Origin: Polytrichum commune
Taxonomy: Eukaryota; Streptophyta; Polytrichopsida; Polytrichales; Polytrichaceae
Direction of reading: 5' to 3'
DNA length: 64,000 nucleotides
NCBI GenBank assembly: GCA_950295325.1
Contig: OX485804.1
Coordinates: 3,906,001-3,970,000, forward strand
Shown here: positions 1 through 64,000 of the stretch, piece after piece
Position numbering within the stretch: position 1 is the first letter of the stretch
Layout of the letters: each line of letters begins with the position of its first letter
Position numbers and translations under genes: made by a program
The notes under the pieces: model-generated
The model's database searches: none
The model's input: the letters and a program-made list of their open reading frames with translations, nothing else
Told to the model about the DNA's origin: nothing

Positions 1-587
1 TCACATCTTATACTTCAAATGGATCAATGATTTGTTCTTCCACTAGGAGGAGAAACATGCTTGGAAAGACTGCGGCATTGAGAGGAATCCGTTCATATAA
101 TTTGTGTTAGAATTAGAAAAGGCTTTCTACTTCAAATATCACTTTTTGAACTTATTAGTAGCAAAGTTTCAAGGGGATTGTAATATCAACTACAGAGACG
201 TGTCATGAGGTCACATGACCTGTCAAAACTAGATCACACACATGTAAGAAGAGCAACCTTTGCTTCCTCTTTCTTTACATTTCAATTTACAACTAGAATT
301 CTTTGTAATTTTGATTGGTCATGTGACCGTGCAACGCATCTTTGTGGTTGTTTCAACTAGTGAATGATCATTTTACAATTCCCTTTTTCTAAACATGAAT
401 TGTCCCTAGGTGTTGAATTCTTGTCTAAGAAAGAAAAGAAAAGAATAATAATAATAATAATATTTTTTGAAACAAAGTAGCTCCAATTAAAGGGTTCTTA
501 GAAACGGTTTGTCAGCTCCAAACCAAGTTCTAAAGACAGTGACCCCTACAAGTGCTACAAATAGTTTCCACCCTGGGGTGTCTCTAA
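1..587. other. no gene recognised
   Basis: AT-rich sequence with no frame that looks coding. It holds a short AAT microsatellite near 446-464. If the orphan exon at 1281-1737 belongs to a gene running left, its next exons would be expected here or beyond the window edge. I could not find a convincing one. Confidence 0.4.
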
Positions 588-1086
588 GGGCCGCTTTACA
601 CCTAGAGGTTGGGCCAATTTGTTGTGTAAGAGGCTTGAATTCCTCACTTGTGATTGGCCAAAAGGCTGAAATTGGCCCCAACCCCTTTACACCTAGCGGC
701 CGGGCCGATTTGGTGATATGAAATTTTTAATCAAAAAATGCATGGTATGACATGGCCCGAGCTTGCTGAATTGGGTGCACCCAAAATGGAGGGCCAATGT
801 CACATTTCAATAATAATAATAATAATAAATAAATAAAAATTATTTTTTCAACGAACTATATCCATTGGATTATGTGGAAATATGAACGGGGCTATGCTAG
901 ATTATGCTAGATTTATTGAATCGGCCTAGCTTCTTGCCCCTAAGGCCTTTACATATGGAAAAGTGGGCCCCATTATTATCTGATTATAATATGTAGTTGA
1001 GGCCGGCCTCCAATCCAAAAGGGGCTGAAATTTCATGCAATCAGCCTCAAGGGGAATTGGCCCGCCCTCTAGGTGTAAAGAGGCCC
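588..1086. mobile_element. Tourist-like (PIF/Harbinger) MITE
   Basis: The two ends are inverted copies of GGGCCKCTTTACACCTAGAG, flanked on both sides by the 3-bp target duplication TAA (585-587 and 1087-1089). A 3-bp TWA duplication is the PIF/Harbinger signature. The left subterminal block is repeated inside the element near 683-715 in modified form, so the end region has been duplicated. An AAT microsatellite sits near 808-834. There is no transposase frame. A relative with the same terminal pattern lies at 15812-16220. Confidence 0.75.
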
Positions 1087-1280
1087 TAAGCCTGCCTCTA
1101 AGACCACATAGTATATTCAATTGCACTATATTCTATAGTGCAATTGGTCAATGCATGTATCTGTCACTTGTTAACCTAGGCTTCATATACACAATGAAAA
1201 GAGAAAATCAAGATCTGTTTGTATTCAAGATAACTTAGGTTGAATCTGATATGCATGGTTGGTTTTCCATTTGGACTTAC

Positions 1281-1737
1281 CAAGTGTGGAATGTTTTGTG
1301 CGGCAGGGTCTTGTATGTTGAAGGCAGACGAGGATTTGAGGTTGTCAAAGAGCCGATGAAAGACCACACTCGTGAATTGCAATTCATGGGATGACGGTGA
1401 TCCACTGCCAGCAGTATTTAGGGTCTCTTCATAATAGGTATCTAATATTACGTCAGCAGATGCATAGCCGCCACTAGACTCCATTTCATTACCCTTGTCA
1501 TGTGTCAAATTTTTAGCATTTTCCGGACCAATCTGTGCCTGAATAGAATCATCATTGTATGGGGCGATTGAAGAGGTCTCCTTTGAACTTCTCTTGCCAG
1601 TGTTCTCAAGTTTACAAGGATTTGACCTATCAGTCTTAAATCGAGCAAAGTGATCAATCTGTTCATGACGAGCATCCTCCGAGCCAACATTCGTATTAAT
1701 CTTTGCGTCAGGCATGTTGATATTGGATCCCTGATAT
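1281..1737 (-). CDS. orphan internal exon, unrecognised protein
   Basis: Minus-strand open frame ending exactly at a consensus donor (CACTTG then GTAAGT, intron from 1280) and beginning after a plausible acceptor with a pyrimidine-rich tract (ATCAACAG, exon from 1737). The encoded stretch of about 150 residues is hydrophilic and Ser/Asn/Asp-rich. Its last third is the most structured, with ADVILDTYYEETLN, SSHELQFTSVVF and HRLFDNLKSSSAF. No domain is recognised. The frame is blocked upstream by a stop close to the acceptor, which fits an internal exon. The upstream partner exon was not found. The downstream partners would lie where a MITE now sits or outside the window, so this is either part of a gene running off the left edge or a gene fragment. 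Confidence 0.42.
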
Positions 1738-3577
1738 CTGTTGATGCCAAGTGGGAAAAGTTGAACTTTAATTTGTCTTCATTTGTTGAACTGCACAGAT
1801 AGTTGTCACATACCTATTATCATGGCAGAAAACAATTCAAAGATATGTGTATCAGCAAGGGACTGTCATATGAGCAATTGTCATGTTGCCCAAGAAATAA
1901 AAAGTCATCAGGTTACAAATCTCTTCTTTAAATTTTTGTATCTTGGTCTTTGCTGTTTCTGTTTTTTGTTGTTGTTTATATATCTCAGATCCATTAAATT
2001 TTATTTTATTTAATGAAAATTTATTTAAAAACAAAAAAACATGAGCAGAGATTCTTCATGTTTCATTCCTACCCATGTCCCCACAAACAACTCACGTTGG
2101 CTACTTTAGTTAATCACATCTGCAGCAACTACGCATTACCACCGATTTAGACATCTACACTAGATATGATATTTAGTGTCATCTGGTATTTAATGTCACT
2201 ATGCTAACTATTCGGATGCACTTCTTATGAATAAGTTTACCAATACTGCCATGGATGATATATGAGTTCATCCATTGGCCAAAAGCCTACCTTCTCTTGT
2301 CAGCAACTTGTGTTGATATATTGTCATGGATGATTGAATTTTGAGTGACATTAATTGCAACACTATAAATCTATATCCCCAAAAAAATCTTTCGCTTTGT
2401 TCCTTATTAAATTGGAGTATATTCTATAAATTCCTCTAAAATGATTGGTAATTTTCCTAAAGTCTTGAACTTCAACCGGTTCATCTGTAACTAGCAGCCG
2501 GTTATCCCCATTCATTGCAAAGAGGTGCACCCATGAATCAGATCAAATGAGTCACCACAAACCCAGCAACCCTATTGTAATCGAGATCTTTGAATCAGTT
2601 CAAAATTTCAAGACGTCTATGATTTTGTTCTTAAAGTGATACAAAAGAATTGGTAAATTTGATGTATTTGAGTAGCACTATGCTGGCAACATTAAAAGCT
2701 TCACACAAGTGGTATCTAGTGAGTTCTCAAGTGCAGCTTATCTCTAAGCCAGCTGACAGGATTTTGCCTGAATTTCAAGAAGGTCGCACGCAACTACAAG
2801 TACGTAATATGTTTCCATGTTGTGGCTGGCATGTTGCTGTCCAAATTTAAACTACCACTGGCCACTATCAATGAGCTTCCAAAGGCAAACCAAGGACTAG
2901 ATTAGGGAACTTGGTATAGTAAACTTCAAAGCACAATAACATTAATTCAAGACAACATGGAAGGCAGGGATCACGCTTTAAGGGAATCTAACCAACATAT
3001 GACATGCCTGACATAATATGCTTCAAAAAGGTGATTTGCATGCTTACCACAGATACTAAGCTTATGAGAGGAAAACTCTTCAGTCAGAAGCAATTTAACT
3101 GACTGTGGTCTTCACCTGACATTCGAGGGTCGCCAAGAAAATCCCTCAGATTCTATGCAGCAAATTCAATGCTTCACATGACGGCAGAGGCAAACATTTG
3201 CATGTGAATGCCGACATATATAACATTTACTTGTCTCTGTCTTGTTCTCCTGCAATATTCCACTAGCAGTTTGCAATAATCACCGAGCCCTAACTCACAA
3301 TTGGAGCACTGGAATCAAAACAGATGCAAACATGTGCAACGGGAGCTCATCCTCAGCAGCAGAAATGTCTATGGCAGCTAAATGACAGCCATCTTCCGCA
3401 AATCAAAGGCCACTTGTTTCAAGGAGCTGTGAAGAAACTGTGGCCACTCGATATGAAGAGTTAGAAACACAATGAAGAGAAAGTCAAAGTTTTGGGAAGA
3501 TTCGTGCCTTCATTTCTGTGTGATTTTATTCGAAACTTTAATAAGTTATGAAGTGAGGAGACATTACTAATAGCATG
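1738..3577. other. intergenic, no gene recognised
   Basis: No coding frame is convincing. A fragment near 2150-2215 resembles one end of the TA-flanked MITE at 46624-46842 (shared TGATATTTAGTGTCA). A fragment near 2440-2510 resembles the AACCGGTT minisatellite at 62385-62670. Both show that this stretch is built of the same dispersed repeats as the right half of the window. Confidence 0.5.
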
Positions 3578-3721
3578 CCCACACTTACTAGTGTGGACAA
3601 CTAACGACTGGCTCCTACTAGTAGGGGGCACTTTTATCTCCAATTTGGCCAGTGTTAACCACTGGATGCAACCATTGTTGGTAGAGTTTGTTCACTAGTG
3701 ACCCACACTAGTAAGTGTGGG
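3578..3721. mobile_element. small foldback MITE
   Basis: 19-bp inverted ends: CCCACACTTACTAGTGTGG at 3578-3596 and its complement at 3703-3721, around a 106-bp core without coding capacity. The outer flanks also match weakly as inverted copies, so the true ends may lie a few bases further out. No clean target duplication is visible and the superfamily is not assigned. Confidence 0.55.
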
Positions 3722-4273
3722 TGGACTATAGATTTACAAGCTAATAAGTGTCTATTTATAGGAGTTATTACTATACCTTTCGTTTTTTATCCACACTTGT
3801 TAAGTGAAATAGCTTGTTTGGACATCATAGAATAGAATCTCTTCCACTTCGTCAAAAGTTACATGCTCAAGAAAAGTTATACCATTGAGTAACCCCGAAT
3901 AGTAAGTGACATTATATATTATCATAAACAATGTGGTTTTCTTCCCACAAATGGTTCTAGGATCTACTAAGATGGTAGATTCACGAATTTATATAATTAG
4001 CTAGTGGAAGAGGATCCGAGGTAAGATCATGCAATTCTCATAGTGTACGACAAAGAATTGTGCTTCAATTTGAGTTTGATTTTAGGTTGTATATGTAGTG
4101 GAAGGGAAGTTGTGAGCACTAGGTTTTACTAGGACTGGAAAGTAAACATGTTCAAAGATTAAGTAATGTAATGTCAAACTTTTCATATTGTGGCACATTA
4201 AATATTACGGAAAAGTCAATTAAATAATTGCACAAGTTGATGAGGATTTTTTCATTTATTGTTTATATGCTAC

Positions 4274-4443
4274 CATAACATTATTCAGAGGCATGACAAT
4301 CATGTTCTGTGGGATTGAGAATATTTCACAAAATATTCCCTAATATTTCCCACATTCTGTCTAAATGTGGGAAATATCTATGAATATTTTGTGGAATATT
4401 GTCAATCCCACATAACGTTGTTATAAATTTGAATAATGTTATG
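4274..4443. mobile_element. foldback MITE with arms spanning the whole element
   Basis: The 170-bp segment folds on itself nearly end to end: CATAACATTATTC at the left meets GAATAATGTTATG at the right. The inner arms carry TGTGGGATTGA and AATATTTCCCACAT with their complements. It has no coding capacity and no clear target duplication. Foldback elements of this type are usually non-autonomous DNA transposons. Confidence 0.6.
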
Positions 4444-5108
4444 ACTCACTCATGACTCAAAACATCTTAACAATCCTTGTCAACAAATCATAATCTACAT
4501 ATTAACCACCAACTTTGTGGGTATGCATTACATAGAAGTTAATTGTATACATTCCAAGAATGATAACTTCATAATTAGTAGAATAATGTTACATGATGTC
4601 ACAAAAAATAAGCATGAACTAAGAGTTCATAAAGCCAAGTTGACCCTTAACTTTATAGAGTGTATTGTGGTTTCATTAGATCATCTAAAAAGTAAGTTTT
4701 CTAGACCTCAATTGTTATTGTATCTAAAAGAAAAATCGTTGCCAATGGTTTCAAGATCACATCAATATGGTAGCAACATTTAGGAATTTTCATGATTTGT
4801 TTATAATTGATTTATAATCATTAAACTTTAAGAAATTGTGATAAATATGTGCAATAAAATTATGGTCCAAAATTTCAAGATCATATTAAGATTAGATGTG
4901 CACTTTGATGTAAGAAAAGAATGCATCGAATTTTGAAAAATTTCAATCAAAATAATGTGAAGTTACTGTATAATGTAATGTATCAACAAAGGGAAAAAGT
5001 TAGTCCATTCTTGACATTAAAATTTTATTGCAAACAACCATCTTTTCATATTGGAATGGGATCATCGCCATTGACATGAGAATTTCATGAGAAACACAAT
5101 GATATCTA

Positions 5109-5459
5109 TTTTGACCTTCCTAGCACCTTCCTTTTGGATGAATTTGCCTTCAAGAATCATTCATAAGCCCAAAAGTGGCCTCTTAGGAAGTTAAGGGTTA
5201 ATATACATGTTAGTCTAGTATATTTTAAGTCAATCATCATTTAAAAGATTGCATCAAAGTTCTACCTAGTAAGTAGTTCTTGGTGCAGCTTGATTCATGG
5301 CGGGAATAAATGAAGGACTTTAACGCTTAACTTCCCGATCGAGAGCCCCTTATGGGCTTTGGAATGACCTTTTGAGGCAAATTTGTCAAAAACGAAGGTG
5401 CTAGGAAGGTCAAAATAGGTCAAAATGACTCTCAAGGACCTATCTTGAGAGTCATTTTG
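5109..5459. repeat. inverted duplication with a perfect 16-bp hairpin
   Basis: Two arms of about 95-110 bp (about 5109-5210 and 5312-5420) are diverged inverted copies sharing TTTTGACCTTCCTAGCACCT, the AATTTGCCT block and GGAAGTTAAG. Beside the right arm lies a perfect 16-bp stem with a 7-base loop (CAAAATGACTCTCAAG at 5421-5436, its complement at 5444-5459). Probably an old foldback element; no coding capacity. Confidence 0.55.
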
Positions 5460-5794
5460 CTTGTTCATCATGAACAACTACCATAGGTTGGTAGTCGGTC
5501 CCCCATAAACTATTTCTAAAAATAAATGTTAGATTATTTAGAAAATGTTAGACACAATTTATTGGAATTACTTGAATTCATTGTATGTTCTTGCTGGAAT
5601 ATGGTAAACTCTCACTCTACACAAGCTTATGTATTTTTCTCCTGTTTAATATGAGATGTTTGGTCACACAAGAAAGTGTTGTATTATTCAAATGTCGTAT
5701 TGTGCAGAATATGACATTTCAGCCTAAAATATTGTACTATCAAGCTTTTTCAAGAAAATGGCCTATTTCAATGTAAAACATCATTTTTGTAGAA

Positions 5795-7490
5795 AGAAAA
5801 GAAGAAAAATTACGCCCGTACATTATACCGGCATGAATGTGAGCCCGTTATCCAAATGTTTAACACGGCGAGCCGTGTTGTCACATAAGGAGTTATGCCT
5901 CTTGTGGGAGGTGGGCTCTGTTAGTTTGTAATGTTCGGTCCCGTTTTAGGGTGGTGCGACGGTATTTTGTTTATTGTCTAGTTTTCTTTTGTTAAGTACA
6001 AGGTATGTTAAGTATTTAATGGCATTTTGGTGTATGTTTTTCATGAGAGTTTTGACGTTAGGTTTTGGTATTTTGAGGTCTGTTAGCCTTGTGATGGATT
6101 GTTCGTGTATGGCGCCTCTTACGCCGGTTGTGATAGTTATGAGGGGGTTTGTTTTCCAGCCTTTGCTCCGTATAGCATTGATTAGTGGGTCGTATTTTGT
6201 ATGTTTTTGTGTGAGTGCTTGTTCCGGGAATCTGTCATGGCAATATGTGAATTCAATGAATTGTATTGTGTGGGCGGGTGAGGGTATAAGGGGTGTTGAG
6301 GCTTGGTTTGGGGCTCCTAGTATACAAAGAATGTCTAGTCGTAGTCTTGCTTGGCATTGGCACTGTGCTTGGGGCATGTGCATTCTAGGAGCCATTCTGG
6401 GACCGTTTGTTGTTGGTTTATGTTATTGAGGTTTCCTGCATTTGTTAATGTGTAGTATCTTGTGTGTTTGTTGGCTTGTAGTGTTTGAGTGATGAAGTGA
6501 ACCGCGTTGTTGTGGCGGGCTATTCTTAGGCCTTTTAGATAGGGATGTTCGCACATTGATAGTAGATGGGGCCATGTGTCTCTATCATTTTTGTAGCATA
6601 GTGTGCAATTGGGGTTTCGGAATTTGAGGGGCCAAAAAATGTTTTTTCTGTGGTTACCCATATATTGGGAATTTGTGTTGGGCATGTGTTTTTTCTCGGT
6701 TGGTGTGTTCTTTTAGTATGAATTTGTGAATATTTCTGATAGCTCCATCGTGGGTGGCGGTTGGGCAACTTGCTAGCCAGTAAGGTGTGGCGTGTGCCAG
6801 GTGGATGTGTGGATGTGTGGGGTGTTGGTTGGTTTTTCTTGGAGGTTTCCTTCGTTGGCTAATATGTCCGCTTTTTCGTTTCCCACAATTCCTATGTGGG
6901 CTCGTACTTTGTGGATGTGGATGGAGTGTGGGGTCCAATAGATTTGGTGTATTATGGCTGCTGTGAGGAGTTTATCGGGGCGGTGATGTTGTGAGGTTGG
7001 GCGTTGTATATGGTTGTTAATTAAGTATATACTGTTAAGGCTATCTGTGAATGTGTGTGTGTCTATTTGGGTAGTTTGTATGGTTTTGACCGCTATGAGT
7101 ATGGCGTTGAGTTCTGCTCTGAGTATGTTTTGGTATCCCGGTAATCTCTCTGAGATTTGGATGTCTTGGTGGGGACTATATACTCCGGAGCCGGCCGTGT
7201 TGCCTATTATTCGGCCTTCCGAGTTTTTTGATGGGGGGATGAATGACCCGTCGATGTACATGCATTGTTGTGGTTGGTATTTAGGGGGATGTTGGGTGTA
7301 GTATTTATTTGGTAAAGGCATTGGAGTGGTGGTTGTTGTTACGGGAGTATCTATTTTGGGAGCATTTTTCCATGTATTTGAGAATTTGATATGGTAGTTT
7401 GGTGTAGTGGGTTTGATGGGGTAGGTGTCAATGTGTGTGTTAGTGGTTAGTTTTAGTGCATGTGTGAGTGCGGGGGGGGGGGGTTTAGGT
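5795..7490 (-). mobile_element. LINE copy 1: RNase H, zinc knuckle and R2-like endonuclease; 5'-truncated
   Basis: Reading minus, a ribonuclease H domain comes first (about 7270-6850) with its acidic residues visible: YIDGS, RAELNAI, FTDSLNS, GNEKADILAN. Next is a CCHC knuckle of spacing C-x2-C-x9-H-x4-C (CTLC ... WPHLLSMC, about 6600-6540) and the RHNNAV motif. The endonuclease core (about 6340-5950) has an RLD then IEF pair where the PD...E residues of the R2 restriction-like endonuclease are expected. The C-terminal domain ends near LNKRKLDNKQ. No reverse transcriptase is present, so the copy is 5'-truncated at about 7490. It also carries several frame breaks and, against copy 2 (39020-40636), an internal deletion of about 115 bp before QYMGNHRK. 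The 3' end is a structured UTR followed by a T/C-rich tail rather than poly(A). Confidence 0.8.
5841..5918 (-). other. conserved 3'UTR RNA fold of LINE copy 1
   Basis: On the LINE transcript, GAGCCC and GGGCTC (5913-5918 and 5841-5846) can close a branched fold. Inside it lies the hairpin AACACGG-CTCG-CCGTGTT (5862-5879). The same fold is present in copy 2 with a compensated base pair, which suggests the structure itself is selected. R2-type elements are known to have structured 3'UTRs recognised by their reverse transcriptase; that role here is inference. Confidence 0.55.
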
Positions 7491-7854
7491 TCGGTGCTAA
7501 GTGTGTTTGGCTATGTATACAAATTATTGAGACGCATTTATCATTTTTGTATACACAATGAAGACGCATAAGTATGAAAAAGCATTTGTATTAGAGAAAT
7601 ATGCTCACAACATCATACAATATGGAGTTTGAACAATATTATAGTCCCATGTTGATGTCTTCACCATATCACACACTACAAAAGTAAGAATCTATTTTAT
7701 TTTTCTGATGATGTTGGAATTTGAAGTCTTGCTCAATTTAACCATAAAGGATTGCATGTTCGTCACATCTAGAACTAAAACTCCAAAGGATACTAAGATT
7801 TGATAGTAATTGGGCATACTCCTGGGCTTGAGGAAGCTTGACTATTGGTGTTGT

Positions 7855-8870
7855 CTGGTCATCCACATCATTCCCCTCCATAGGCTCTTCATTCGGATTT
7901 TAACCCAAATGAATTTCTCTACCCCATGCCAAATCTACAAACTCAACCATGTTGTACTTTGCATCAACAATTTCCTCTCTTACCAATTGCATATATTCTT
8001 CCATAGGCATTTCTTCACTTCCAAGATTCAAAGCGGAAATAAGGCATGCCAAATAATTTGTTGCTTCTTTCATTCTCAATTTCTCATGCTCTTGATCCAT
8101 GGCAAAACCAACACTCTAGTCTGCAAGTAAACTCTTGGACATCCTCTAGTTGTTTCGTATGATTTGGAAAATAATCTCTCTCCACACTTGAGAGCACTAC
8201 ATAATAGCTTGCCTTACATTAGGCACTATATTCCTCAAAACCTAGTGAGTAGTAGTAGAATCAAATTGAGAGAGAACCCATTCCAACACTTCTTCTTAAA
8301 TTTAACTTTGAATAAAGCAATTATTCCTTGATCCAAGGGTTGTACCACACTTGTAACATTGATAAGAAAGCAATAATAATATTGCTCAACCACAAGGTTG
8401 AAAACCAAATGATTCACCCCTACCAACATGCTCAAGGGAATGAGTTGCGAAATTGTCCATATATAATTAAGAACACCTTCCGCTTTTGGATTTGAAATGT
8501 ACATTGAGGCTCATCATCTAACTCTCAAATACATTTGATGTCATCTATGTCATTTGGTTTGCAAACCACCACAACTAATTATTTGACAACCATCTTCTGA
8601 AGCATCTTGAGTGTAGAGATTTGTAAATAATCATAGGTTTCAACTTGTCGGTGTTTGTCATGTTTATAGCAAGAGCAAGAGTGAGACAACCCTTTTGAAT
8701 TTTGCACCCATTAACTTTTCCTTGCACTAGTGTCTTGCTTGGTTGGGCAGGAAAAATAAAACAATCTCATCCACATCGTAAACATTTTAGGTGCTATATT
8801 ATGGAGGAGGTCAGTGCTTACCAAATTTTGTGCAAGTTGTTATGTGTGGAGATGTGGTCATCAACACCAA
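7855..8870 (-). pseudogene. decayed pogo/Tigger-like (DDE_1) transposase
   Basis: Reading minus, three blocks occur in the right order for a pogo/Tigger DDE transposase. First is a block like VYDVDEIVLFF (about 8800-8745). Next is a block like ALAINMTNTDKLKPMI (about 8690-8640), then VTSVVQPLDQGIIALFK with the basic KFKKK tail (about 8380-8300). The QPLDQGII block is the hallmark around the last catalytic residue. An acidic C-terminal piece follows at 8100-7900 (LNLGSEEMPMEEYMQLVREE). Stops and frame changes separate the blocks, so it is dead. Terminal inverted repeats were not identified. The N-terminal HTH/CENP-B region upstream of 8870 is not recognisable. Confidence 0.62.
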
Positions 8871-8879
8871 AATTGTTGA

Positions 8880-10480
8880 AAATATAACCAAAATGAAAGG
8901 AATCCGCCACTCAAGACTTCTATCACCTCTAGGGCCAAGAAATTGAAGAGTGGCATGGGCAAATTTAGGAGTATAAGTAGGTGAGGATTGAAAATTTTAA
9001 TCGAAAGAGATGTGAGATTCAAGTGTGAGGACAAATTTCAAATGAAGAAGAGAAATTAACAACTTTAGATTCTAGCTTGCACATCCAACAATCCCCAAAC
9101 CCTTCAACCTCCATCCAAACCCAAAGACTCAAAGTGTGATGTACGTTTTTGAAACCAAGTTTTAGAACAATAAAGTTAAGTTAACTAAATTTAACCCATT
9201 GATGATTCACCATGTATTCTCCAATCCCAAGTCAAATCGTTATATGGGTCCCACCACATGCACACATTAATTACCTTTATTTATTGACGAATCGAGCCTA
9301 AAAAAGTCATGCTACGAGTGTTGTAGTCGTATTATCACGGTTAGATTGTAGTGTCAATAATCCATTGTAAGGTACTACATAGTGGAGGGGTTTGTATTAT
9401 ATTCCAAGATGCCCTTAGTCATCGCAAAAAAAATATGGGTTAACATGAAATTGCAAGACTATATAATAAGAACTTGGTCTATGTCCCTAATGAATTTTCG
9501 GACCTCAATTCCACATAGACGATGCACTTATTTGGAATTGTGTCCAACTAGAGAAAGTTGGTACATGAAACAAAGTATTATATCCAAGAATTTTGGCCAT
9601 GTTGACTTTTGCTACTTTAAAATATTATCTAATACAACTATGTCGGACCGACTATCAACCTATAGTATCCACATGTTAGGATAATTTCATTTGCAAGTGG
9701 TGCTTTCTCCTTATCCTCCACATAGTTAAACGTACCGTGATCAATTTTGTATTTTCCTTCCACTTCTAGTCTCCTTAAATATAAATATAAATAAATAAAT
9801 AAAATCCATCTCTCTCACATTGGGACCCCATTAGGATGGGATTTTGTGGAGGTTTGTGCATTTTTTTAAGAATGGCCGGCTTATGTAGGAAGCCCCTTCC
9901 CTTGAGGCATTGTACTAAACCTCTAATTGCAATTGTCGCTAGAAGACATCCTATCCATTTTACTATTCATTGGAACTTGTCCATCTTAACTTTTGGCTTA
10001 AAAATGTATTAATAAATCAATTTGGCTCCACCTATCCATAACCACAAACAAAAACAATCTTTGTTTGGCAACGAAAATTCGTTGAGAGAGAGAGAGAGAG
10101 AGAGATTCAAAAACGCTAGTGGAGTTTGATGGGCCAGCTAAAATTAGTTTGGCCTTGACATGTGTCTAATGTTGAGAAGGTTGTTTCAAGGTTGGTCTCT
10201 CTTTTTGTTTGGTTAAAATCATCTAATTGGATTGGAGGTGAAAACAAATGCTTATATAGAATAAAAAAGGGACCAACATGGAAACCAAACTCCTCAAGGT
10301 TAAGCACATGTCAAAACCAAAATTCTTTGACGTTTGCCCACCGGTCTCCATTTCGAAGATAGCGTTTTCAAACATGTGGGCCTCCACGTGAGCAAGTTCC
10401 AATTCATTTTGGAACTATAGAACCAATTGAGTGTAGTGTAGTTATTTATGTTTGAAACTTCTTTATTTTTTTTGCAGCGT
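8880..10480. other. intergenic, no gene recognised
   Basis: No coding frame is supported. The left end may contain the unrecognised N-terminal remains of the transposase. A (GA)n microsatellite of about 22 bp lies at 10083-10104. The right end merges into the leader region of the proteinase-inhibitor gene. Confidence 0.45.
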
Positions 10481-10500
10481 CGGAAGATTTTCGGCCTGGA

Positions 10501-10506
10501 CACGTG
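10501..10506. promoter_or_regulatory. G-box / ABRE-like motif
   Basis: CACGTG inside ACACGTGGC, a strong match to the bZIP-bound G-box/ABRE core, about 880 bp upstream of the proteinase-inhibitor start codon. A second CACGTG core lies near 10386. Abscisic-acid or wound control of the downstream gene is only inference. Confidence 0.35.
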
Positions 10507-11382
10507 GCAGGCCAGGTGGACACAAGACAAGGCCAGGTGGACGCCGGCGTGGCTCTGAGCCCCTTGTGTCTCGTACCGAAAGCCTCGCGGAGGAGCAGGC
10601 CGCCCGCCCGCCGCAGCAAATCTCTCCATTGCACAATTCGGTGCTCGGCATCATCAACTCACGTAACCTACTCTCTCCACATCTCTCTCACACTCACTCA
10701 GGTCCTCGATCAATCGCTACCTTCTTCGGTGCACGCAGGATAAAGCAATCGCTGTTTGTCTTCTCTCTTTCAATTTACATTGTAATTTTCATGTCCGGTT
10801 TATTGGCTACTGCTCCTTTTCTCAATCGAATTTTTTTTCCTGTTGGGTCTCTTGTCATCCTGAGAGCATGAATTGTATGTTTCCGATGCTTTTGGGATGC
10901 ATTTTCTTGTAATTCTGGTTGAATTGTGTGAATTTTGAGATTTCTAAGTTAGGTCGGTGTGGGAAGCCCTAGATGTGGGCCAATGGATGAATTTACGTGG
11001 AAACCACGAAGTACTAGGCCTACTTGGAAACTTATACGTAAGATATAGATTGTGATGTCTGGTACAACCTAATGTGTATGTGGGCCTTATGTGGTCGCTC
11101 TACATAATCAGCCGAATATATTTGAGTGGTTTATGGCAAGGATTGTAATTAAGAACGGACGCATGTGTGAAGATGAGATTGTACTACATGCTCAATATGT
11201 AGACACCAATCTATGTGCAATAGTGCACACAATTGGGAGGGTCTGATGCGATCATTCAAAGAGTAAGAGAATTTTCACATTTGGAAGGAGGATAATGATT
11301 TTTCTTGTGAAATGCTAGGGTTGTTGAATTTGACATTGTGATGTCGTGACGGTGGATTGGGGTTTGTGACGATGTTACAGCA

Positions 11383-12679
11383 ATGCGGACAGTTGCGGGG
11401 TTAATCATCCTCGTGGCTATCATGGCGTCCATTGCAGGAGGCGATGCGAATCACGGCCGCGTTGGCATCTACTCTGCCGCTGGTATGTCACTCTGCTGAC
11501 ACATCTTCAGCTCATTCTCACATATTTGGATTTGAGTGCGAGTTGGAGGAATTAGATTGAACTTTGTAGACACTGCACACCGTCTCCGATGATTGTAAAG
11601 CATTGATCTTCTCGAACGGGATTTGTAGATTTCCCAGTTCTGATGGGATGCAACCCTGGTAGCAACGAGTACCTAAAAATAAGGGATCTCGATGTGACAT
11701 GGGGTTTTGGGAATTGGGGACACCAGAAGTGAAGAAAACAATCACCTATGGTCATCGGTTCATTACCCATGCGCTTCACATGAAAGGAAGCGCCACTTGC
11801 AGGTGATCTTGAATCGGCATGTGGAGACATGTGGATAGTTGCTCGTAGCAAGTAGGGAAAATGGCTCCAAAATAAGGTAGTCACCGAGATGGTTGAGAAT
11901 GGAAGACAATCACCAAGTAGGTTAGTCACCGTAACACTTAAGTTAGATACTGGAGAAATGGAAGGTGGTTGTGTGCACACATGTATTATAGCAACCTTCT
12001 TCAAGAGGACTTCTCTTTTGCAGTTGTGAAGTCCATGAGGCCAAAGGAATACTTTACTTCTGTCACAATGTGGATTCCTTCTTTTTTTTCCTTCCCTCTG
12101 CTAAATTTTTTTGGCATGGAACGCACTAGTGCTAATGAATCAAATTTCGACAAGGGGACTCAACAAACAGAACCCTTCTGGAAAACATCTTTTGTATGCT
12201 TATTTACATCAGACTTGGCATTCAAACTTTCTAAGTCAGCACCTGGATAGCATTGCACGTTGTGAATGCCTTGGAAGTACATAATTAATGGTGATGGCAT
12301 TCTTTGTGGTCTGGGGGTGATGATCCATCACTTGTCATTTCAATCCTTAGATCAACATTTGATATTGGACTGATTGTGTTGGATGTAGCCTGTTGTGCAT
12401 AAACCCAGCAATAATGTGTAGCATTAGCAAATTTTAGGTACTATTGATTAATACTATGATGAATGACACTTAAATGACTTGAATGCAGAGGGGCGTTGGC
12501 CAGACCTAGTTGGAAGAGATGCAGAGGAAGCCAAGACACACATCCTCACCGAGAGGCCAAACATTGTCATACACATCGTGCCTGAGAACTCAATGATGAC
12601 CATGGATTACAACATGAACCGAGTACGAATATTTGTCAATAAGGAGCGCATTGTTACCAGATGTCCCACCGTTGGTTAA
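11383..12679 (+). CDS. secreted potato inhibitor I family serine-proteinase inhibitor
   Basis: Two coding exons: 11383-11482 and 12489-12679, with donor G|GTATGT and acceptor ATGCAG|AGG. Together they give 291 nt, 96 residues. Exon 1 encodes a signal peptide (MRTVAGLIILVAIMASIAGG), so the product is expected to be secreted or vacuolar. Exon 2 holds the whole inhibitor domain: WPDLVGRDAEEAK, the helix, VIHIVPENS, the reactive loop MMTMDYNMNRV, the strand RVRIFVN and the ending TRCPTVG. By alignment with eglin c and other I13 inhibitors the P1 residue is Met and P1' is Asp, predicting action on chymotrypsin- or subtilisin-like proteases. The domain has only one cysteine, in the tail where most relatives have Val-Pro, so it lacks the disulphide of some relatives. 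A TTACAG just before the ATG suggests an intron in the 5'UTR. It faces the TL17.4-type gene tail to tail. Confidence 0.9.
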
Positions 12680-13570
12680 GTCATTCAGATACAGCTTCAT
12701 TCTCATATTGGTGTGTTATTCACAAAAAGAAATTGTTGTGATTCTTGTGGTGTTACTCCAATCAATTGGAGTTCAGTGTTTGTAATTTATTTTACGTACA
12801 TTTACTGTATTGGTGTTTGGGGTTTCATTGCTCTATTTGAATAAAGACCTTACAAGGCACAAACCGCTTGTAGGTCAGTTTTGCAACTTCCATATTTTCT
12901 CTTTTGTGAGCTGATATTGCAATTTTACGAGAATCCCTGTCAAGAACCTCCCAACTGAATTGTGTGCATTTGGGTCATTGAATGTTTGGGAGAATCATAG
13001 TGATTCAATTTGGAAGAGTTATTTTCTGGGCAGTCACATTTGGTAGAGTTTGAGGTTTACTCTTGCATCAACAATGCAGGCTGACAAATCCAGGAAACAT
13101 TTTACAACTTACTCTGATGTTAGATGTTTATTTATGTTGTTTACTGATCCATCTCCTACTCACAATGTATAAATTAATATAACCTTTTGAGCGTCACATG
13201 CTGTCTTAGTTGCAAATAAGATGCACCATGTCCCAACTCGTTAAAATCTGAACTTAAATTTGGGGTGATGGGTTGATAGTCAATAATGAGTTTGTTCAAG
13301 TAGGCCCAACTCATATTACACTAGTGCAAGATATCCCTGCATGTGCACTCACCATACTTTTCACATATTAAGCTTTGATAACCATCCATGGCTCTCTTAC
13401 TCCATGAACATATTTTGGTGGGCAGGAGAGGTGCTCAATTTTGGATATTTATACAGAAACGAAGTCAACTGACTTGCATGTCGGAAGACAACAGTGGCTG
13501 GCCGATCAATCTTTGATTTCTAGGAAAAATATCAAAATTGTGAAATATTGTACAGTGTGCACCACTGTGC
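12680..13570. other. convergent intergenic space
   Basis: About 890 bp between the stop codons of two convergent genes; it must hold both 3'UTRs and polyadenylation sites. An AATAAA occurs near 12840 in the sense of the inhibitor gene. Nothing else stands out. Confidence 0.5.
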
Positions 13571-15620
13571 TTACTGTTTACAGGCCAAATCAAGTCTGCT
13601 TTCCTCTGGAAGTGTAGGGTTTCTACACAATTTCTGAATGTCCACATAACCAATCAGGGCATTTTCGAACGAGGCACCCTCCAAATTGGCCCCCTCAAAG
13701 GTCGATCCGGAGAGGACGGTGTTGATAAATTTCACACCCCGCATGTCCGACTTGTCAAACGCAACTCTGTCCACCACAGCGTTTGTGAAGTTCGTCTCTG
13801 CACACACATTTCCATGGCAACACTGTCAGACTTTGAAACATAATTGCAGGCCTGTGGGCCTGTGAACTGGATTGATAATTGCTTGCAAAAGCTAACTTGG
13901 GAAGAAGATGTTGTCTAGACTAGTATGTATGAAGATGTGGAATTATTATTCTTAATAAACTCCCAACATGTGGTATTTTATTACCTTTGAAGCTCGCGCC
14001 AACAGCGTATGCCTTGGACATAACAACGTCTGTTAGGTCAGCCCCATCAAACTTGGCATCCGCCATCAAAGCAGCAGACAAGGTTTTGCCCTTGAGGTTT
14101 GTGAGATCATTGGAGAAATCGCAAGACCGCAGATCAAGAAGTGTGTTGGCAACACCATTTGCCTGACCAATAGTGTTTCCTACAAAGGCTCTCTCGCAGC
14201 GGGCTGGATCATTTGACAATGGTGGCAACCTAACCTGTGTAGGAAATCATGCAGTTGTCAATATTAAAACTTCCTATCTGTCTTCTGAAAATGTTAAAAT
14301 TCTTTCATTGCTCTGTACAGATGGTGGGTCGTGAATCACCAGACGTAGTAAATTCGAGCATCATCGTACCAATATTAAAATATATAAAATTTCCAACTAA
14401 ACTCATTGAATTCAAGTGGTCAGCTTGACCAGAGGGGGACCAGAGTCAACAGGATTTCTTCGATCTCTTCAATCATGCGCGAGGGATAGTCCAGAACAAG
14501 TCTTTACGTCGTCTAATCTTGATGGAAATTTAATGAAGCTTCACATTAAGTAATTCTCATGTCTTGAGCAAATCAGTTCAGAGCAATTCCCAAGCAGTAG
14601 CATTTGTGACATGAAAATGCTCACCTGGTTGTTTTGGGCTGCAAGGGCTGGTGATGAGGTTGCCAGAGAGATGGATAGACAAAGTCCACAGGCAACGTTT
14701 CTCAAAGTCTCCAAGGTGGATGCTGATTCATTCGAGTCCCTAGTTCCCCCTGTGGAACGAATTTTGACCAGATATTCCCGTGATTAGCAAAGAGGTACAC
14801 TCCATTCACATCTGTGTAAAACCATCAATTCCACAGCTTCCTATAATTTTGCAACTCCATGAAATCTATTTGTATACGTTGATGAGCGAAGAGCACTCCA
14901 CCATTCTGTTTAGAGCTGAATTCTTACAGACACAACTTTAGAAGAAAGGAAACAAAATTGAATGTGCAGAACTTTGCACTAGGGCATTCAGGCAACTTCT
15001 TCATAAGCAACATACGAAGAGAATGTAACAACACCCTCTCGAAATCTCAACCACATCGAATTCTCACAAGAGCACTGGACGAGGGGGAAAGAGACGCTCG
15101 ACGAAGACGCTCCATTCTTGGAGCTTTTGCAGCTGTTCAAGCTGTGATGCACAGTCCCGCCCTGGAAACCCAAGATTTTACACATGAATCCTGGCTCTTC
15201 AACATTCATCAACGACAAAAAAACACAACAGCGAAATCTCCAAAGATAACCTTCTTTTATTATCCACCCTGCTTTTAAAAAGTTTAAGCCAAAACCACAC
15301 CAAGGCCCCATAACCTACATTGCCAAATTGCAAATTCCATAACCCAGAATGGCACTGAATCCAATGTGGATAATTTCTGACATGGAGCTCAAAGCACAGG
15401 AAACCCCCCATAGGAAAGAAAACCCATCGGCAGGAATGCTTGGTCCTTGCCATGTGATGTAATTGCAACCTCGATAACCCAGAGTGGAATTGGAGGGATT
15501 TTTTGAGCGAGAAGATGTGAGGTGTGATGAGCAGAGGTGAATTGGTAGGGTAAGAGGAGTGACCGTGAGGAGGTTGTCCTTGGACAGCGTGGAGACGGAG
15601 GCGAGCACGGAGGACGCCAT
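13571..15620 (-). CDS. TL17: thylakoid lumenal 17.4 kDa-type pentapeptide-repeat protein
   Basis: Four exons on the minus strand: about 15620-15470, 14749-14625, 14234-13985 and 13797-13571. These sum to 753 nt, 250 residues, with phases 1, 0 and 1 agreeing at the joins. The first donor could be at 15470 or at 15479; both keep the frame. Exon 1 is a Ser/Thr-rich chloroplast transit peptide (MASSVLASVSTLSK). Exon 2 ends in a hydrophobic lumen-targeting segment closing with ATSSPALA before AQNNQ, an AxA thylakoid cleavage site. Exons 3 and 4 are the mature protein: RLPPLSNDPARCERAFVGNT, then pentapeptide repeats of the A(D/N)LxX type (AKFDGADLTDVV, ANLEGASFENA), then VDIQKLCRN. The match to Arabidopsis thylakoid lumenal 17.4 kDa protein (At5g53490 as I recall it) is close along its whole length. 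The biochemical role of this lumen protein is not established. No internal stops. Confidence 0.9.
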
Positions 15621-15811
15621 AGCTGCGGGTGGAGCTGCAACGGAGAGGAAATCACAGGAGCAGATAACTCAAGCCTGTGGAGAGATCACGAAGAAGAACA
15701 AGAGGAAGATGAAGATAATGTGGCCACGTGGCCGCCACGCTGGCAGAGAGGTGTTGAACGTCCATGTTGGGCTAGATATCTTGCCCTTTGAGCTGGCCTC
15801 CACCAATCTTA

Positions 15812-16220
15812 GGGCCTGTTTACACCAAACGCATTAGGCCATGGCTCCTAAATGACCATGGTACCCCTTTTTTGGATGAGACCATAGAGAAGGCCCATGG
15901 AATAACTTACAGCCCAAAGTCTTTTGCAGGGTATAAACCCTTAACTTAGTGCAAATTTAGGTGTTTGTTGTAAATTTCATTAGGCCTACCTTCAAGAGCC
16001 GTCCTGAAAAATTTCTTGCAATCCCGACCAACAATATTCATACTTGCCATGTGGGATTTCACATAAATTTTTTTATCCATTAAAGATGTTATGGGTTGTG
16101 ATCCAAAACTACCCTCATGTAAACTTGAAATGGGGGCCTGTAATATTGTCAACCAATGAGAATTCAAAGATTCTCAGGAGCCATGACCTAATGGCCTAAT
16201 GGCTTCATGTAAACATGTCC
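15812..16220. mobile_element. Tourist-like MITE
   Basis: Inverted ends GGGCCTGTTTACA on the left and GGACATGTTTACA (complement of the right end), followed inward by shared TTAGGCCATGGCTCCT-like blocks. The flanks are TTA on the left and TTG on the right, consistent with a PIF/Harbinger TWA target duplication with one later change. No coding capacity. It lies just upstream of the TL17.4-type gene and may carry part of its promoter region. Confidence 0.6.
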
Positions 16221-16223
16221 TTG

Positions 16224-18399
16224 CCTAACATGTTGTTTCCTCAATGAAAATGCAGTCAGCTACACTAAATTATAGGATGGATATTATTGATTTTAGCTAA
16301 CGGTGACTCTAAACTCATTTGTATTCAAAATTCCCAATAATTGAGATGAATGAGGGGTAATGTTTTCACTAAACGTCCTTTACCTCGGGAGGATTGATAT
16401 GGGCTGAAATGCAAACTCAAGAAAGTGGAAAATTTGGTGCAGAATGTATGCATTCAACTACCGGGCTTGAGATGGGCAGCAGGTGACTTTGGATAACATA
16501 TTGTTATTGTGCACAAGGCTCAAAATAAATTTGAGTAATTTCAACAGATTCGCCAAACAAATTACTGGCAGGAACAACACAATATTATTTAGGAACAACA
16601 CATATCTCAAAACAACATTGGGAAAAGAAACAGGATGCTAAACACAGAACTTTGTTTTCTAGTACAAATTATCTCCACTGGGACAATCCATGTAATTGTT
16701 AGATTAACTCAAGGGTTAAACGACGTTGTGATTCAATCAAAACCACTTGGTTTGAGGTTGTTGATATTGGGATTGCCAATGCAGAGATATTTCTGAGATA
16801 TGATTTTTTTTTCAGAATATTCTAAATTTGGTGCTGGATATACGGTAGAAAAGGTGTCATTATTGATATATGAACATAGTCATCATCTGGAAGAATTTCA
16901 GAAAGAGCACATGAGTCGGAGACAGTTCACAGCACCGAAGAAACCACACTCTCAAACACCGATTCGACTCTGGAATCTGGATGGGCACACAAACTTTCCA
17001 GTAGGAGGGTCATGATAACATCGTCAAGTCACGTCGAAGCAATTGTTCAAGAAACTTTGCATTTCCTCAAACAAATCCCATAAAATCCCCCCAAATCAAT
17101 CTATTACTGGGTCCATATAGGGGCCATTTTTCATTTTACTTCTTGTAATTTGCCGACTAATTTGGCGGTCAACCTAGAGACTAACTATTTTGATCTACAT
17201 GTGCATCGTGTGAAGGTGGATTTAATTCTCCACCAGCGACAAACATGATTTGTCCGACAAACTAGATCCTACTCGAATCGTCAGAATCTTGCGGATCATT
17301 CTGTCCACTTCAGTATCAGAATCAAAATATTTTTTACAGTGGTAAGTTCGATCGTTAGACTTTTGTGAAAGGTTGATCCTTTTAGTGAGTTTGTTGCAAC
17401 CACACGTTTGCAGCTCATCAGACAGATGGGCAGAAATCTCATATGGAGTTTTACTTCTCATACGGTGTGTTCAAATGATCAAAAGCACATTTGAACGAAG
17501 TGCTTAGTTGAATGTGACCATGCAATAATTTGATTACTTGCAATTGAGGATTGTCAACCACAAATCTTAAATCTCAGTTAGTATGATTTCCAGCCATTAG
17601 GGTTGACAGGTACATCAGTCGCGAACCCTCTCCAAACCCCAATATTAGTTGCTTTCAGATCATTGAGACTGTTGCACGGAACCCACACCAGAAAAGATAT
17701 TGGTAAATAGAAAAGAAGAGGAAGATGAAAAAGATGGTGATACAAATAGGAAGAGATCCTTTCAGTTCCGTCGACTAAAGAGACTTGTTAGTATTGTGAA
17801 AGTTTAGGCCCTTCAGACCTCACCCGACTTTACACGAGAAGTCATTAACGAGATGATGGTCTTCCTCTCACCTCATGACCTCCAAGCCTCAATTAATATA
17901 TTATTACAAGAACAGAATATATTAACACGTGGTATGCCTCTGGACACTTCATGTTAAACACGGAGCTAGACACCACTCTCGTGGTTGTTCAATATCTTGT
18001 CTAACGAGGAAGATCACACGTTCTTTTGAAGTGCATAAGAATAAAGCCACCTAAGTCCTTTGGTGCTTGAGTTACCTTAGTCTCTTTGTATTCCAACACA
18101 ATATGCGTAACTATATATACTCAGTGGAATTAGCAGCTCTAAGATGAAATCCCCATATCAATGACAGATTGTCCCCAAAATTGGGGTCTCTCAGATGACC
18201 GAGTTGGGACTGCCTTTAGAAATTGGCATGAAGAGACCCCAATTTGAATTAAGGGGATCTACATCTCTGCGGACCGACGTTAGTCCGCAAGTTAGAGAGC
18301 GATAGATGCTAATGGAGATTACTGTGGACTGCCGGTGACTAGAGAGCAAGAAAGTAAATGTTGCAATTTTGATGTGGATGATAATGCAAAATCTTGAGT
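16224..18399. other. intergenic, no gene recognised
   Basis: No coding frame is supported. Toward the right, phrases such as GGACCGA and AGTCCGCAA begin to appear that belong to the degenerate array that follows. Confidence 0.45.
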
Positions 18400-20160
18400 G
18401 TCAATCATCAGGTTCGGAAATAGGGCGGATATAGCAGGTATTCATGGAGTTATAATATCAAGTTAAGGGTATAATCAAAGTCCTTGTCTGAAAAGTTACA
18501 TACGATGAGTCTTGCGTAGGAGATTTCGACACACACATTAGCCATACAACTCCGGGAGCATCAATGATCACCAGGTTCAATATCAGATGAGGACCGATGC
18601 ATGGGTTGGGTGATCATTGATGACCCTGGAGTTGTATGGTTATTGTACTGAATGGTGTCTGAAAATATATCATGTCGATCACAGGTCCGGTGAATATTGA
18701 TGTTCATGGAGGTATAAAGCTATGGTTGGTGTCTGGAAATTGCGGAAGGATGTGGAGGGATGGGGGCGAGATCCGGACTCAATCTTCCTGAGGGCCGATA
18801 TTAGGCTGCAGGGCTTAGGCAGGTCCGGTGATCTGTGATGGTCATGGAGTTTTGAGGGTATTGTCTAATCAAGTAGCAGGGTGATATGGGCATTGATGTG
18901 GAGATAATTGATTAATTGTGGTCTGGCATTGACCCACGCTCAGATTTTATGGCTTGCCAAACCAGACTCGTGTAACAATTCATAATTCATCAAATTGCAT
19001 TGCAGATTCAGAGCCCTCGTGGTATCTAGTTTACTGAAATTCGTGTGGTCTGTGCTTTGCAAGCAGCATAGTGTTTAGTGTTACCTAGTATTGTTCAATT
19101 GCAATTTGCGTGTCATTCAAGACACAGAAGTTTTGGGGGAATCTTTGGCACAACCATGTGAGGACCGAGGTTAGGGCCGAGGCCTGGTGACCATTGATGC
19201 TCATGAAGTTTTTATGGCCATTTACGAGTCGGTGTCTATACTCAATGACGTGTTAGGGTGGTGGACGAGATTGTGGGAGACTCGAGACCGGAGTCGTGAA
19301 TTCGTAATTCATCAAACATGGCCATTTGTGTGGTTCTGTGCCTTGCAAGTACCATAGCGTTCGGTGTTACCCAAGTTAGTAGTCTTCAGCTGCGAGCCAT
19401 TCAAGATACAGAGGTATTGGAGGAGCCTTCTACACATCGACGTGAAAGCCGATGTTAGAGCAGGTCCGATGACCATCGATGCTCATTGAGTTTGATGGCC
19501 AACAATGTCGGTGCCTCAAATCAATCAATCATGTGGCAGGGCGTTGGAAGGAGACTGTGGGAGGCTCGAGAGAACGGGAGTTGGGCCTTCGGTTGCGTGG
19601 TCTGTTATCTTTGGCTTGCCAAATCAGACTTTAACAATTCGATTCCATCAAACATGGCCGTTTGTGTGGTTCTGTGCCTTTGCAAGCACCACAGCATTTT
19701 GTGTTAACTAGTGATCTTCATTTAAGATGCAGAGGTTTTCGGAGGGTCGTCAGCCCACCCACGTGAAGGCCAATGTTAGGCAGGTCCAGTGACCATTGAT
19801 GCTTATGGAGTTTGATAATCAACGACGATGTCGGTGCCTCGATTCAATCATATTGTGCCAGGATGTTGGGAGGAGAATCGAGATTGTGCCAAGAGGGTCA
19901 AGACCCGGAGTAGTCGATTACATAGTTGAGCGTGAAAGCAGATCATTAGTATTCAGCTGCGAGGCATTCAAGATACAGAAGTTTTCAGGGAATCTTCGGC
20001 ACACCTACGTGAGGACCGATGTTAGGCAGGTCCAGCAACCATTGATGCTCATGGATTTTGATGGCCAACAATGTCTGTGCCTCGATTCAAACACATTTGT
20101 GGCAGGATGTTGGGAGGAGAATCGAGATTGTGCCAGGAGGCTCGAAAACCGAATATGTCG
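18400..20160 (+). repeat. degenerate tandem array upstream of the fusion gene
   Basis: At least seven diverged units share a phrase like AGGTCCRGTGACCATTGATG, seen near 18691, 18829, 19189, 19471, 19791 and 20037, with two more degenerate ones before. In the last units it is followed by ATGTCGGTGCCTCGATTCAA and GGATGTTGGGAGGAGAATCG. Other unit parts share ATTCAAGATACAGAAGTTTT and GAGGACCGATGTTAGG. Spacing of the best-preserved units is about 246-320 bp. The array stops about 20 bp before the TATA box of the fusion gene. A stray unit piece occurs in an intron near 24710-24780. Units become more alike toward the right. It could be a promoter-proximal satellite or the remains of an old amplified element. 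Confidence 0.6.
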
Positions 20161-20178
20161 ACTACGTAAGGTTAGGTG

Positions 20179-20185
20179 TATAAAA
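20179..20185 (+). promoter_or_regulatory. TATA box of the fusion gene
   Basis: TATAAAA in a GC-rich setting (GTGTATAAAAGCGCGG), which would place transcription start near 20210. This is about 400 bp upstream of the chosen start codon and directly after the tandem array. Confidence 0.6.
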
Positions 20186-20312
20186 GCGCGGAAGCAGGGC
20201 CTTGCTGTTTTCTCGGTCGTCGGTGGTGGTTCTCGCACGAGGCCCCCACGTTCTGGGAGCCCTAGCTTTTGGGCCTTCTTTTAGGCCGACTAAGGGAGAG
20301 CCTGGCAAGAAA

Positions 20313-20510
20313 ATGGCGGCCTCGTGGGGCCAACCACACCCAGCCACGTCGTTCCACCGGGATCCCTCCCCTCCCTGTCTGTCTTTCTACTCCGCGCCAA
20401 TTTCCCTTCTTCCCATGGCTCCCCGTTCTTCCCATCACAGCCCACCAACCAACCACAACCACAACAACAACAACAACAACATCAGGCCAAGACCGGGACT
20501 CATGCGTTAG
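20313..20510 (+). other. possible upstream ORF in the leader of the fusion gene
   Basis: An ATG in good context (AAAATGGCGG) opens a 65-codon frame ending at 20510, before the main start codon. It includes a His/Asn repeat (from CAC/AAC codons near 20451-20480). If the leader is not spliced here, this uORF would lower translation of the main frame. It could instead be removed with an intron ending at TTGCAG (20594). Confidence 0.3.
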
Positions 20511-20609
20511 GGGCCATCGTCATCAGCACTGCTGTGGCTGCCTTGCGGACAGCCTCCGCATGCAGCATCAGCAGCCACAATATCATTGTTGCAGATTAAG
20601 ATTACATCC

Positions 20610-23600
20610 ATGGAGGCATCATCCGCAGCGGCCTCCGAGGCCGTCCCTGACAATGTAAGGCCCCGTGGTCGATCTTGGTCCCATCTGTTGTCAATTATGG
20701 TTCCTTTTGGAGGTGGGTTTGGCGGAAAGGCTAATCGGTGTCTGAGGTTCGTGGGAGGTTGGCATTGGGGTGATCGGACTGCAATGCAATGCAATGCAAT
20801 GTAACGCAATGCGCAGCAGGGTGGAGCTCAGGGAGAGGTTTCTGTGGGGAAAGAGGGAGAACAATAGGTCGGGTCGGGTTGGGTTGAGTGAGTGGGGCAA
20901 GAATTTGGGATGTGAATATATATATAGCTTGAGGTTTTTTGTGTGAAGGCCATGGGGAGGTTTAAAGTTCTGATCGGATAGTGCCCGAGGTTGAGCTCCT
21001 CGATAATTATTAACATTTTAGAGAACTACAAATTCTGTTGGTTCAAGCTGGTTATTTTGTAGCTGTCAGTTACGTAGTTTTTATTGTGAGGAAAGAATGA
21101 AAGGAGGAGAGAAGCAAAGTAAGAGAGCAAGGCATTGGGTTGTGAGGTTGAGTGAGGCCGGGGTGTATGTAATTAGGTTGAGATCGGACATCCAGCTGTT
21201 ATTGAGATGCAAGCGGTCGCAGTCAGGTGGAAATCGACAGAGAGAGCGAGAGAGAACGCCCAAACCACTTTTCCCCCGGTGCTGCAATTACCGTAAGGTT
21301 GGGGGTTTCGGTGCGATTAAAATTACTGGGTTCGCATTACGTAGAGGACGTGGAGGTTAAAAGAATTGCATAAAGATGGCTTAGGTTATTCCTTCAGCTG
21401 AAGCCGAGGAGGGGGAGAGGGAGTGAAGCAAACATATATGGAGGATTTTTTTCACCAGGGTGATCTTGATTTTATATCAGAAAGCTATTACACTCTTTTT
21501 GGTAGTTGAGACCGAGACCGGATCTTCATTGAAGAAGCAGAAGAGGAGATGATGGCTGAATCTCTTTCTGTAAGGGTTTGATTCGAAATGTAGCTCTTTA
21601 AATGAGCCTCTGTATTGAGTTCTTGGTTTCAAGTTCCAAGAAAACCCGCTTCTGTGTTCTGGGCTTGACAAAAAAGAAGTTGTTGATGTTGAGGTTTACT
21701 CACGTTTTGTTCTCTTGTGGATTTCAGGAAAATGGGGACGCTAATGGGGACACTTGTATGGGCACCAGCTTGGCAGGTAGGTAACGTTTTGCATGTCATT
21801 TGTCCTATGGTCCAGATATTTTAATGCATTGCTACTCTGTCAAGAGCAAGGTTGGAGAGGACATCTCGTAAAAATAAGATGATAACAATGGGCGGGAAAA
21901 TGTTCGCTAATTATCTGAAGATCAGAGAACACTACATCGACAATAAGTGGAATTATTAGGAGTTGAAGGCATTTCTCTTTTCTCCTCCTTTTCTTCCAGT
22001 ATTTTAGTCTTCTCAGTGAGCTTAGTTGCTGCCAAATTTTCAAATATCAATACTGACTGGAATTAGCGAAGCCCTCCATGCCGTTGACTGAAATGTCATA
22101 AAATTGTGTAAACAACAAACAAGTGCGAGTTTATTCCTCACTAAATCATTCCAACGTGGAAACCTTTAGATTATGAACTTCTCAGTTATTCCCAGCAATG
22201 CATTTGGGAAGAAATAAATTAGCCGGACCTTAAAGAGGGCATCCGCAAATCAGAAATTATGAACATTGTTCAGCTGATATTTCACTGGTGCTTATTACTC
22301 TGGTTTGCTAATGCGATGATGATGTCTGCCAGCTTATCAATCAGCCACATCACCATGAGCTAAAGTATTGCAAAAGTTGAATAGCAAGATCTGACAAATG
22401 TCTTGGAGCCAACTGGCCAGGGGAAACCTTAATGAGAAGTTAGACTTTGAGTTTTAGTAAGAGCCTCAGTACAGACCTATTTCAATGCAATCTTAGGAGG
22501 TGAGATCTGTCTGTCATATAAGTGTGTATTTCCAAAATCCATATGCCGGTTTTGTACATGTAGTCTTAGTTTCAATGCTGGGTGCTCTTATGGCCTAGTG
22601 ATTTAAGAAGCTGAATTGATTTTGCAGAGGTATTTGTATCTCTGAAGTTGTAATGTACAAGGGTAGATTTATAGTATTTTGCAAGTGCGCAAGAAACCCA
22701 GAAGTGAAGTTGTCATTTTTTTTTGTTTCTAATCTATATGTGATGGAGAGGTCAGGGCGTGTCAACTAGGCAAAAATTTGTACGATTTGGTTTACCATTG
22801 ATGGTGGAACAAGAGACATTGATTCAGACACAAATTTTACACAGGACACCAACCTGTTGGTCCTCTCTGCTTTAGGAAGAAAAGAAGAATGGATTAGGGA
22901 AGAAAGATATCGACGTGTGCAGTATAAAGAAAGTAAATAATAGTAACTAAATCTTAGAGACGTCACTACACTCAAATCTCTTCCATGTCAAGATGCACAT
23001 GCACATCTGTTTTTGCTTCCCAGAACTTGCAGATTTGTATGCACATGCACTAGTATCTATCCACCTCAATACATATGGCAAGACCTGAAATGTAAATGAA
23101 CAGAAAGATCAAATTATATTGAAATGCATACTCGGTGCAGTTCCTGGTTGTAAGGTATGGAAGGATAAAAAAGTTGGAACATGGAGTCAAGGTGTGTATC
23201 AGAGTTCTTATTTGGATATCGTCAATAATTTTGAATAGATCTTTGTGATAATCATTGGTTCAATGGGACTTGTAGCTGTGAAACCATTTAATCAAATAGA
23301 AATTGATTGAGGATTCTACTCTGATGGTCACAGGAGTGAAGAGAGAGTATGCAGACGTTGATAACAATGATGAGGAGTCCAATCCTACAAAAAAGGTCTA
23401 CTTCTCTCCCCAGATTATTGCGACACCGTGTTGGAACCTTTTTGTGTGTAATGTTTCTATGTGGGTGTGTGGGTTACACCTTTTAATCATGTACTTTTAA
23501 GAAACCTCATAATGAGCATCACTTTGAGTGTGATCAGAAGCACTTTTGTGCAATGTGAGTCTTCATATCTCAATCTCACAGTTAGATAATATCTATACAT

Positions 23601-26600
23601 TTTCGTCAGTTGCATTCTCATTGAGGATTGGTTGGAAACCATGAACATTTCGACATTCAAAGTGAAAGATGAGCTTTTTGAGATAAAAAATCTGAGGCGT
23701 CTTGTTACTTGCCAACAGATAAATTCTTCTGATGGACCTACCAGTGATAATGCCATCACCACTAATTGCACAACAGAGTCCAGGTACCTATGCCCTCTAG
23801 AATGTGTTCACTTAGTATACACAAAGGAAGCACACATGACACTGGTTTTGTTTTTGATATTTCATACCTATAGGTGAAGGCTGCCATACCCACAATATCT
23901 CAAATTTTGAGTATCTTTCATTAGTTAAATATCTCTTGTCACTCACCTTCTAGCCTTGTAGATGTGATGGTTGCCATGTGTTTGGGATGTTCTGTTACTT
24001 GTCAATCCCTTTAGATACAACAGTCAAACTAATAAACACCAACTAATAATTGTTGGCTTACTTGATGGTTTGGATATTTCAGCTTGGATGAGCGTGACAG
24101 CACCATCGCTGCTTTAAGGGTATTAGTCTACTTACTTTTAGCTCTTTTGAAGCCTGATTTGGGCCTCTCGTATATACAGTATTTTGAAATTGTACAACAT
24201 GAATATAGATTGTGATGTGAATTTTTGGTAGATAGTGATAGGTTGTGGACTTGCAAGATTATTCTTCTTGACACTTGAACACAAAGTAATTTGGAACTTG
24301 TCTGATGAAGATTTCATATCAACCAGTGTAAAGAGAGAATAATCAACATGAACATGTTAAAGTGCTGAGAAGTTAAGCTCCAGCTGAAGCTATTGTGCAT
24401 CAAATCTGCATCCTCTGTGGCTATGTACCCTCAGGCTTAAAATATATAGTGGTGGATTGTTGGGATGCATGTACTGGTCATCTGCAGACATCTCTCAGCA
24501 CAGCAAAGGAGGAGTTAGACAAGTGGAAGAATACCTTCACCAATGACTCTCTTCTACCCTGGGGAGATCTTGCTGGTACGAAAACAAATTGTGTCCTTGC
24601 ATTTATCTTGAAGAAGTAGTGTTAATCAAGAAGTCATGTGTAGGGCCATAAATTCGCCAAATAAGTTGACCCATGGCCCTAACCAGTTAACTGACATTTG
24701 TGTGATACTGTGCTTTGCAAGCAGAATAGACTTTTGTCTTAGTAGTGTTCAGCTGTGACCTATTCAAGTTCGTGCAGTTTTCATTGTATGACTGTATCGC
24801 CACTTTTTCGTCCATCTTTGCCTTGAGGTGATAGAGCTGAAACTGACACCTCAATTGTTGCTATTTCTTCAGATCCATCAATGGTTATTCAGCTGCTGCA
24901 AAAGCTTCAAGCTTCAGAGAGTCACCTGAAAGAGCAGGTCAGCTTACCAGGCTGCCAAATGCTTGCCTCTCCACACCTGAATTTGTATAACCAATTCTAG
25001 TTCTTATACATATTTTCTGAAAGGAATTATACCATGAAACTATAGGGATCTGACAGTTACATTATTGATGTGCAGCTTTCAACTGTAATTAGCAGGGAGG
25101 GTGCGTTACGTGTGAAGCTTGCCACCACAGAGCAAGAGGTTGTTGAGTTAAAGGTGATTGAAAACCACTTATTTCAGTCAGGCTGGGTAGCAAGCTCATC
25201 TGAAAGTATAGGAAATAATAAGAGCTTTGAGATGAGTTTCTCAAGAATCCAAGAAAGACAGTACTTTATTGCTACACTGAGTGCTCTCACCTTGTGACCA
25301 CATGTTTTCCCACAAAATTCTACCATCTTACAAAGAGGGAGGAGGGCCAATTTCATGCTCCCATATAAAATGGTGTACATGATACTAATTTCATGAGTAT
25401 AGTTTGACAAAATTACCACTGCTTCCTCTACAGACCTTTGTACAGTTACACTTGGATTCTTGCAGCGTGCATCCCATTATAAATCTCATGCAGATATCTA
25501 CTTTTGTGTGCTTTTGGGGACATTGGGATATAGACCTCTATTACTATGTGCGTTTCCTACAAATTACTTGTATTTTGAGCACATTCTTATATCTGAAATG
25601 AAATTTATCTGGTTTTGCCCAGTGATGCTTGCTGCTGGATGTTGCCTCAGTCATTTACATTACGGGCAGGGCCTGTGGTTGGTTACGTTCAATGCAGAGC
25701 GCAGTGTGTGGTTTAGTGCGTATGACAAACCCATCAAAGGCGACTACACCATCCAAGCAACAGGTTAGCTCAATATATCAATTAGGTTTTCCCTCTACCT
25801 GTATAATCCCATTTTAGTAACATTTTATTCCTTGTATCTTGTTCATTCCTCCTTCCATTACTTCTGCATGTTTTACTCCTGGGACACTAGGCCTGTAGTA
25901 GAGTTATCCTTCAAGTCTCTAAAAACTTGTGGCCCACTTTTGACAATGTATAATATTTAATTAGTGTTCAAGTGGTGTCGGGACCCTCAATCTTGGTGGA
26001 TTGAAGCAGAGGTTTGACTTTGGGCAAGAGATGGTTATATAAAAATGAACATTTTGGCAAACTTTTGAAGGCACCTGAAATGGTGCACCTAAAATGAACT
26101 TCTTGCCAAACTCTCAAGAGCACCATTTTAGGTGCCTTCAAAAGTTTTCCATGATATTCTTTTTTATATAACAATCTCTTGCCTAAATCCAAACACTTCC
26201 CTCTTAAAATAACCAAGATTGGGGGTCTCGACACCACTTGAACACTCCTTCAACATTATAAATTGTCAAAAGTGGGCCGAAACTCCCTACCAAAACATGA
26301 GTTTGGTAGAGAGTTTAAAGATAACTCTATGGTGCTACATACATTTACTATTGTATTTTCCAAGATTCTGACAAGTACATGTGCCCTTCCTTCTCATCAG
26401 CCACGGAGATTGTTACCAAAACCAGCAACCTATGAAGAGTACTTCCACATGAAGGTACCTACCAAAATTTGTAACCATCTCTTAAAAGCTGCATTTTCTG
26501 TCCTCCTGTAGAAAATAGTGCATATCAAATAATATCCTTCTTAATTACTTGTGAATCATTTGTGGCTACTTACATGGATGATCATTTTCCACAGAAGGAA

Positions 26601-29600
26601 CTGGAACCTACAGAGAAGAGGTTGAAGGAGCTGCAAGATAATCAGCTCGCAGTTGTTCAGTTTACCCCACATAACAAGACTTCTTCAAATGGAATTTGTG
26701 GCACAACTCAAATGAGTAATCCTGAGGTCAGCCTTAATGGTACAGGAGGCAAGGTGAGTGCCCCTCTGGAAATCCTATCCTCATTTCAACTTGATTAATA
26801 AACCTTAAGAGTTGGGAAAGTGGAAGGGTGGCTTAAACCCAAGGCCTTAACACAATCCCATGGGAAGTCTGAGGTTAAGGTGCCTAAGGTTGGATTAGTG
26901 TTTGAATAGGTGACCTTCCTAGCACTTAATTTCCAATCCACCCAATCATAGTGGGGTATTTATGTGAACTAAACATTCCACAACCAACCAATTACCTACG
27001 GGCTTGCCCTTGGGGAGATAGTTGCAGGCCGGTTTTTACGTGCCCCCTTCATTCAAGGTGTTCACCCTTGAACAGAGGCAGCAGTCTTCCAGGGCCCTCT
27101 AATTCTCATGGTGCCCATTTCGGAATTACATGTAGACTTAGCCCAATTTGAGAATGAAGCAACATCATAATATATGCCAGAGGCAACATCAGTGTCACCT
27201 TTCTTTCTTTCTTTCTTAGTTTCTTACTTTCTGGAGAAGTGGGGTGGAGATACAAGATTTAGAAGACAACTGATTTTGAATGTCATACCTGAACAGGAAG
27301 ACAATGAGATTCGAGCAATTTGTGCACCACCCATTATCCCCAGGAAGAGGGGGCGGCCAAGGAAAGTGATTGTAAAAGAAGATGAAGACGAGGGAGAAGA
27401 AGCAAAGAAGAATTGGATGGACAGCGAAATTGAAGCAATGATTGAATTACGTTGGGAGATGGAGCCTGAATTCGTGGAGAATGCATACAAGACAGGTACT
27501 GAAGTGAGCTTGCCTTGTGAAATAAAGGATGAAAGGCAGACGTGTCTTAAGTGGACACTTTTCCAAGATTGAATCCTTCTTGTGGGAGACCCTCATCTAC
27601 ACTCAGATTTTTGAGGCACTTGCACATGTATATGTGTGGAGGAAATAGCAAAAGCTTTATACCAATTTGGAGATTATGGGAATCTCCTATAAAAAATTTG
27701 AACAGAAGATTCTTCTTCCCATATATTAGTCATGTAGCGCCCACCCCACCCCCCCATAGAAAACGCTTTTGCTGCTTCAAGCACACTCCCTACCACACAC
27801 TCCTATGTTGAGCCACGCATGTTGTGAGTTTTGGGTGCTCATTTGCCCCAAATAGACCATATTAGAAACTTGTGTTATTGGTGGGTGCACCTACTTTCAA
27901 ATCATGTTACAAGCCTTCATGAGATTAGATGCATGGTAGAGCTTATTCAGTCACATTGTAAGCTAAATACGATTTCGGAAGGTGAATGACCACATTGATG
28001 TTGACTGCCACAAATCAACCTTAAAGTAGGTTTGACATTATTGGAGGTGTTGGATTAAGACACGTCTGCCTTATACTAGATTTCATTTGGTTATGAAAAT
28101 CTTAACCTTCCTTGCCCCCTACAATGAACTGTCCCAATTATCTTTTCCACATTTTCAATCAGCAGTTTGCGAGAACAGCAAACTATAATTCTGAGACATC
28201 AGTTGCAAGGTGTTGACAAATTATGCTTTAGAATTTAACTCCAAAGTAGTGAATCTCCAGTTTGTTACAGAAATTGAAAGCTTGCAGCAGTAAAATTTAA
28301 TTTTTTGATGGTCGTGATGGATTTGTACAACAGGGGTGGACATGTGGTTGAAGCTACAGACTCGTATGGTGACATCAATACCAGGGTTCACAAGATCAAG
28401 CCTGGCTTGCCAGCGGAAATTTAACTCATTAATCAAGCAACACAAAAAGGACATATGTGCAATGAGAGAGTCTGGGCAAGCTCATTATGCATGCAAATTC
28501 TTTCATAGTTTGGATAGATGGTGGCGCATAAATGGGACAGTCATGAAACATGTCACCGGCAGCGGAAACAGTCCGAATCGTCATGTCAGCAACTCTGAAC
28601 TACCTGCAACCAATACCAAAGATGAAGGCGCAAAGAAAGACACAGTTGTGAAAGAAGAAGATGGAGGCGAAGAAGGAAAGAAAAACTGGGTGGATAGTGA
28701 GGTAGGAACTTTGATCGACTTACGCTGGGATATGGAGCCGGGGCTTGTGCAAAACATCTACAAATCAGGTATATGTCCTATAACTTTTAAAGGCCGTGAA
28801 ATTGACTCTTGTGTTTTGAAGAACCCAGAAATGTCCCAGAACTTGTCAACGAACAACCTCGATTTAACAGCAATGGATCTTGAACCAGGACTTAGTGATC
28901 CACATGAATTGGAGTTATAATTTTTAAAAGAGTTAGCATGTGTAAGCTCTACATAAAGATATTTATGGTGGCTTACACCCAAGGCCTTAACCTGGATCCC
29001 ATGGGAACTCCAAGGTTAGGTCACCTAAAGCTGGAATAGTACTTGACTCCCTGGAACTTGATTTCCAGTGCACCCTACCACCTATGATCCACCCAATCAT
29101 ACTGGGGGTATCAAGTTGAACTGGATGTTTTCAACCAACCATGTGGGAACCTAAGGGCTTGCCCTTGGTGGAGATAGGTGCCAGCCGGCTTGTCCACGCC
29201 CATTTAAGGTTTTCACCTTCGAAGAGTTGTCCTGAAGGACGTATAATTTTTGTAATGCCCGGTTCAGGATTACATATAGACTTACACCAACTCAAAAATG
29301 AAGCAACACCACAATTTACACCAGTGGCAACATCGGAGTCATCTTTTTTTCTTTCTTGAAGATCTTTGACTGCTCACAAGTATAGGTTAACCTCAAATGT
29401 TCTTCTGCAGCAGAGGATATGTGGGTGAAGCTACAGGCTCAAATGTCGTCAACAATCCCAGGGTTCACACGGTCAAGCCTTGCTTGCCAGCGAAAGTTTG
29501 AGTCCCTACTCAAGCAACACAAGGATATACTTGCAAAAGAGGCAACAGGGGAAGACCGTCATGCATATAGATTCAAGTTCTACGATCGACACGCATGCAA

Positions 29601-31430
29601 GTTTTATGACAAGCTCAATCAATGGTGTCAAACAGCAGCCAACACTACTAGCCCAAAGGCCTCTCAATTTCCACCTGAAACTAAAGATAAAGATGATGGT
29701 ACAAAGAAAGAGTTGGTTGTGAAAGAAGATCTGGAGGATGGGAAGAAATTTTGGGTGGACAGTGAGGTGGAGCTTTTAATTGGCTTACGCACTGAGATGG
29801 ATTCTGAGTTTACACAACATATATACAAACCAGGTACATATATGCATTACAATTGCAAACGCTGTTGTGATATATCTCAATTACCTTGTAAGTAGCATTA
29901 AAATCTGATTACCTCATCAAAAAGACTCATATTGAAATCAGGTTAGATGGACCTTCAGATGCCCTAAACCATTTTTGACCTTTAATGAGGCTCAAATGTG
30001 CATCACACACCTCTTTGCTGGAGGAAGATGTGGTATTCAGTTTTTTTGGTCATATTGTGAAGTACAAATCCAAAAAATTGTGCTAATTGCAGTTAAAACT
30101 GATTAATTAGATGTCATTTGGTATGTCCAGGGGAGGATCCATGGTCAAAGTTGCAGAATCGCATGTCAGCTGCAATTGAAGGATTTATGAGATCAAGCAT
30201 TGCTTGCCAACGAAAATTTGATTCTTTGCTCAAACAACATAAGGACCTTCGTGCAAAAGAAGAGGCAGGAGAGAATAGTGGGACACTTGCTTTCTATGAC
30301 CGTCATGCATGCAAATTCACTGAGAACTTAAATCAATTCTGCAACATAGGTAGAACAATTGTGAAACATGCCACTGCAAGTGCAGATGACTCCCACATAC
30401 CTCTCGACAGCCTTGAATTAGCAAACGGACTGAAAGAGGATCAATGCATCAAGGAAGAGGATGCTGTAAAAGATGTAGAGGATGGAAAAAGGAAATGGGA
30501 CATTGTGAAAGACGACGATGACGGAGAGGAAGGAAAAAAGAATTGGGCTGACAGTGAGGTGCAGACGTTGATTGCATTACGTGGAGAGATGGATGCCGAC
30601 TTTGTGAAAAATTGGAAAAAACAAGGTGGGTGACATTGTGTTATGCATAGGCTTTTGAATGGAAAATATTTCCTTGATTGTATATAAAGAACTTTCTGCA
30701 TATAAGGCCCTGATAATAAACTAGGATTTGTGTTTCAAGTGTTGAGAAGGTCAAAGTTACATACTTAGCTGGAAACAGGGTCATGGTGCTGTTTCATCAA
30801 TCCACCTGTTGCAAATGTAGACCTTAAACCCAATCAATTTTTATGGAGATGGTTTTATTTGGCATGTAAGAACTTTGAGCAGACCAACTAATTCTTTTGA
30901 TACATTTGGTATGTATTTCTGCAGGAGAAAATATGTGGTCAAAGGTGCATAACCGCATGTTGTTAGAATACCCTGGGTTCACACGTTCAAGCCTTGCTTG
31001 TAAGAAGAAATTCAATAACTTGATGAAGCAATACAAGGAAATACGCTCCAAGGACCTGTCAGCAGAGGCTCGTCTTGGGAGAGGTTTCAAATTCTATGAT
31101 TGTTTGGACCAGTGGTGGCAAAATAATGCAAAGCTTGTTAAACATACCGGTGCAAGTACAAATGAATCTGACCTCCCTGTTGGCACCCTTGTTGAATCTA
31201 CAACGACAATCAAAGTCAAAGAGGATGATGGCCCTAAACTTGAAATTGAAGAAAGCTGCGCTCCAAAATCACAACGGAAGCAAGTCCAAGTGAAGGATGT
31301 CTCCAACATTTATGGAACATTCTCCAAAATGGTAGAGAACAGTACAATCATGGTAAACCACTTTGCCAAAACAAGTGCCCTGTTGGAGAAGATGGATGCC
31401 CATATGGATCGTCTCATTGACAAACTCTAA
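20610..31430 (+). CDS. FIP37/WTAP-like coiled coil fused to AT-hook and four trihelix domains
   Basis: Sixteen exons: 20610-20654, 21728-21776, 23334-23395, 23626-23783, 24083-24119, 24488-24575, 24873-24937, 25076-25153, 25698-25763, 26401-26454, 26595-26753, 27297-27495, 28334-28768, 29411-29833, 30131-30625 and 30925-31430. All are GT-AG and phases agree at every join. The total is 2919 nt, 972 residues. Residues of about 105-265 follow FIP37/WTAP in order: KEELDKWKNTFTNDS, DPSMVIQLLQKLQASESHLK, TEQEVVELKSAV, RRLLPKPATYEEY, KRLKELQDN, FTPHNK. The similarity stops where FIP37 would continue with its C-terminal coiled coil. FIP37 is the scaffold of the plant m6A writer. Residues 303-311 are an AT-hook (RKRGRPRKV). 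Four trihelix domains and a short C-terminal helix follow. Start chosen at CCATGG in good context after a likely leader intron. A nuclear protein linking DNA to a WTAP partner is inference; a mis-joined pair of genes is the alternative. Confidence 0.78.
25931..26278. mobile_element. foldback MITE in intron 9 of the fusion gene
   Basis: Inverted ends GGCCCACTTTTGACAAT, followed inward by AGTGTTCAAGTGGTGTCG and CCAATCTTGGT-like blocks. The arms continue almost to the centre (GCACCATTTTAGGTGCC against GGCACCTGAAATGGTGC). The arms are about 90% alike, so insertion is fairly recent. No target duplication is clear. Just to the right a second small hairpin (AAACTCCCTACCAAA and its near complement, about 26280-26317) may belong to the same element. 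It sits between exon 9 and exon 10 and would form a long hairpin in the pre-mRNA. Confidence 0.7.
26827..27217 (+). repeat. SINE-like intronic repeat, copy 1
   Basis: Begins GGTGGCTTAAACCCAAGGCC and ends in a TTTC-rich tail (about 27198-27217), in the intron before exon 12. Copy 2 at 28967-29357 has the same start, middle (GGGCTTGCCCTTGG) and T/C-rich end. Length of about 390 bp and the simple-sequence tail are SINE-like. I do not see convincing pol III A and B boxes, so the class is open. Confidence 0.5.
27297..31430 (+). other. trihelix-domain exon block of the fusion gene
   Basis: Each domain is split by a phase-1 intron at the same place. The first half (KKNWxDSExxxLIxLRxEM) ends one exon and the second half (DMWxKLQ, PGFTRSSLACQRKF, KQHK, FYDxLDQW) begins the next. 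Domain 1 spans exons 12 and 13, domain 2 exons 13 and 14, domain 3 exons 14 and 15, domain 4 exons 15 and 16. The first two trihelix tryptophans are kept in the domains; the third is Phe (ACQRKF). Domain 4 has ACKKKF, and domain 3 has the most changed second half (EGFMRSSIACQRKF). Linkers are acidic and Lys-rich, as in KEEDGGEEG and KDDDDGEEG. The last exon ends with a helix, HFAKTSALLEKMDAHMD, that may oligomerise. Confidence 0.8.
28967..29357 (+). repeat. SINE-like intronic repeat, copy 2
   Basis: Second copy, in the intron before exon 14, ending in TTTTTTTCTTTCTT about 54 bp before the exon. Like copy 1 it lies just upstream of a trihelix exon. The pair could therefore be two insertions, or one insertion copied along with a trihelix exon. 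The intron before exon 13, between them, shows no copy. Confidence 0.5.
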
Positions 31431-32721
31431 TTGTAACTTAATTTAGCAGGTTATATATAGCGTCCTAACTCATTCATATCTGATTTAAACATTAAAGGTA
31501 CACGGGAACACCAAACTGGCTTCCCACTTAATTTGGTTCTCAAATTCTTGCTAGTTGGGGTTATTATGCACCCTTGGAAAAATATTTACTTCAATTTTCT
31601 CCCCACATTTTAATATAGCCAAGCATGTGGTTTGAAAGCAAAACACCATTTTATATTCCTCATACGTCCATAGGAATTCCGAAGCTTCTTGTGGAGTAGA
31701 CCACTCTGCTGCAATCTCTCCTCTTGGAGTTCATGTCCTTCTGACATGTCCCTGGAAATGTTGAATCTCAAGAATAGCTGGATACTTTTGACATTCCCTT
31801 TCTTTTTGCAATCTTGTTCAGATTGTGTTAGCTTGAGATCACATCATCTTTCCAGATAACTTGATTAACTTGGATATAGTCTTATCTATGAGTGTCATTG
31901 CTAAGATAATCCTCCAGTAAGTATGATTTTGAGTCTTGATTAAATACAAGACTTGTTGCCTAATTTCAATCCAGTAGGTATCCACCAAATTAGTGATGAT
32001 CCGATGATCTTGCACCATGAGTATTGAAGATGACCATTCGTCTGAGGCAGAAAATTTGAAGGCAATTTCCAGAAAGAGATTCACCTACACATTGTGATAG
32101 GTTCAGCTAGTCTCCGTCACTGCACAACACTTGCCTGCAACACCAAAATCTGAGGTAGAGCAAAAAATCAAGAAAGTAAGACATTCAACTTCACCTAAGA
32201 TGATTCCTAACGGACATTCCTAACAGGCCATTCCAAAATTCACCAATACTTACGACCTGTGAGTGAAATCGGTCAAATCACTAACAGGACATGGAGATCG
32301 GAGTGGAATCCCCTGCAGTGACTGATAACCTAGTTCTGCAAATCTCAAAAAGAATATCGAACATCTTTTACTTCCAAACGGTCAAGAGAGAAAAAAGGAG
32401 ACTTTGTACACTGTGGGGGACACATATCATCTCAATGTAGTCCTCGATCGAGAAGAGTGTAAGAACTACATGACGTAGAAGAATGAAAAATTTGCAGAAT
32501 TCCCAGCTTCGAGAACGTTGCTTATTGCATACAGCTTGAAAACCAATACCCACCAACTCTCGCCGCTGTGACATTCCTGACCTGACCTCTCAGTTTAATC
32601 TCTAATCGCCCCAGCTCCCTGCTAACTTACCGACCTGAACCTCTTCTATGACTATTAATGAAAACCCACAACAGATTGGGCTTATCTGCCTGTCCAGAGC
32701 TCGCTTGCTCGATTTCTCGTC
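31431..32721. other. convergent intergenic space
   Basis: Holds the 3'UTRs of the fusion gene and of the minus-strand cysteine-rich gene. A minus-strand frame at 32084-31839 has no recognisable domain and I do not call it a gene. Confidence 0.45.
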
Positions 32722-34706
32722 TCAATCCCGGCAGCCGAAGCACGTGCAGGAGATGGGGATGAAAGAGCAGAGCCCATAGGGTAAGCCCCGCAGCCCGCAA
32801 CGAATGTTATAGCAGCAGACAGTGGGGAGGCACCACCGCCGTGTTCGGTCGCAGCAAGTGCACGGCGAGCACTGACGGAAGTCGCCTAGCATTCGTCTCG
32901 TCGTCCCGTTCACGACGTGAACCTGCCCGTGGACAAGACCGCCTTCGGAGGAGGAGGCAGGAAACAGCTGGAGTTGCGTCCCATTCGTGAACTTCACCAC
33001 GTCGCTTGTTAGTGGTCTGTTGACAATTGCCTCCCACTCGCCACCCAACCCCTGCAGATCACAAGACACAAACAATGTGAGGATCCATCCCAAACCTTTG
33101 AGATCACAGTACACGCACAGTGTGAGAAATCATCCCCAAACCCTTGAGATCACAATACACAAATAATGTGACAATACATCCCAAAACCCTTGCAGATTAC
33201 AGTACACGAACAATGTGACAATCCATCCCCAAACCCTTGCAGATTACAGTACACGAACAATGTGACAATCCATCCCCAAACCCTTGCAGATCACAGTACA
33301 CAAAGAATGTGAGATTCCGTCGCAAAACCCGTATTAATTACAGTTAACGAACAATGTGAGAATCCGTCCCCAAACCCTTGAGATCACAGTACACGAACGA
33401 TGTGAGAATCTATCCTGAAAGCCCTGCAGATATCACAGTACAAGAACAGTCCAAGAGTCCATCCTGAAACCCTTCCGGTTATGCAGACTGAACTTTCATA
33501 CCATGTTTCCTTTCCCAACTGGAACGTGTCTACACTACAAGACTGACTTCAGGGAGGCAGTGTACATTTGTCACATGACCTATCTGCTCTCTGGGATGAG
33601 AACGGCAATCGACCGTCTGCCCTAACTCCGCCTCCGAAGCTATGTCAAATGTCAGCAAACCACTAGAGTGAACTGAGAGTTGGCAACATTGGTTGCCTCT
33701 TGTGTACATATCATGCAGCCATGAGTGTGGCATGGTACTTGCACCATCTAATACTGCAGTTTCATTGCCTTCATGCAACCCATATCACCTCCGAAGCATC
33801 ATGGTGGCAAATTTCTAAATTGAGACACCAAACCTCCTGTTTACTTAGCAGGAGTTCAATGCAACTAGAATAACAGCCATAGCTAATGCCAAAACTATTT
33901 CTAACCACTGCACTCCATATCCCTTCCATGCAGACTGCTAGGTGCTCAAAGTTATCCTATTGAAAGATGTACAACCATTTGTTGTTGAAGGCACCTGGCA
34001 ACCTGAGTATATGAAGTGATTTAGAATGTCACAAATGAGGTCGCAAAAGAGGAAGAGGTCACAAATGAGATGTTTCTTACCTCTTGTTCTTGCGTTGAGA
34101 GGGCAGCCGCCGCACCTGCAACCACAAACATAGGGTTAGGCACAAGCTACTAGGAAACCTTGGGTCCACGAGAACAAACAAACTCCCACTGAACAAGGGA
34201 AGGCTGCGAAGTTCAAACAATGCGAGTCCTCGGTGATCTGAACTGAGCTCCAGCTTTTTCCTATTACACGAAACGTAGGCGAAGCCGAACCTAACCTTGC
34301 AACTACTATGTAACATTGCAATATGTAACATTCTTAAGTCGAACCATCCAACCATGAGCTGTGGAGAGCAGTAGAACAAGATTACAACTCCACAAAAGGA
34401 CCTAAATAGTTAGTCTAGCTAATGAATGGAACTTTAGTTAACTTAGTTCCATTTACATGGAACCTCGCATATTGCACAACAACGTCATTCAGACACAAGA
34501 CTGTCGCAACAACCAAGAGCCACACGACCTAAAACCGAAGCTTTTCTAGCACTTTCAGGACAACTGTCGCGGCTTCGGAATTCTATCAACCTGCACACGT
34601 ATATTCATCCGAAAGAGTTCGGGAGGCGTCCTTTTCCAACTGCTAGCTACTCTTGTGGGAGTCAAGCTCCCAGGGATATGAAATTAGTAGAGTGAGACTC
34701 AGTACA

Positions 34707-34739
<33 letters not shown>

Positions 34740-34850
34740 AAAATGAATGAAACGTCACCAGGAAATGGAAGAAAGGGTTAGCACAAATGCACCTGCAACC
34801 ACGACCGCGAGCAGAATCAGGTGCAGCAGGTGGACCGTTCCACCTCTCAT
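32722..34850 (-). CDS. secreted cysteine-rich protein, DUF7866 type
   Basis: Three exons on the minus strand: 34850-34793, 34115-34081 and 33051-32722, joining with agreeing phases (1 then 0) to 423 nt, 140 residues. Exon 1 is a signal peptide (MRGGTVHLLHLILLAVVVAG). Exon 2 is only 35 nt and encodes AAAALSTQEQE at the cleavage region. Exon 3 holds the mature part: a Pro/Ser spacer, then RRMLGDFRQCSPCTCC, WCLPTVCCYNIRCG, LPYGLCSFIPISC and the ending TCFGCRD. Twelve cysteines with CxCC, CC and CxC spacing and the GxCxF core match the plant DUF7866 family of small secreted or membrane-anchored proteins as I remember it. Function unknown. The ATG is in context GCCATGAG. Exon 3 begins at the edge of a minisatellite (33053-33480) whose unit resembles its splice acceptor. 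Confidence 0.82.
33053..33480 (-). repeat. intronic minisatellite, 47-bp unit
   Basis: About eight or nine head-to-tail units containing CACGAACAATGTGA and ATCCATCCCCAAACCC; two adjacent units near 33191-33284 are essentially identical with period 47. On the gene's sense strand each unit carries a phrase like ATCTGCAAGGGTTTGGGGATGG. The real acceptor of exon 3 reads ATCTGCAG then GGGTTGGG, so the array looks grown out of the splice-site region. Confidence 0.75.
34709..34737. repeat. (TC)n microsatellite
   Basis: About 29 bp of TC repeats in the first intron of the DUF7866-type gene. Confidence 0.85.
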
Positions 34851-37800
34851 GGCTAACCCCCAAAAAATTCACCCCCACCACTCACTTCTTTCCCAAAGTT
34901 AACCCACCCGGCAGGTGAGCCCGGAGGCTCCAAAATGCACAAAAACAGCAGGAGCTACACAGCATCCAGATCTCACTTGGAGCAAGTTATGCCACCGCAA
35001 CAGAAATCCTCCCAGAAACAGGAAATGAAGCTCCAATGCACGAAAAGCCGAAACACCAACCGCAGCTGGCACTTCGAACCCCGTCGACGCTCTCCCTCCC
35101 AGCTGCACTTTGGGCGCAGCTGAAAGCTTGGTTTGTCGATCCAGTGCAATGCAATGTAATGCATGTGGCGGACCAAGACAAATGCCGGCTCTGTCCAGCT
35201 CCGAACCAACACCAAGGTGTCCAAAGTCGAGAGGAGAGCAACTGAGCTAGCTCAAACTTGCACGTAAGTAAGTTAAGTACTGACCGAGAGTGAGTGAGTG
35301 AGTGGGAGAGAGAGAGAGGGAGGGAGGGATTTTTGTGCAGGCTTTGAATGAAGGTGGAATTGTTTAATTGTGGGCGCTGTCGCGCATGGTGATGCGTCGA
35401 AGCTTCCCGCGCGTGGATTCTGGTGTGGAAAGTTGCGCAAGAATGATGATGATGATGCTCCTTCTCTCGGTGGAGGTGGAATGCAGTCGTCGAAGAAGAC
35501 ACTCGCCGTGGACTCCGAGGGCCTGCGCGGCCTTAGGCTCCCCAACCTAGTGAGAGAGAGTGGGGTAGAGAGGGGGGGGATGTGAAATCTAGCAAATGGG
35601 TGGATTTCGGCCCATTGCTTTGAATCTAAGCCATTTGGTCGCTCTCGATGCGCCCGGTTTAATACACCGTACTACCATTGCGGTTCTAGCGTTGATTACA
35701 TTATATGGGGATTTCGTAGAATTAGTAGCGTTTGTTTTAAAATTATTGTCGTCGAAAAATCTCATTTTTTAAAAGGGAAAGTGAGAATGTATTCAAGTGT
35801 TATATTTGTCAAAACGGAATCTTGAAATGAAATGGATTATTCAACAATGATATTGCCTAATCTTCCGTGGGACTATGGTAAGGGTATGGAAAATTTAGCT
35901 CATATCTCGATCTTTAGTAGTCCACATCTCTTCACTAATTATGACATTTTCTTAATATGACTCATCCAAAGTCGTTGGGAGGGCGAATCTCGCCCACATG
36001 TCCACTCTCTATTGGCTTACAAGGGCTTCTCCTACATCGCGGAATGGAAGGCCCTTGTGAGGCATTTTTTTGTCATGACAAGTTGTTGCCCGTTATGTCA
36101 ACCCAATTCGACCCTCTCAATGATTATGTTAGGTAAGTAGCATAAGGAGATTTGCTATGGTTTATATTAACATGGGTTCCCACTCATTGCTCCTGCAGTT
36201 CATAAGGGTCCATGGTATTTCCAATGCGCGAGGCCAAGCATATGGAGACTTCATATCATGTCTATGTTTTCTCCCATGTTTCCTCATTGAATATGGCAAT
36301 GACGTAGTGTCACTCATCCATAGCACCACCCGTCCATCCATAATAGGTGACAAGTCAGCTTGCACCTATATCCTCCAAGGGTGCGGTAAAAACGTGTCCC
36401 TTCCAATGTTTGTTGTTTGTTCATTTGAACAAAATCGGGGTAACTGGCCCCAAATTAGGGGGTAGTTCAACTAAAATAAATAAGAATTGTTGGGGTATAA
36501 AATGTTTCTTTGTGTTTTCAAACCCCCCCCCCCCTCCCCCAGGGTGGATGTCATTTAAGTTTGCAATTATTCATCTCTCATTCTCTTGGTAAATTTATGT
36601 GAATGGCAAGGGATCAATTTTGTGTCTTTCAGTGGTTTTCGCCAACTTGATCAATGTACATGATAAAGAAGTAAACACGTTATTTGAAAGAGAGGGAAAT
36701 TTATGAGATGTAGCGAGAAAAATTTCATGAGACATAGCATTGCTAAGTAATCAATGCTTCCCACTCTACCAAGGGGAATGAACCAACAAATTTGAGGATA
36801 TATTGCAACCTAACAAAGGCCTTAATCTTGGAGTGAATCGTGGGAGAGTTTCTTGGCATGATATGGGGCTCTCATAGCGGGACACATGGGGCCCAATTGC
36901 TACTCCAAAGCACATGGGATGGAGCAAGGTGGACTAAACCTACCGTCCCAACCTTGGTTCCCTTTAAGTGAGTAGAGAAAGTAACCCTTTTTCTTAGCAA
37001 TGTTGTGATGTCAATTGTTTTTATTCATTTGTATATATTTGCATGTGAGAATCTATAAGGTCCCCACCAGTGTTGGAGTGCTATTGTCTAATTTTTTTTA
37101 TGTCATACGTGTATCTATAATGAGAATTTCACAATTTTTAAGACCATTAGGGCATGGATATTCAAGCATATTTATGTCTTCAGTATCGTTCAAGTCCTAT
37201 ATACCATGCAAGAGCCTTCATGCCTACACCAAATAGAGTCATTAGCGTGACCTTTTGAATAGAGTGACTTAATCATGTTGACTTGCGGTTTCAAGTTACC
37301 AAGGTAAAGTCAATCCATATTCTGACACGTGGAGCTATGTGAATGTGGACTCTTCGTACTTATCTGATGCAATCACTTATTCTCTCTAGTAAATTTATGT
37401 CCAATATTACAATTAATATCACAATAAGAACAAGGATTCTACATCTCTATGAAATTTCAAAAAGAAAACTAATGTAGTTACATTAGTGACCCTACTTAGC
37501 GCAGGTATAATCACCCTAGTATTATGAATATGGTCAAGAATAGTATTGACCCAAATAACTATCCCGAGTATATAAATATTCTCTCATCTTCAGGAGCACG
37601 TCAAGTATTGTATGAACATTTGGTTGGTGTTACGACTTTGATGCCAATTGGGTGGGTTCCTTTGACACCATTGATGTTGATTATTGATGCCATGCATTCC
37701 ACCTTTATACCGCTCCAACACCGGTCCCCTCCGGCTCCACCATTTTTTTTACTCGTTGCTCATCCCAGAGTTCTTCTAAATTCAAGGCACTGATTCCTAT

Positions 37801-38319
37801 AACAAATCGTATCGCTCCCGAAATCACTACGTATAAAAGTCCATCTTGAGTGCCACAAAACACAACATTGAACCAAGTCCGGAGTTAGAGTCCTCCAAGC
37901 ACCGGGGAATCCTTTGGGATTATGCTTACCTTATAAGTTAAGTTTTGCATGTGTCGAGCTCAATTCGCCCACATGGAGCTTGCCAATTAGTCAATGCAAT
38001 TAAAACGTAGTGCCAACACATAAGAAGAAAAACCAAAACAAACCCCCCCCCCCCACGCACACACACACACATACAATTTTTAAAGGGTCATGGGTTAAAC
38101 CTCGGCTAAATATACAGTCAAGTATACAATTTTTATGAGCCTCGTCAAGGTTTAAGAGCATATGTGTTCACTGTTTATGGGTTTTGTGCTTTTATATTGT
38201 CTTTTGTCAAGAAATAGACAAGACTACGGTGAATGTAATTTAATTTATCAAAATGCTAAGTGCCTTTGCATCCAAGGTCATTTGTATTGTGCATTTCAAC
38301 CCAAATCTACAACAACGAC
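34851..38319. other. leader region of the cysteine-rich gene, then gene-free sequence
   Basis: 34851 to about 35560 is GC-richer and should hold the 5'UTR and promoter of the minus-strand gene. It has GAGTGAGT and GGGA microsatellites (about 35286-35330) and a short GCAAT repeat near 35142-35155. A GCAAT repeat also occurs near 20780-20810 in intron 1 of the fusion gene. From 35.6 kb on I see no gene; there are C homopolymers at 36523-36540 and 38043-38054 and a short (CA)n after the latter. Confidence 0.45.
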
Positions 38320-38827
38320 GCTATCTTGTGAGCGGTGAGCGGTGAGCAGAAAATTTGAAAATTTTGAAAAAAAATCAGAATATTTGACTTAATTCTTACA
38401 CCGAGTAGGACTCTTCGTATAGTTTCTTTACAAATATGACTAAAAGTAGATGGTACGTTTAACTGTGGATGGTGCCTATAACCGTGGAGTGGAAGAAATT
38501 ATAAACTTTTGAAAAAACCATCCATAAAAAGAAACGGAAGAAAACGAAAAAAAATTTAGAAAAAAAACTTCCAAAATAATAGGGAACATGAAATAAGGGA
38601 TAAGAATGTAAATTAAAATTTTAAGTATTTATCCACGAAAACTCAAAAAAGGAAATAGGACCTTAATTAATTTTTGTTAAATAATATGCAGATTTTATAG
38701 AATGAAACCATAAATTCTCCATGGTCATAGGGTCTATATCATACATTTCATTGAAAAATTTGAAGAATAAAAATTCAAATTTTCTGCTCACGGCTCACTG
38801 CTCACCGCTCACCACTCACAAGATAGC
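38320..38827. mobile_element. non-autonomous TIR element
   Basis: Inverted ends of about 40 bp start GCTATCTTGTGAGCGGTGAG and run inward into AGCAGAAAATTTGAA. The terminal block itself contains a GAGCGGT direct repeat. The 508-bp body is AT-rich without coding capacity. No clear target duplication, so the superfamily is unassigned. Confidence 0.65.
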
Positions 38828-39019
38828 ATTCCTGCTTCACACTATGTTTGAGGGACCAATGGAGTGTGTGAATGCAAGATGGATGTAAAGTCTACATGGA
38901 TTCCTACATGGCATCAAATGGATCATGTTTCATGGTCACTTGGACTATTTTCAACAACCACTGCTTGGAGGTAGACCTAACACAAAACCGGGAGACTATG
39001 GCGCTCCGAATGATGAGAA

Positions 39020-40636
39020 TCACAAGAAAAGAAAAGAAAAAATAACGCCAGTGTTATATACCGGCATGAATGCGAGCCCGTTAGCCCTGCATTGATCACG
39101 GTATCCCGTGATGCAATATAGGGCGTTATGCCTCCTTTGGGAGGTGGGCTCTTGGTTCCATACTATGTTAGTTAGTTTTAATTAAGGTGGGGGGACAGGG
39201 GTTTGTTTGTTATCAAGTTTCCTTTTGTTTAAGACAAGGTAAGTGAGATATTTGATGGCATTTTCATGTAGCTTTTTCATGAGGGTTTTAATGTTGCTCT
39301 TTGGGATTTTAAGTTTGGTTAATTTTTCAATGGAGTGTTCGTGGATAGCTCCCCTTACTCCGGCTGTGATGGTAATTAGTGGGTTGACTTTCCATCCGTT
39401 GTTTTGTATGGTGTTGATGAGTGGGTCGTATTTGGTGTGTTTGTGGGTGAGGGCTTCGTCCGGGAATCTGTCGTGGCAGTATGTGAACTCGATAAATTGT
39501 ATTGTGTGTTTGGGAGAGGGTAATATGGGTGTGGATGTTTGGTTGTGGGCTCCTATAATGCACAGTATGTCTGGTCTTAGTTTGGCTTGGCATTGGCATT
39601 TCGTTTGTGGGCATGTGCACGTTAGGAGCCATTCGGGTACTGTGTGGTCTTGCGGTTGGTTGTTGAAGTTACCCGCATTGACTACACTAAATAGGTAGAT
39701 TAGTGTTAGATGAAGATTAGTGTTAGAGCCAATAGTTACCCAAAACACTAAATGCCACTTGAAAGTACAATTAGTGTTACAATTTCCTTTGTCTTTATTT
39801 TGCATTGTCAAAGTTGAGTTCCATTAAGTTTAAATTTTGTAATATCAAATTCCTAGCATATTACATTTTCTATGAGGCTCACATATTCTACCTCCAATTC
39901 TTCATTTGAAGATCTACAAAAAATGTCATCTAACACTAAATGCGCTTTTGTAAATATTCAAAGTTACTAATTGGTACAAATAGTGTTAGAGTTGACATTT
40001 AGTGTTCTAACACTATGAAGACAATTGACATTTAGCGTTTTCGTCGACTATTAGTGTTTCCAACACTAATCTACCTATTTAGTGTAGTGTAAAGAACCTT
40101 GTGTTTTTGTTGGCCTATAGTGTTTGGGTTATCAGGTGGACGGCCTTGTTGTGTCTTGCAATTCTTAGCCCTTTTAGATATGGGTGTTCGCATGTGGATA
40201 GAAGGTGGGGCCATGTGTCTCTGTCATTTCTTTGGCATAGTGTACAGTTAGGATTTTGGTATTGGAGGGGCCAGAATATATGTTTTCTATGGTTGCCCAT
40301 GTATTGCGCGTATCTAAATTTTAGAGTTTGGGTAATTTGTGTGTCGGGAACCTGTTTGCTTTTCCAAAAGTGATTGGATAGTTTTTGGTTGATTTGTTTA
40401 TTTGATATCCATTTGTTGACGTATGGGTATTTTTGGTTGGCTGATGCACATTCACGGTTTTCATGTTCTTTTGTTATAAATGTGCGGAGGTTGCGGATTG
40501 CTCCATCGTGTGTGCCGGTTGGACAACTTGCTAACCAATATGGGGTGGTGCGGGCTATGTGTATTCGGGGTGTGGCGTCGGGTTTGTCCTGTAGTGTTCC
40601 CATATTGGCTAGTGTATCCGCCATTTCATAATGTGT
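39020..40636 (-). mobile_element. LINE copy 2: knuckle and R2-like endonuclease, carrying a MITE
   Basis: Same family as copy 1. Reading minus it starts inside the end of RNase H (MADTLANMG), followed by a basic stretch (ISNKQINQKLSNHFWKSK). Then come the CCHC knuckle (CTLCQRNDRDTWPHLLSTC), RHNKAV, and after the MITE the endonuclease: LRPD, 26 residues, then E in IEFTYC, then HKHTKYDPL. The RPD...E pair fits the PD-(D/E)XK core of R2-type endonucleases, which is degraded to RLD in copy 1. Both parts on either side of the MITE are open, so this copy is younger than copy 1. The frame ends LDNKQTPVPPP (stop near 39182), followed by a structured 3'UTR and a TTTTC-rich tail at about 39024-39044. 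Reverse transcriptase is missing (5' truncation). Confidence 0.8.
39685..40084. mobile_element. TA-flanked MITE inside LINE copy 2
   Basis: 400 bp with inverted ends CACTAAATAGGTAGATTAGT, flanked by TA at 39683-39684 and 40085-40086. Taking out the element plus one TA makes the LINE flanks align with copy 1 without a gap (24 positions each across the junction), which fixes the ends exactly. TA duplication points to Tc1/mariner-type mobilisation. No coding capacity. Confidence 0.85.
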
Positions 40637-40795
40637 GACAACCCGCATGAATAGAAATTCATTGAAATAGCATTTGGTTGAGGGCCCGGTCACATATGAC
40701 TTCACACTACACTTGAGGGTCCGTGACCACACTACATGATTTTGGAGGTGTCTTGGGACGGTCGAATATGACCATGAGATTGTGAAAACCCTCAT

Positions 40796-43490
40796 AGATT
40801 TTTCTCATTAAATGATCATATAGCGGTTCCTCCAAATTACGGTCGATTATTGAACCTACAGTGGTCTGTGCAAGTAGGTTGCCTTTCTTAATAGGTGCCT
40901 TTTTTATCCATGCAAATTACATAGGGTTAAAACACAAATCACAAAATGTATAACTTTGTTTACTCGTCCGTATAGCAACCACATTAAAAAAAAAATTTAA
41001 AAAAAAATCACTATTGTATTTGTTGTTGTGATGATAAATACTCAAATAGTGTGGATTGTCATAAAATTATTGTGGGACAACCTAATTGCACATATCACTG
41101 TAGAATGACTAACAAACTCCAAACACATGTTGTCTGGACACCCATAATCCAAGTCCACACCTAACACCACACCACACAGAGACATGTGTATGTTTTATGA
41201 TAAGTGAGTAACCAAATTAGCCCCGCTTCAATTAGTACCCCTCTTGGTCACATGTTTGTTTAGCAGAGAGGAAATCATCATACATGAGTGTACCTCTTAT
41301 CCATCCAGCGTAAGAACTCGACCCCTAATATATCCTAATAATTTTGTTGCCGATTCATCTCAAACGACCTCACGTACACTAATTTAGGGTTTGTAAAACC
41401 ACATTGAATTCTCCATATAGTGAGAGCGGGCTCATAATGCATTTGGGAAATTAGTGAAGGTGAAACTAAATTTCTTCAAGCTTTGAAATTAATACCACCA
41501 TAAGATCTAGGGTTTTGAGAGCCCAAAGTGTAACCTCCAGGTTGCATGGTGGATGAATGAGAGGTGCACTCGTAAAGGATGATTTCCGCTCTCCGTTTGT
41601 TTATTGAACTTTCAAAGCTCGGTTCGGCAAGTGGCTAGAGTTATATATGCCACAAGTGAGTACGTTACCCATGGCCTTGGACTCAAGCCAAATACGGCGA
41701 CAAAGGGAATGTTCTCGGTTAGTAAAAGCGATGTCGGCTCATGGTTGGTGGCTTTGCTTGCAAGTGACTCATTCCATCCACTTTGCTCAAGAATGAAGAA
41801 ATTTGGATGAGCCATGGCATAATTGATTGCCTCGGGACAAAAACATATGATATGCAATAGTGAGAACATTCGTAAACTAGTACTACTACCGTGCCTTTTA
41901 CTATATATAAATGGGTTATTTAACAGTTGGGTAGTGGAGGACATTCAATTTATATAAGTTTGGAGGGGGATACTTCCATTTAATGACCATGTATGCAACG
42001 TGTCATCCAATTTAGTGCAATTTACATTCATCCAATCATGTTTCCATGATGTCAAACCTCATGCAGGGAATTGAAGTTGCTTGTAAATGAAGCCTCCATC
42101 CATCGCAAGCGTTAGAAATTGGTCCTCTTTTAAGCTCATTTAAAGAGGAAGGGGGGACATGGGTTCCACTACAAAATTTAGGTGTGGTAAATGATAGGGT
42201 TCTATTTGAAGTTTCAAACTAAAGATCGTTAAAGTTAAGCGATGTCGCGTGCCACCATTGATGGATGATATCAATGCCTCAAAAAAAAAATTAATGATTT
42301 TTTTTAGAGAAATTTAGGGTGATCAAAATTCATTTTAAGAGAATATTCGTTTATTTTAAAAATATTCGCCGAATATGTGGAATATCCCATGAATATTACA
42401 CTTTACACGTTATTGAAGAGTCCCTATGAAAACATCATGGTATCAACATGTAGGGATTGCCCCGAGAAGTCAAATGACATCGTTCAAGCCTTGTGTTGTC
42501 TCCCCCCTCCCTATGCTCTTTGTTTGAGTGTAGACCTTACATTAGGAGACCGTACTAGGGGGTTCTTAAGAAAAAGCTTTAGACTAGCTTGGCCCCCACT
42601 TTGTTTGTGTAGGACGAGGTTGTTTGTGTAGAGTAGAGGCACCCATAACCGACCATAACATAACCATTCTGGTAGGCAAAGCGGCTTACATGGGAACTAG
42701 CCCTTAGAAACTGTAAAACATGGAACCTTATATTAACCACCTATGAAAAGAAATCATCGATATCAATCCCAACCTTATTGAAATTATGGCACCTCATAGA
42801 TTCCCAATGGAGTCTTGATCAGGAATAGGCACTTATGCTCTACATGACCATTTGGCACATGACGTGACGTTTTGTGAGTTTGGGGAAGAGGACACTTTAC
42901 ACATAGCAAAAGTTTCTTCTTCACATGTCCTTAGTTTAGGTTATCAATCGTTGTGATCAAAGGGTTTAGGGAATAAGATACCAAAATGGTTATGTCTAGT
43001 AATTATGCTCGAGCCTCATGGCCCTCGAGGATTACTTCGTTCATAAATTATATAACACCCTAGAAGAGAAGATTCTAGAATCATTGCAAACAAGGTGTTG
43101 CAAACATACATTGGTCTTTTTTGGGTGGTCAATCTATGTTGCCATGCCACCAACAAAATCTTCTAAATTTATCTTGAATTTTAGTTACTTTAGAAATTAC
43201 TTTAGGCCAATGATGGGTTTCTAGTTTTTGGTTGTGTTGCTTTATGGGCATTGCAATGGTGGCACTTTGGCACGTCATGATCAAAGCTAACAAAAAAAGT
43301 GAGCCAATTTGGGAATCCTTGCAACGCCATGAGGATCCACCCAACTCCTTTCACACTCCATGTAGAGGTTGGGTCTAGGATTGTGAGGAGTTGGATATGG
43401 GTGCACACATGGTAGCTCTAAGACCAAAAGTTGGGTGAGTTTTTATTTTTGGGTTCAAGTTTTTTCTTTTGTCTTTCAATTTTTTCCCTA
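40796..43490. other. gene-free stretch
   Basis: No coding frame is supported. Near 41395-41500 a diverged piece resembles the left part of the MITE at 49959-50373 (shared GGGAAATTAGTGAAGGTGA-like sequence). Confidence 0.45.
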
Positions 43491-43498
43491 GTCCAAGG

Positions 43499-43784
43499 AT
43501 CGGGGGGTTCACTGGCGAAAATCGTAGAACAACGTGCGATAAAAAATAAGGTCCAATATATTCATTGTAGATAAATTTTGTAAAAAATGTACATGTAAAA
43601 TAGGGGATTTTAAAATAGTGAAACATGTTTACATGTAAAATACCATCACATATAATATTTTCAGGCTTTTTACATGTAAAATACCATCACCTTATAATCT
43701 TTTCTGCAAGGTAAATAACCCCCCCAATAAATAGGTCCCGAACGCACGTGTATGCAAAATATAAGAGGGAGTGAACCCCCCGAG
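43499..43784. mobile_element. hAT-type MITE
   Basis: Inverted ends TCGGGGGGTTCACT and an exact 8-bp target duplication GTCCAAGG (43491-43498 and 43785-43792). Eight-base duplications are the hAT signature. The body has repeated TTTTACATGTAAAATACCA phrases. 286 bp, non-coding. Confidence 0.8.
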
Positions 43785-43792
43785 GTCCAAGG

Positions 43793-46620
43793 GCTTTATA
43801 CTAGGGTTGGGCTTGAGCATTAGTCATTCTATGTGGTGTCCTAGGTGGCAAAATTTTGGTGTCAAATTTTCATATTGGCTTGAAAAAGTCGGGACGAGGT
43901 TTTGTTTGGCTCATATTCTCAACATGCGTTTGATTGGGCTTATCCGTTGAATAATGAACATCTATGCCGTCAATTCATGAAAGATTAATTATCTCTTATA
44001 AACATTTCTCTCAAGAACATCGAAACCTAAAATCACGTTACATGTGACAAGATTGGGCCCCAAAAAAGCTAGTAAAGTTGAACCAGATGGAGGGCTTGAT
44101 GCTTGAGAATCAAGCCAACCCCATGCCATGTATGATATCGCCCTTAAAAAGAACTTCAATAGACTCCCCGGTTGAATTTCAAAGCTTATTCTTGCCGTGA
44201 CATGTCTTGTTTAAATTGTTCTCGGTGTTACCAAACCAATGACCGCGGAAAACCAGCGGTTGGTTACAGAACAAATCGGTTGAGTTTGAAAAATAACCAG
44301 TTGAACTCCCAAACTTCAAGAAACTACCTGATCGTTTAGAGGAGTTTATAGAACACACCCCAACTTAATAAAGAAAAAACCGGAGTTTATAGAACATGCA
44401 ACCGGTTGGACTTGGAAACACTAGAATCTCAAACCGACTAGGCCCAAAAATGTCCCCGGGCACTGTAACAACCCCAAGTATTAGAAGCTATATTTTTAAC
44501 ATTGAAAAGGTGAATTAAGGAGAGCTTGTTTCCCAGTGGAGCCCAATGTCATTGTCTGAATCTCAACCGTCGTGCATGTAAGTTAAGTTACATAACACGC
44601 CACAAAACATTCCATGGAATTTGGGTGGCCTTCTTTATCACTGCTATCGTATCCGACCGTACATGCCACCGGGGATGGTCAAACTCTCAAATGGTTTTAT
44701 TAATGCCCTCTTAGAGGGCTCTCTATCCCGACAACAAGAAAACTAAGTGGATTTCCCCTCGAGCTTTGGCGCATGTCAATCCTCCATTTATGGAGACCCA
44801 CGTGAATCCTATGTGGACGTTATATTTCAACACAAATGATGAAATAGAACACCTTCTATGGTAGTTTTAACACCGAGCTATGTTTGTTGGGGTACACCTA
44901 AGGTAGATGGGTCTTGAATGGTTACTTGTTTCTGACCAGCCCGCTCTTTCTAGGACATAAAACACGCGATTAGTACAAGATGGTTAGCAAATCCAGTCAA
45001 GGTCGTTGGCTCTTTCCTCGTTGTTTTTACAGCTCTTTCTCGTGAATGATCGTATGTGTCCCCCGATTGTGTTGACTATCAATCCTAGAATGGTTAACAA
45101 ATTTTGAGCATGTATTTCTATCTCTTGTTAAATACAATAGTCTTTGGTTTATGTTCTTAGATCCACACCTAAACCACGCATCACTCAAATATAGGTGTCC
45201 GTGTACAACAATTGTCCAAATTGGGCCTGCCTACTTATACAGTGCAAACAAGAATCACATTGTTTATGATGTTTGGTGGGACGTACATCATATAACCTGT
45301 CTTCTAAAACACGTATACTCTTTAAAAAAAATTGTTAGCATAGATTTATTGATTTGTGAATCAACATGTTTTACAAATGTAAATATTTCCACAAAATTCA
45401 AAGTTAATAGATAGTCTTGAATCACTTTCACCTAAACTTGCATAAGGATCAGCATCTTTCCATTGTATTGAGTTTGCACCTATTTATTTATCATACGATT
45501 AAATAATAACACCATTTTTCATGTTCATATTTTGAAAATTGTAACAAAAATATGCTTTGCATGCAAACAAGCCCCATGCAATTTTTAAACTCCTTTGTGG
45601 TACCATTATGCTTTACATTTTTCACGTCACCCGGGACGTCACCAATTGAAACATCTTGACGATGGGTGGAACCTACACATAGGCTTCAAAACATGGTGAG
45701 TGAAACTATTGGGCTAGTGACATTGACTAACCACAAACAATTTACATAGTTTATGGTATTTAGCATCACTTAATATTTTGAATGCATACACAATGTTGTA
45801 AATCCTTGGAGACCACTACACTCCGTTACTCTAAGGAATTGACATCATTGACACCATCTTGATGTACTGCTAATACCATAAGCCTTTTGACTTCCCTGAC
45901 TCGAAAATCATTTTCGTTTCATACGCACATTATGAATTTATTCACAATGTTATCACATTCCAAATGAATCGGAGCTCATGTGCTTAGCGGAAAGTTGGTA
46001 TGAAATGTTTGTTTCCCAATATCAATGATCTTAAGGGCAATACAAACCTGACCCTATAAGTTCATTGTTGATTCATACTAAAGTAACCATGTGAGACTAA
46101 CTTGGGGTCTCTGGATGCGAATATAGAAAAGAATAAGAGAAAGAAAACACTTATTAGTTTTTGTAGTTTTTGTGTTTTTTTTTGTGTTTTTAACAAGCGG
46201 GACCGGTCAACGAAGGTTGTTGGAATGAACAGATTATTGGTGGGATGTCAATCATCCAATTCACCACTTTCATCCACATATGGGTTTATCTTGATTTAAT
46301 GTGGCATCTAAAATCGATTGATGAGCCGTGTACAATAAAGTGGCCTCTAAGGCTTGTCATGTACTAACAAGTGTCATATGTCACCTTCCTAAGGTTGCGA
46401 ACTTGTGATTGCATCTCAACTACACGTGTTGATAATAAATAGTGTGGGTCACACTAAATCATACGTATAGTGCACTTGTCTTCCTTTTGGCATTTGGACA
46501 AACCATTCATAGAGTGCCAACCTCAAAACCCTTTACGAGTACCTAGTATGGTACTCAAGACCCATCCCGGACCCATGATTCAAAGAGGGAATCATGTTCG
46601 AATTCTTACTATGTAATATG
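43793..46620. other. gene-free stretch
   Basis: No gene recognised. 45815-45925 carries one of three copies of a short minus-strand coding-like repeat (see 59627-59750). Confidence 0.45.
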
Positions 46621-46623
46621 TTA

Positions 46624-46842
46624 CACTAAATATGATATTTAGTGTCACTTACTATTTGGAATTGCACAATGCTATATCTATTTATTGTGTATCTTGTATT
46701 CTACCAACAAAAGTTAAATTGGTTATTTGCACACTATAGAACATTAACAACTTTACTTGGTAAAAAATTACATCAATGGTGAAAAGATATAGCACTATGT
46801 AAACCCAAATAATAAGTGGCACTAAATATCATATCATATCAT
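46624..46842. mobile_element. TA-flanked MITE
   Basis: Inverted ends sharing ATGATATTTAGTG and CACTTAYTATTTGG, flanked by TA (46622-46623 and 46843-46844). The left terminus is itself palindromic. 219 bp, non-coding. It shares inner sequence with the elements near 52000 and 61486. Confidence 0.65.
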
Positions 46843-47479
46843 GTAGTCATCCCCCCTCCCAATAAAAAGTCATGTTACAAAACAAGCAATGTCGTATTGA
46901 ATGGACTTTGTGTTGTAGGAACACGACAAATCCCACCTCCATATTTCACTTCGTATTGGGAAGCGGATGAATGTACTTAAAAATGGACAAATTATGATTT
47001 AGATTCAACGGTAAATTGAGAAACGGGTGACAAATTGGATGAAATATTTCAAAATGATTTGAAACCATTATAGACAGTGAGAGGCACCTTGTAAATGTTA
47101 GCACCAAGTGCAATTGTTGTTGAATGATTTCTCTGTTAAATGTGTATTTTGAAATGTCGGATTCCTTATAAATTCTTACATGCTTTGGTGTTCTCTAACT
47201 TTGTAAGATGGCCTAAACCAACACTTTGAGCTGATCGTGCTATTTATAGTACGGATATGGTGATCTATTGGGTTAGCATTTCGAGATAGTAAAGGCTAAT
47301 CCAAAAAAAGAAGTCGTTAAACAATTGCATATTTGTTTTTTTAGGTTTAGCAACTAAAATTTTAGGAAATTAGGGGTGTGTAATATAGTATTGGAAAGGT
47401 CTTGCAAATACCTTTTCAAAAGTATATTAAACGCCTGAAGTTCAAAAATTTGCAATCGCAAAATGAAAAAGAAAAATTT

Positions 47480-48430
47480 GTAGTTGTGTAGCAACTGCAT
47501 ATTAGGTTGGTCAAAAGAACTGCAACCGATTTCAATTGCGGTTTTTTGGGGCATAGCTTTCTACTTGTGTTTGCATGTCTTCTACATGTCTGACCACTTC
47601 AAATCGAAAAATGTTTGAACGGCAAGGTTAGTGCGATGTGCCATGCAATGCACACCGATCGTGAAAAGAGCATGTTTGTTCATAAATTGAAAGGTAAACC
47701 CAAAATTAACACCATGAATTGTTGGAACCCCGCATGCTCCAAAAGTAATGAAACTCTCTTTAATTTTCTCCTTGGATAAACCTTCACACGATCGAGCAAC
47801 GTTCATGATGATAGAAGTGAGGTTATTAGCTTCCCGTCCCTCAACAACTCTATCAAGGGTAAGGAGAATAGGGGTACGCTTCCAATCTACGACAATATAA
47901 CCATGGACACTTATCCATGATTGACAATAAATGGAAGTGACTACGAGATAGACTAAAACATTAGCACCCTAGATAACCTCTTTTGTTATTTCCAAAATAA
48001 CACACTCTATCACTTCTGCCATTGCCCACCCACTACTATCACTCCAATGGTGGTGTGAGGTATTCTTCATAATTTGTAATTGGTCGATCTCTCTAGAGCA
48101 TATGTAAAAGTATGGCGAATTGTATCCATTATTTCTTTATGTCTTTAATCATATTCTTTGCCATTTGGGGCACAACAATATCTATGGGATTAGATGCAAA
48201 AAAATCTATAATTTTCCGGATGGGTGGAGTTGTAATCTATGTACTTCTCCCCTATAGGAACACCATGACCAAGATTCTTGATGGCTTTTCTTCCTTGATG
48301 TTTCCAAATAGTACCACTCTTTGCAAGGTTGGACATGCCCCCGATTTTGGAGCAAATTTTGCAAATCACCTATGTGACCTCACCATCATTGTAGATGGGT
48401 TTGACCTAAGGGAAAAGTGGCAACCAACGA
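47480..48430 (-). pseudogene. decayed ZNF862-like hAT transposase
   Basis: Reading minus: a BED-like zinc-finger tail (SNLAKSGTIWKHQGRKAIKN, HGVPIGEKYIDYNS, about 48330-48200), then HWSDSSGWAMAEVIE (about 48050-48010), then QSWISVHGYIVVDWKRTPIL (about 47925-47870) and LDRVVEGREANNLTSIIMNV. The best block is VHCMAHRTNLAVQT (about 47655-47605). These are the conserved blocks of the ZNF862/DUF4371-like hAT proteins common in fern, lycophyte and moss genomes. Stops and frame changes break it into pieces, and the catalytic C-terminal part is not recognisable left of 47480. Terminal repeats were not found. Confidence 0.7.
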
Positions 48431-48529
48431 CAGTTGGAATTGACAACTCTTGTCATACGTCTCTTTCTTGGCACTTGATGGTTGAACAATATCATCAATG
48501 GGCGGAGCAATAACAACATTAGGGGGGGC

Positions 48530-49956
48530 AAATGGCTACTACTTGCGCCATTAGGGTTTGGACTAGAAAGAAACCCCCTCCTAAACTTGAAAACCTTTCA
48601 AAGGGGCAAGAGTTGGAGCCATTGCTATGCCTCCAGCCATGGCCAAACTGGTGCAAAAGACAATGAGCAAGACACCTAACAAGTTAACAAAGATAACATG
48701 CATCAGAGACTAATGATTGAGAGCTTGCCTTCCGAATTTGAAATGGCCATGGAGATTTGATTCCTTGCATTCATTTTTTGAGTGCAACCGCCCATCACAT
48801 AATAACCAATGTAAACACAAATCCATTAACTCCGAACCCTCAAGAGATCTTATGAGTTAACCTACCAAATATGAAAGGGAAAAACGTGAACAAACAAATA
48901 CGGCACATCAAATTCCTACATGGACTAAGATATGTTGGATGGGGTTGCAAGGGAGTGGAGCGCAAGTGAAGCAAAAGATGGCAGGAGTGGAGTGAAGGCA
49001 AAAGTTGGATAGAGAGGTGACAAGGTGGTGGCTACCTGAAGTGAGCAACCAAGGGGAAGGAGGACTAGGTGACGAAGTTAGTGGTGATGGGGGGGGGGGA
49101 GCTAATTCGTTGTTAGGCAGAGGGTTAGGGTTTGCCCCCCCTACCCCCCCCCCCAGCCGTTAGATGAGCCGCCATTGGTGGCTTCTAGAACCCAACCAAT
49201 TGAGTCAGGTTTGCTCCAATTCAAGTTGCCCAACCTGGTTCGGGGTCAATTTATGGGGATTTAAAAATTTCCCCATGTGTGAACATAGCATGGCCTGAAT
49301 TGATGTAGCAAAAACATATGCATAAACAAATAAAAAGATGATGTTCAAGAGGTATTAAAATGAGGTTGGCTACAAATGAATTGATATATTAGGTTCTTTA
49401 TTCAAACCTCCAAAGTGATACCGAGAATGTATTGAAAACTTACTAAACATGGAAAGTTATTATACAAAACAACCAACTCTTGAATAAATTTCTGAACAAG
49501 ATTGAATGTGTGTTTATAAATTCTATCGATATGGTTGTGGGGCGATTGGATTGTGTAAGATTCACAGATTGTTTAAGCCGTCCAAGCGACACCATCTACA
49601 AAATTATAGTGTTTGAACAAGTGGTTGTATGACTTGGGCAGCATTCTTAAGTTTTTTTTAACCCAGCAAAATGACAACTCTGCATATCAAACTTTAAAAG
49701 TTTGGCTAATTGCTATAAGGAATCTCTTCATATGTTCAAAACACATGTATTCCAAAAGCAATCTCAAGAAAGCACTTGCCAATGCTTGCAATGAATTAAC
49801 CTGAAGGTAGGGCTTTCATTAGAAAATTCACCACAATAACAAACGGTACCTTACAACACTACATACATTGTTTAGTGTACATGTTGAGTAGTAAAATTAA
49901 TTTGATAAATAGATAAATAGATAATAAACTACTAGATGGGATTGCCTTAGTAGTAC
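48530..49956. other. gene-free stretch
   Basis: No gene recognised. G and C homopolymers occur near 49090-49099 and 49135-49154. Confidence 0.45.
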
Positions 49957-49958
49957 TA

Positions 49959-50373
49959 CACTAATTATCCCAATTAGTGAGGGAGGGCTCCCAGTGCATG
50001 TGGGAAATAGTGAAGGTGATACTGAATTTCTTTACGCGATGAACTTAGTGCCACTAGAAAATTTAGGAAATGTTGTTCATCTCAACATTTTTCATTGGAA
50101 ATAACAATCACAAGAGCACCATTCAAGGAACGTATTGGCACTAGTCATTTTGGCACTATTCATTGACAAGCATGTGTTTGCAAAACTTTTTTTGTCACTC
50201 TATGGGCACCTCAGAGCATGCATTAATTTTTTTGAAATATAAGATAAATGAGCATGTATTCTTGAAATTAATATCACTCATTTAAAGTTTCAGCCCACGC
50301 TAATTTTGAGACTTGACAAAATAGTGCGTCTTTCATGAGTTAGTATCACACACACTAATTGGGATAATCGGTG
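49959..50373. mobile_element. TA-flanked MITE
   Basis: Inverted ends CACTAATTATCCCAATTAGT on the left against a right end whose complement reads CACCGATTATCCCAATTAGT, flanked by TA (49957-49958, 50374-50375). 415 bp, non-coding. Its terminus resembles that of the MITE in LINE copy 2. Confidence 0.7.
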
Positions 50374-50753
50374 TAATGAATGATGTGTTCACCAAGTAAC
50401 GGCACATAAGCATGAAGTGCAACATACCCCATCAACCATAGTTTTTCTAAGGAATTAAGACCACATCATGAAGTCTACAATCAAAACCCACATATTCTAT
50501 CATTTTGTGGGCAAAATCGCCAACAAAACATCTTCAAAAATCATATAACTTGAAATGAATGTGTCCATTGTTGGATGAACACCATCCATAGGTGGCATTC
50601 ATCACTTCACGAGCCATTGCCATTTCGGCTCTCTCTTTGATTTTGGAAAGAAATAGCACTACGCCCCATGCACGCGGCCACCCGGGTCCTTCTTGCCAAC
50701 AACCCTATGGCAAAGAGGATCGCATGGGCCTCCCGACAAGTGGGACTTATATA

Positions 50754-50759
<6 letters not shown>

Positions 50760-50795
<36 letters not shown>
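50760..50795. repeat. (CT)n microsatellite
   Basis: About 36 bp of uninterrupted CT repeats. Confidence 0.9.
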
Positions 50796-50798
<3 letters not shown>

Positions 50799-50929
50799 TT
50801 ATATATTACCGTCAATACGGCCATGCAAAACCGACCTCCCTCTTACGACTGTATGTACTTTGTAGCTTTTTGGACTTAACTGGAGATATATTATAATAGC
50901 CCACCACACTGATTATCCCTATCCCAACT

Positions 50930-51985
50930 AAGGGCCACTTCACACATGAACCAAGAGCCGTGACCTTGTAATGGTGAGGACCCTTGCCTCTCATCCAAAG
51001 GCCGTACCATGGGTGTTGGGAAAGTCGTTTTATGTAGTCACAGGCCATCAAGCATAGTGTGAAGTGAGAATGGACCATGTTGAAGGACCATTGTATATTT
51101 TTTTGGCGGAAAAAGAGGGGAGGATTTGGTTTAATATAATATGTCTCAAACTCTATCAATTTAAGTGAATTACTCGGTGGTGTTTGTTTGTCCTGGAATT
51201 TGTTATGGAATGTGCTATGCAATATGTCCTGAAATTTGTCATGCTGGAAAAAATATTGCAAAAAAGTCATAGAGTTTGCATTTGGCCCACCTCTTGGAGG
51301 TGGACATGACGATAATTCCGGGAGACCATGAAACCTTATCCATAGTCCGCCACGGAGGGCTCCATGTAGACTTTTCATCCATGAAGTCTTCTTTGGTCTT
51401 TTAGGCCTTCACCTTCGTGTGTGAAGTGAACTTGGACGGTCTCCGCCCTTTCGACCAATGAGAGTTCTTAAATTGCAATGGACACGGGCCTTCACTCTTG
51501 TTCACACACAAGCCAAGAGCCGTGACCATGAAATTGTGAGAGGCCAAAAGAAAGTGTCCAAAGGTTGTCCCAACACACCTCCAACATCATGCACTGTGGT
51601 GACGGACCCTCAAGTGTAGTGTGAAGTCATATGTGATCGGGCCTGCAATCAAATTCTATTTCAATGAATTTTTATTCATGCGGGTTCTCACACATGATAA
51701 ATTAGAAGAAATCAACAGTTGTGAGCATTCGGATTGCCATGGTCTCCCAGTTATGTGTTAGGCCTACCTCCACGAGATAATTTTTGAAAATAGTCCAAGT
51801 GACCATGAAACATGATCCATTTGATGCCATGTAGAAATCCATGTAGACTTGACATCCATCTTGAATTCACATACTCCTTTGGTCCCTCGAGCATAGTGTG
51901 AAGCGAACTTGGATTGGCTCCACCTTTTCCACCAATGAGAGTGCTTGAAGTGTAATGGTCACGGGCTCTCAATCTCGTGTGTGAA
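50930..51985. repeat. two tandem copies of dispersed repeat A
   Basis: Copy one is about 50930-51519 and copy two about 51508-51985, sharing the terminal TTCACACA where they meet. Each starts with CCAAGAGCCGTGACC and ends with the inverse (GGTCACGGGCTCTCAATCTC in copy two), so the unit has inverted ends starting CACTTCACACA. The copies are diverged and copy one has a different centre. The unit is a non-autonomous DNA element in form. Copy two is the uninterrupted counterpart of the LINE-split repeat at 38832-40795. Confidence 0.65.
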
Positions 51986-51986
51986 G

Positions 51987-52165
51987 TGGCACTAAGCGTG
52001 TGTTGCTATTTAATGAGAATGTAACATTTTACCAAGCAAAGCCATTTATGTTCCATAATGTCCGAACAACCTATTGAACTTTCGTTAGTAAAATTTGAAC
52101 TCTTGAGTAAGATGTTATTATAATGCATAGCTCTGAATAGTAACATGCACTAATTGGGATAAGTA
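51987..52165. mobile_element. diverged TA-type MITE copy
   Basis: Right end ATGCACTAATTGGGATAAGT and left inner sequence GCGTGTGTTGCTATTT match the inverted ends of the element at 61486-61659. The outer part of the left end is missing, where it abuts repeat A. Non-coding. Confidence 0.5.
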
Positions 52166-52264
52166 GTGTCTATCATATAAATCGAATCTAAAATGGGAAA
52201 GTCAAAAGTGCCACCACCACATTTATGAGCTTGGTAAGATACACATGCCTAATTCAATCACTCA

Positions 52265-53225
52265 TCTTAATCAAACACCTACATTTGAGTGGCATATGGT
52301 TAGGTGTGACTTCAAGAATGGATATTAAAAAGATATGTGTTTGAATGAGATTGAATTACATGTGGGCGCAAGCGCGGTCAAGCACACAACTCCATTACCA
52401 TGCATAGGTCTAAGTGAAAGTGATTCAAAACTATATACTAACTTTGAATTTTGTGAAGGAAAAAATCATGAACATTTGGAAAAACACGTTGATCTACAAA
52501 ACCATGCAATTTATGTTGACAAAAAATAATTCCAAGAAAATTCTACATATTTTAGAAGATCGTGCAATCAATATGCAAGTAGGTATATTAAACATGTATT
52601 GTCTATAATTTGTTTAATTTTTTTATAAATTACATTAAATTGATGTTTTTGTACTTTTTGTAACTTTGCCCTCAAGTTTATAATGAATTCAAGGAATATG
52701 AAAAACAAATCCAAATTCAAACTATTTAAGGTCATAAAATCTAGGTCCAAACCCATATTAAGCCATTACCCTTTGAGCAATACGTTTAATGATAAGTTTT
52801 GGAAATATTGTCTTGATATTCTATATTTGAGTACCTAACACAACAATAGAGGATGCCACGAAAAAAAATCCAATTTAAACAACACTTTGCTACTACTTTT
52901 AGGCGTTTGACCCCCCAAAAAATGGTTTTAGTATTTAGAGCACTTTATATGTATACTTGTATGTGCTTGATCCCATGCTCAAAATATGATAACCATTCTA
53001 GGATCAATAACAAACATATTTGGGGGAACTATATGATAACTTAATGAACACGAGAATCTTGACTTTGATAATAAGATATTCATATGAGCTCCACAAATTA
53101 TGAAGAAAGTGGCTACAACCTCAATATGAATTTGCTAACCATCATCTACCAATCATATGTTTCATATCCAAGGAGGAGTGGGCTAGTCAGAAAAGGTAAC
53201 CATTTAAGGCTCGTCTACCTTAGAT
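52265..53225 (+). repeat. duplicated segment, long copy
   Basis: The outer parts (52265-52360 and 52976-53225) match 60010-60362 in the same order and orientation. Shared phrases include CAAGAATGGATA, CTCAAAATATGATAA, GATATTCATA and GGCTAGTC. The central part of about 615 bp is absent from the other copy. No gene is recognised in it. Confidence 0.6.
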
Positions 53226-56200
53226 TTGATTACATCAATTCATTTAGACTCAATTGTTTTTGGTAAGTCATGGCAAATCTTGCTATGAATGTTGCTAACT
53301 CCTGATGTAAAACCATGGGGAGGTCAATGACAAAATTTTATTAAACCACGTGAGAAAAATATATAGGGTACTTCTAATTCAAGAGAAAAAATCATATAGA
53401 TTTTGGAATTACTACAGCTTGAATAAAATGACCATACAATATGATATATAAGTAGGTGAAGAAATATAGGTAGTATAGAATATTTATTAATAAATTAGGG
53501 TATGTTATTTTTGTAGGAACGAAGAATCTATGTGAGGTTCAATGAATGTCTTCGGAGTGGATGAGAAGTTGCCTTGATTGACTAAGGCAAGCCTAGGGTG
53601 ATCAATGAGAGTTTCAAGATAGTGTTGCAACCAAGTACCCATTCAATTTTATTTTCACATATTTTTAAACTTTTGTTGTCATTTTGTTATGGATTAACGT
53701 CAATTTAAGGTAAAATTCCAATATTTTGATAAATGGTACAATTTTCAAACAAAATATAGAGTCTATAAAATAGATTCAGATGTAAATTATATTTACCTAT
53801 AGGACCTTGAAAATTACCTCAAAGTGCCATTCTATCTACTAGTAGGGCGCCATTTATTCAAGAAATTTAGATTGATATCCCATCTTTATTTAACCCCCCA
53901 ACTGCATTTGATTTACAAAAGTGTATAGCTTGTGATCTCCCCGTGCGTAAAACTTGGGATGTTGATATGCATAAGGTAACTGGGTGTTATTAGGTCACTA
54001 TTATGTAATTGAATCCCTATATTTGACTAGTGTGTGGTTAGGTGAGGATTACAAAACAAACACACGAAGACACATGTTAAAAAAATTATTTGGACTATGT
54101 CTTCAATTTTGGTTAATTAAACATTTCACACTCAATAGTGCACACAATTGGGATGACCTATACATGTAATTAAGAAATCAATAAACATGTACTTCCAATA
54201 ATGATCACTAAATTAGGGTTGGTTTGATTTCAATATGATTTTTGTTGATGCGTCATCATGGATTTGATAATGCAACCAATGTTTTTATTTGGGTGTAAAT
54301 CTAAATGGTAGAAGTTGGAGAACACAAGAAACGAACCAAATTACACCCACATGCAACCCTTGATAAATACTAAACTCGTAGCTTGCTACTTGGTTAATGG
54401 ACTAAAAGATAACATTTAGGAGCGGTTATTGACATAGCCATTGTGGCGGTCTCTACTATGGACCAAAGGCATGGATTGAGGACACGAGAATTTTGAGCTT
54501 TTATGTGAAAATTCAATCATTGACTGTGTTCTATGTCTTTCTCTATTATTTGTGGGTGAGGTTCAATTCAAAGCTTTGAGGACGGGTATCCAAAGAGCCC
54601 AATCTCACTTCTTACTTCCAATATTTGAGGTTGAAAGCATCATAAATAAAGCGCGAAGAGAAGTTTCTTTTTGAATGGTCATTGCACCAAAATGACTTGA
54701 TATTAGAAGGTCAAACTGGTGTACGTGGCGAACTCTCAGGCGAACTTAAATAGTATACTCTCACATGCTAAATCTAATAAATAAGGAAGAAAACATCAAA
54801 AATCGACATGAAGAGGGGTTGTCTTTTGAATGGTCTCTGCACCCAAACGGCTAAGAGTGGGGAGATGAGTTTGGTGTCTAAAGAAAGAGCATGAGAAGCT
54901 CCACAACACATGCTATTTGTTTTGTGGAAGACGTGCAATATTCCAAGGAAATATCATTGTTTGAGATGTTGCAGGTGTTTCTTGAAGGTACGATTTGGTG
55001 GTGAGCACCTCCTCAATAGCCATGTGCTCACCTTGAGGTGAGATTGCCACTTGTCAAGATACCTAGAGAATTTTGCTTTGGTAGTGTTTTTGGATAATTT
55101 GAGCAATAATTAGTGAAAACATATGAAAAAAAATTCATTTTTTTGTAGAGGAAATGCCATGTGCCACCTCAAAAAAATGTTTACCAACCACTTTTCAGTG
55201 GGCATGGACCATTTAGATTTGAGTATGTGCCATATAATTGGTTTAAGTGGCATTGCCTAGTGGCATGACTACACAAACTCGTGTAGTTGGACTCAAAATA
55301 GGCAAACATACAATTACATGTAACAATGGCGATAAGGTATATATGCTATGTATCTAAATTTTGGTCATTTATGCGAGCTCAAGTTTTTCAAAAAAAATTT
55401 AAACGTTTATGTGGGTTTCAATCAAAATAATATGATTGATATACAAGTTATGTTTTAGGTGGAACATGGTATTTGTGAAAACGTCACATGGCATGTAAAA
55501 ATGTCATATGTGTCGTTTCCACCAATCCAAGGAAGGTGGGCTTGAATTGGTCTTTGGAGGCAACTTTTGTCAATTACGCAGGTTTTTGCCAACTACAACT
55601 TTTTTCAAAGTTCATGTGCATTCCACAAGACTAGAAACTGAGTTGGCCTTGAACTTAAAAAATCACAAGTGTATGTGATGTTTTCACAAATACTATGTTG
55701 TAGGTTCATTGTTGATATGTTTATTTAAAAAGACAATAAACAACCTAAACCACCTTTGTACTATGTTGTTAGGCATGTGGTGTGAAAGTTAATGGGCCTC
55801 TTGGACCTTCAAGTTTTAAACTTTTGGCACTATTAGAGTTATTTGTAGAGTAAAGGAGATGAAAACATGGGTTTAGTCCCAAACCTTGAGTTTATGAGAT
55901 TAACACAAAGTCGCCAAAGTTTTCTTGATGCTTATTAAATTTACCACACATAAAGAGTGTTATTGAAAACTAGCTTTCTAGCTTGTCCTATTAGGAAGGG
56001 TGGGCCAAGCTAGCCTTGCATAGGCAGATTAGGGGTTTAGGATGACGAGTCCCACATGCATACTATATTTAGATTCTAAAATCCTCTCAAAGTTTGAGAG
56101 GTGGGAAGAGGAGGTCCCAAAAGTTTCACCCAACTTCCAAAATTGGCTCCAATGTACAACACACTAATGATCTCTTAATAGAAAGTTTCTTAAAGAAGGA

Positions 56201-57690
56201 TGAAACCCACGATCTTGTCCCTCTTTGAGGGATTTTTCTTATAATTGACGAGGTTGGTAAAATGAAAAAAACTGCAAATGAAATACGAAAGCTTTGAAAA
56301 CATAATATTTGTGAAAACGTCACATTCACATGTAACATTCTTTTTCACGCCCGACACAAGTTCAAGTCTTACGGAGTGCACTTCAACTTTGGGAAAAAAC
56401 TGCATTGTGAAACTAATTTTGTATGGGCACCTATGGTACAAGTTCATAAAGTAAAAAAATTGTCATTTTATATCATGAATGTTCTGTTTTGATTGCTAAC
56501 AATAATGTTTGAAATAACAACGAAGAACATAATATTCTTGATAGAAAAGACTTCTTCTCTCGTTATCACTTGCACAAGCTACTAGCACTTTGTAAATACA
56601 TCCACATGTGGTTGGCAAAAGCTGCATCCAAAGACCAATTCAAGCCAACCTTCCTTGTATTCTAGAAAACGACATCTGTGACATTTTTGCATGTCATGTG
56701 ACGTTGTCACAAATATCATATTTCAAGATGAAGTCATCTCCAAGATTGGTACATCTCATTGTGTAATTCAAACTTTTCCAATATGCTTGCACATTCAACA
56801 TGACAATTTAGAACTATCATATAAATTGCCTCACCTTTTTTAGGACTTATGAACATATTTAAAATATTTCAAAATATTTCAAAATATTTGAAGAGTATTT
56901 CTTCCTATTCTCAGTCTCACAATAATGAAATCCCGATTTCGTCATTTTCTTTTGGGATCATGTAAATCAAGCATGGAAACTTATTGGGAGTTGAGAAGGT
57001 TGCAAGGTTGGTGGACCTAAACTATGTACTGGAAGTGTTTGCTGAAATTGTAGAGTTTTTGACTAACGCACTGAGACAAATATTTATTAATGAAAAGGAG
57101 TCCATATATAACATTCATGTACTCCCATGATACTCTAATTATATAATGGCGATGCATATATGTTTGACATTAGGTAAGAGTATGAAGTTTTAGGGTTTGA
57201 ATCCACAAATACATTGTGGGGAGGATCTGCAAATGGAAGGCCCTTGAATCATATGTATGTGTGCAAGATAGATTATTCAAGCTCATTGCAATACAAACCA
57301 ATCTCCATTCTTGTGAACAAATATGACAAGATTGCCAAAACCAATCGAAGCCAAAAAAAATTCGACCCCAAAGCCGACAAGGCAAGTGAATTACGGCGTT
57401 TGTTGAACATTGAGTGGGTCAACTTTGAGGGTTCTAGAGAAACAAAAGTTGGAGGGACAAGTGGCCACCGTACCCTAGATGAACATGTGAGATTAGGTAT
57501 ATGAAGTCTATCATGTACCCGGTCCCAACCACTTGAGCCATGGGCTTAAACGACACATCCTTGGCTTTGAATTAAATAATGTGCACGGATGATAGCACCC
57601 TTTATGCCAAAATGGAACACAAACTTTATTTTTTGACAAAATCTAGATATAGATTTTGAAGAAATAAAGTGTGTAAAGAACTTCAAATCT
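53226..57690. other. gene-free stretch
   Basis: AT-rich with no supported gene. A 96-codon plus-strand frame at 57214-57504 has no recognisable domain and no support beyond its length. Direct repeats of TTTCAAAATATTTC occur near 56868-56890. Confidence 0.4.
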
Positions 57691-57699
57691 TGGACAACT

Positions 57700-58320
57700 G
57701 TCAAAATAGCTATAATTAACTAGATTTTTTTCAATACATTTTAGGAAAAAACTATAGTTAACTTCAAAATTTTAAAATTGATTTGAAGAACAATTATAGT
57801 CAATTAATTTTTTTTCAGACAAGTATAACTTGAGAGTCCCAAAATCTATAAGGAGCCAACCGGCGAGTTATTTTATTTATCTCAAAAAATGAAATGGAAT
57901 GTATTATGATAACTTTTTAAAGAGACCTTATGTTCGAATCACAATGCTTGTCACCCGTGCTGGCCCATCCCAAGAAGAAATAAAACCCATCATTCCTTGC
58001 AACAATTGAACCCATTATACTTTAAGTTACTTATAAATAATGAGGTTGTGCTCATTACGTATTGATTGAGTCCGAGTCACAAATGGAATTAGGTCTCAAA
58101 TTTAAAATTATGAAGATAAAAAATGGAAAAGATATAGATGTTTTGATCGGTACTACATTGCAGGTTGCGCTCAAACTTTACTTGACTAAATATAACTATA
58201 GTTAACTAGATTTTTTGGTAGACCAAAATTTTAACAACTATAGTTAACTACATGTTTTGGCAGATCCAATCATGAACAACTATAGTTACGTAAGACAACT
58301 AGTTAACTAATAGTTGAATC
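57700..58320. repeat. cluster of TATAGTTAACT motifs
   Basis: ACTATAGTTAACT or close variants occur at least six times, several followed by AGATTTTTT or ACATGTTTTGG and a GAACAACT or TTAACAACT phrase. This is a degenerate short tandem repeat. GTTAAC resembles GT-element cores but no gene start is near. Confidence 0.45.
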
Positions 58321-59626
58321 AATTGGTTAGGTGTCCAAGGTCTAAAGAACTTCCATGCACAAGTGAACCTAGGACTTTAAATATGTACTCCTCTAGCACA
58401 TACCGTAAAGCCTTAATCACTTCAGCGCTAATTAAACTATTTGAAGGTAAACCAATTATTTTGGGAATTGGGTTCCATAAATCTAAAAAATTAATTTCGG
58501 AAAAAACTATTTCCTCTTTAAATCCGGGATTTTCTATCTATAATTTGAATAAAAAGCCAAAATATTAAAGGTACGGGTATATTGATTATTCTGACAAATT
58601 TGAAAAATGTTGTCAACCAATCAAGAAGAGAAAAAGAAAAGAAAAGAAAAGAATATTGGTATTTGAATATGGCATTACTAAGCAACTACGTAATGAGGTT
58701 GCATATCAAAAAAATTGATGATTTACAATTACTTTGCAAAAGTTCACATTACACAACTTGAGTGTTCCCCATAAACAGGGAATCTCGTAATTAAAGGAGA
58801 ATTGTGCTCATGTGATACATGGTCCCATGGAACACAATCAAAGAGATGTGTAATGTTATGAACCTTGACATGAATGGAAGTTTGTTGAGAAACTCAGTAA
58901 TCGTTATTACTAACTTATTCAAATGTGGGAAAAATGGAGAAAAAGTAAAAGCTTCAGCCATGGCATCCAACACTGTCCCAAGAGATATGGATAGGACACA
59001 CAAATATGCCTCAAAGTATGTATCTCAAATATTCCTCTAGTCCTTTTGTTGTGTAAATGTTAAAAAATCACTAACCTCTCTTACGTATTCTCTCAAATTT
59101 GGAAGTGAAAACCAGGTGTGCATTCCGACCTCCACAAAGCACGCTTAAGTTTAGAACAAAAATTGTTGGCTTCAATAATCACAAAAAAAACTCGGCCATA
59201 TTCTTAGCGTTCAATTGATCACAAAATTTAGTTGCATAATAAAACTCGGGCATATTGGGATGCTCACCCATAAATTATGACCCAACTTGAGATTGGGATA
59301 ACTTACCCCAACCACGATCAACCATGTCATTGAGGTTGTGTGAGTGGAGTTGTGTGGTCGTGGTTATTCGACATCCTAGCCATCCATTTGTGAAGGCCCC
59401 ATCTCATGATGCATCCACCTGGCCAGTGATGGCATTAATTGTCCCCTAATGATATTCATGAGGATGAACACTAATTGCCATATGGATGAACCCAAGTTTC
59501 ATCTATGTTCAGTCATGTGAAAGAGTTTTAGATTGTGTTTGCATGTGACCGCATGGGAGGCGTTCACAGCTTGCCTCGAGTCTTTCTTTCAATTGGACTA
59601 ACAAGTTGACATTAGCATGTATCTCA

Positions 59627-59750
59627 TGGAGGCTACTGCACTCCGCCGCTGTAGGAAATAAGCCAGTTGAAAAATCATCTTGATTTACTTCCAATTCCAT
59701 TAGCCTTTTGACTTCATGGACTTTCAAATCAATTTCATATCCCATTTTCT
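59627..59750 (-). repeat. short coding-like dispersed repeat (three copies)
   Basis: Minus-strand frame reading EIDLKVHEVKRLMELEVNQDD. Diverged copies at 45815-45925 and 60845-60965 share the same phrase order (CACCATCTTGAT, CCTTTTGACTT or TTCCTAGACTTT, then AAATCATTTT/TTGATTCCATTTC). The best copy keeps a frame of 78 codons. It is probably a piece of a dispersed element or retrocopied gene that I cannot name. Confidence 0.4.
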
Positions 59751-60009
59751 CAAAGACGTGGCATGATCGGGGTGCCCAAACCCAAACTTATAAATACATA
59801 TTCGTTCCCCACTACTAATTTATGGGGCCCTCAGTCACTCCAATATGGAGATTTTCCAATTCCCGAGAGATAGGACTTGTCTACAAATAAATAAATAAAT
59901 AAATATCACACACACATGGAGTAGCTTCTGGATTAAAGGCCCTTCAACCCTGACTAATGAAATGTGTGGCAAAACTGAACCTCGAGTTATTCATAATGTA
60001 AGGTAGACA

Positions 60010-60362
60010 TGTAAAATTTGATTACACCTACATTTTGAGTGGTATATGCTTATGTGTGATTCCAAGAATGGATACCAAAAGACATGTGTTCAAAAGAGAT
60101 TAATTTACATGCTCAAAATATGATAATCATTTTCAATAATCAACACAAGTGGGGGGGGGGGGAGTCTATATGACAACTTAATGAACACGAGGATGTACAC
60201 TTTGATGATGAATAAGATATTCATACGAGCTCCATAAAGTATGAAGAAAGCGGCTCCAACCTCGATTTGGAGTTGCTAATCATCTTGTACCAATCATGTG
60301 TTTCACACCCGAGACAAGGGCTAGTCGGAAAAGGTAACCATTCAGGACCCATCTAGCTTAAA
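60010..60362 (+). repeat. duplicated segment, short copy
   Basis: Counterpart of 52265-53225. The centre is missing between two CATG sequences in the long copy, which suggests a microhomology deletion. A G12 run has grown at 60151-60162 where the long copy has TTTGGGGGAA. Confidence 0.6.
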
Positions 60363-60766
60363 CAAGTAAGTTAATCCCATATTCATTAAAGTATTTGGAC
60401 AAATTTGAAAATAAAAAGGAACACCCCCCATTGTTTCAACCTCCCAGAAACTTAGGAAACGCAACAACACCTCATCATCTAGGAAGTCGGTAGATCTGGA
60501 CCCTTGGGTGTCTTTCCTCCGTAGATTCTCAAGATATCCAAACCCCAACTTAAAGAGTGACAATAGATTGCCCAATGCAAAATGAACCAATCAATATATT
60601 AATGGTGTGTGTGGTGCATAACATTTCTCATCGACATGTACCCTCAAAATATAACATTGAGATGTTGCGAGATCAGTCTGAATTTGAGTCCCCTAGCGCA
60701 ACTTCTTGAGCATCTCATTGTTATATTCAAAGAGCCCATGAAACGAGAGTTGAATGTTGAGTAACG

Positions 60767-60767
<1 letters not shown>

Positions 60768-60797
<30 letters not shown>
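60768..60797. repeat. (GT)n microsatellite
   Basis: About 30 bp of GT repeats. Confidence 0.9.
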
Positions 60798-60798
<1 letters not shown>

Positions 60799-61485
60799 CA
60801 TAAATTAAATTTCATGCCTTAATTAATATTAACTTTTATTTTATTGAGGTCATTGCACGTTGTTACTATAGGGAATCAATCTTTTCAACACCATCTTGAT
60901 AGTTTCTAGTCCCAGAAGTATTGTGGCTTCCTAGACTTTAAAATTGATTCCATTTCATTTCATGGCAAAATAACAAGCAAATAATGTTGCCCTCTTTCCT
61001 TGTACTTTTTTTCTTCTTCTTTCTTTCCCCCAATGCACCTCAGTGAAGTCAAACTCCTCAAAAGATGAGGGTACTCCTTGTGAGATGAGAGTACTCCTTG
61101 GCAAGGAAAGGGTGTTATTGCATATGAACGTACCTCTCATTTATCCAATATAAAAGCCTTTGAATGGTATGCATCATGTAGGTTGTTTTTGTTTATGGTT
61201 GGCTCGACACTGAAAGTAGCTTCAGAGACCTTAAACTCGTCTAGTCCACTTGAGTTGAGATGAATCATCCACAAACCTACAAGGGTCCAACTTTTATGTT
61301 GGATGGATGAGTGGTACGTTCGTATGCGATCAATCCCTCTCGCCCTCTTTAGCTATCAAAATCTTAATAGTTGAGGAAGGCAAGAGGGGATTATCAAATA
61401 CATGCAAACCTCTCCATCGTTTAATATAAAACCCCTAAAACAAAAGTGTGCATCATGGAGGTTACTTATTATAGACACCTAACTA

Positions 61486-61659
61486 CATTGATTGTCCCAA
61501 TTAGCGCATGTCACTATTTGGAGTTACACAATGCACTAACGTCTTACTCAAGTGATCACTTTTTGCTAATGAAAGTTCAATAGGTTGTTTAAACATTACA
61601 GAACAATACTGCACTGCGTAACTCCAAATAGCAACACACACTAATTGAGATAATCAATG
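61486..61659. mobile_element. TA-flanked MITE
   Basis: 174 bp with inverted ends CATTGATTRTCYCAATTAG, then CTATTTGGAGTTAC on both arms, flanked by TA (61484-61485, 61660-61661). Non-coding. It has relatives near 52000 and 46624. Confidence 0.75.
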
Positions 61660-62384
61660 TATTTTTAAAGACCTGGAACTATGATTAGTTCACGTCATTG
61701 GAGATGAACCAACACAAACCTAAGGGGGTCAAGTTTTTATGTTGGATTAATGAGAGATACTTTCGTATGCGATAATCCCCTCTTGTCCTCCTTAGACTAT
61801 TAGAAATTCCCTAAAAAATTGATGAAGAGTAAGTTGTGCAATTCGAGTGGGCACAATCACATTTTTCTTATGCAATCGGTGGTTTAAGTTCATACTATGG
61901 AAGACAAACCACGACTAAGTTATTCATGCAACCCTCGTTTAACTGTTTGTTTGGATAGATTTAAGGAAAGGTAAAAAAGTCACCAACCACCACACTGTTC
62001 AGTCCTATTAGTGTGGGCCACTCTAATCTTATAGTCAAGGTGGGCATTAACGTGGGTTCAAGACCCTAGGTCTTCTCCTAAGTCTTTATGAAGACATGCG
62101 ACTCACACATTGAATATAAGTTATAGGACAAAAAGTAGTACAAAATAAGATAACCATCTGTATTGTTTTTTTTGAAAAATCAATGAATGTGGCTCACATT
62201 TTCTGTTCAGAAATTTAGAGCAAGCCCAATTGTGCCTGGATTTGCATTTGCATCTGGGAATGAAAAGTGGCCTCCGGACAAGATGCAAATGCAAACCTAG
62301 GCAAAATTGCCACTCGTCTTGCATTGTTTTCAATGCTAACTTTTGAATTTCCTTTAAAATGAATGGTAATTATATGAAGTCGTG

Positions 62385-62670
62385 AACTTCAACCGGTTAT
62401 TTCTTAAAGTCGTCTGGTTCATTTGTGATGGTTAATTTTCTGAAGTCTCTTCCTCAAACCCATCCCATTCATCTGTACCTAGTAATTTTCATGAAGTCCC
62501 AAACCTCAACCGCTTATTTCTCGAACACATCCAGTTCATCTATAACTATTATTTCTCCTATGTTAGTACTAAAACCTCAACTGGTTATATCTCAAACACA
62601 TCCAGTTCATTTTTAACTAGTATTTATCCCAAAGTCTCAAAACTCAACCGGTTATTACTTCATCTTTTTA
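62385..62670. repeat. minisatellite with AACCGGTT units
   Basis: About four diverged units of roughly 65-70 bp containing CTCAACCGGTTATTTCT, ACATCCAGTTCATCTRTAAC and AATTTTC...GAAGTC. A single related piece lies at about 2440-2510. Confidence 0.65.
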
Positions 62671-63359
62671 ACTAGTATTTCATGTTGATTTACCCATCAT
62701 TCACTAGCTTAGTAAATTATTGTTTTGTCTATTTACGAAAACTGCAATAATGCTACTTGTCCTATATGATAGAAGGCTCCTTGCATGTCTCGACCATATG
62801 TTGGAAGTTCAACAATTGTTGTATTAAATTTCATCCAATTCTATATTATATCAAGGTGAGTGGGCCACTTCCCTGCATCCGCATTTACATTGCGGATGTA
62901 AAAGTACAAATGCAAATGAATGGTGAGTGGCCTTGCCCTTAGTGTGGGTTAAAATTCAATGTGGTCCTCATTATGGAAATTAATGTGTGTTTTGAAAAAT
63001 TAACGTGGTCAACAGTAATAAGACTATCTAGTGTACTTACTTGTTACCAAGTTCCCAAACTTGGAAGAGATAGAAGCATGCCAGTGATGACATCATCATC
63101 TAGGAAGCAATAAATGTAATCCCTTGGACCCTCCGATCCATAGGTTTTCTAACTTGAGAATTAGGTCATGCCAATCCATGAAATGTGCTATATCCACTAA
63201 AAACCACAATGCATGCATTTAGGTTGCAATACCTATTGTGAGGGTGGTTTGAACTGCCCCCCTGTAGGTTTGTGGTTGATATAAGCTCACTAGACTGAGT
63301 TGGGATTACTTGATTGATCATAACAATTAGGGGGCCATGCAATAATAATCAACGTTTTC
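62671..63359. other. gene-free stretch
   Basis: No gene recognised. Around 62855-62935 a short inverted repeat (GTGAGTGGGCCACTT and GAGTGGCC) resembles sequence at 62220-62290 (GCATTTGCATC, AGTGGCC) and may be the remains of a MITE. Confidence 0.35.
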
Positions 63360-64000
63360 ACCCTCCCCTCGGTAGGTCACGTTACGGAACTTTAAATGTG
63401 CTACAAAATGATGTGTGGAGTACATTGCCCAACCCCCATGCAAACATGAACCTCAAATGTACCCTTCTTCTTCTATTCGATTGGTTGGTGGGTTGAAGAA
63501 TTTTGAGAAAAAAATAACCAAGTATTATTATTAACATCCCCAGAGTGGGAAACACAAATCACAATGTCACCAACTATGAGGGTTGTAGATACGATGTCTG
63601 CCATAAATGTGGTCGTGAGTCTCTCTCCCCATAGATGACTGACTCCTCGAGACCATGGAGCTGCCGGGGGGGGGGGGGGGGCGCATCTACCCCTCTGCAA
63701 GTATGTGGCCGGTTCATCCCGATTTGAACTCGCTAGACAAAATGAGGTCTTGGATCCAAATTGAATGGTTAAATTGGTAAGAAACAATAGCCATGGAGTT
63801 GTACAATAATAAGCAGTGTTGGCAACCTCCCCTTCGTAGATGTCACAAAACTCACCCTCACTACATAATAATGTGTGGAGTAGATTGCCCGACTCCCATG
63901 CAAACCATGAACCTCAAATGTAGCCCTCTTCTTCTCTTTGATTGGTGGGTTGGAGACAATAGATGAAAAGAAAATCACCAACTACTATTACTACTCCCCC
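63360..64000. repeat. tandem duplication, period about 470 bp
   Basis: 63360-63541 and 63830-64000 are diverged copies sharing AATGTGTGGAGTA, CATGCAAAC, ATGAACCTCAAATGTA and CTCTTCTTCT-type sequence. The second copy reaches the window edge, so the array may continue. A 16-base G run lies between them (63666-63681). Confidence 0.65.

Follow-up and report, generated by a model that had tools for sequence, protein, structure and literature searches.

Human WTAP is described in the available portion of PMC9652331 as dimerising and touching VIRMA through its H1-H2 region, with VIRMA contacts made by residues Q85, Q107 and R109, and as requiring both H3 and H4 for METTL3/METTL14 binding. Residues 1-149 dimerise (PMC13354555, accessible part), and dimerisation is also known for residues 1-50. 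VIRMA binds WTAP via residues 177-237 as well, where a five-fold alanine mutant lost VIRMA (PMC9715571). In one study, a dimer-locked full-length WTAP mutant lost METTL3/14 binding, and in one in vitro test, the bridging of WTAP to METTL3/14 needed VIRMA. Among FIP37 proteins, the domain structure is highly conserved, and the Wtap domain occurs in every FIP37 studied, according to the excerpted text of PMC6576107. Trihelix proteins have single or double domains in the part available of a survey of 319 genes (PMC4195496). Described links between the m6A writer and transcription factors involve separate proteins meeting on cue (PMC12113268, partial text).

The window examined here is a stretch of 64,000 nucleotides from Polytrichum commune. 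Sixteen exons at 20610-31430 (+ strand) splice, in our own assembly, into a single frame that stays open for 941 codons before its stop, with GT-AG boundaries in 15 of 15 introns. The original prediction of sixteen exons in one open frame thus stands, but not its length of 972 codons. The encoded product has a WTAP/FIP37-like N-terminal part followed by an AT-hook motif and four trihelix domains, and on the sequence a single fused gene is probable. Its features are as follows.

20610..20654, + strand: exon 1, residues 1-15; ATG start codon; GT donor weak, 82nd percentile
21728..21776, + strand: exon 2, residues 16-32; frame and splice signals only
23334..23395, + strand: exon 3, residues 32-52; acceptor weak, 80th percentile
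23719..23783, + strand: exon 4, residues 53-74; frame and splice signals only
24083..24119, + strand: exon 5, residues 74-86; donor weakest, 64th percentile
24488..24575, + strand: exon 6, residues 87-116; DKWKNTFTNDS block
24873..24937, + strand: exon 7, residues 116-137; WTAP H1 region; 6/11 aligned residues identical to human WTAP
25076..25153, + strand: exon 8, residues 138-163; WTAP H1 region; 10/26 identical; Q157 equivalent to WTAP Q85
25698..25763, + strand: exon 9, residues 164-185; WTAP L1 region; 4/16 identical; Q185 equivalent to WTAP Q107
26401..26454, + strand: exon 10, residues 186-203; WTAP L1/H2 region; 5/18 identical; R187 equivalent to WTAP R109
26595..26753, + strand: exon 11, residues 204-256; WTAP H2 and L2 (FTP); 11/24 identical up to FTP
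26754..27296, + strand: intron 11, putative fusion junction; phase 0; dispersed repeat 26827-27213 inside
27297..27495, + strand: exon 12, residues 257-323; AT-hook core, then N-terminal half of trihelix 1
27339..27374, + strand: AT-hook core PRKRGRPRK; Pfam match to residues 271-282, below cut-off
28334..28768, + strand: exon 13, residues 323-468; C-terminal half of trihelix 1, N-terminal half of trihelix 2
29411..29833, + strand: exon 14, residues 468-609; C-terminal half of trihelix 2, N-terminal half of trihelix 3
30131..30625, + strand: exon 15, residues 609-774; C-terminal half of trihelix 3, N-terminal half of trihelix 4
30925..31430, + strand: exon 16, residues 774-941, stop codon; C-terminal half of trihelix 4, then C-terminal tail

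The other two frames contain 13 and 23 stops across spliced exons 1-11, and 32 and 49 across spliced exons 12-16. Random intron pieces were never as open as the model (none in 20,000 for each of exons 2-11 and exons 12-16), a result that overstates the surprise because the exons had been picked as open; homology gives the model stronger support. The low-scoring splice sites are donor 5 (64th percentile), acceptor 2 (80th) and donor 1 (82nd), and exons 1-5 were placed by frame and splice signals, without homology support. An Rfam scan at gathering scores and a tRNA scan, run for context, returned 0 matches each.

The Pfam model Wtap (PF17098) matches the whole protein with an E-value of 6.3e-12 (46.1 bits) and the N-terminal part alone with 3.4e-13 (50.2 bits), against a cut-off of 35, covering only positions 4-87 of the 155 in the profile. 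The FIP37 residue blocks reported earlier are all found, in order, in exons 6, 7, 8, 10 and 11. By phmmer, residues 127-235 align with human WTAP 55-156, and the stretch up to FTP contains 36 identities over 95 aligned positions. A search of PDB with E-values up to 1 gave four matching sequences; two are human WTAP (1.8e-6 and 3.4e-6), and the other two, crystal proteins with E-values of 0.16 and 0.18, were taken as chance. Unrelated coil families also match the N-terminal part weakly, all under their own cut-offs (MAD 7.3e-4, FapA 0.0084), and we therefore ran a shuffle control. The 32.1 bits of the N-terminal part against human WTAP were reached by none of 2,000 plain and none of 2,000 heptad-preserving shuffles, of which phmmer gave a score for 1,872 and 1,863 and whose highest scores were 7.3 and 10.2 bits, respectively. 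This result, 0 of 4,000, rules out mere coiled-coil bias as the source of the WTAP match. For exon 6, homology support is limited to a tentative alignment in which W99 may correspond to W30 of human WTAP, a lead only.

The retained region corresponds to human WTAP H1-H2. As originally predicted, similarity ends before the C-terminal WTAP coiled coil: likeness to WTAP breaks off just past the FTP motif, H3 is not recognisable in the exon 11 tail beyond it, and the missing portion is H3-H4 (human WTAP residues ~150-245). A six-frame search of the window for LMAKCR, the conserved start of H3, gave no site with five or six of the six residues and two sites with four, neither in WTAP-like surroundings. 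A tblastn search for H3-H4 exons in the window found none at low power, the best E-value being 2.4, inside a trihelix exon. The sensitivity of this search is low, as the best match for the N-terminal half, true exon 8, earned only 0.30, and exons 7, 9, 10 and 11 are absent among the 14 matches listed. With tblastn weak here, the main grounds for the absence of H3-H4 are the lack of LMAKCR and the continuation of exon 11 into trihelix exons. Within the retained region, human VIRMA-contact residues Q85, Q107 and R109 align with Q157, Q185 and R187 by phmmer, and MAFFT agrees; a six-residue gap in the phmmer alignment adjoins two of the three. Human WTAP L142, F147 and P149 are conserved, and W145 is replaced by V. 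By homology of this region to human WTAP, the N-terminal coil of the fusion may homodimerise. All interface knowledge is human, and would carry over to the plant protein by analogy.

The C-terminal part contains four Myb_DNA-bind_4 (PF13837) trihelix domains, above the Pfam cut-off with an E-value of 6.7e-45, and accounts for 685 of 941 residues. An AT-hook had been proposed in the same frame as these four domains; the domains hold up, but the AT-hook, with core RGRP, scores 12.8 bits, below the cut-off of 17.4, and is therefore treated as a motif rather than a formal Pfam hit. The nearest solved structure to the trihelix part is GT-1 (PDB 2jmw, 2ebi; E-value 5.3e-6). The four domains keep 19, 22, 22 and 23 of 70 GT-1 residues, and 17 positions are identical across all five. 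The third W of GT-1 becomes F in the domains of the fusion, and the GT-1 R-S, C, K and L-x-K positions are invariant across the four repeats. Trihelix transcription factors bind DNA in the nucleus and in a sequence-specific manner, and the trihelix part may do likewise. Between repeats, dN is 0.32-0.43, and dS is 1.4-4.0 in five of six pairs and not computable in the sixth; silent sites are saturated while protein sequence is kept, showing that constraint acted on the repeats after duplication. Exons 13, 14 and 15 (435, 423 and 495 nt) all lie between phase-1 introns that interrupt the domain at one and the same position, the pattern expected from tandem exon duplication. A 191-residue trihelix stretch gave 8 pattern matches in prokaryote genome contigs and 2 in viral contigs, with 0 relatives, in collections not meant for plants, on which this result carries no information.

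An unlikely alternative to the single fused gene would be two neighbouring genes or a dead junction, in which a truncated FIP37 copy stops within intron 11 and an independent trihelix gene begins near 27.2 kb. Read-through of donor 11 meets a stop 14 codons on (26796), which overlaps an AATAAA at 26797, and, going upstream from exon 12, a single in-frame ATG (27174) is met before a stop. However, AATAAA is not enriched, with 100 occurrences on both strands of the window vs. 92.8 in shuffles, and all five + strand examples within the gene are intronic. The repeat at 26827-27213 recurs in intron 13 at 28967-29357 with 69% identity; ATG 27174 sits in this dispersed repeat, and the other copy has no ATG there. 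A start at the next in-frame ATG, 27417, would lose the AT-hook. The donor of intron 11, AAG|GTGAGT, is near consensus, at the 98.7th percentile, and the acceptor is at the 92.2nd. A scan for bacterial-type promoters and terminators around intron 11 gave chance-level results, not meaningful for a plant.

The single fused gene may have arisen by the joining of 5' exons from a copy of a FIP37/WTAP gene, via a phase-0 intron, to an AT-hook and trihelix gene or exon cassette, whose trihelix domains would be tandem-duplicated. Four trihelix domains and an AT-hook would place the protein on DNA, while the coil would form homodimers or pair with FIP37, perhaps in contact with VIRILIZER. Without H3-H4 the protein presumably cannot itself hold MTA/MTB, so that any effect on mRNA methylation would be only indirect, with heterodimers putting FIP37/VIRILIZER at chosen loci or drawing them away from the enzyme. 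We hold such a FIP37/VIRILIZER-linked mechanism, of either sign, tentatively, at somewhat less than an even chance. Competition with FIP37 is a possible option because the retained region corresponds to the one that dimerises and contacts VIRMA in human WTAP. The binding of VIRMA through WTAP 177-237 means that the retained half alone may not hold VIRILIZER. The strongest form of the idea, a locus-specific mRNA-methylation switch in one polypeptide, in one plant lineage, would have the four trihelix domains pick promoters and the FIP37-derived coil, devoid of the helices that bind the methyltransferase, capture FIP37/VIRILIZER there. A transcription factor would then control directly whether particular nascent transcripts become methylated; we regard this reading as doubtful.

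Recruitment of the methyltransferase by the fusion, part of the original prediction, does not agree with the missing portion, as human WTAP needs H3-H4 for that binding; with H3-H4 absent, direct recruitment is unlikely. That the protein brings MTA/MTB to promoters via its own WTAP part is the least probable reading we considered, and a very improbable one. The principle exists, since in human cells WTAP acts with STAT1 to take the methyltransferase to promoters (PMC12113268, partial text), and the VIRMA bridge seen in vitro makes a similar bridge conceivable if the retained half holds VIRILIZER. However, the essential H3-H4 is gone, dimer-locked full-length WTAP lost METTL3/14 binding, and changes in WTAP 177-203, also missing here, abolished VIRMA binding. 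Rather unlikely, at a lower probability than the FIP37/VIRILIZER-linked mechanism, is a trihelix transcription factor using the WTAP coil as a mere dimerisation arm, with no contact to the mRNA-methylation machinery. Of WTAP, only the dimerising half has been retained, without the half that binds the methyltransferase, and the DNA-binding part is the larger one. The identity of all three VIRMA-contact residues argues the other way, but weakly, given that 36 of 95 positions in that stretch are identical. A DNA-bound partner or competitor of FIP37/VIRILIZER, or a factor reusing the coil to dimerise, fits better than a direct recruiter.

Literature searches for FIP37 with trihelix gave no match, and for WTAP with trihelix only a glioma review. 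Among the matches listed in broader searches, no title or abstract start describes a FIP37/WTAP-trihelix fusion, which is weak evidence of absence, and the available parts of PMC6576107, PMC11277107 and PMC10950732 do not mention one. The fusion would bear on how the m6A writer gets led to particular genes. A naturally occurring fusion whose DNA-binding half, at least, shows signs of constraint would lend itself directly to genetic testing in plants. If it is real, the WTAP half kept when put on DNA would be the dimerising, VIRMA-contacting one and not the enzyme-binding one.

Compared with known systems, the protein resembles FIP37/WTAP in its Wtap match above the Pfam cut-off and in the alignment of residues 127-235 with human WTAP, but is 941 residues long, lacks H3-H4 and the LMAKCR motif, and follows the profile only to position 87 of 155. 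It shares Myb_DNA-bind_4/GT-1-like domains with GT-1-type trihelix factors, but has four rather than one or two. Plant RNase J with a C-terminal GT-1 domain likewise combines a trihelix domain and an RNA-handling protein in one plant polypeptide, but it is a chloroplast enzyme with a single GT-1 domain, according to the accessible text of PMC7154860, whereas the fusion here would be a partial scaffold with four domains. Promoter recruitment by WTAP-STAT1 similarly couples a WTAP protein to a DNA-binding factor; unlike the fusion, it involves separate proteins, an induced interaction and whole WTAP, in human cells, as described in the available part of PMC12113268.

The predicted gene fusing the N-terminal half of FIP37/WTAP to an AT-hook core and four trihelix domains (20610-31430, plus strand) was spliced anew. 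As originally predicted, sixteen exons give a single open frame, its length being 941 residues; the predicted 972 codons were not obtained. All 15 introns are GT-AG. Splice sites were ranked against every GT (635) and AG (765) of the region, with leave-one-out matrices from the same introns. Eleven of 15 donors (2, 4 and 7-15) and 9 of 15 acceptors (1, 5, 6, 7, 9, 10, 13, 14 and 15) exceed the 95th percentile. The weak sites are donor 5 (64th), acceptor 2 (80th) and donor 1 (82nd). Support for exons 1-5 consists of frame and splice signals; that for exon 6 adds a tentative alignment, and exons 7-16 are backed by homology as well.

GT-1-like trihelix genes are a typical plant feature; in one paper, trihelix genes are reportedly present in red algae too. 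The four trihelix domains of the original prediction are recovered as Myb_DNA-bind_4 domains starting near residues 293, 438, 579 and 744, while the AT-hook is present as a core but scores under the Pfam cut-off. The closest solved structures to the trihelix part are GT-1 (E 5.3e-6 and 1.4e-5), an Arabidopsis solution structure of which is on record (cited in PMC7154860). A phase-1 intron splits every domain at the same position, so each of exons 13-15 encodes the last part of a domain followed by the first part of the next one. The repeats share 45-56% protein identity. Codon position 3 is the most changed in all six pairs (55-70, against 29-47 at positions 1 and 2 each), with dN of 0.32-0.43 and dS of 1.4-4.0 in five pairs (not computable in one); silent sites are saturated. 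The comparison shows constraint since duplication, which does not imply present-day expression of the gene.

The fusion junction is intron 11 (26754-27296), which holds one of two copies, 69% identical, of a dispersed repeat of about 390 bp ending in a pyrimidine-rich tail:

26827-27213, copy in intron 11
28967-29357, copy in intron 13

The boundary between exons 11 and 12 is in phase 0, with donor AAG/GTGAGT at the 98.7th percentile and acceptor at the 92.2nd. The only upstream ATG able to open exon 12 in frame, at 27174, lies within the intron 11 repeat. Read-through of donor 11 meets a stop at 26796, adjoining an AATAAA, a motif whose density in the window is at chance level. This favours predicted splicing across intron 11 over two separate genes.

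Other repeats occur in and around the gene. An imperfect palindrome of 348 bp in intron 9 (25931-26278; 79% identity with its reverse complement) looks like a MITE or fold-back element. Degenerate tandem repeats spaced 246-321 bp lie upstream (19096-20168), and short similar pieces in intron 6 (24685-24768). Related broken repeats at 5794-7510 and 38834-40804 share orientation 33 kb apart, a third, partial copy (51317-51904) being inverted relative to 38834-40804; the first carries an RNase H domain (6776-7510, minus strand, E 4.5e-14), and all three are probably retrotransposon remains. A minus-strand open frame with a DUF7866 domain (32725-33129, E 1e-18) is convergent to the fusion gene, its upstream end overlapping a 47-bp minisatellite (33041-33473). 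Another, with pentapeptide repeats (13923-14246, minus strand, E 3.2e-5), belongs, at a guess, to a longer minus-strand gene.

In the WTAP-derived half, Pfam Wtap (PF17098) covers residues 143-233 at 46.1 bits (cut-off 35), spanning profile positions 4-87 of 155. A PDB search with this part returned human WTAP (E 1.8e-6 and 3.4e-6); two further matches, at E 0.16 and 0.18, are taken as chance. Against human WTAP, residues 127-228 are identical at 36 of 95 aligned positions (6/11 in exon 7, 10/26 in exon 8, 4/16 in exon 9, 5/18 in exon 10 and 11/24 in exon 11), and 32.1 bits was reached by none of 2,000 plain and none of 2,000 heptad-preserving shuffles. Q85, Q107 and R109 of human WTAP are all identical in the fusion protein. 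Likeness fades 3' of the FTP motif in exon 11; the exon 11 tail may match the start of WTAP helix H3, a lead only, from a loose alignment made partly with a FIP37-like sequence.

Work on human WTAP indicates what this half could bind. Residues 1-149 dimerise (PMC13354555), and Q85, Q107 and R109 make further contacts to VIRMA, the human VIRILIZER (PMC9652331); judged by alignment, the fusion protein keeps that region and those three residues. It lacks counterparts of helices H3 and H4, essential for the methyltransferase pair METTL3/METTL14 (PMC9652331), of residues 150-245, which form a tetramer that METTL3/14 binding required (PMC13354555), and of the VIRMA contacts in 177-237 (PMC9715571). 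Published accounts conflict on one point: pull-downs located METTL3/14 on WTAP itself (PMC9652331) and WTAP was found in complex with the pair (PMC9715571), whereas by size-exclusion VIRMA was required as the bridge (PMC13354555). On either account the fusion protein alone should not hold the methyltransferase.

The retained coil may be used only to dimerise, which we consider rather unlikely. Over such a mere dimerisation arm we prefer, tentatively and at somewhat under even chances, an action linked to FIP37 and VIRILIZER: the DNA-bound fusion protein would pair with FIP37 or touch VIRILIZER, or might instead compete for them.

No paper with both FIP37 and trihelix was found within the literature library searched; within those limits, the FIP37/WTAP-trihelix combination is therefore new, its component families being known. 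FIP37 architecture is described as conserved (PMC6576107). Plant RNase J is an RNA enzyme with a fused trihelix domain (PMC7154860), and in human cells WTAP joins a transcription factor at promoters (PMC12113268). The trihelix genes described in a survey of 319 have single or double domains (PMC4195496), whereas the fusion protein has four.
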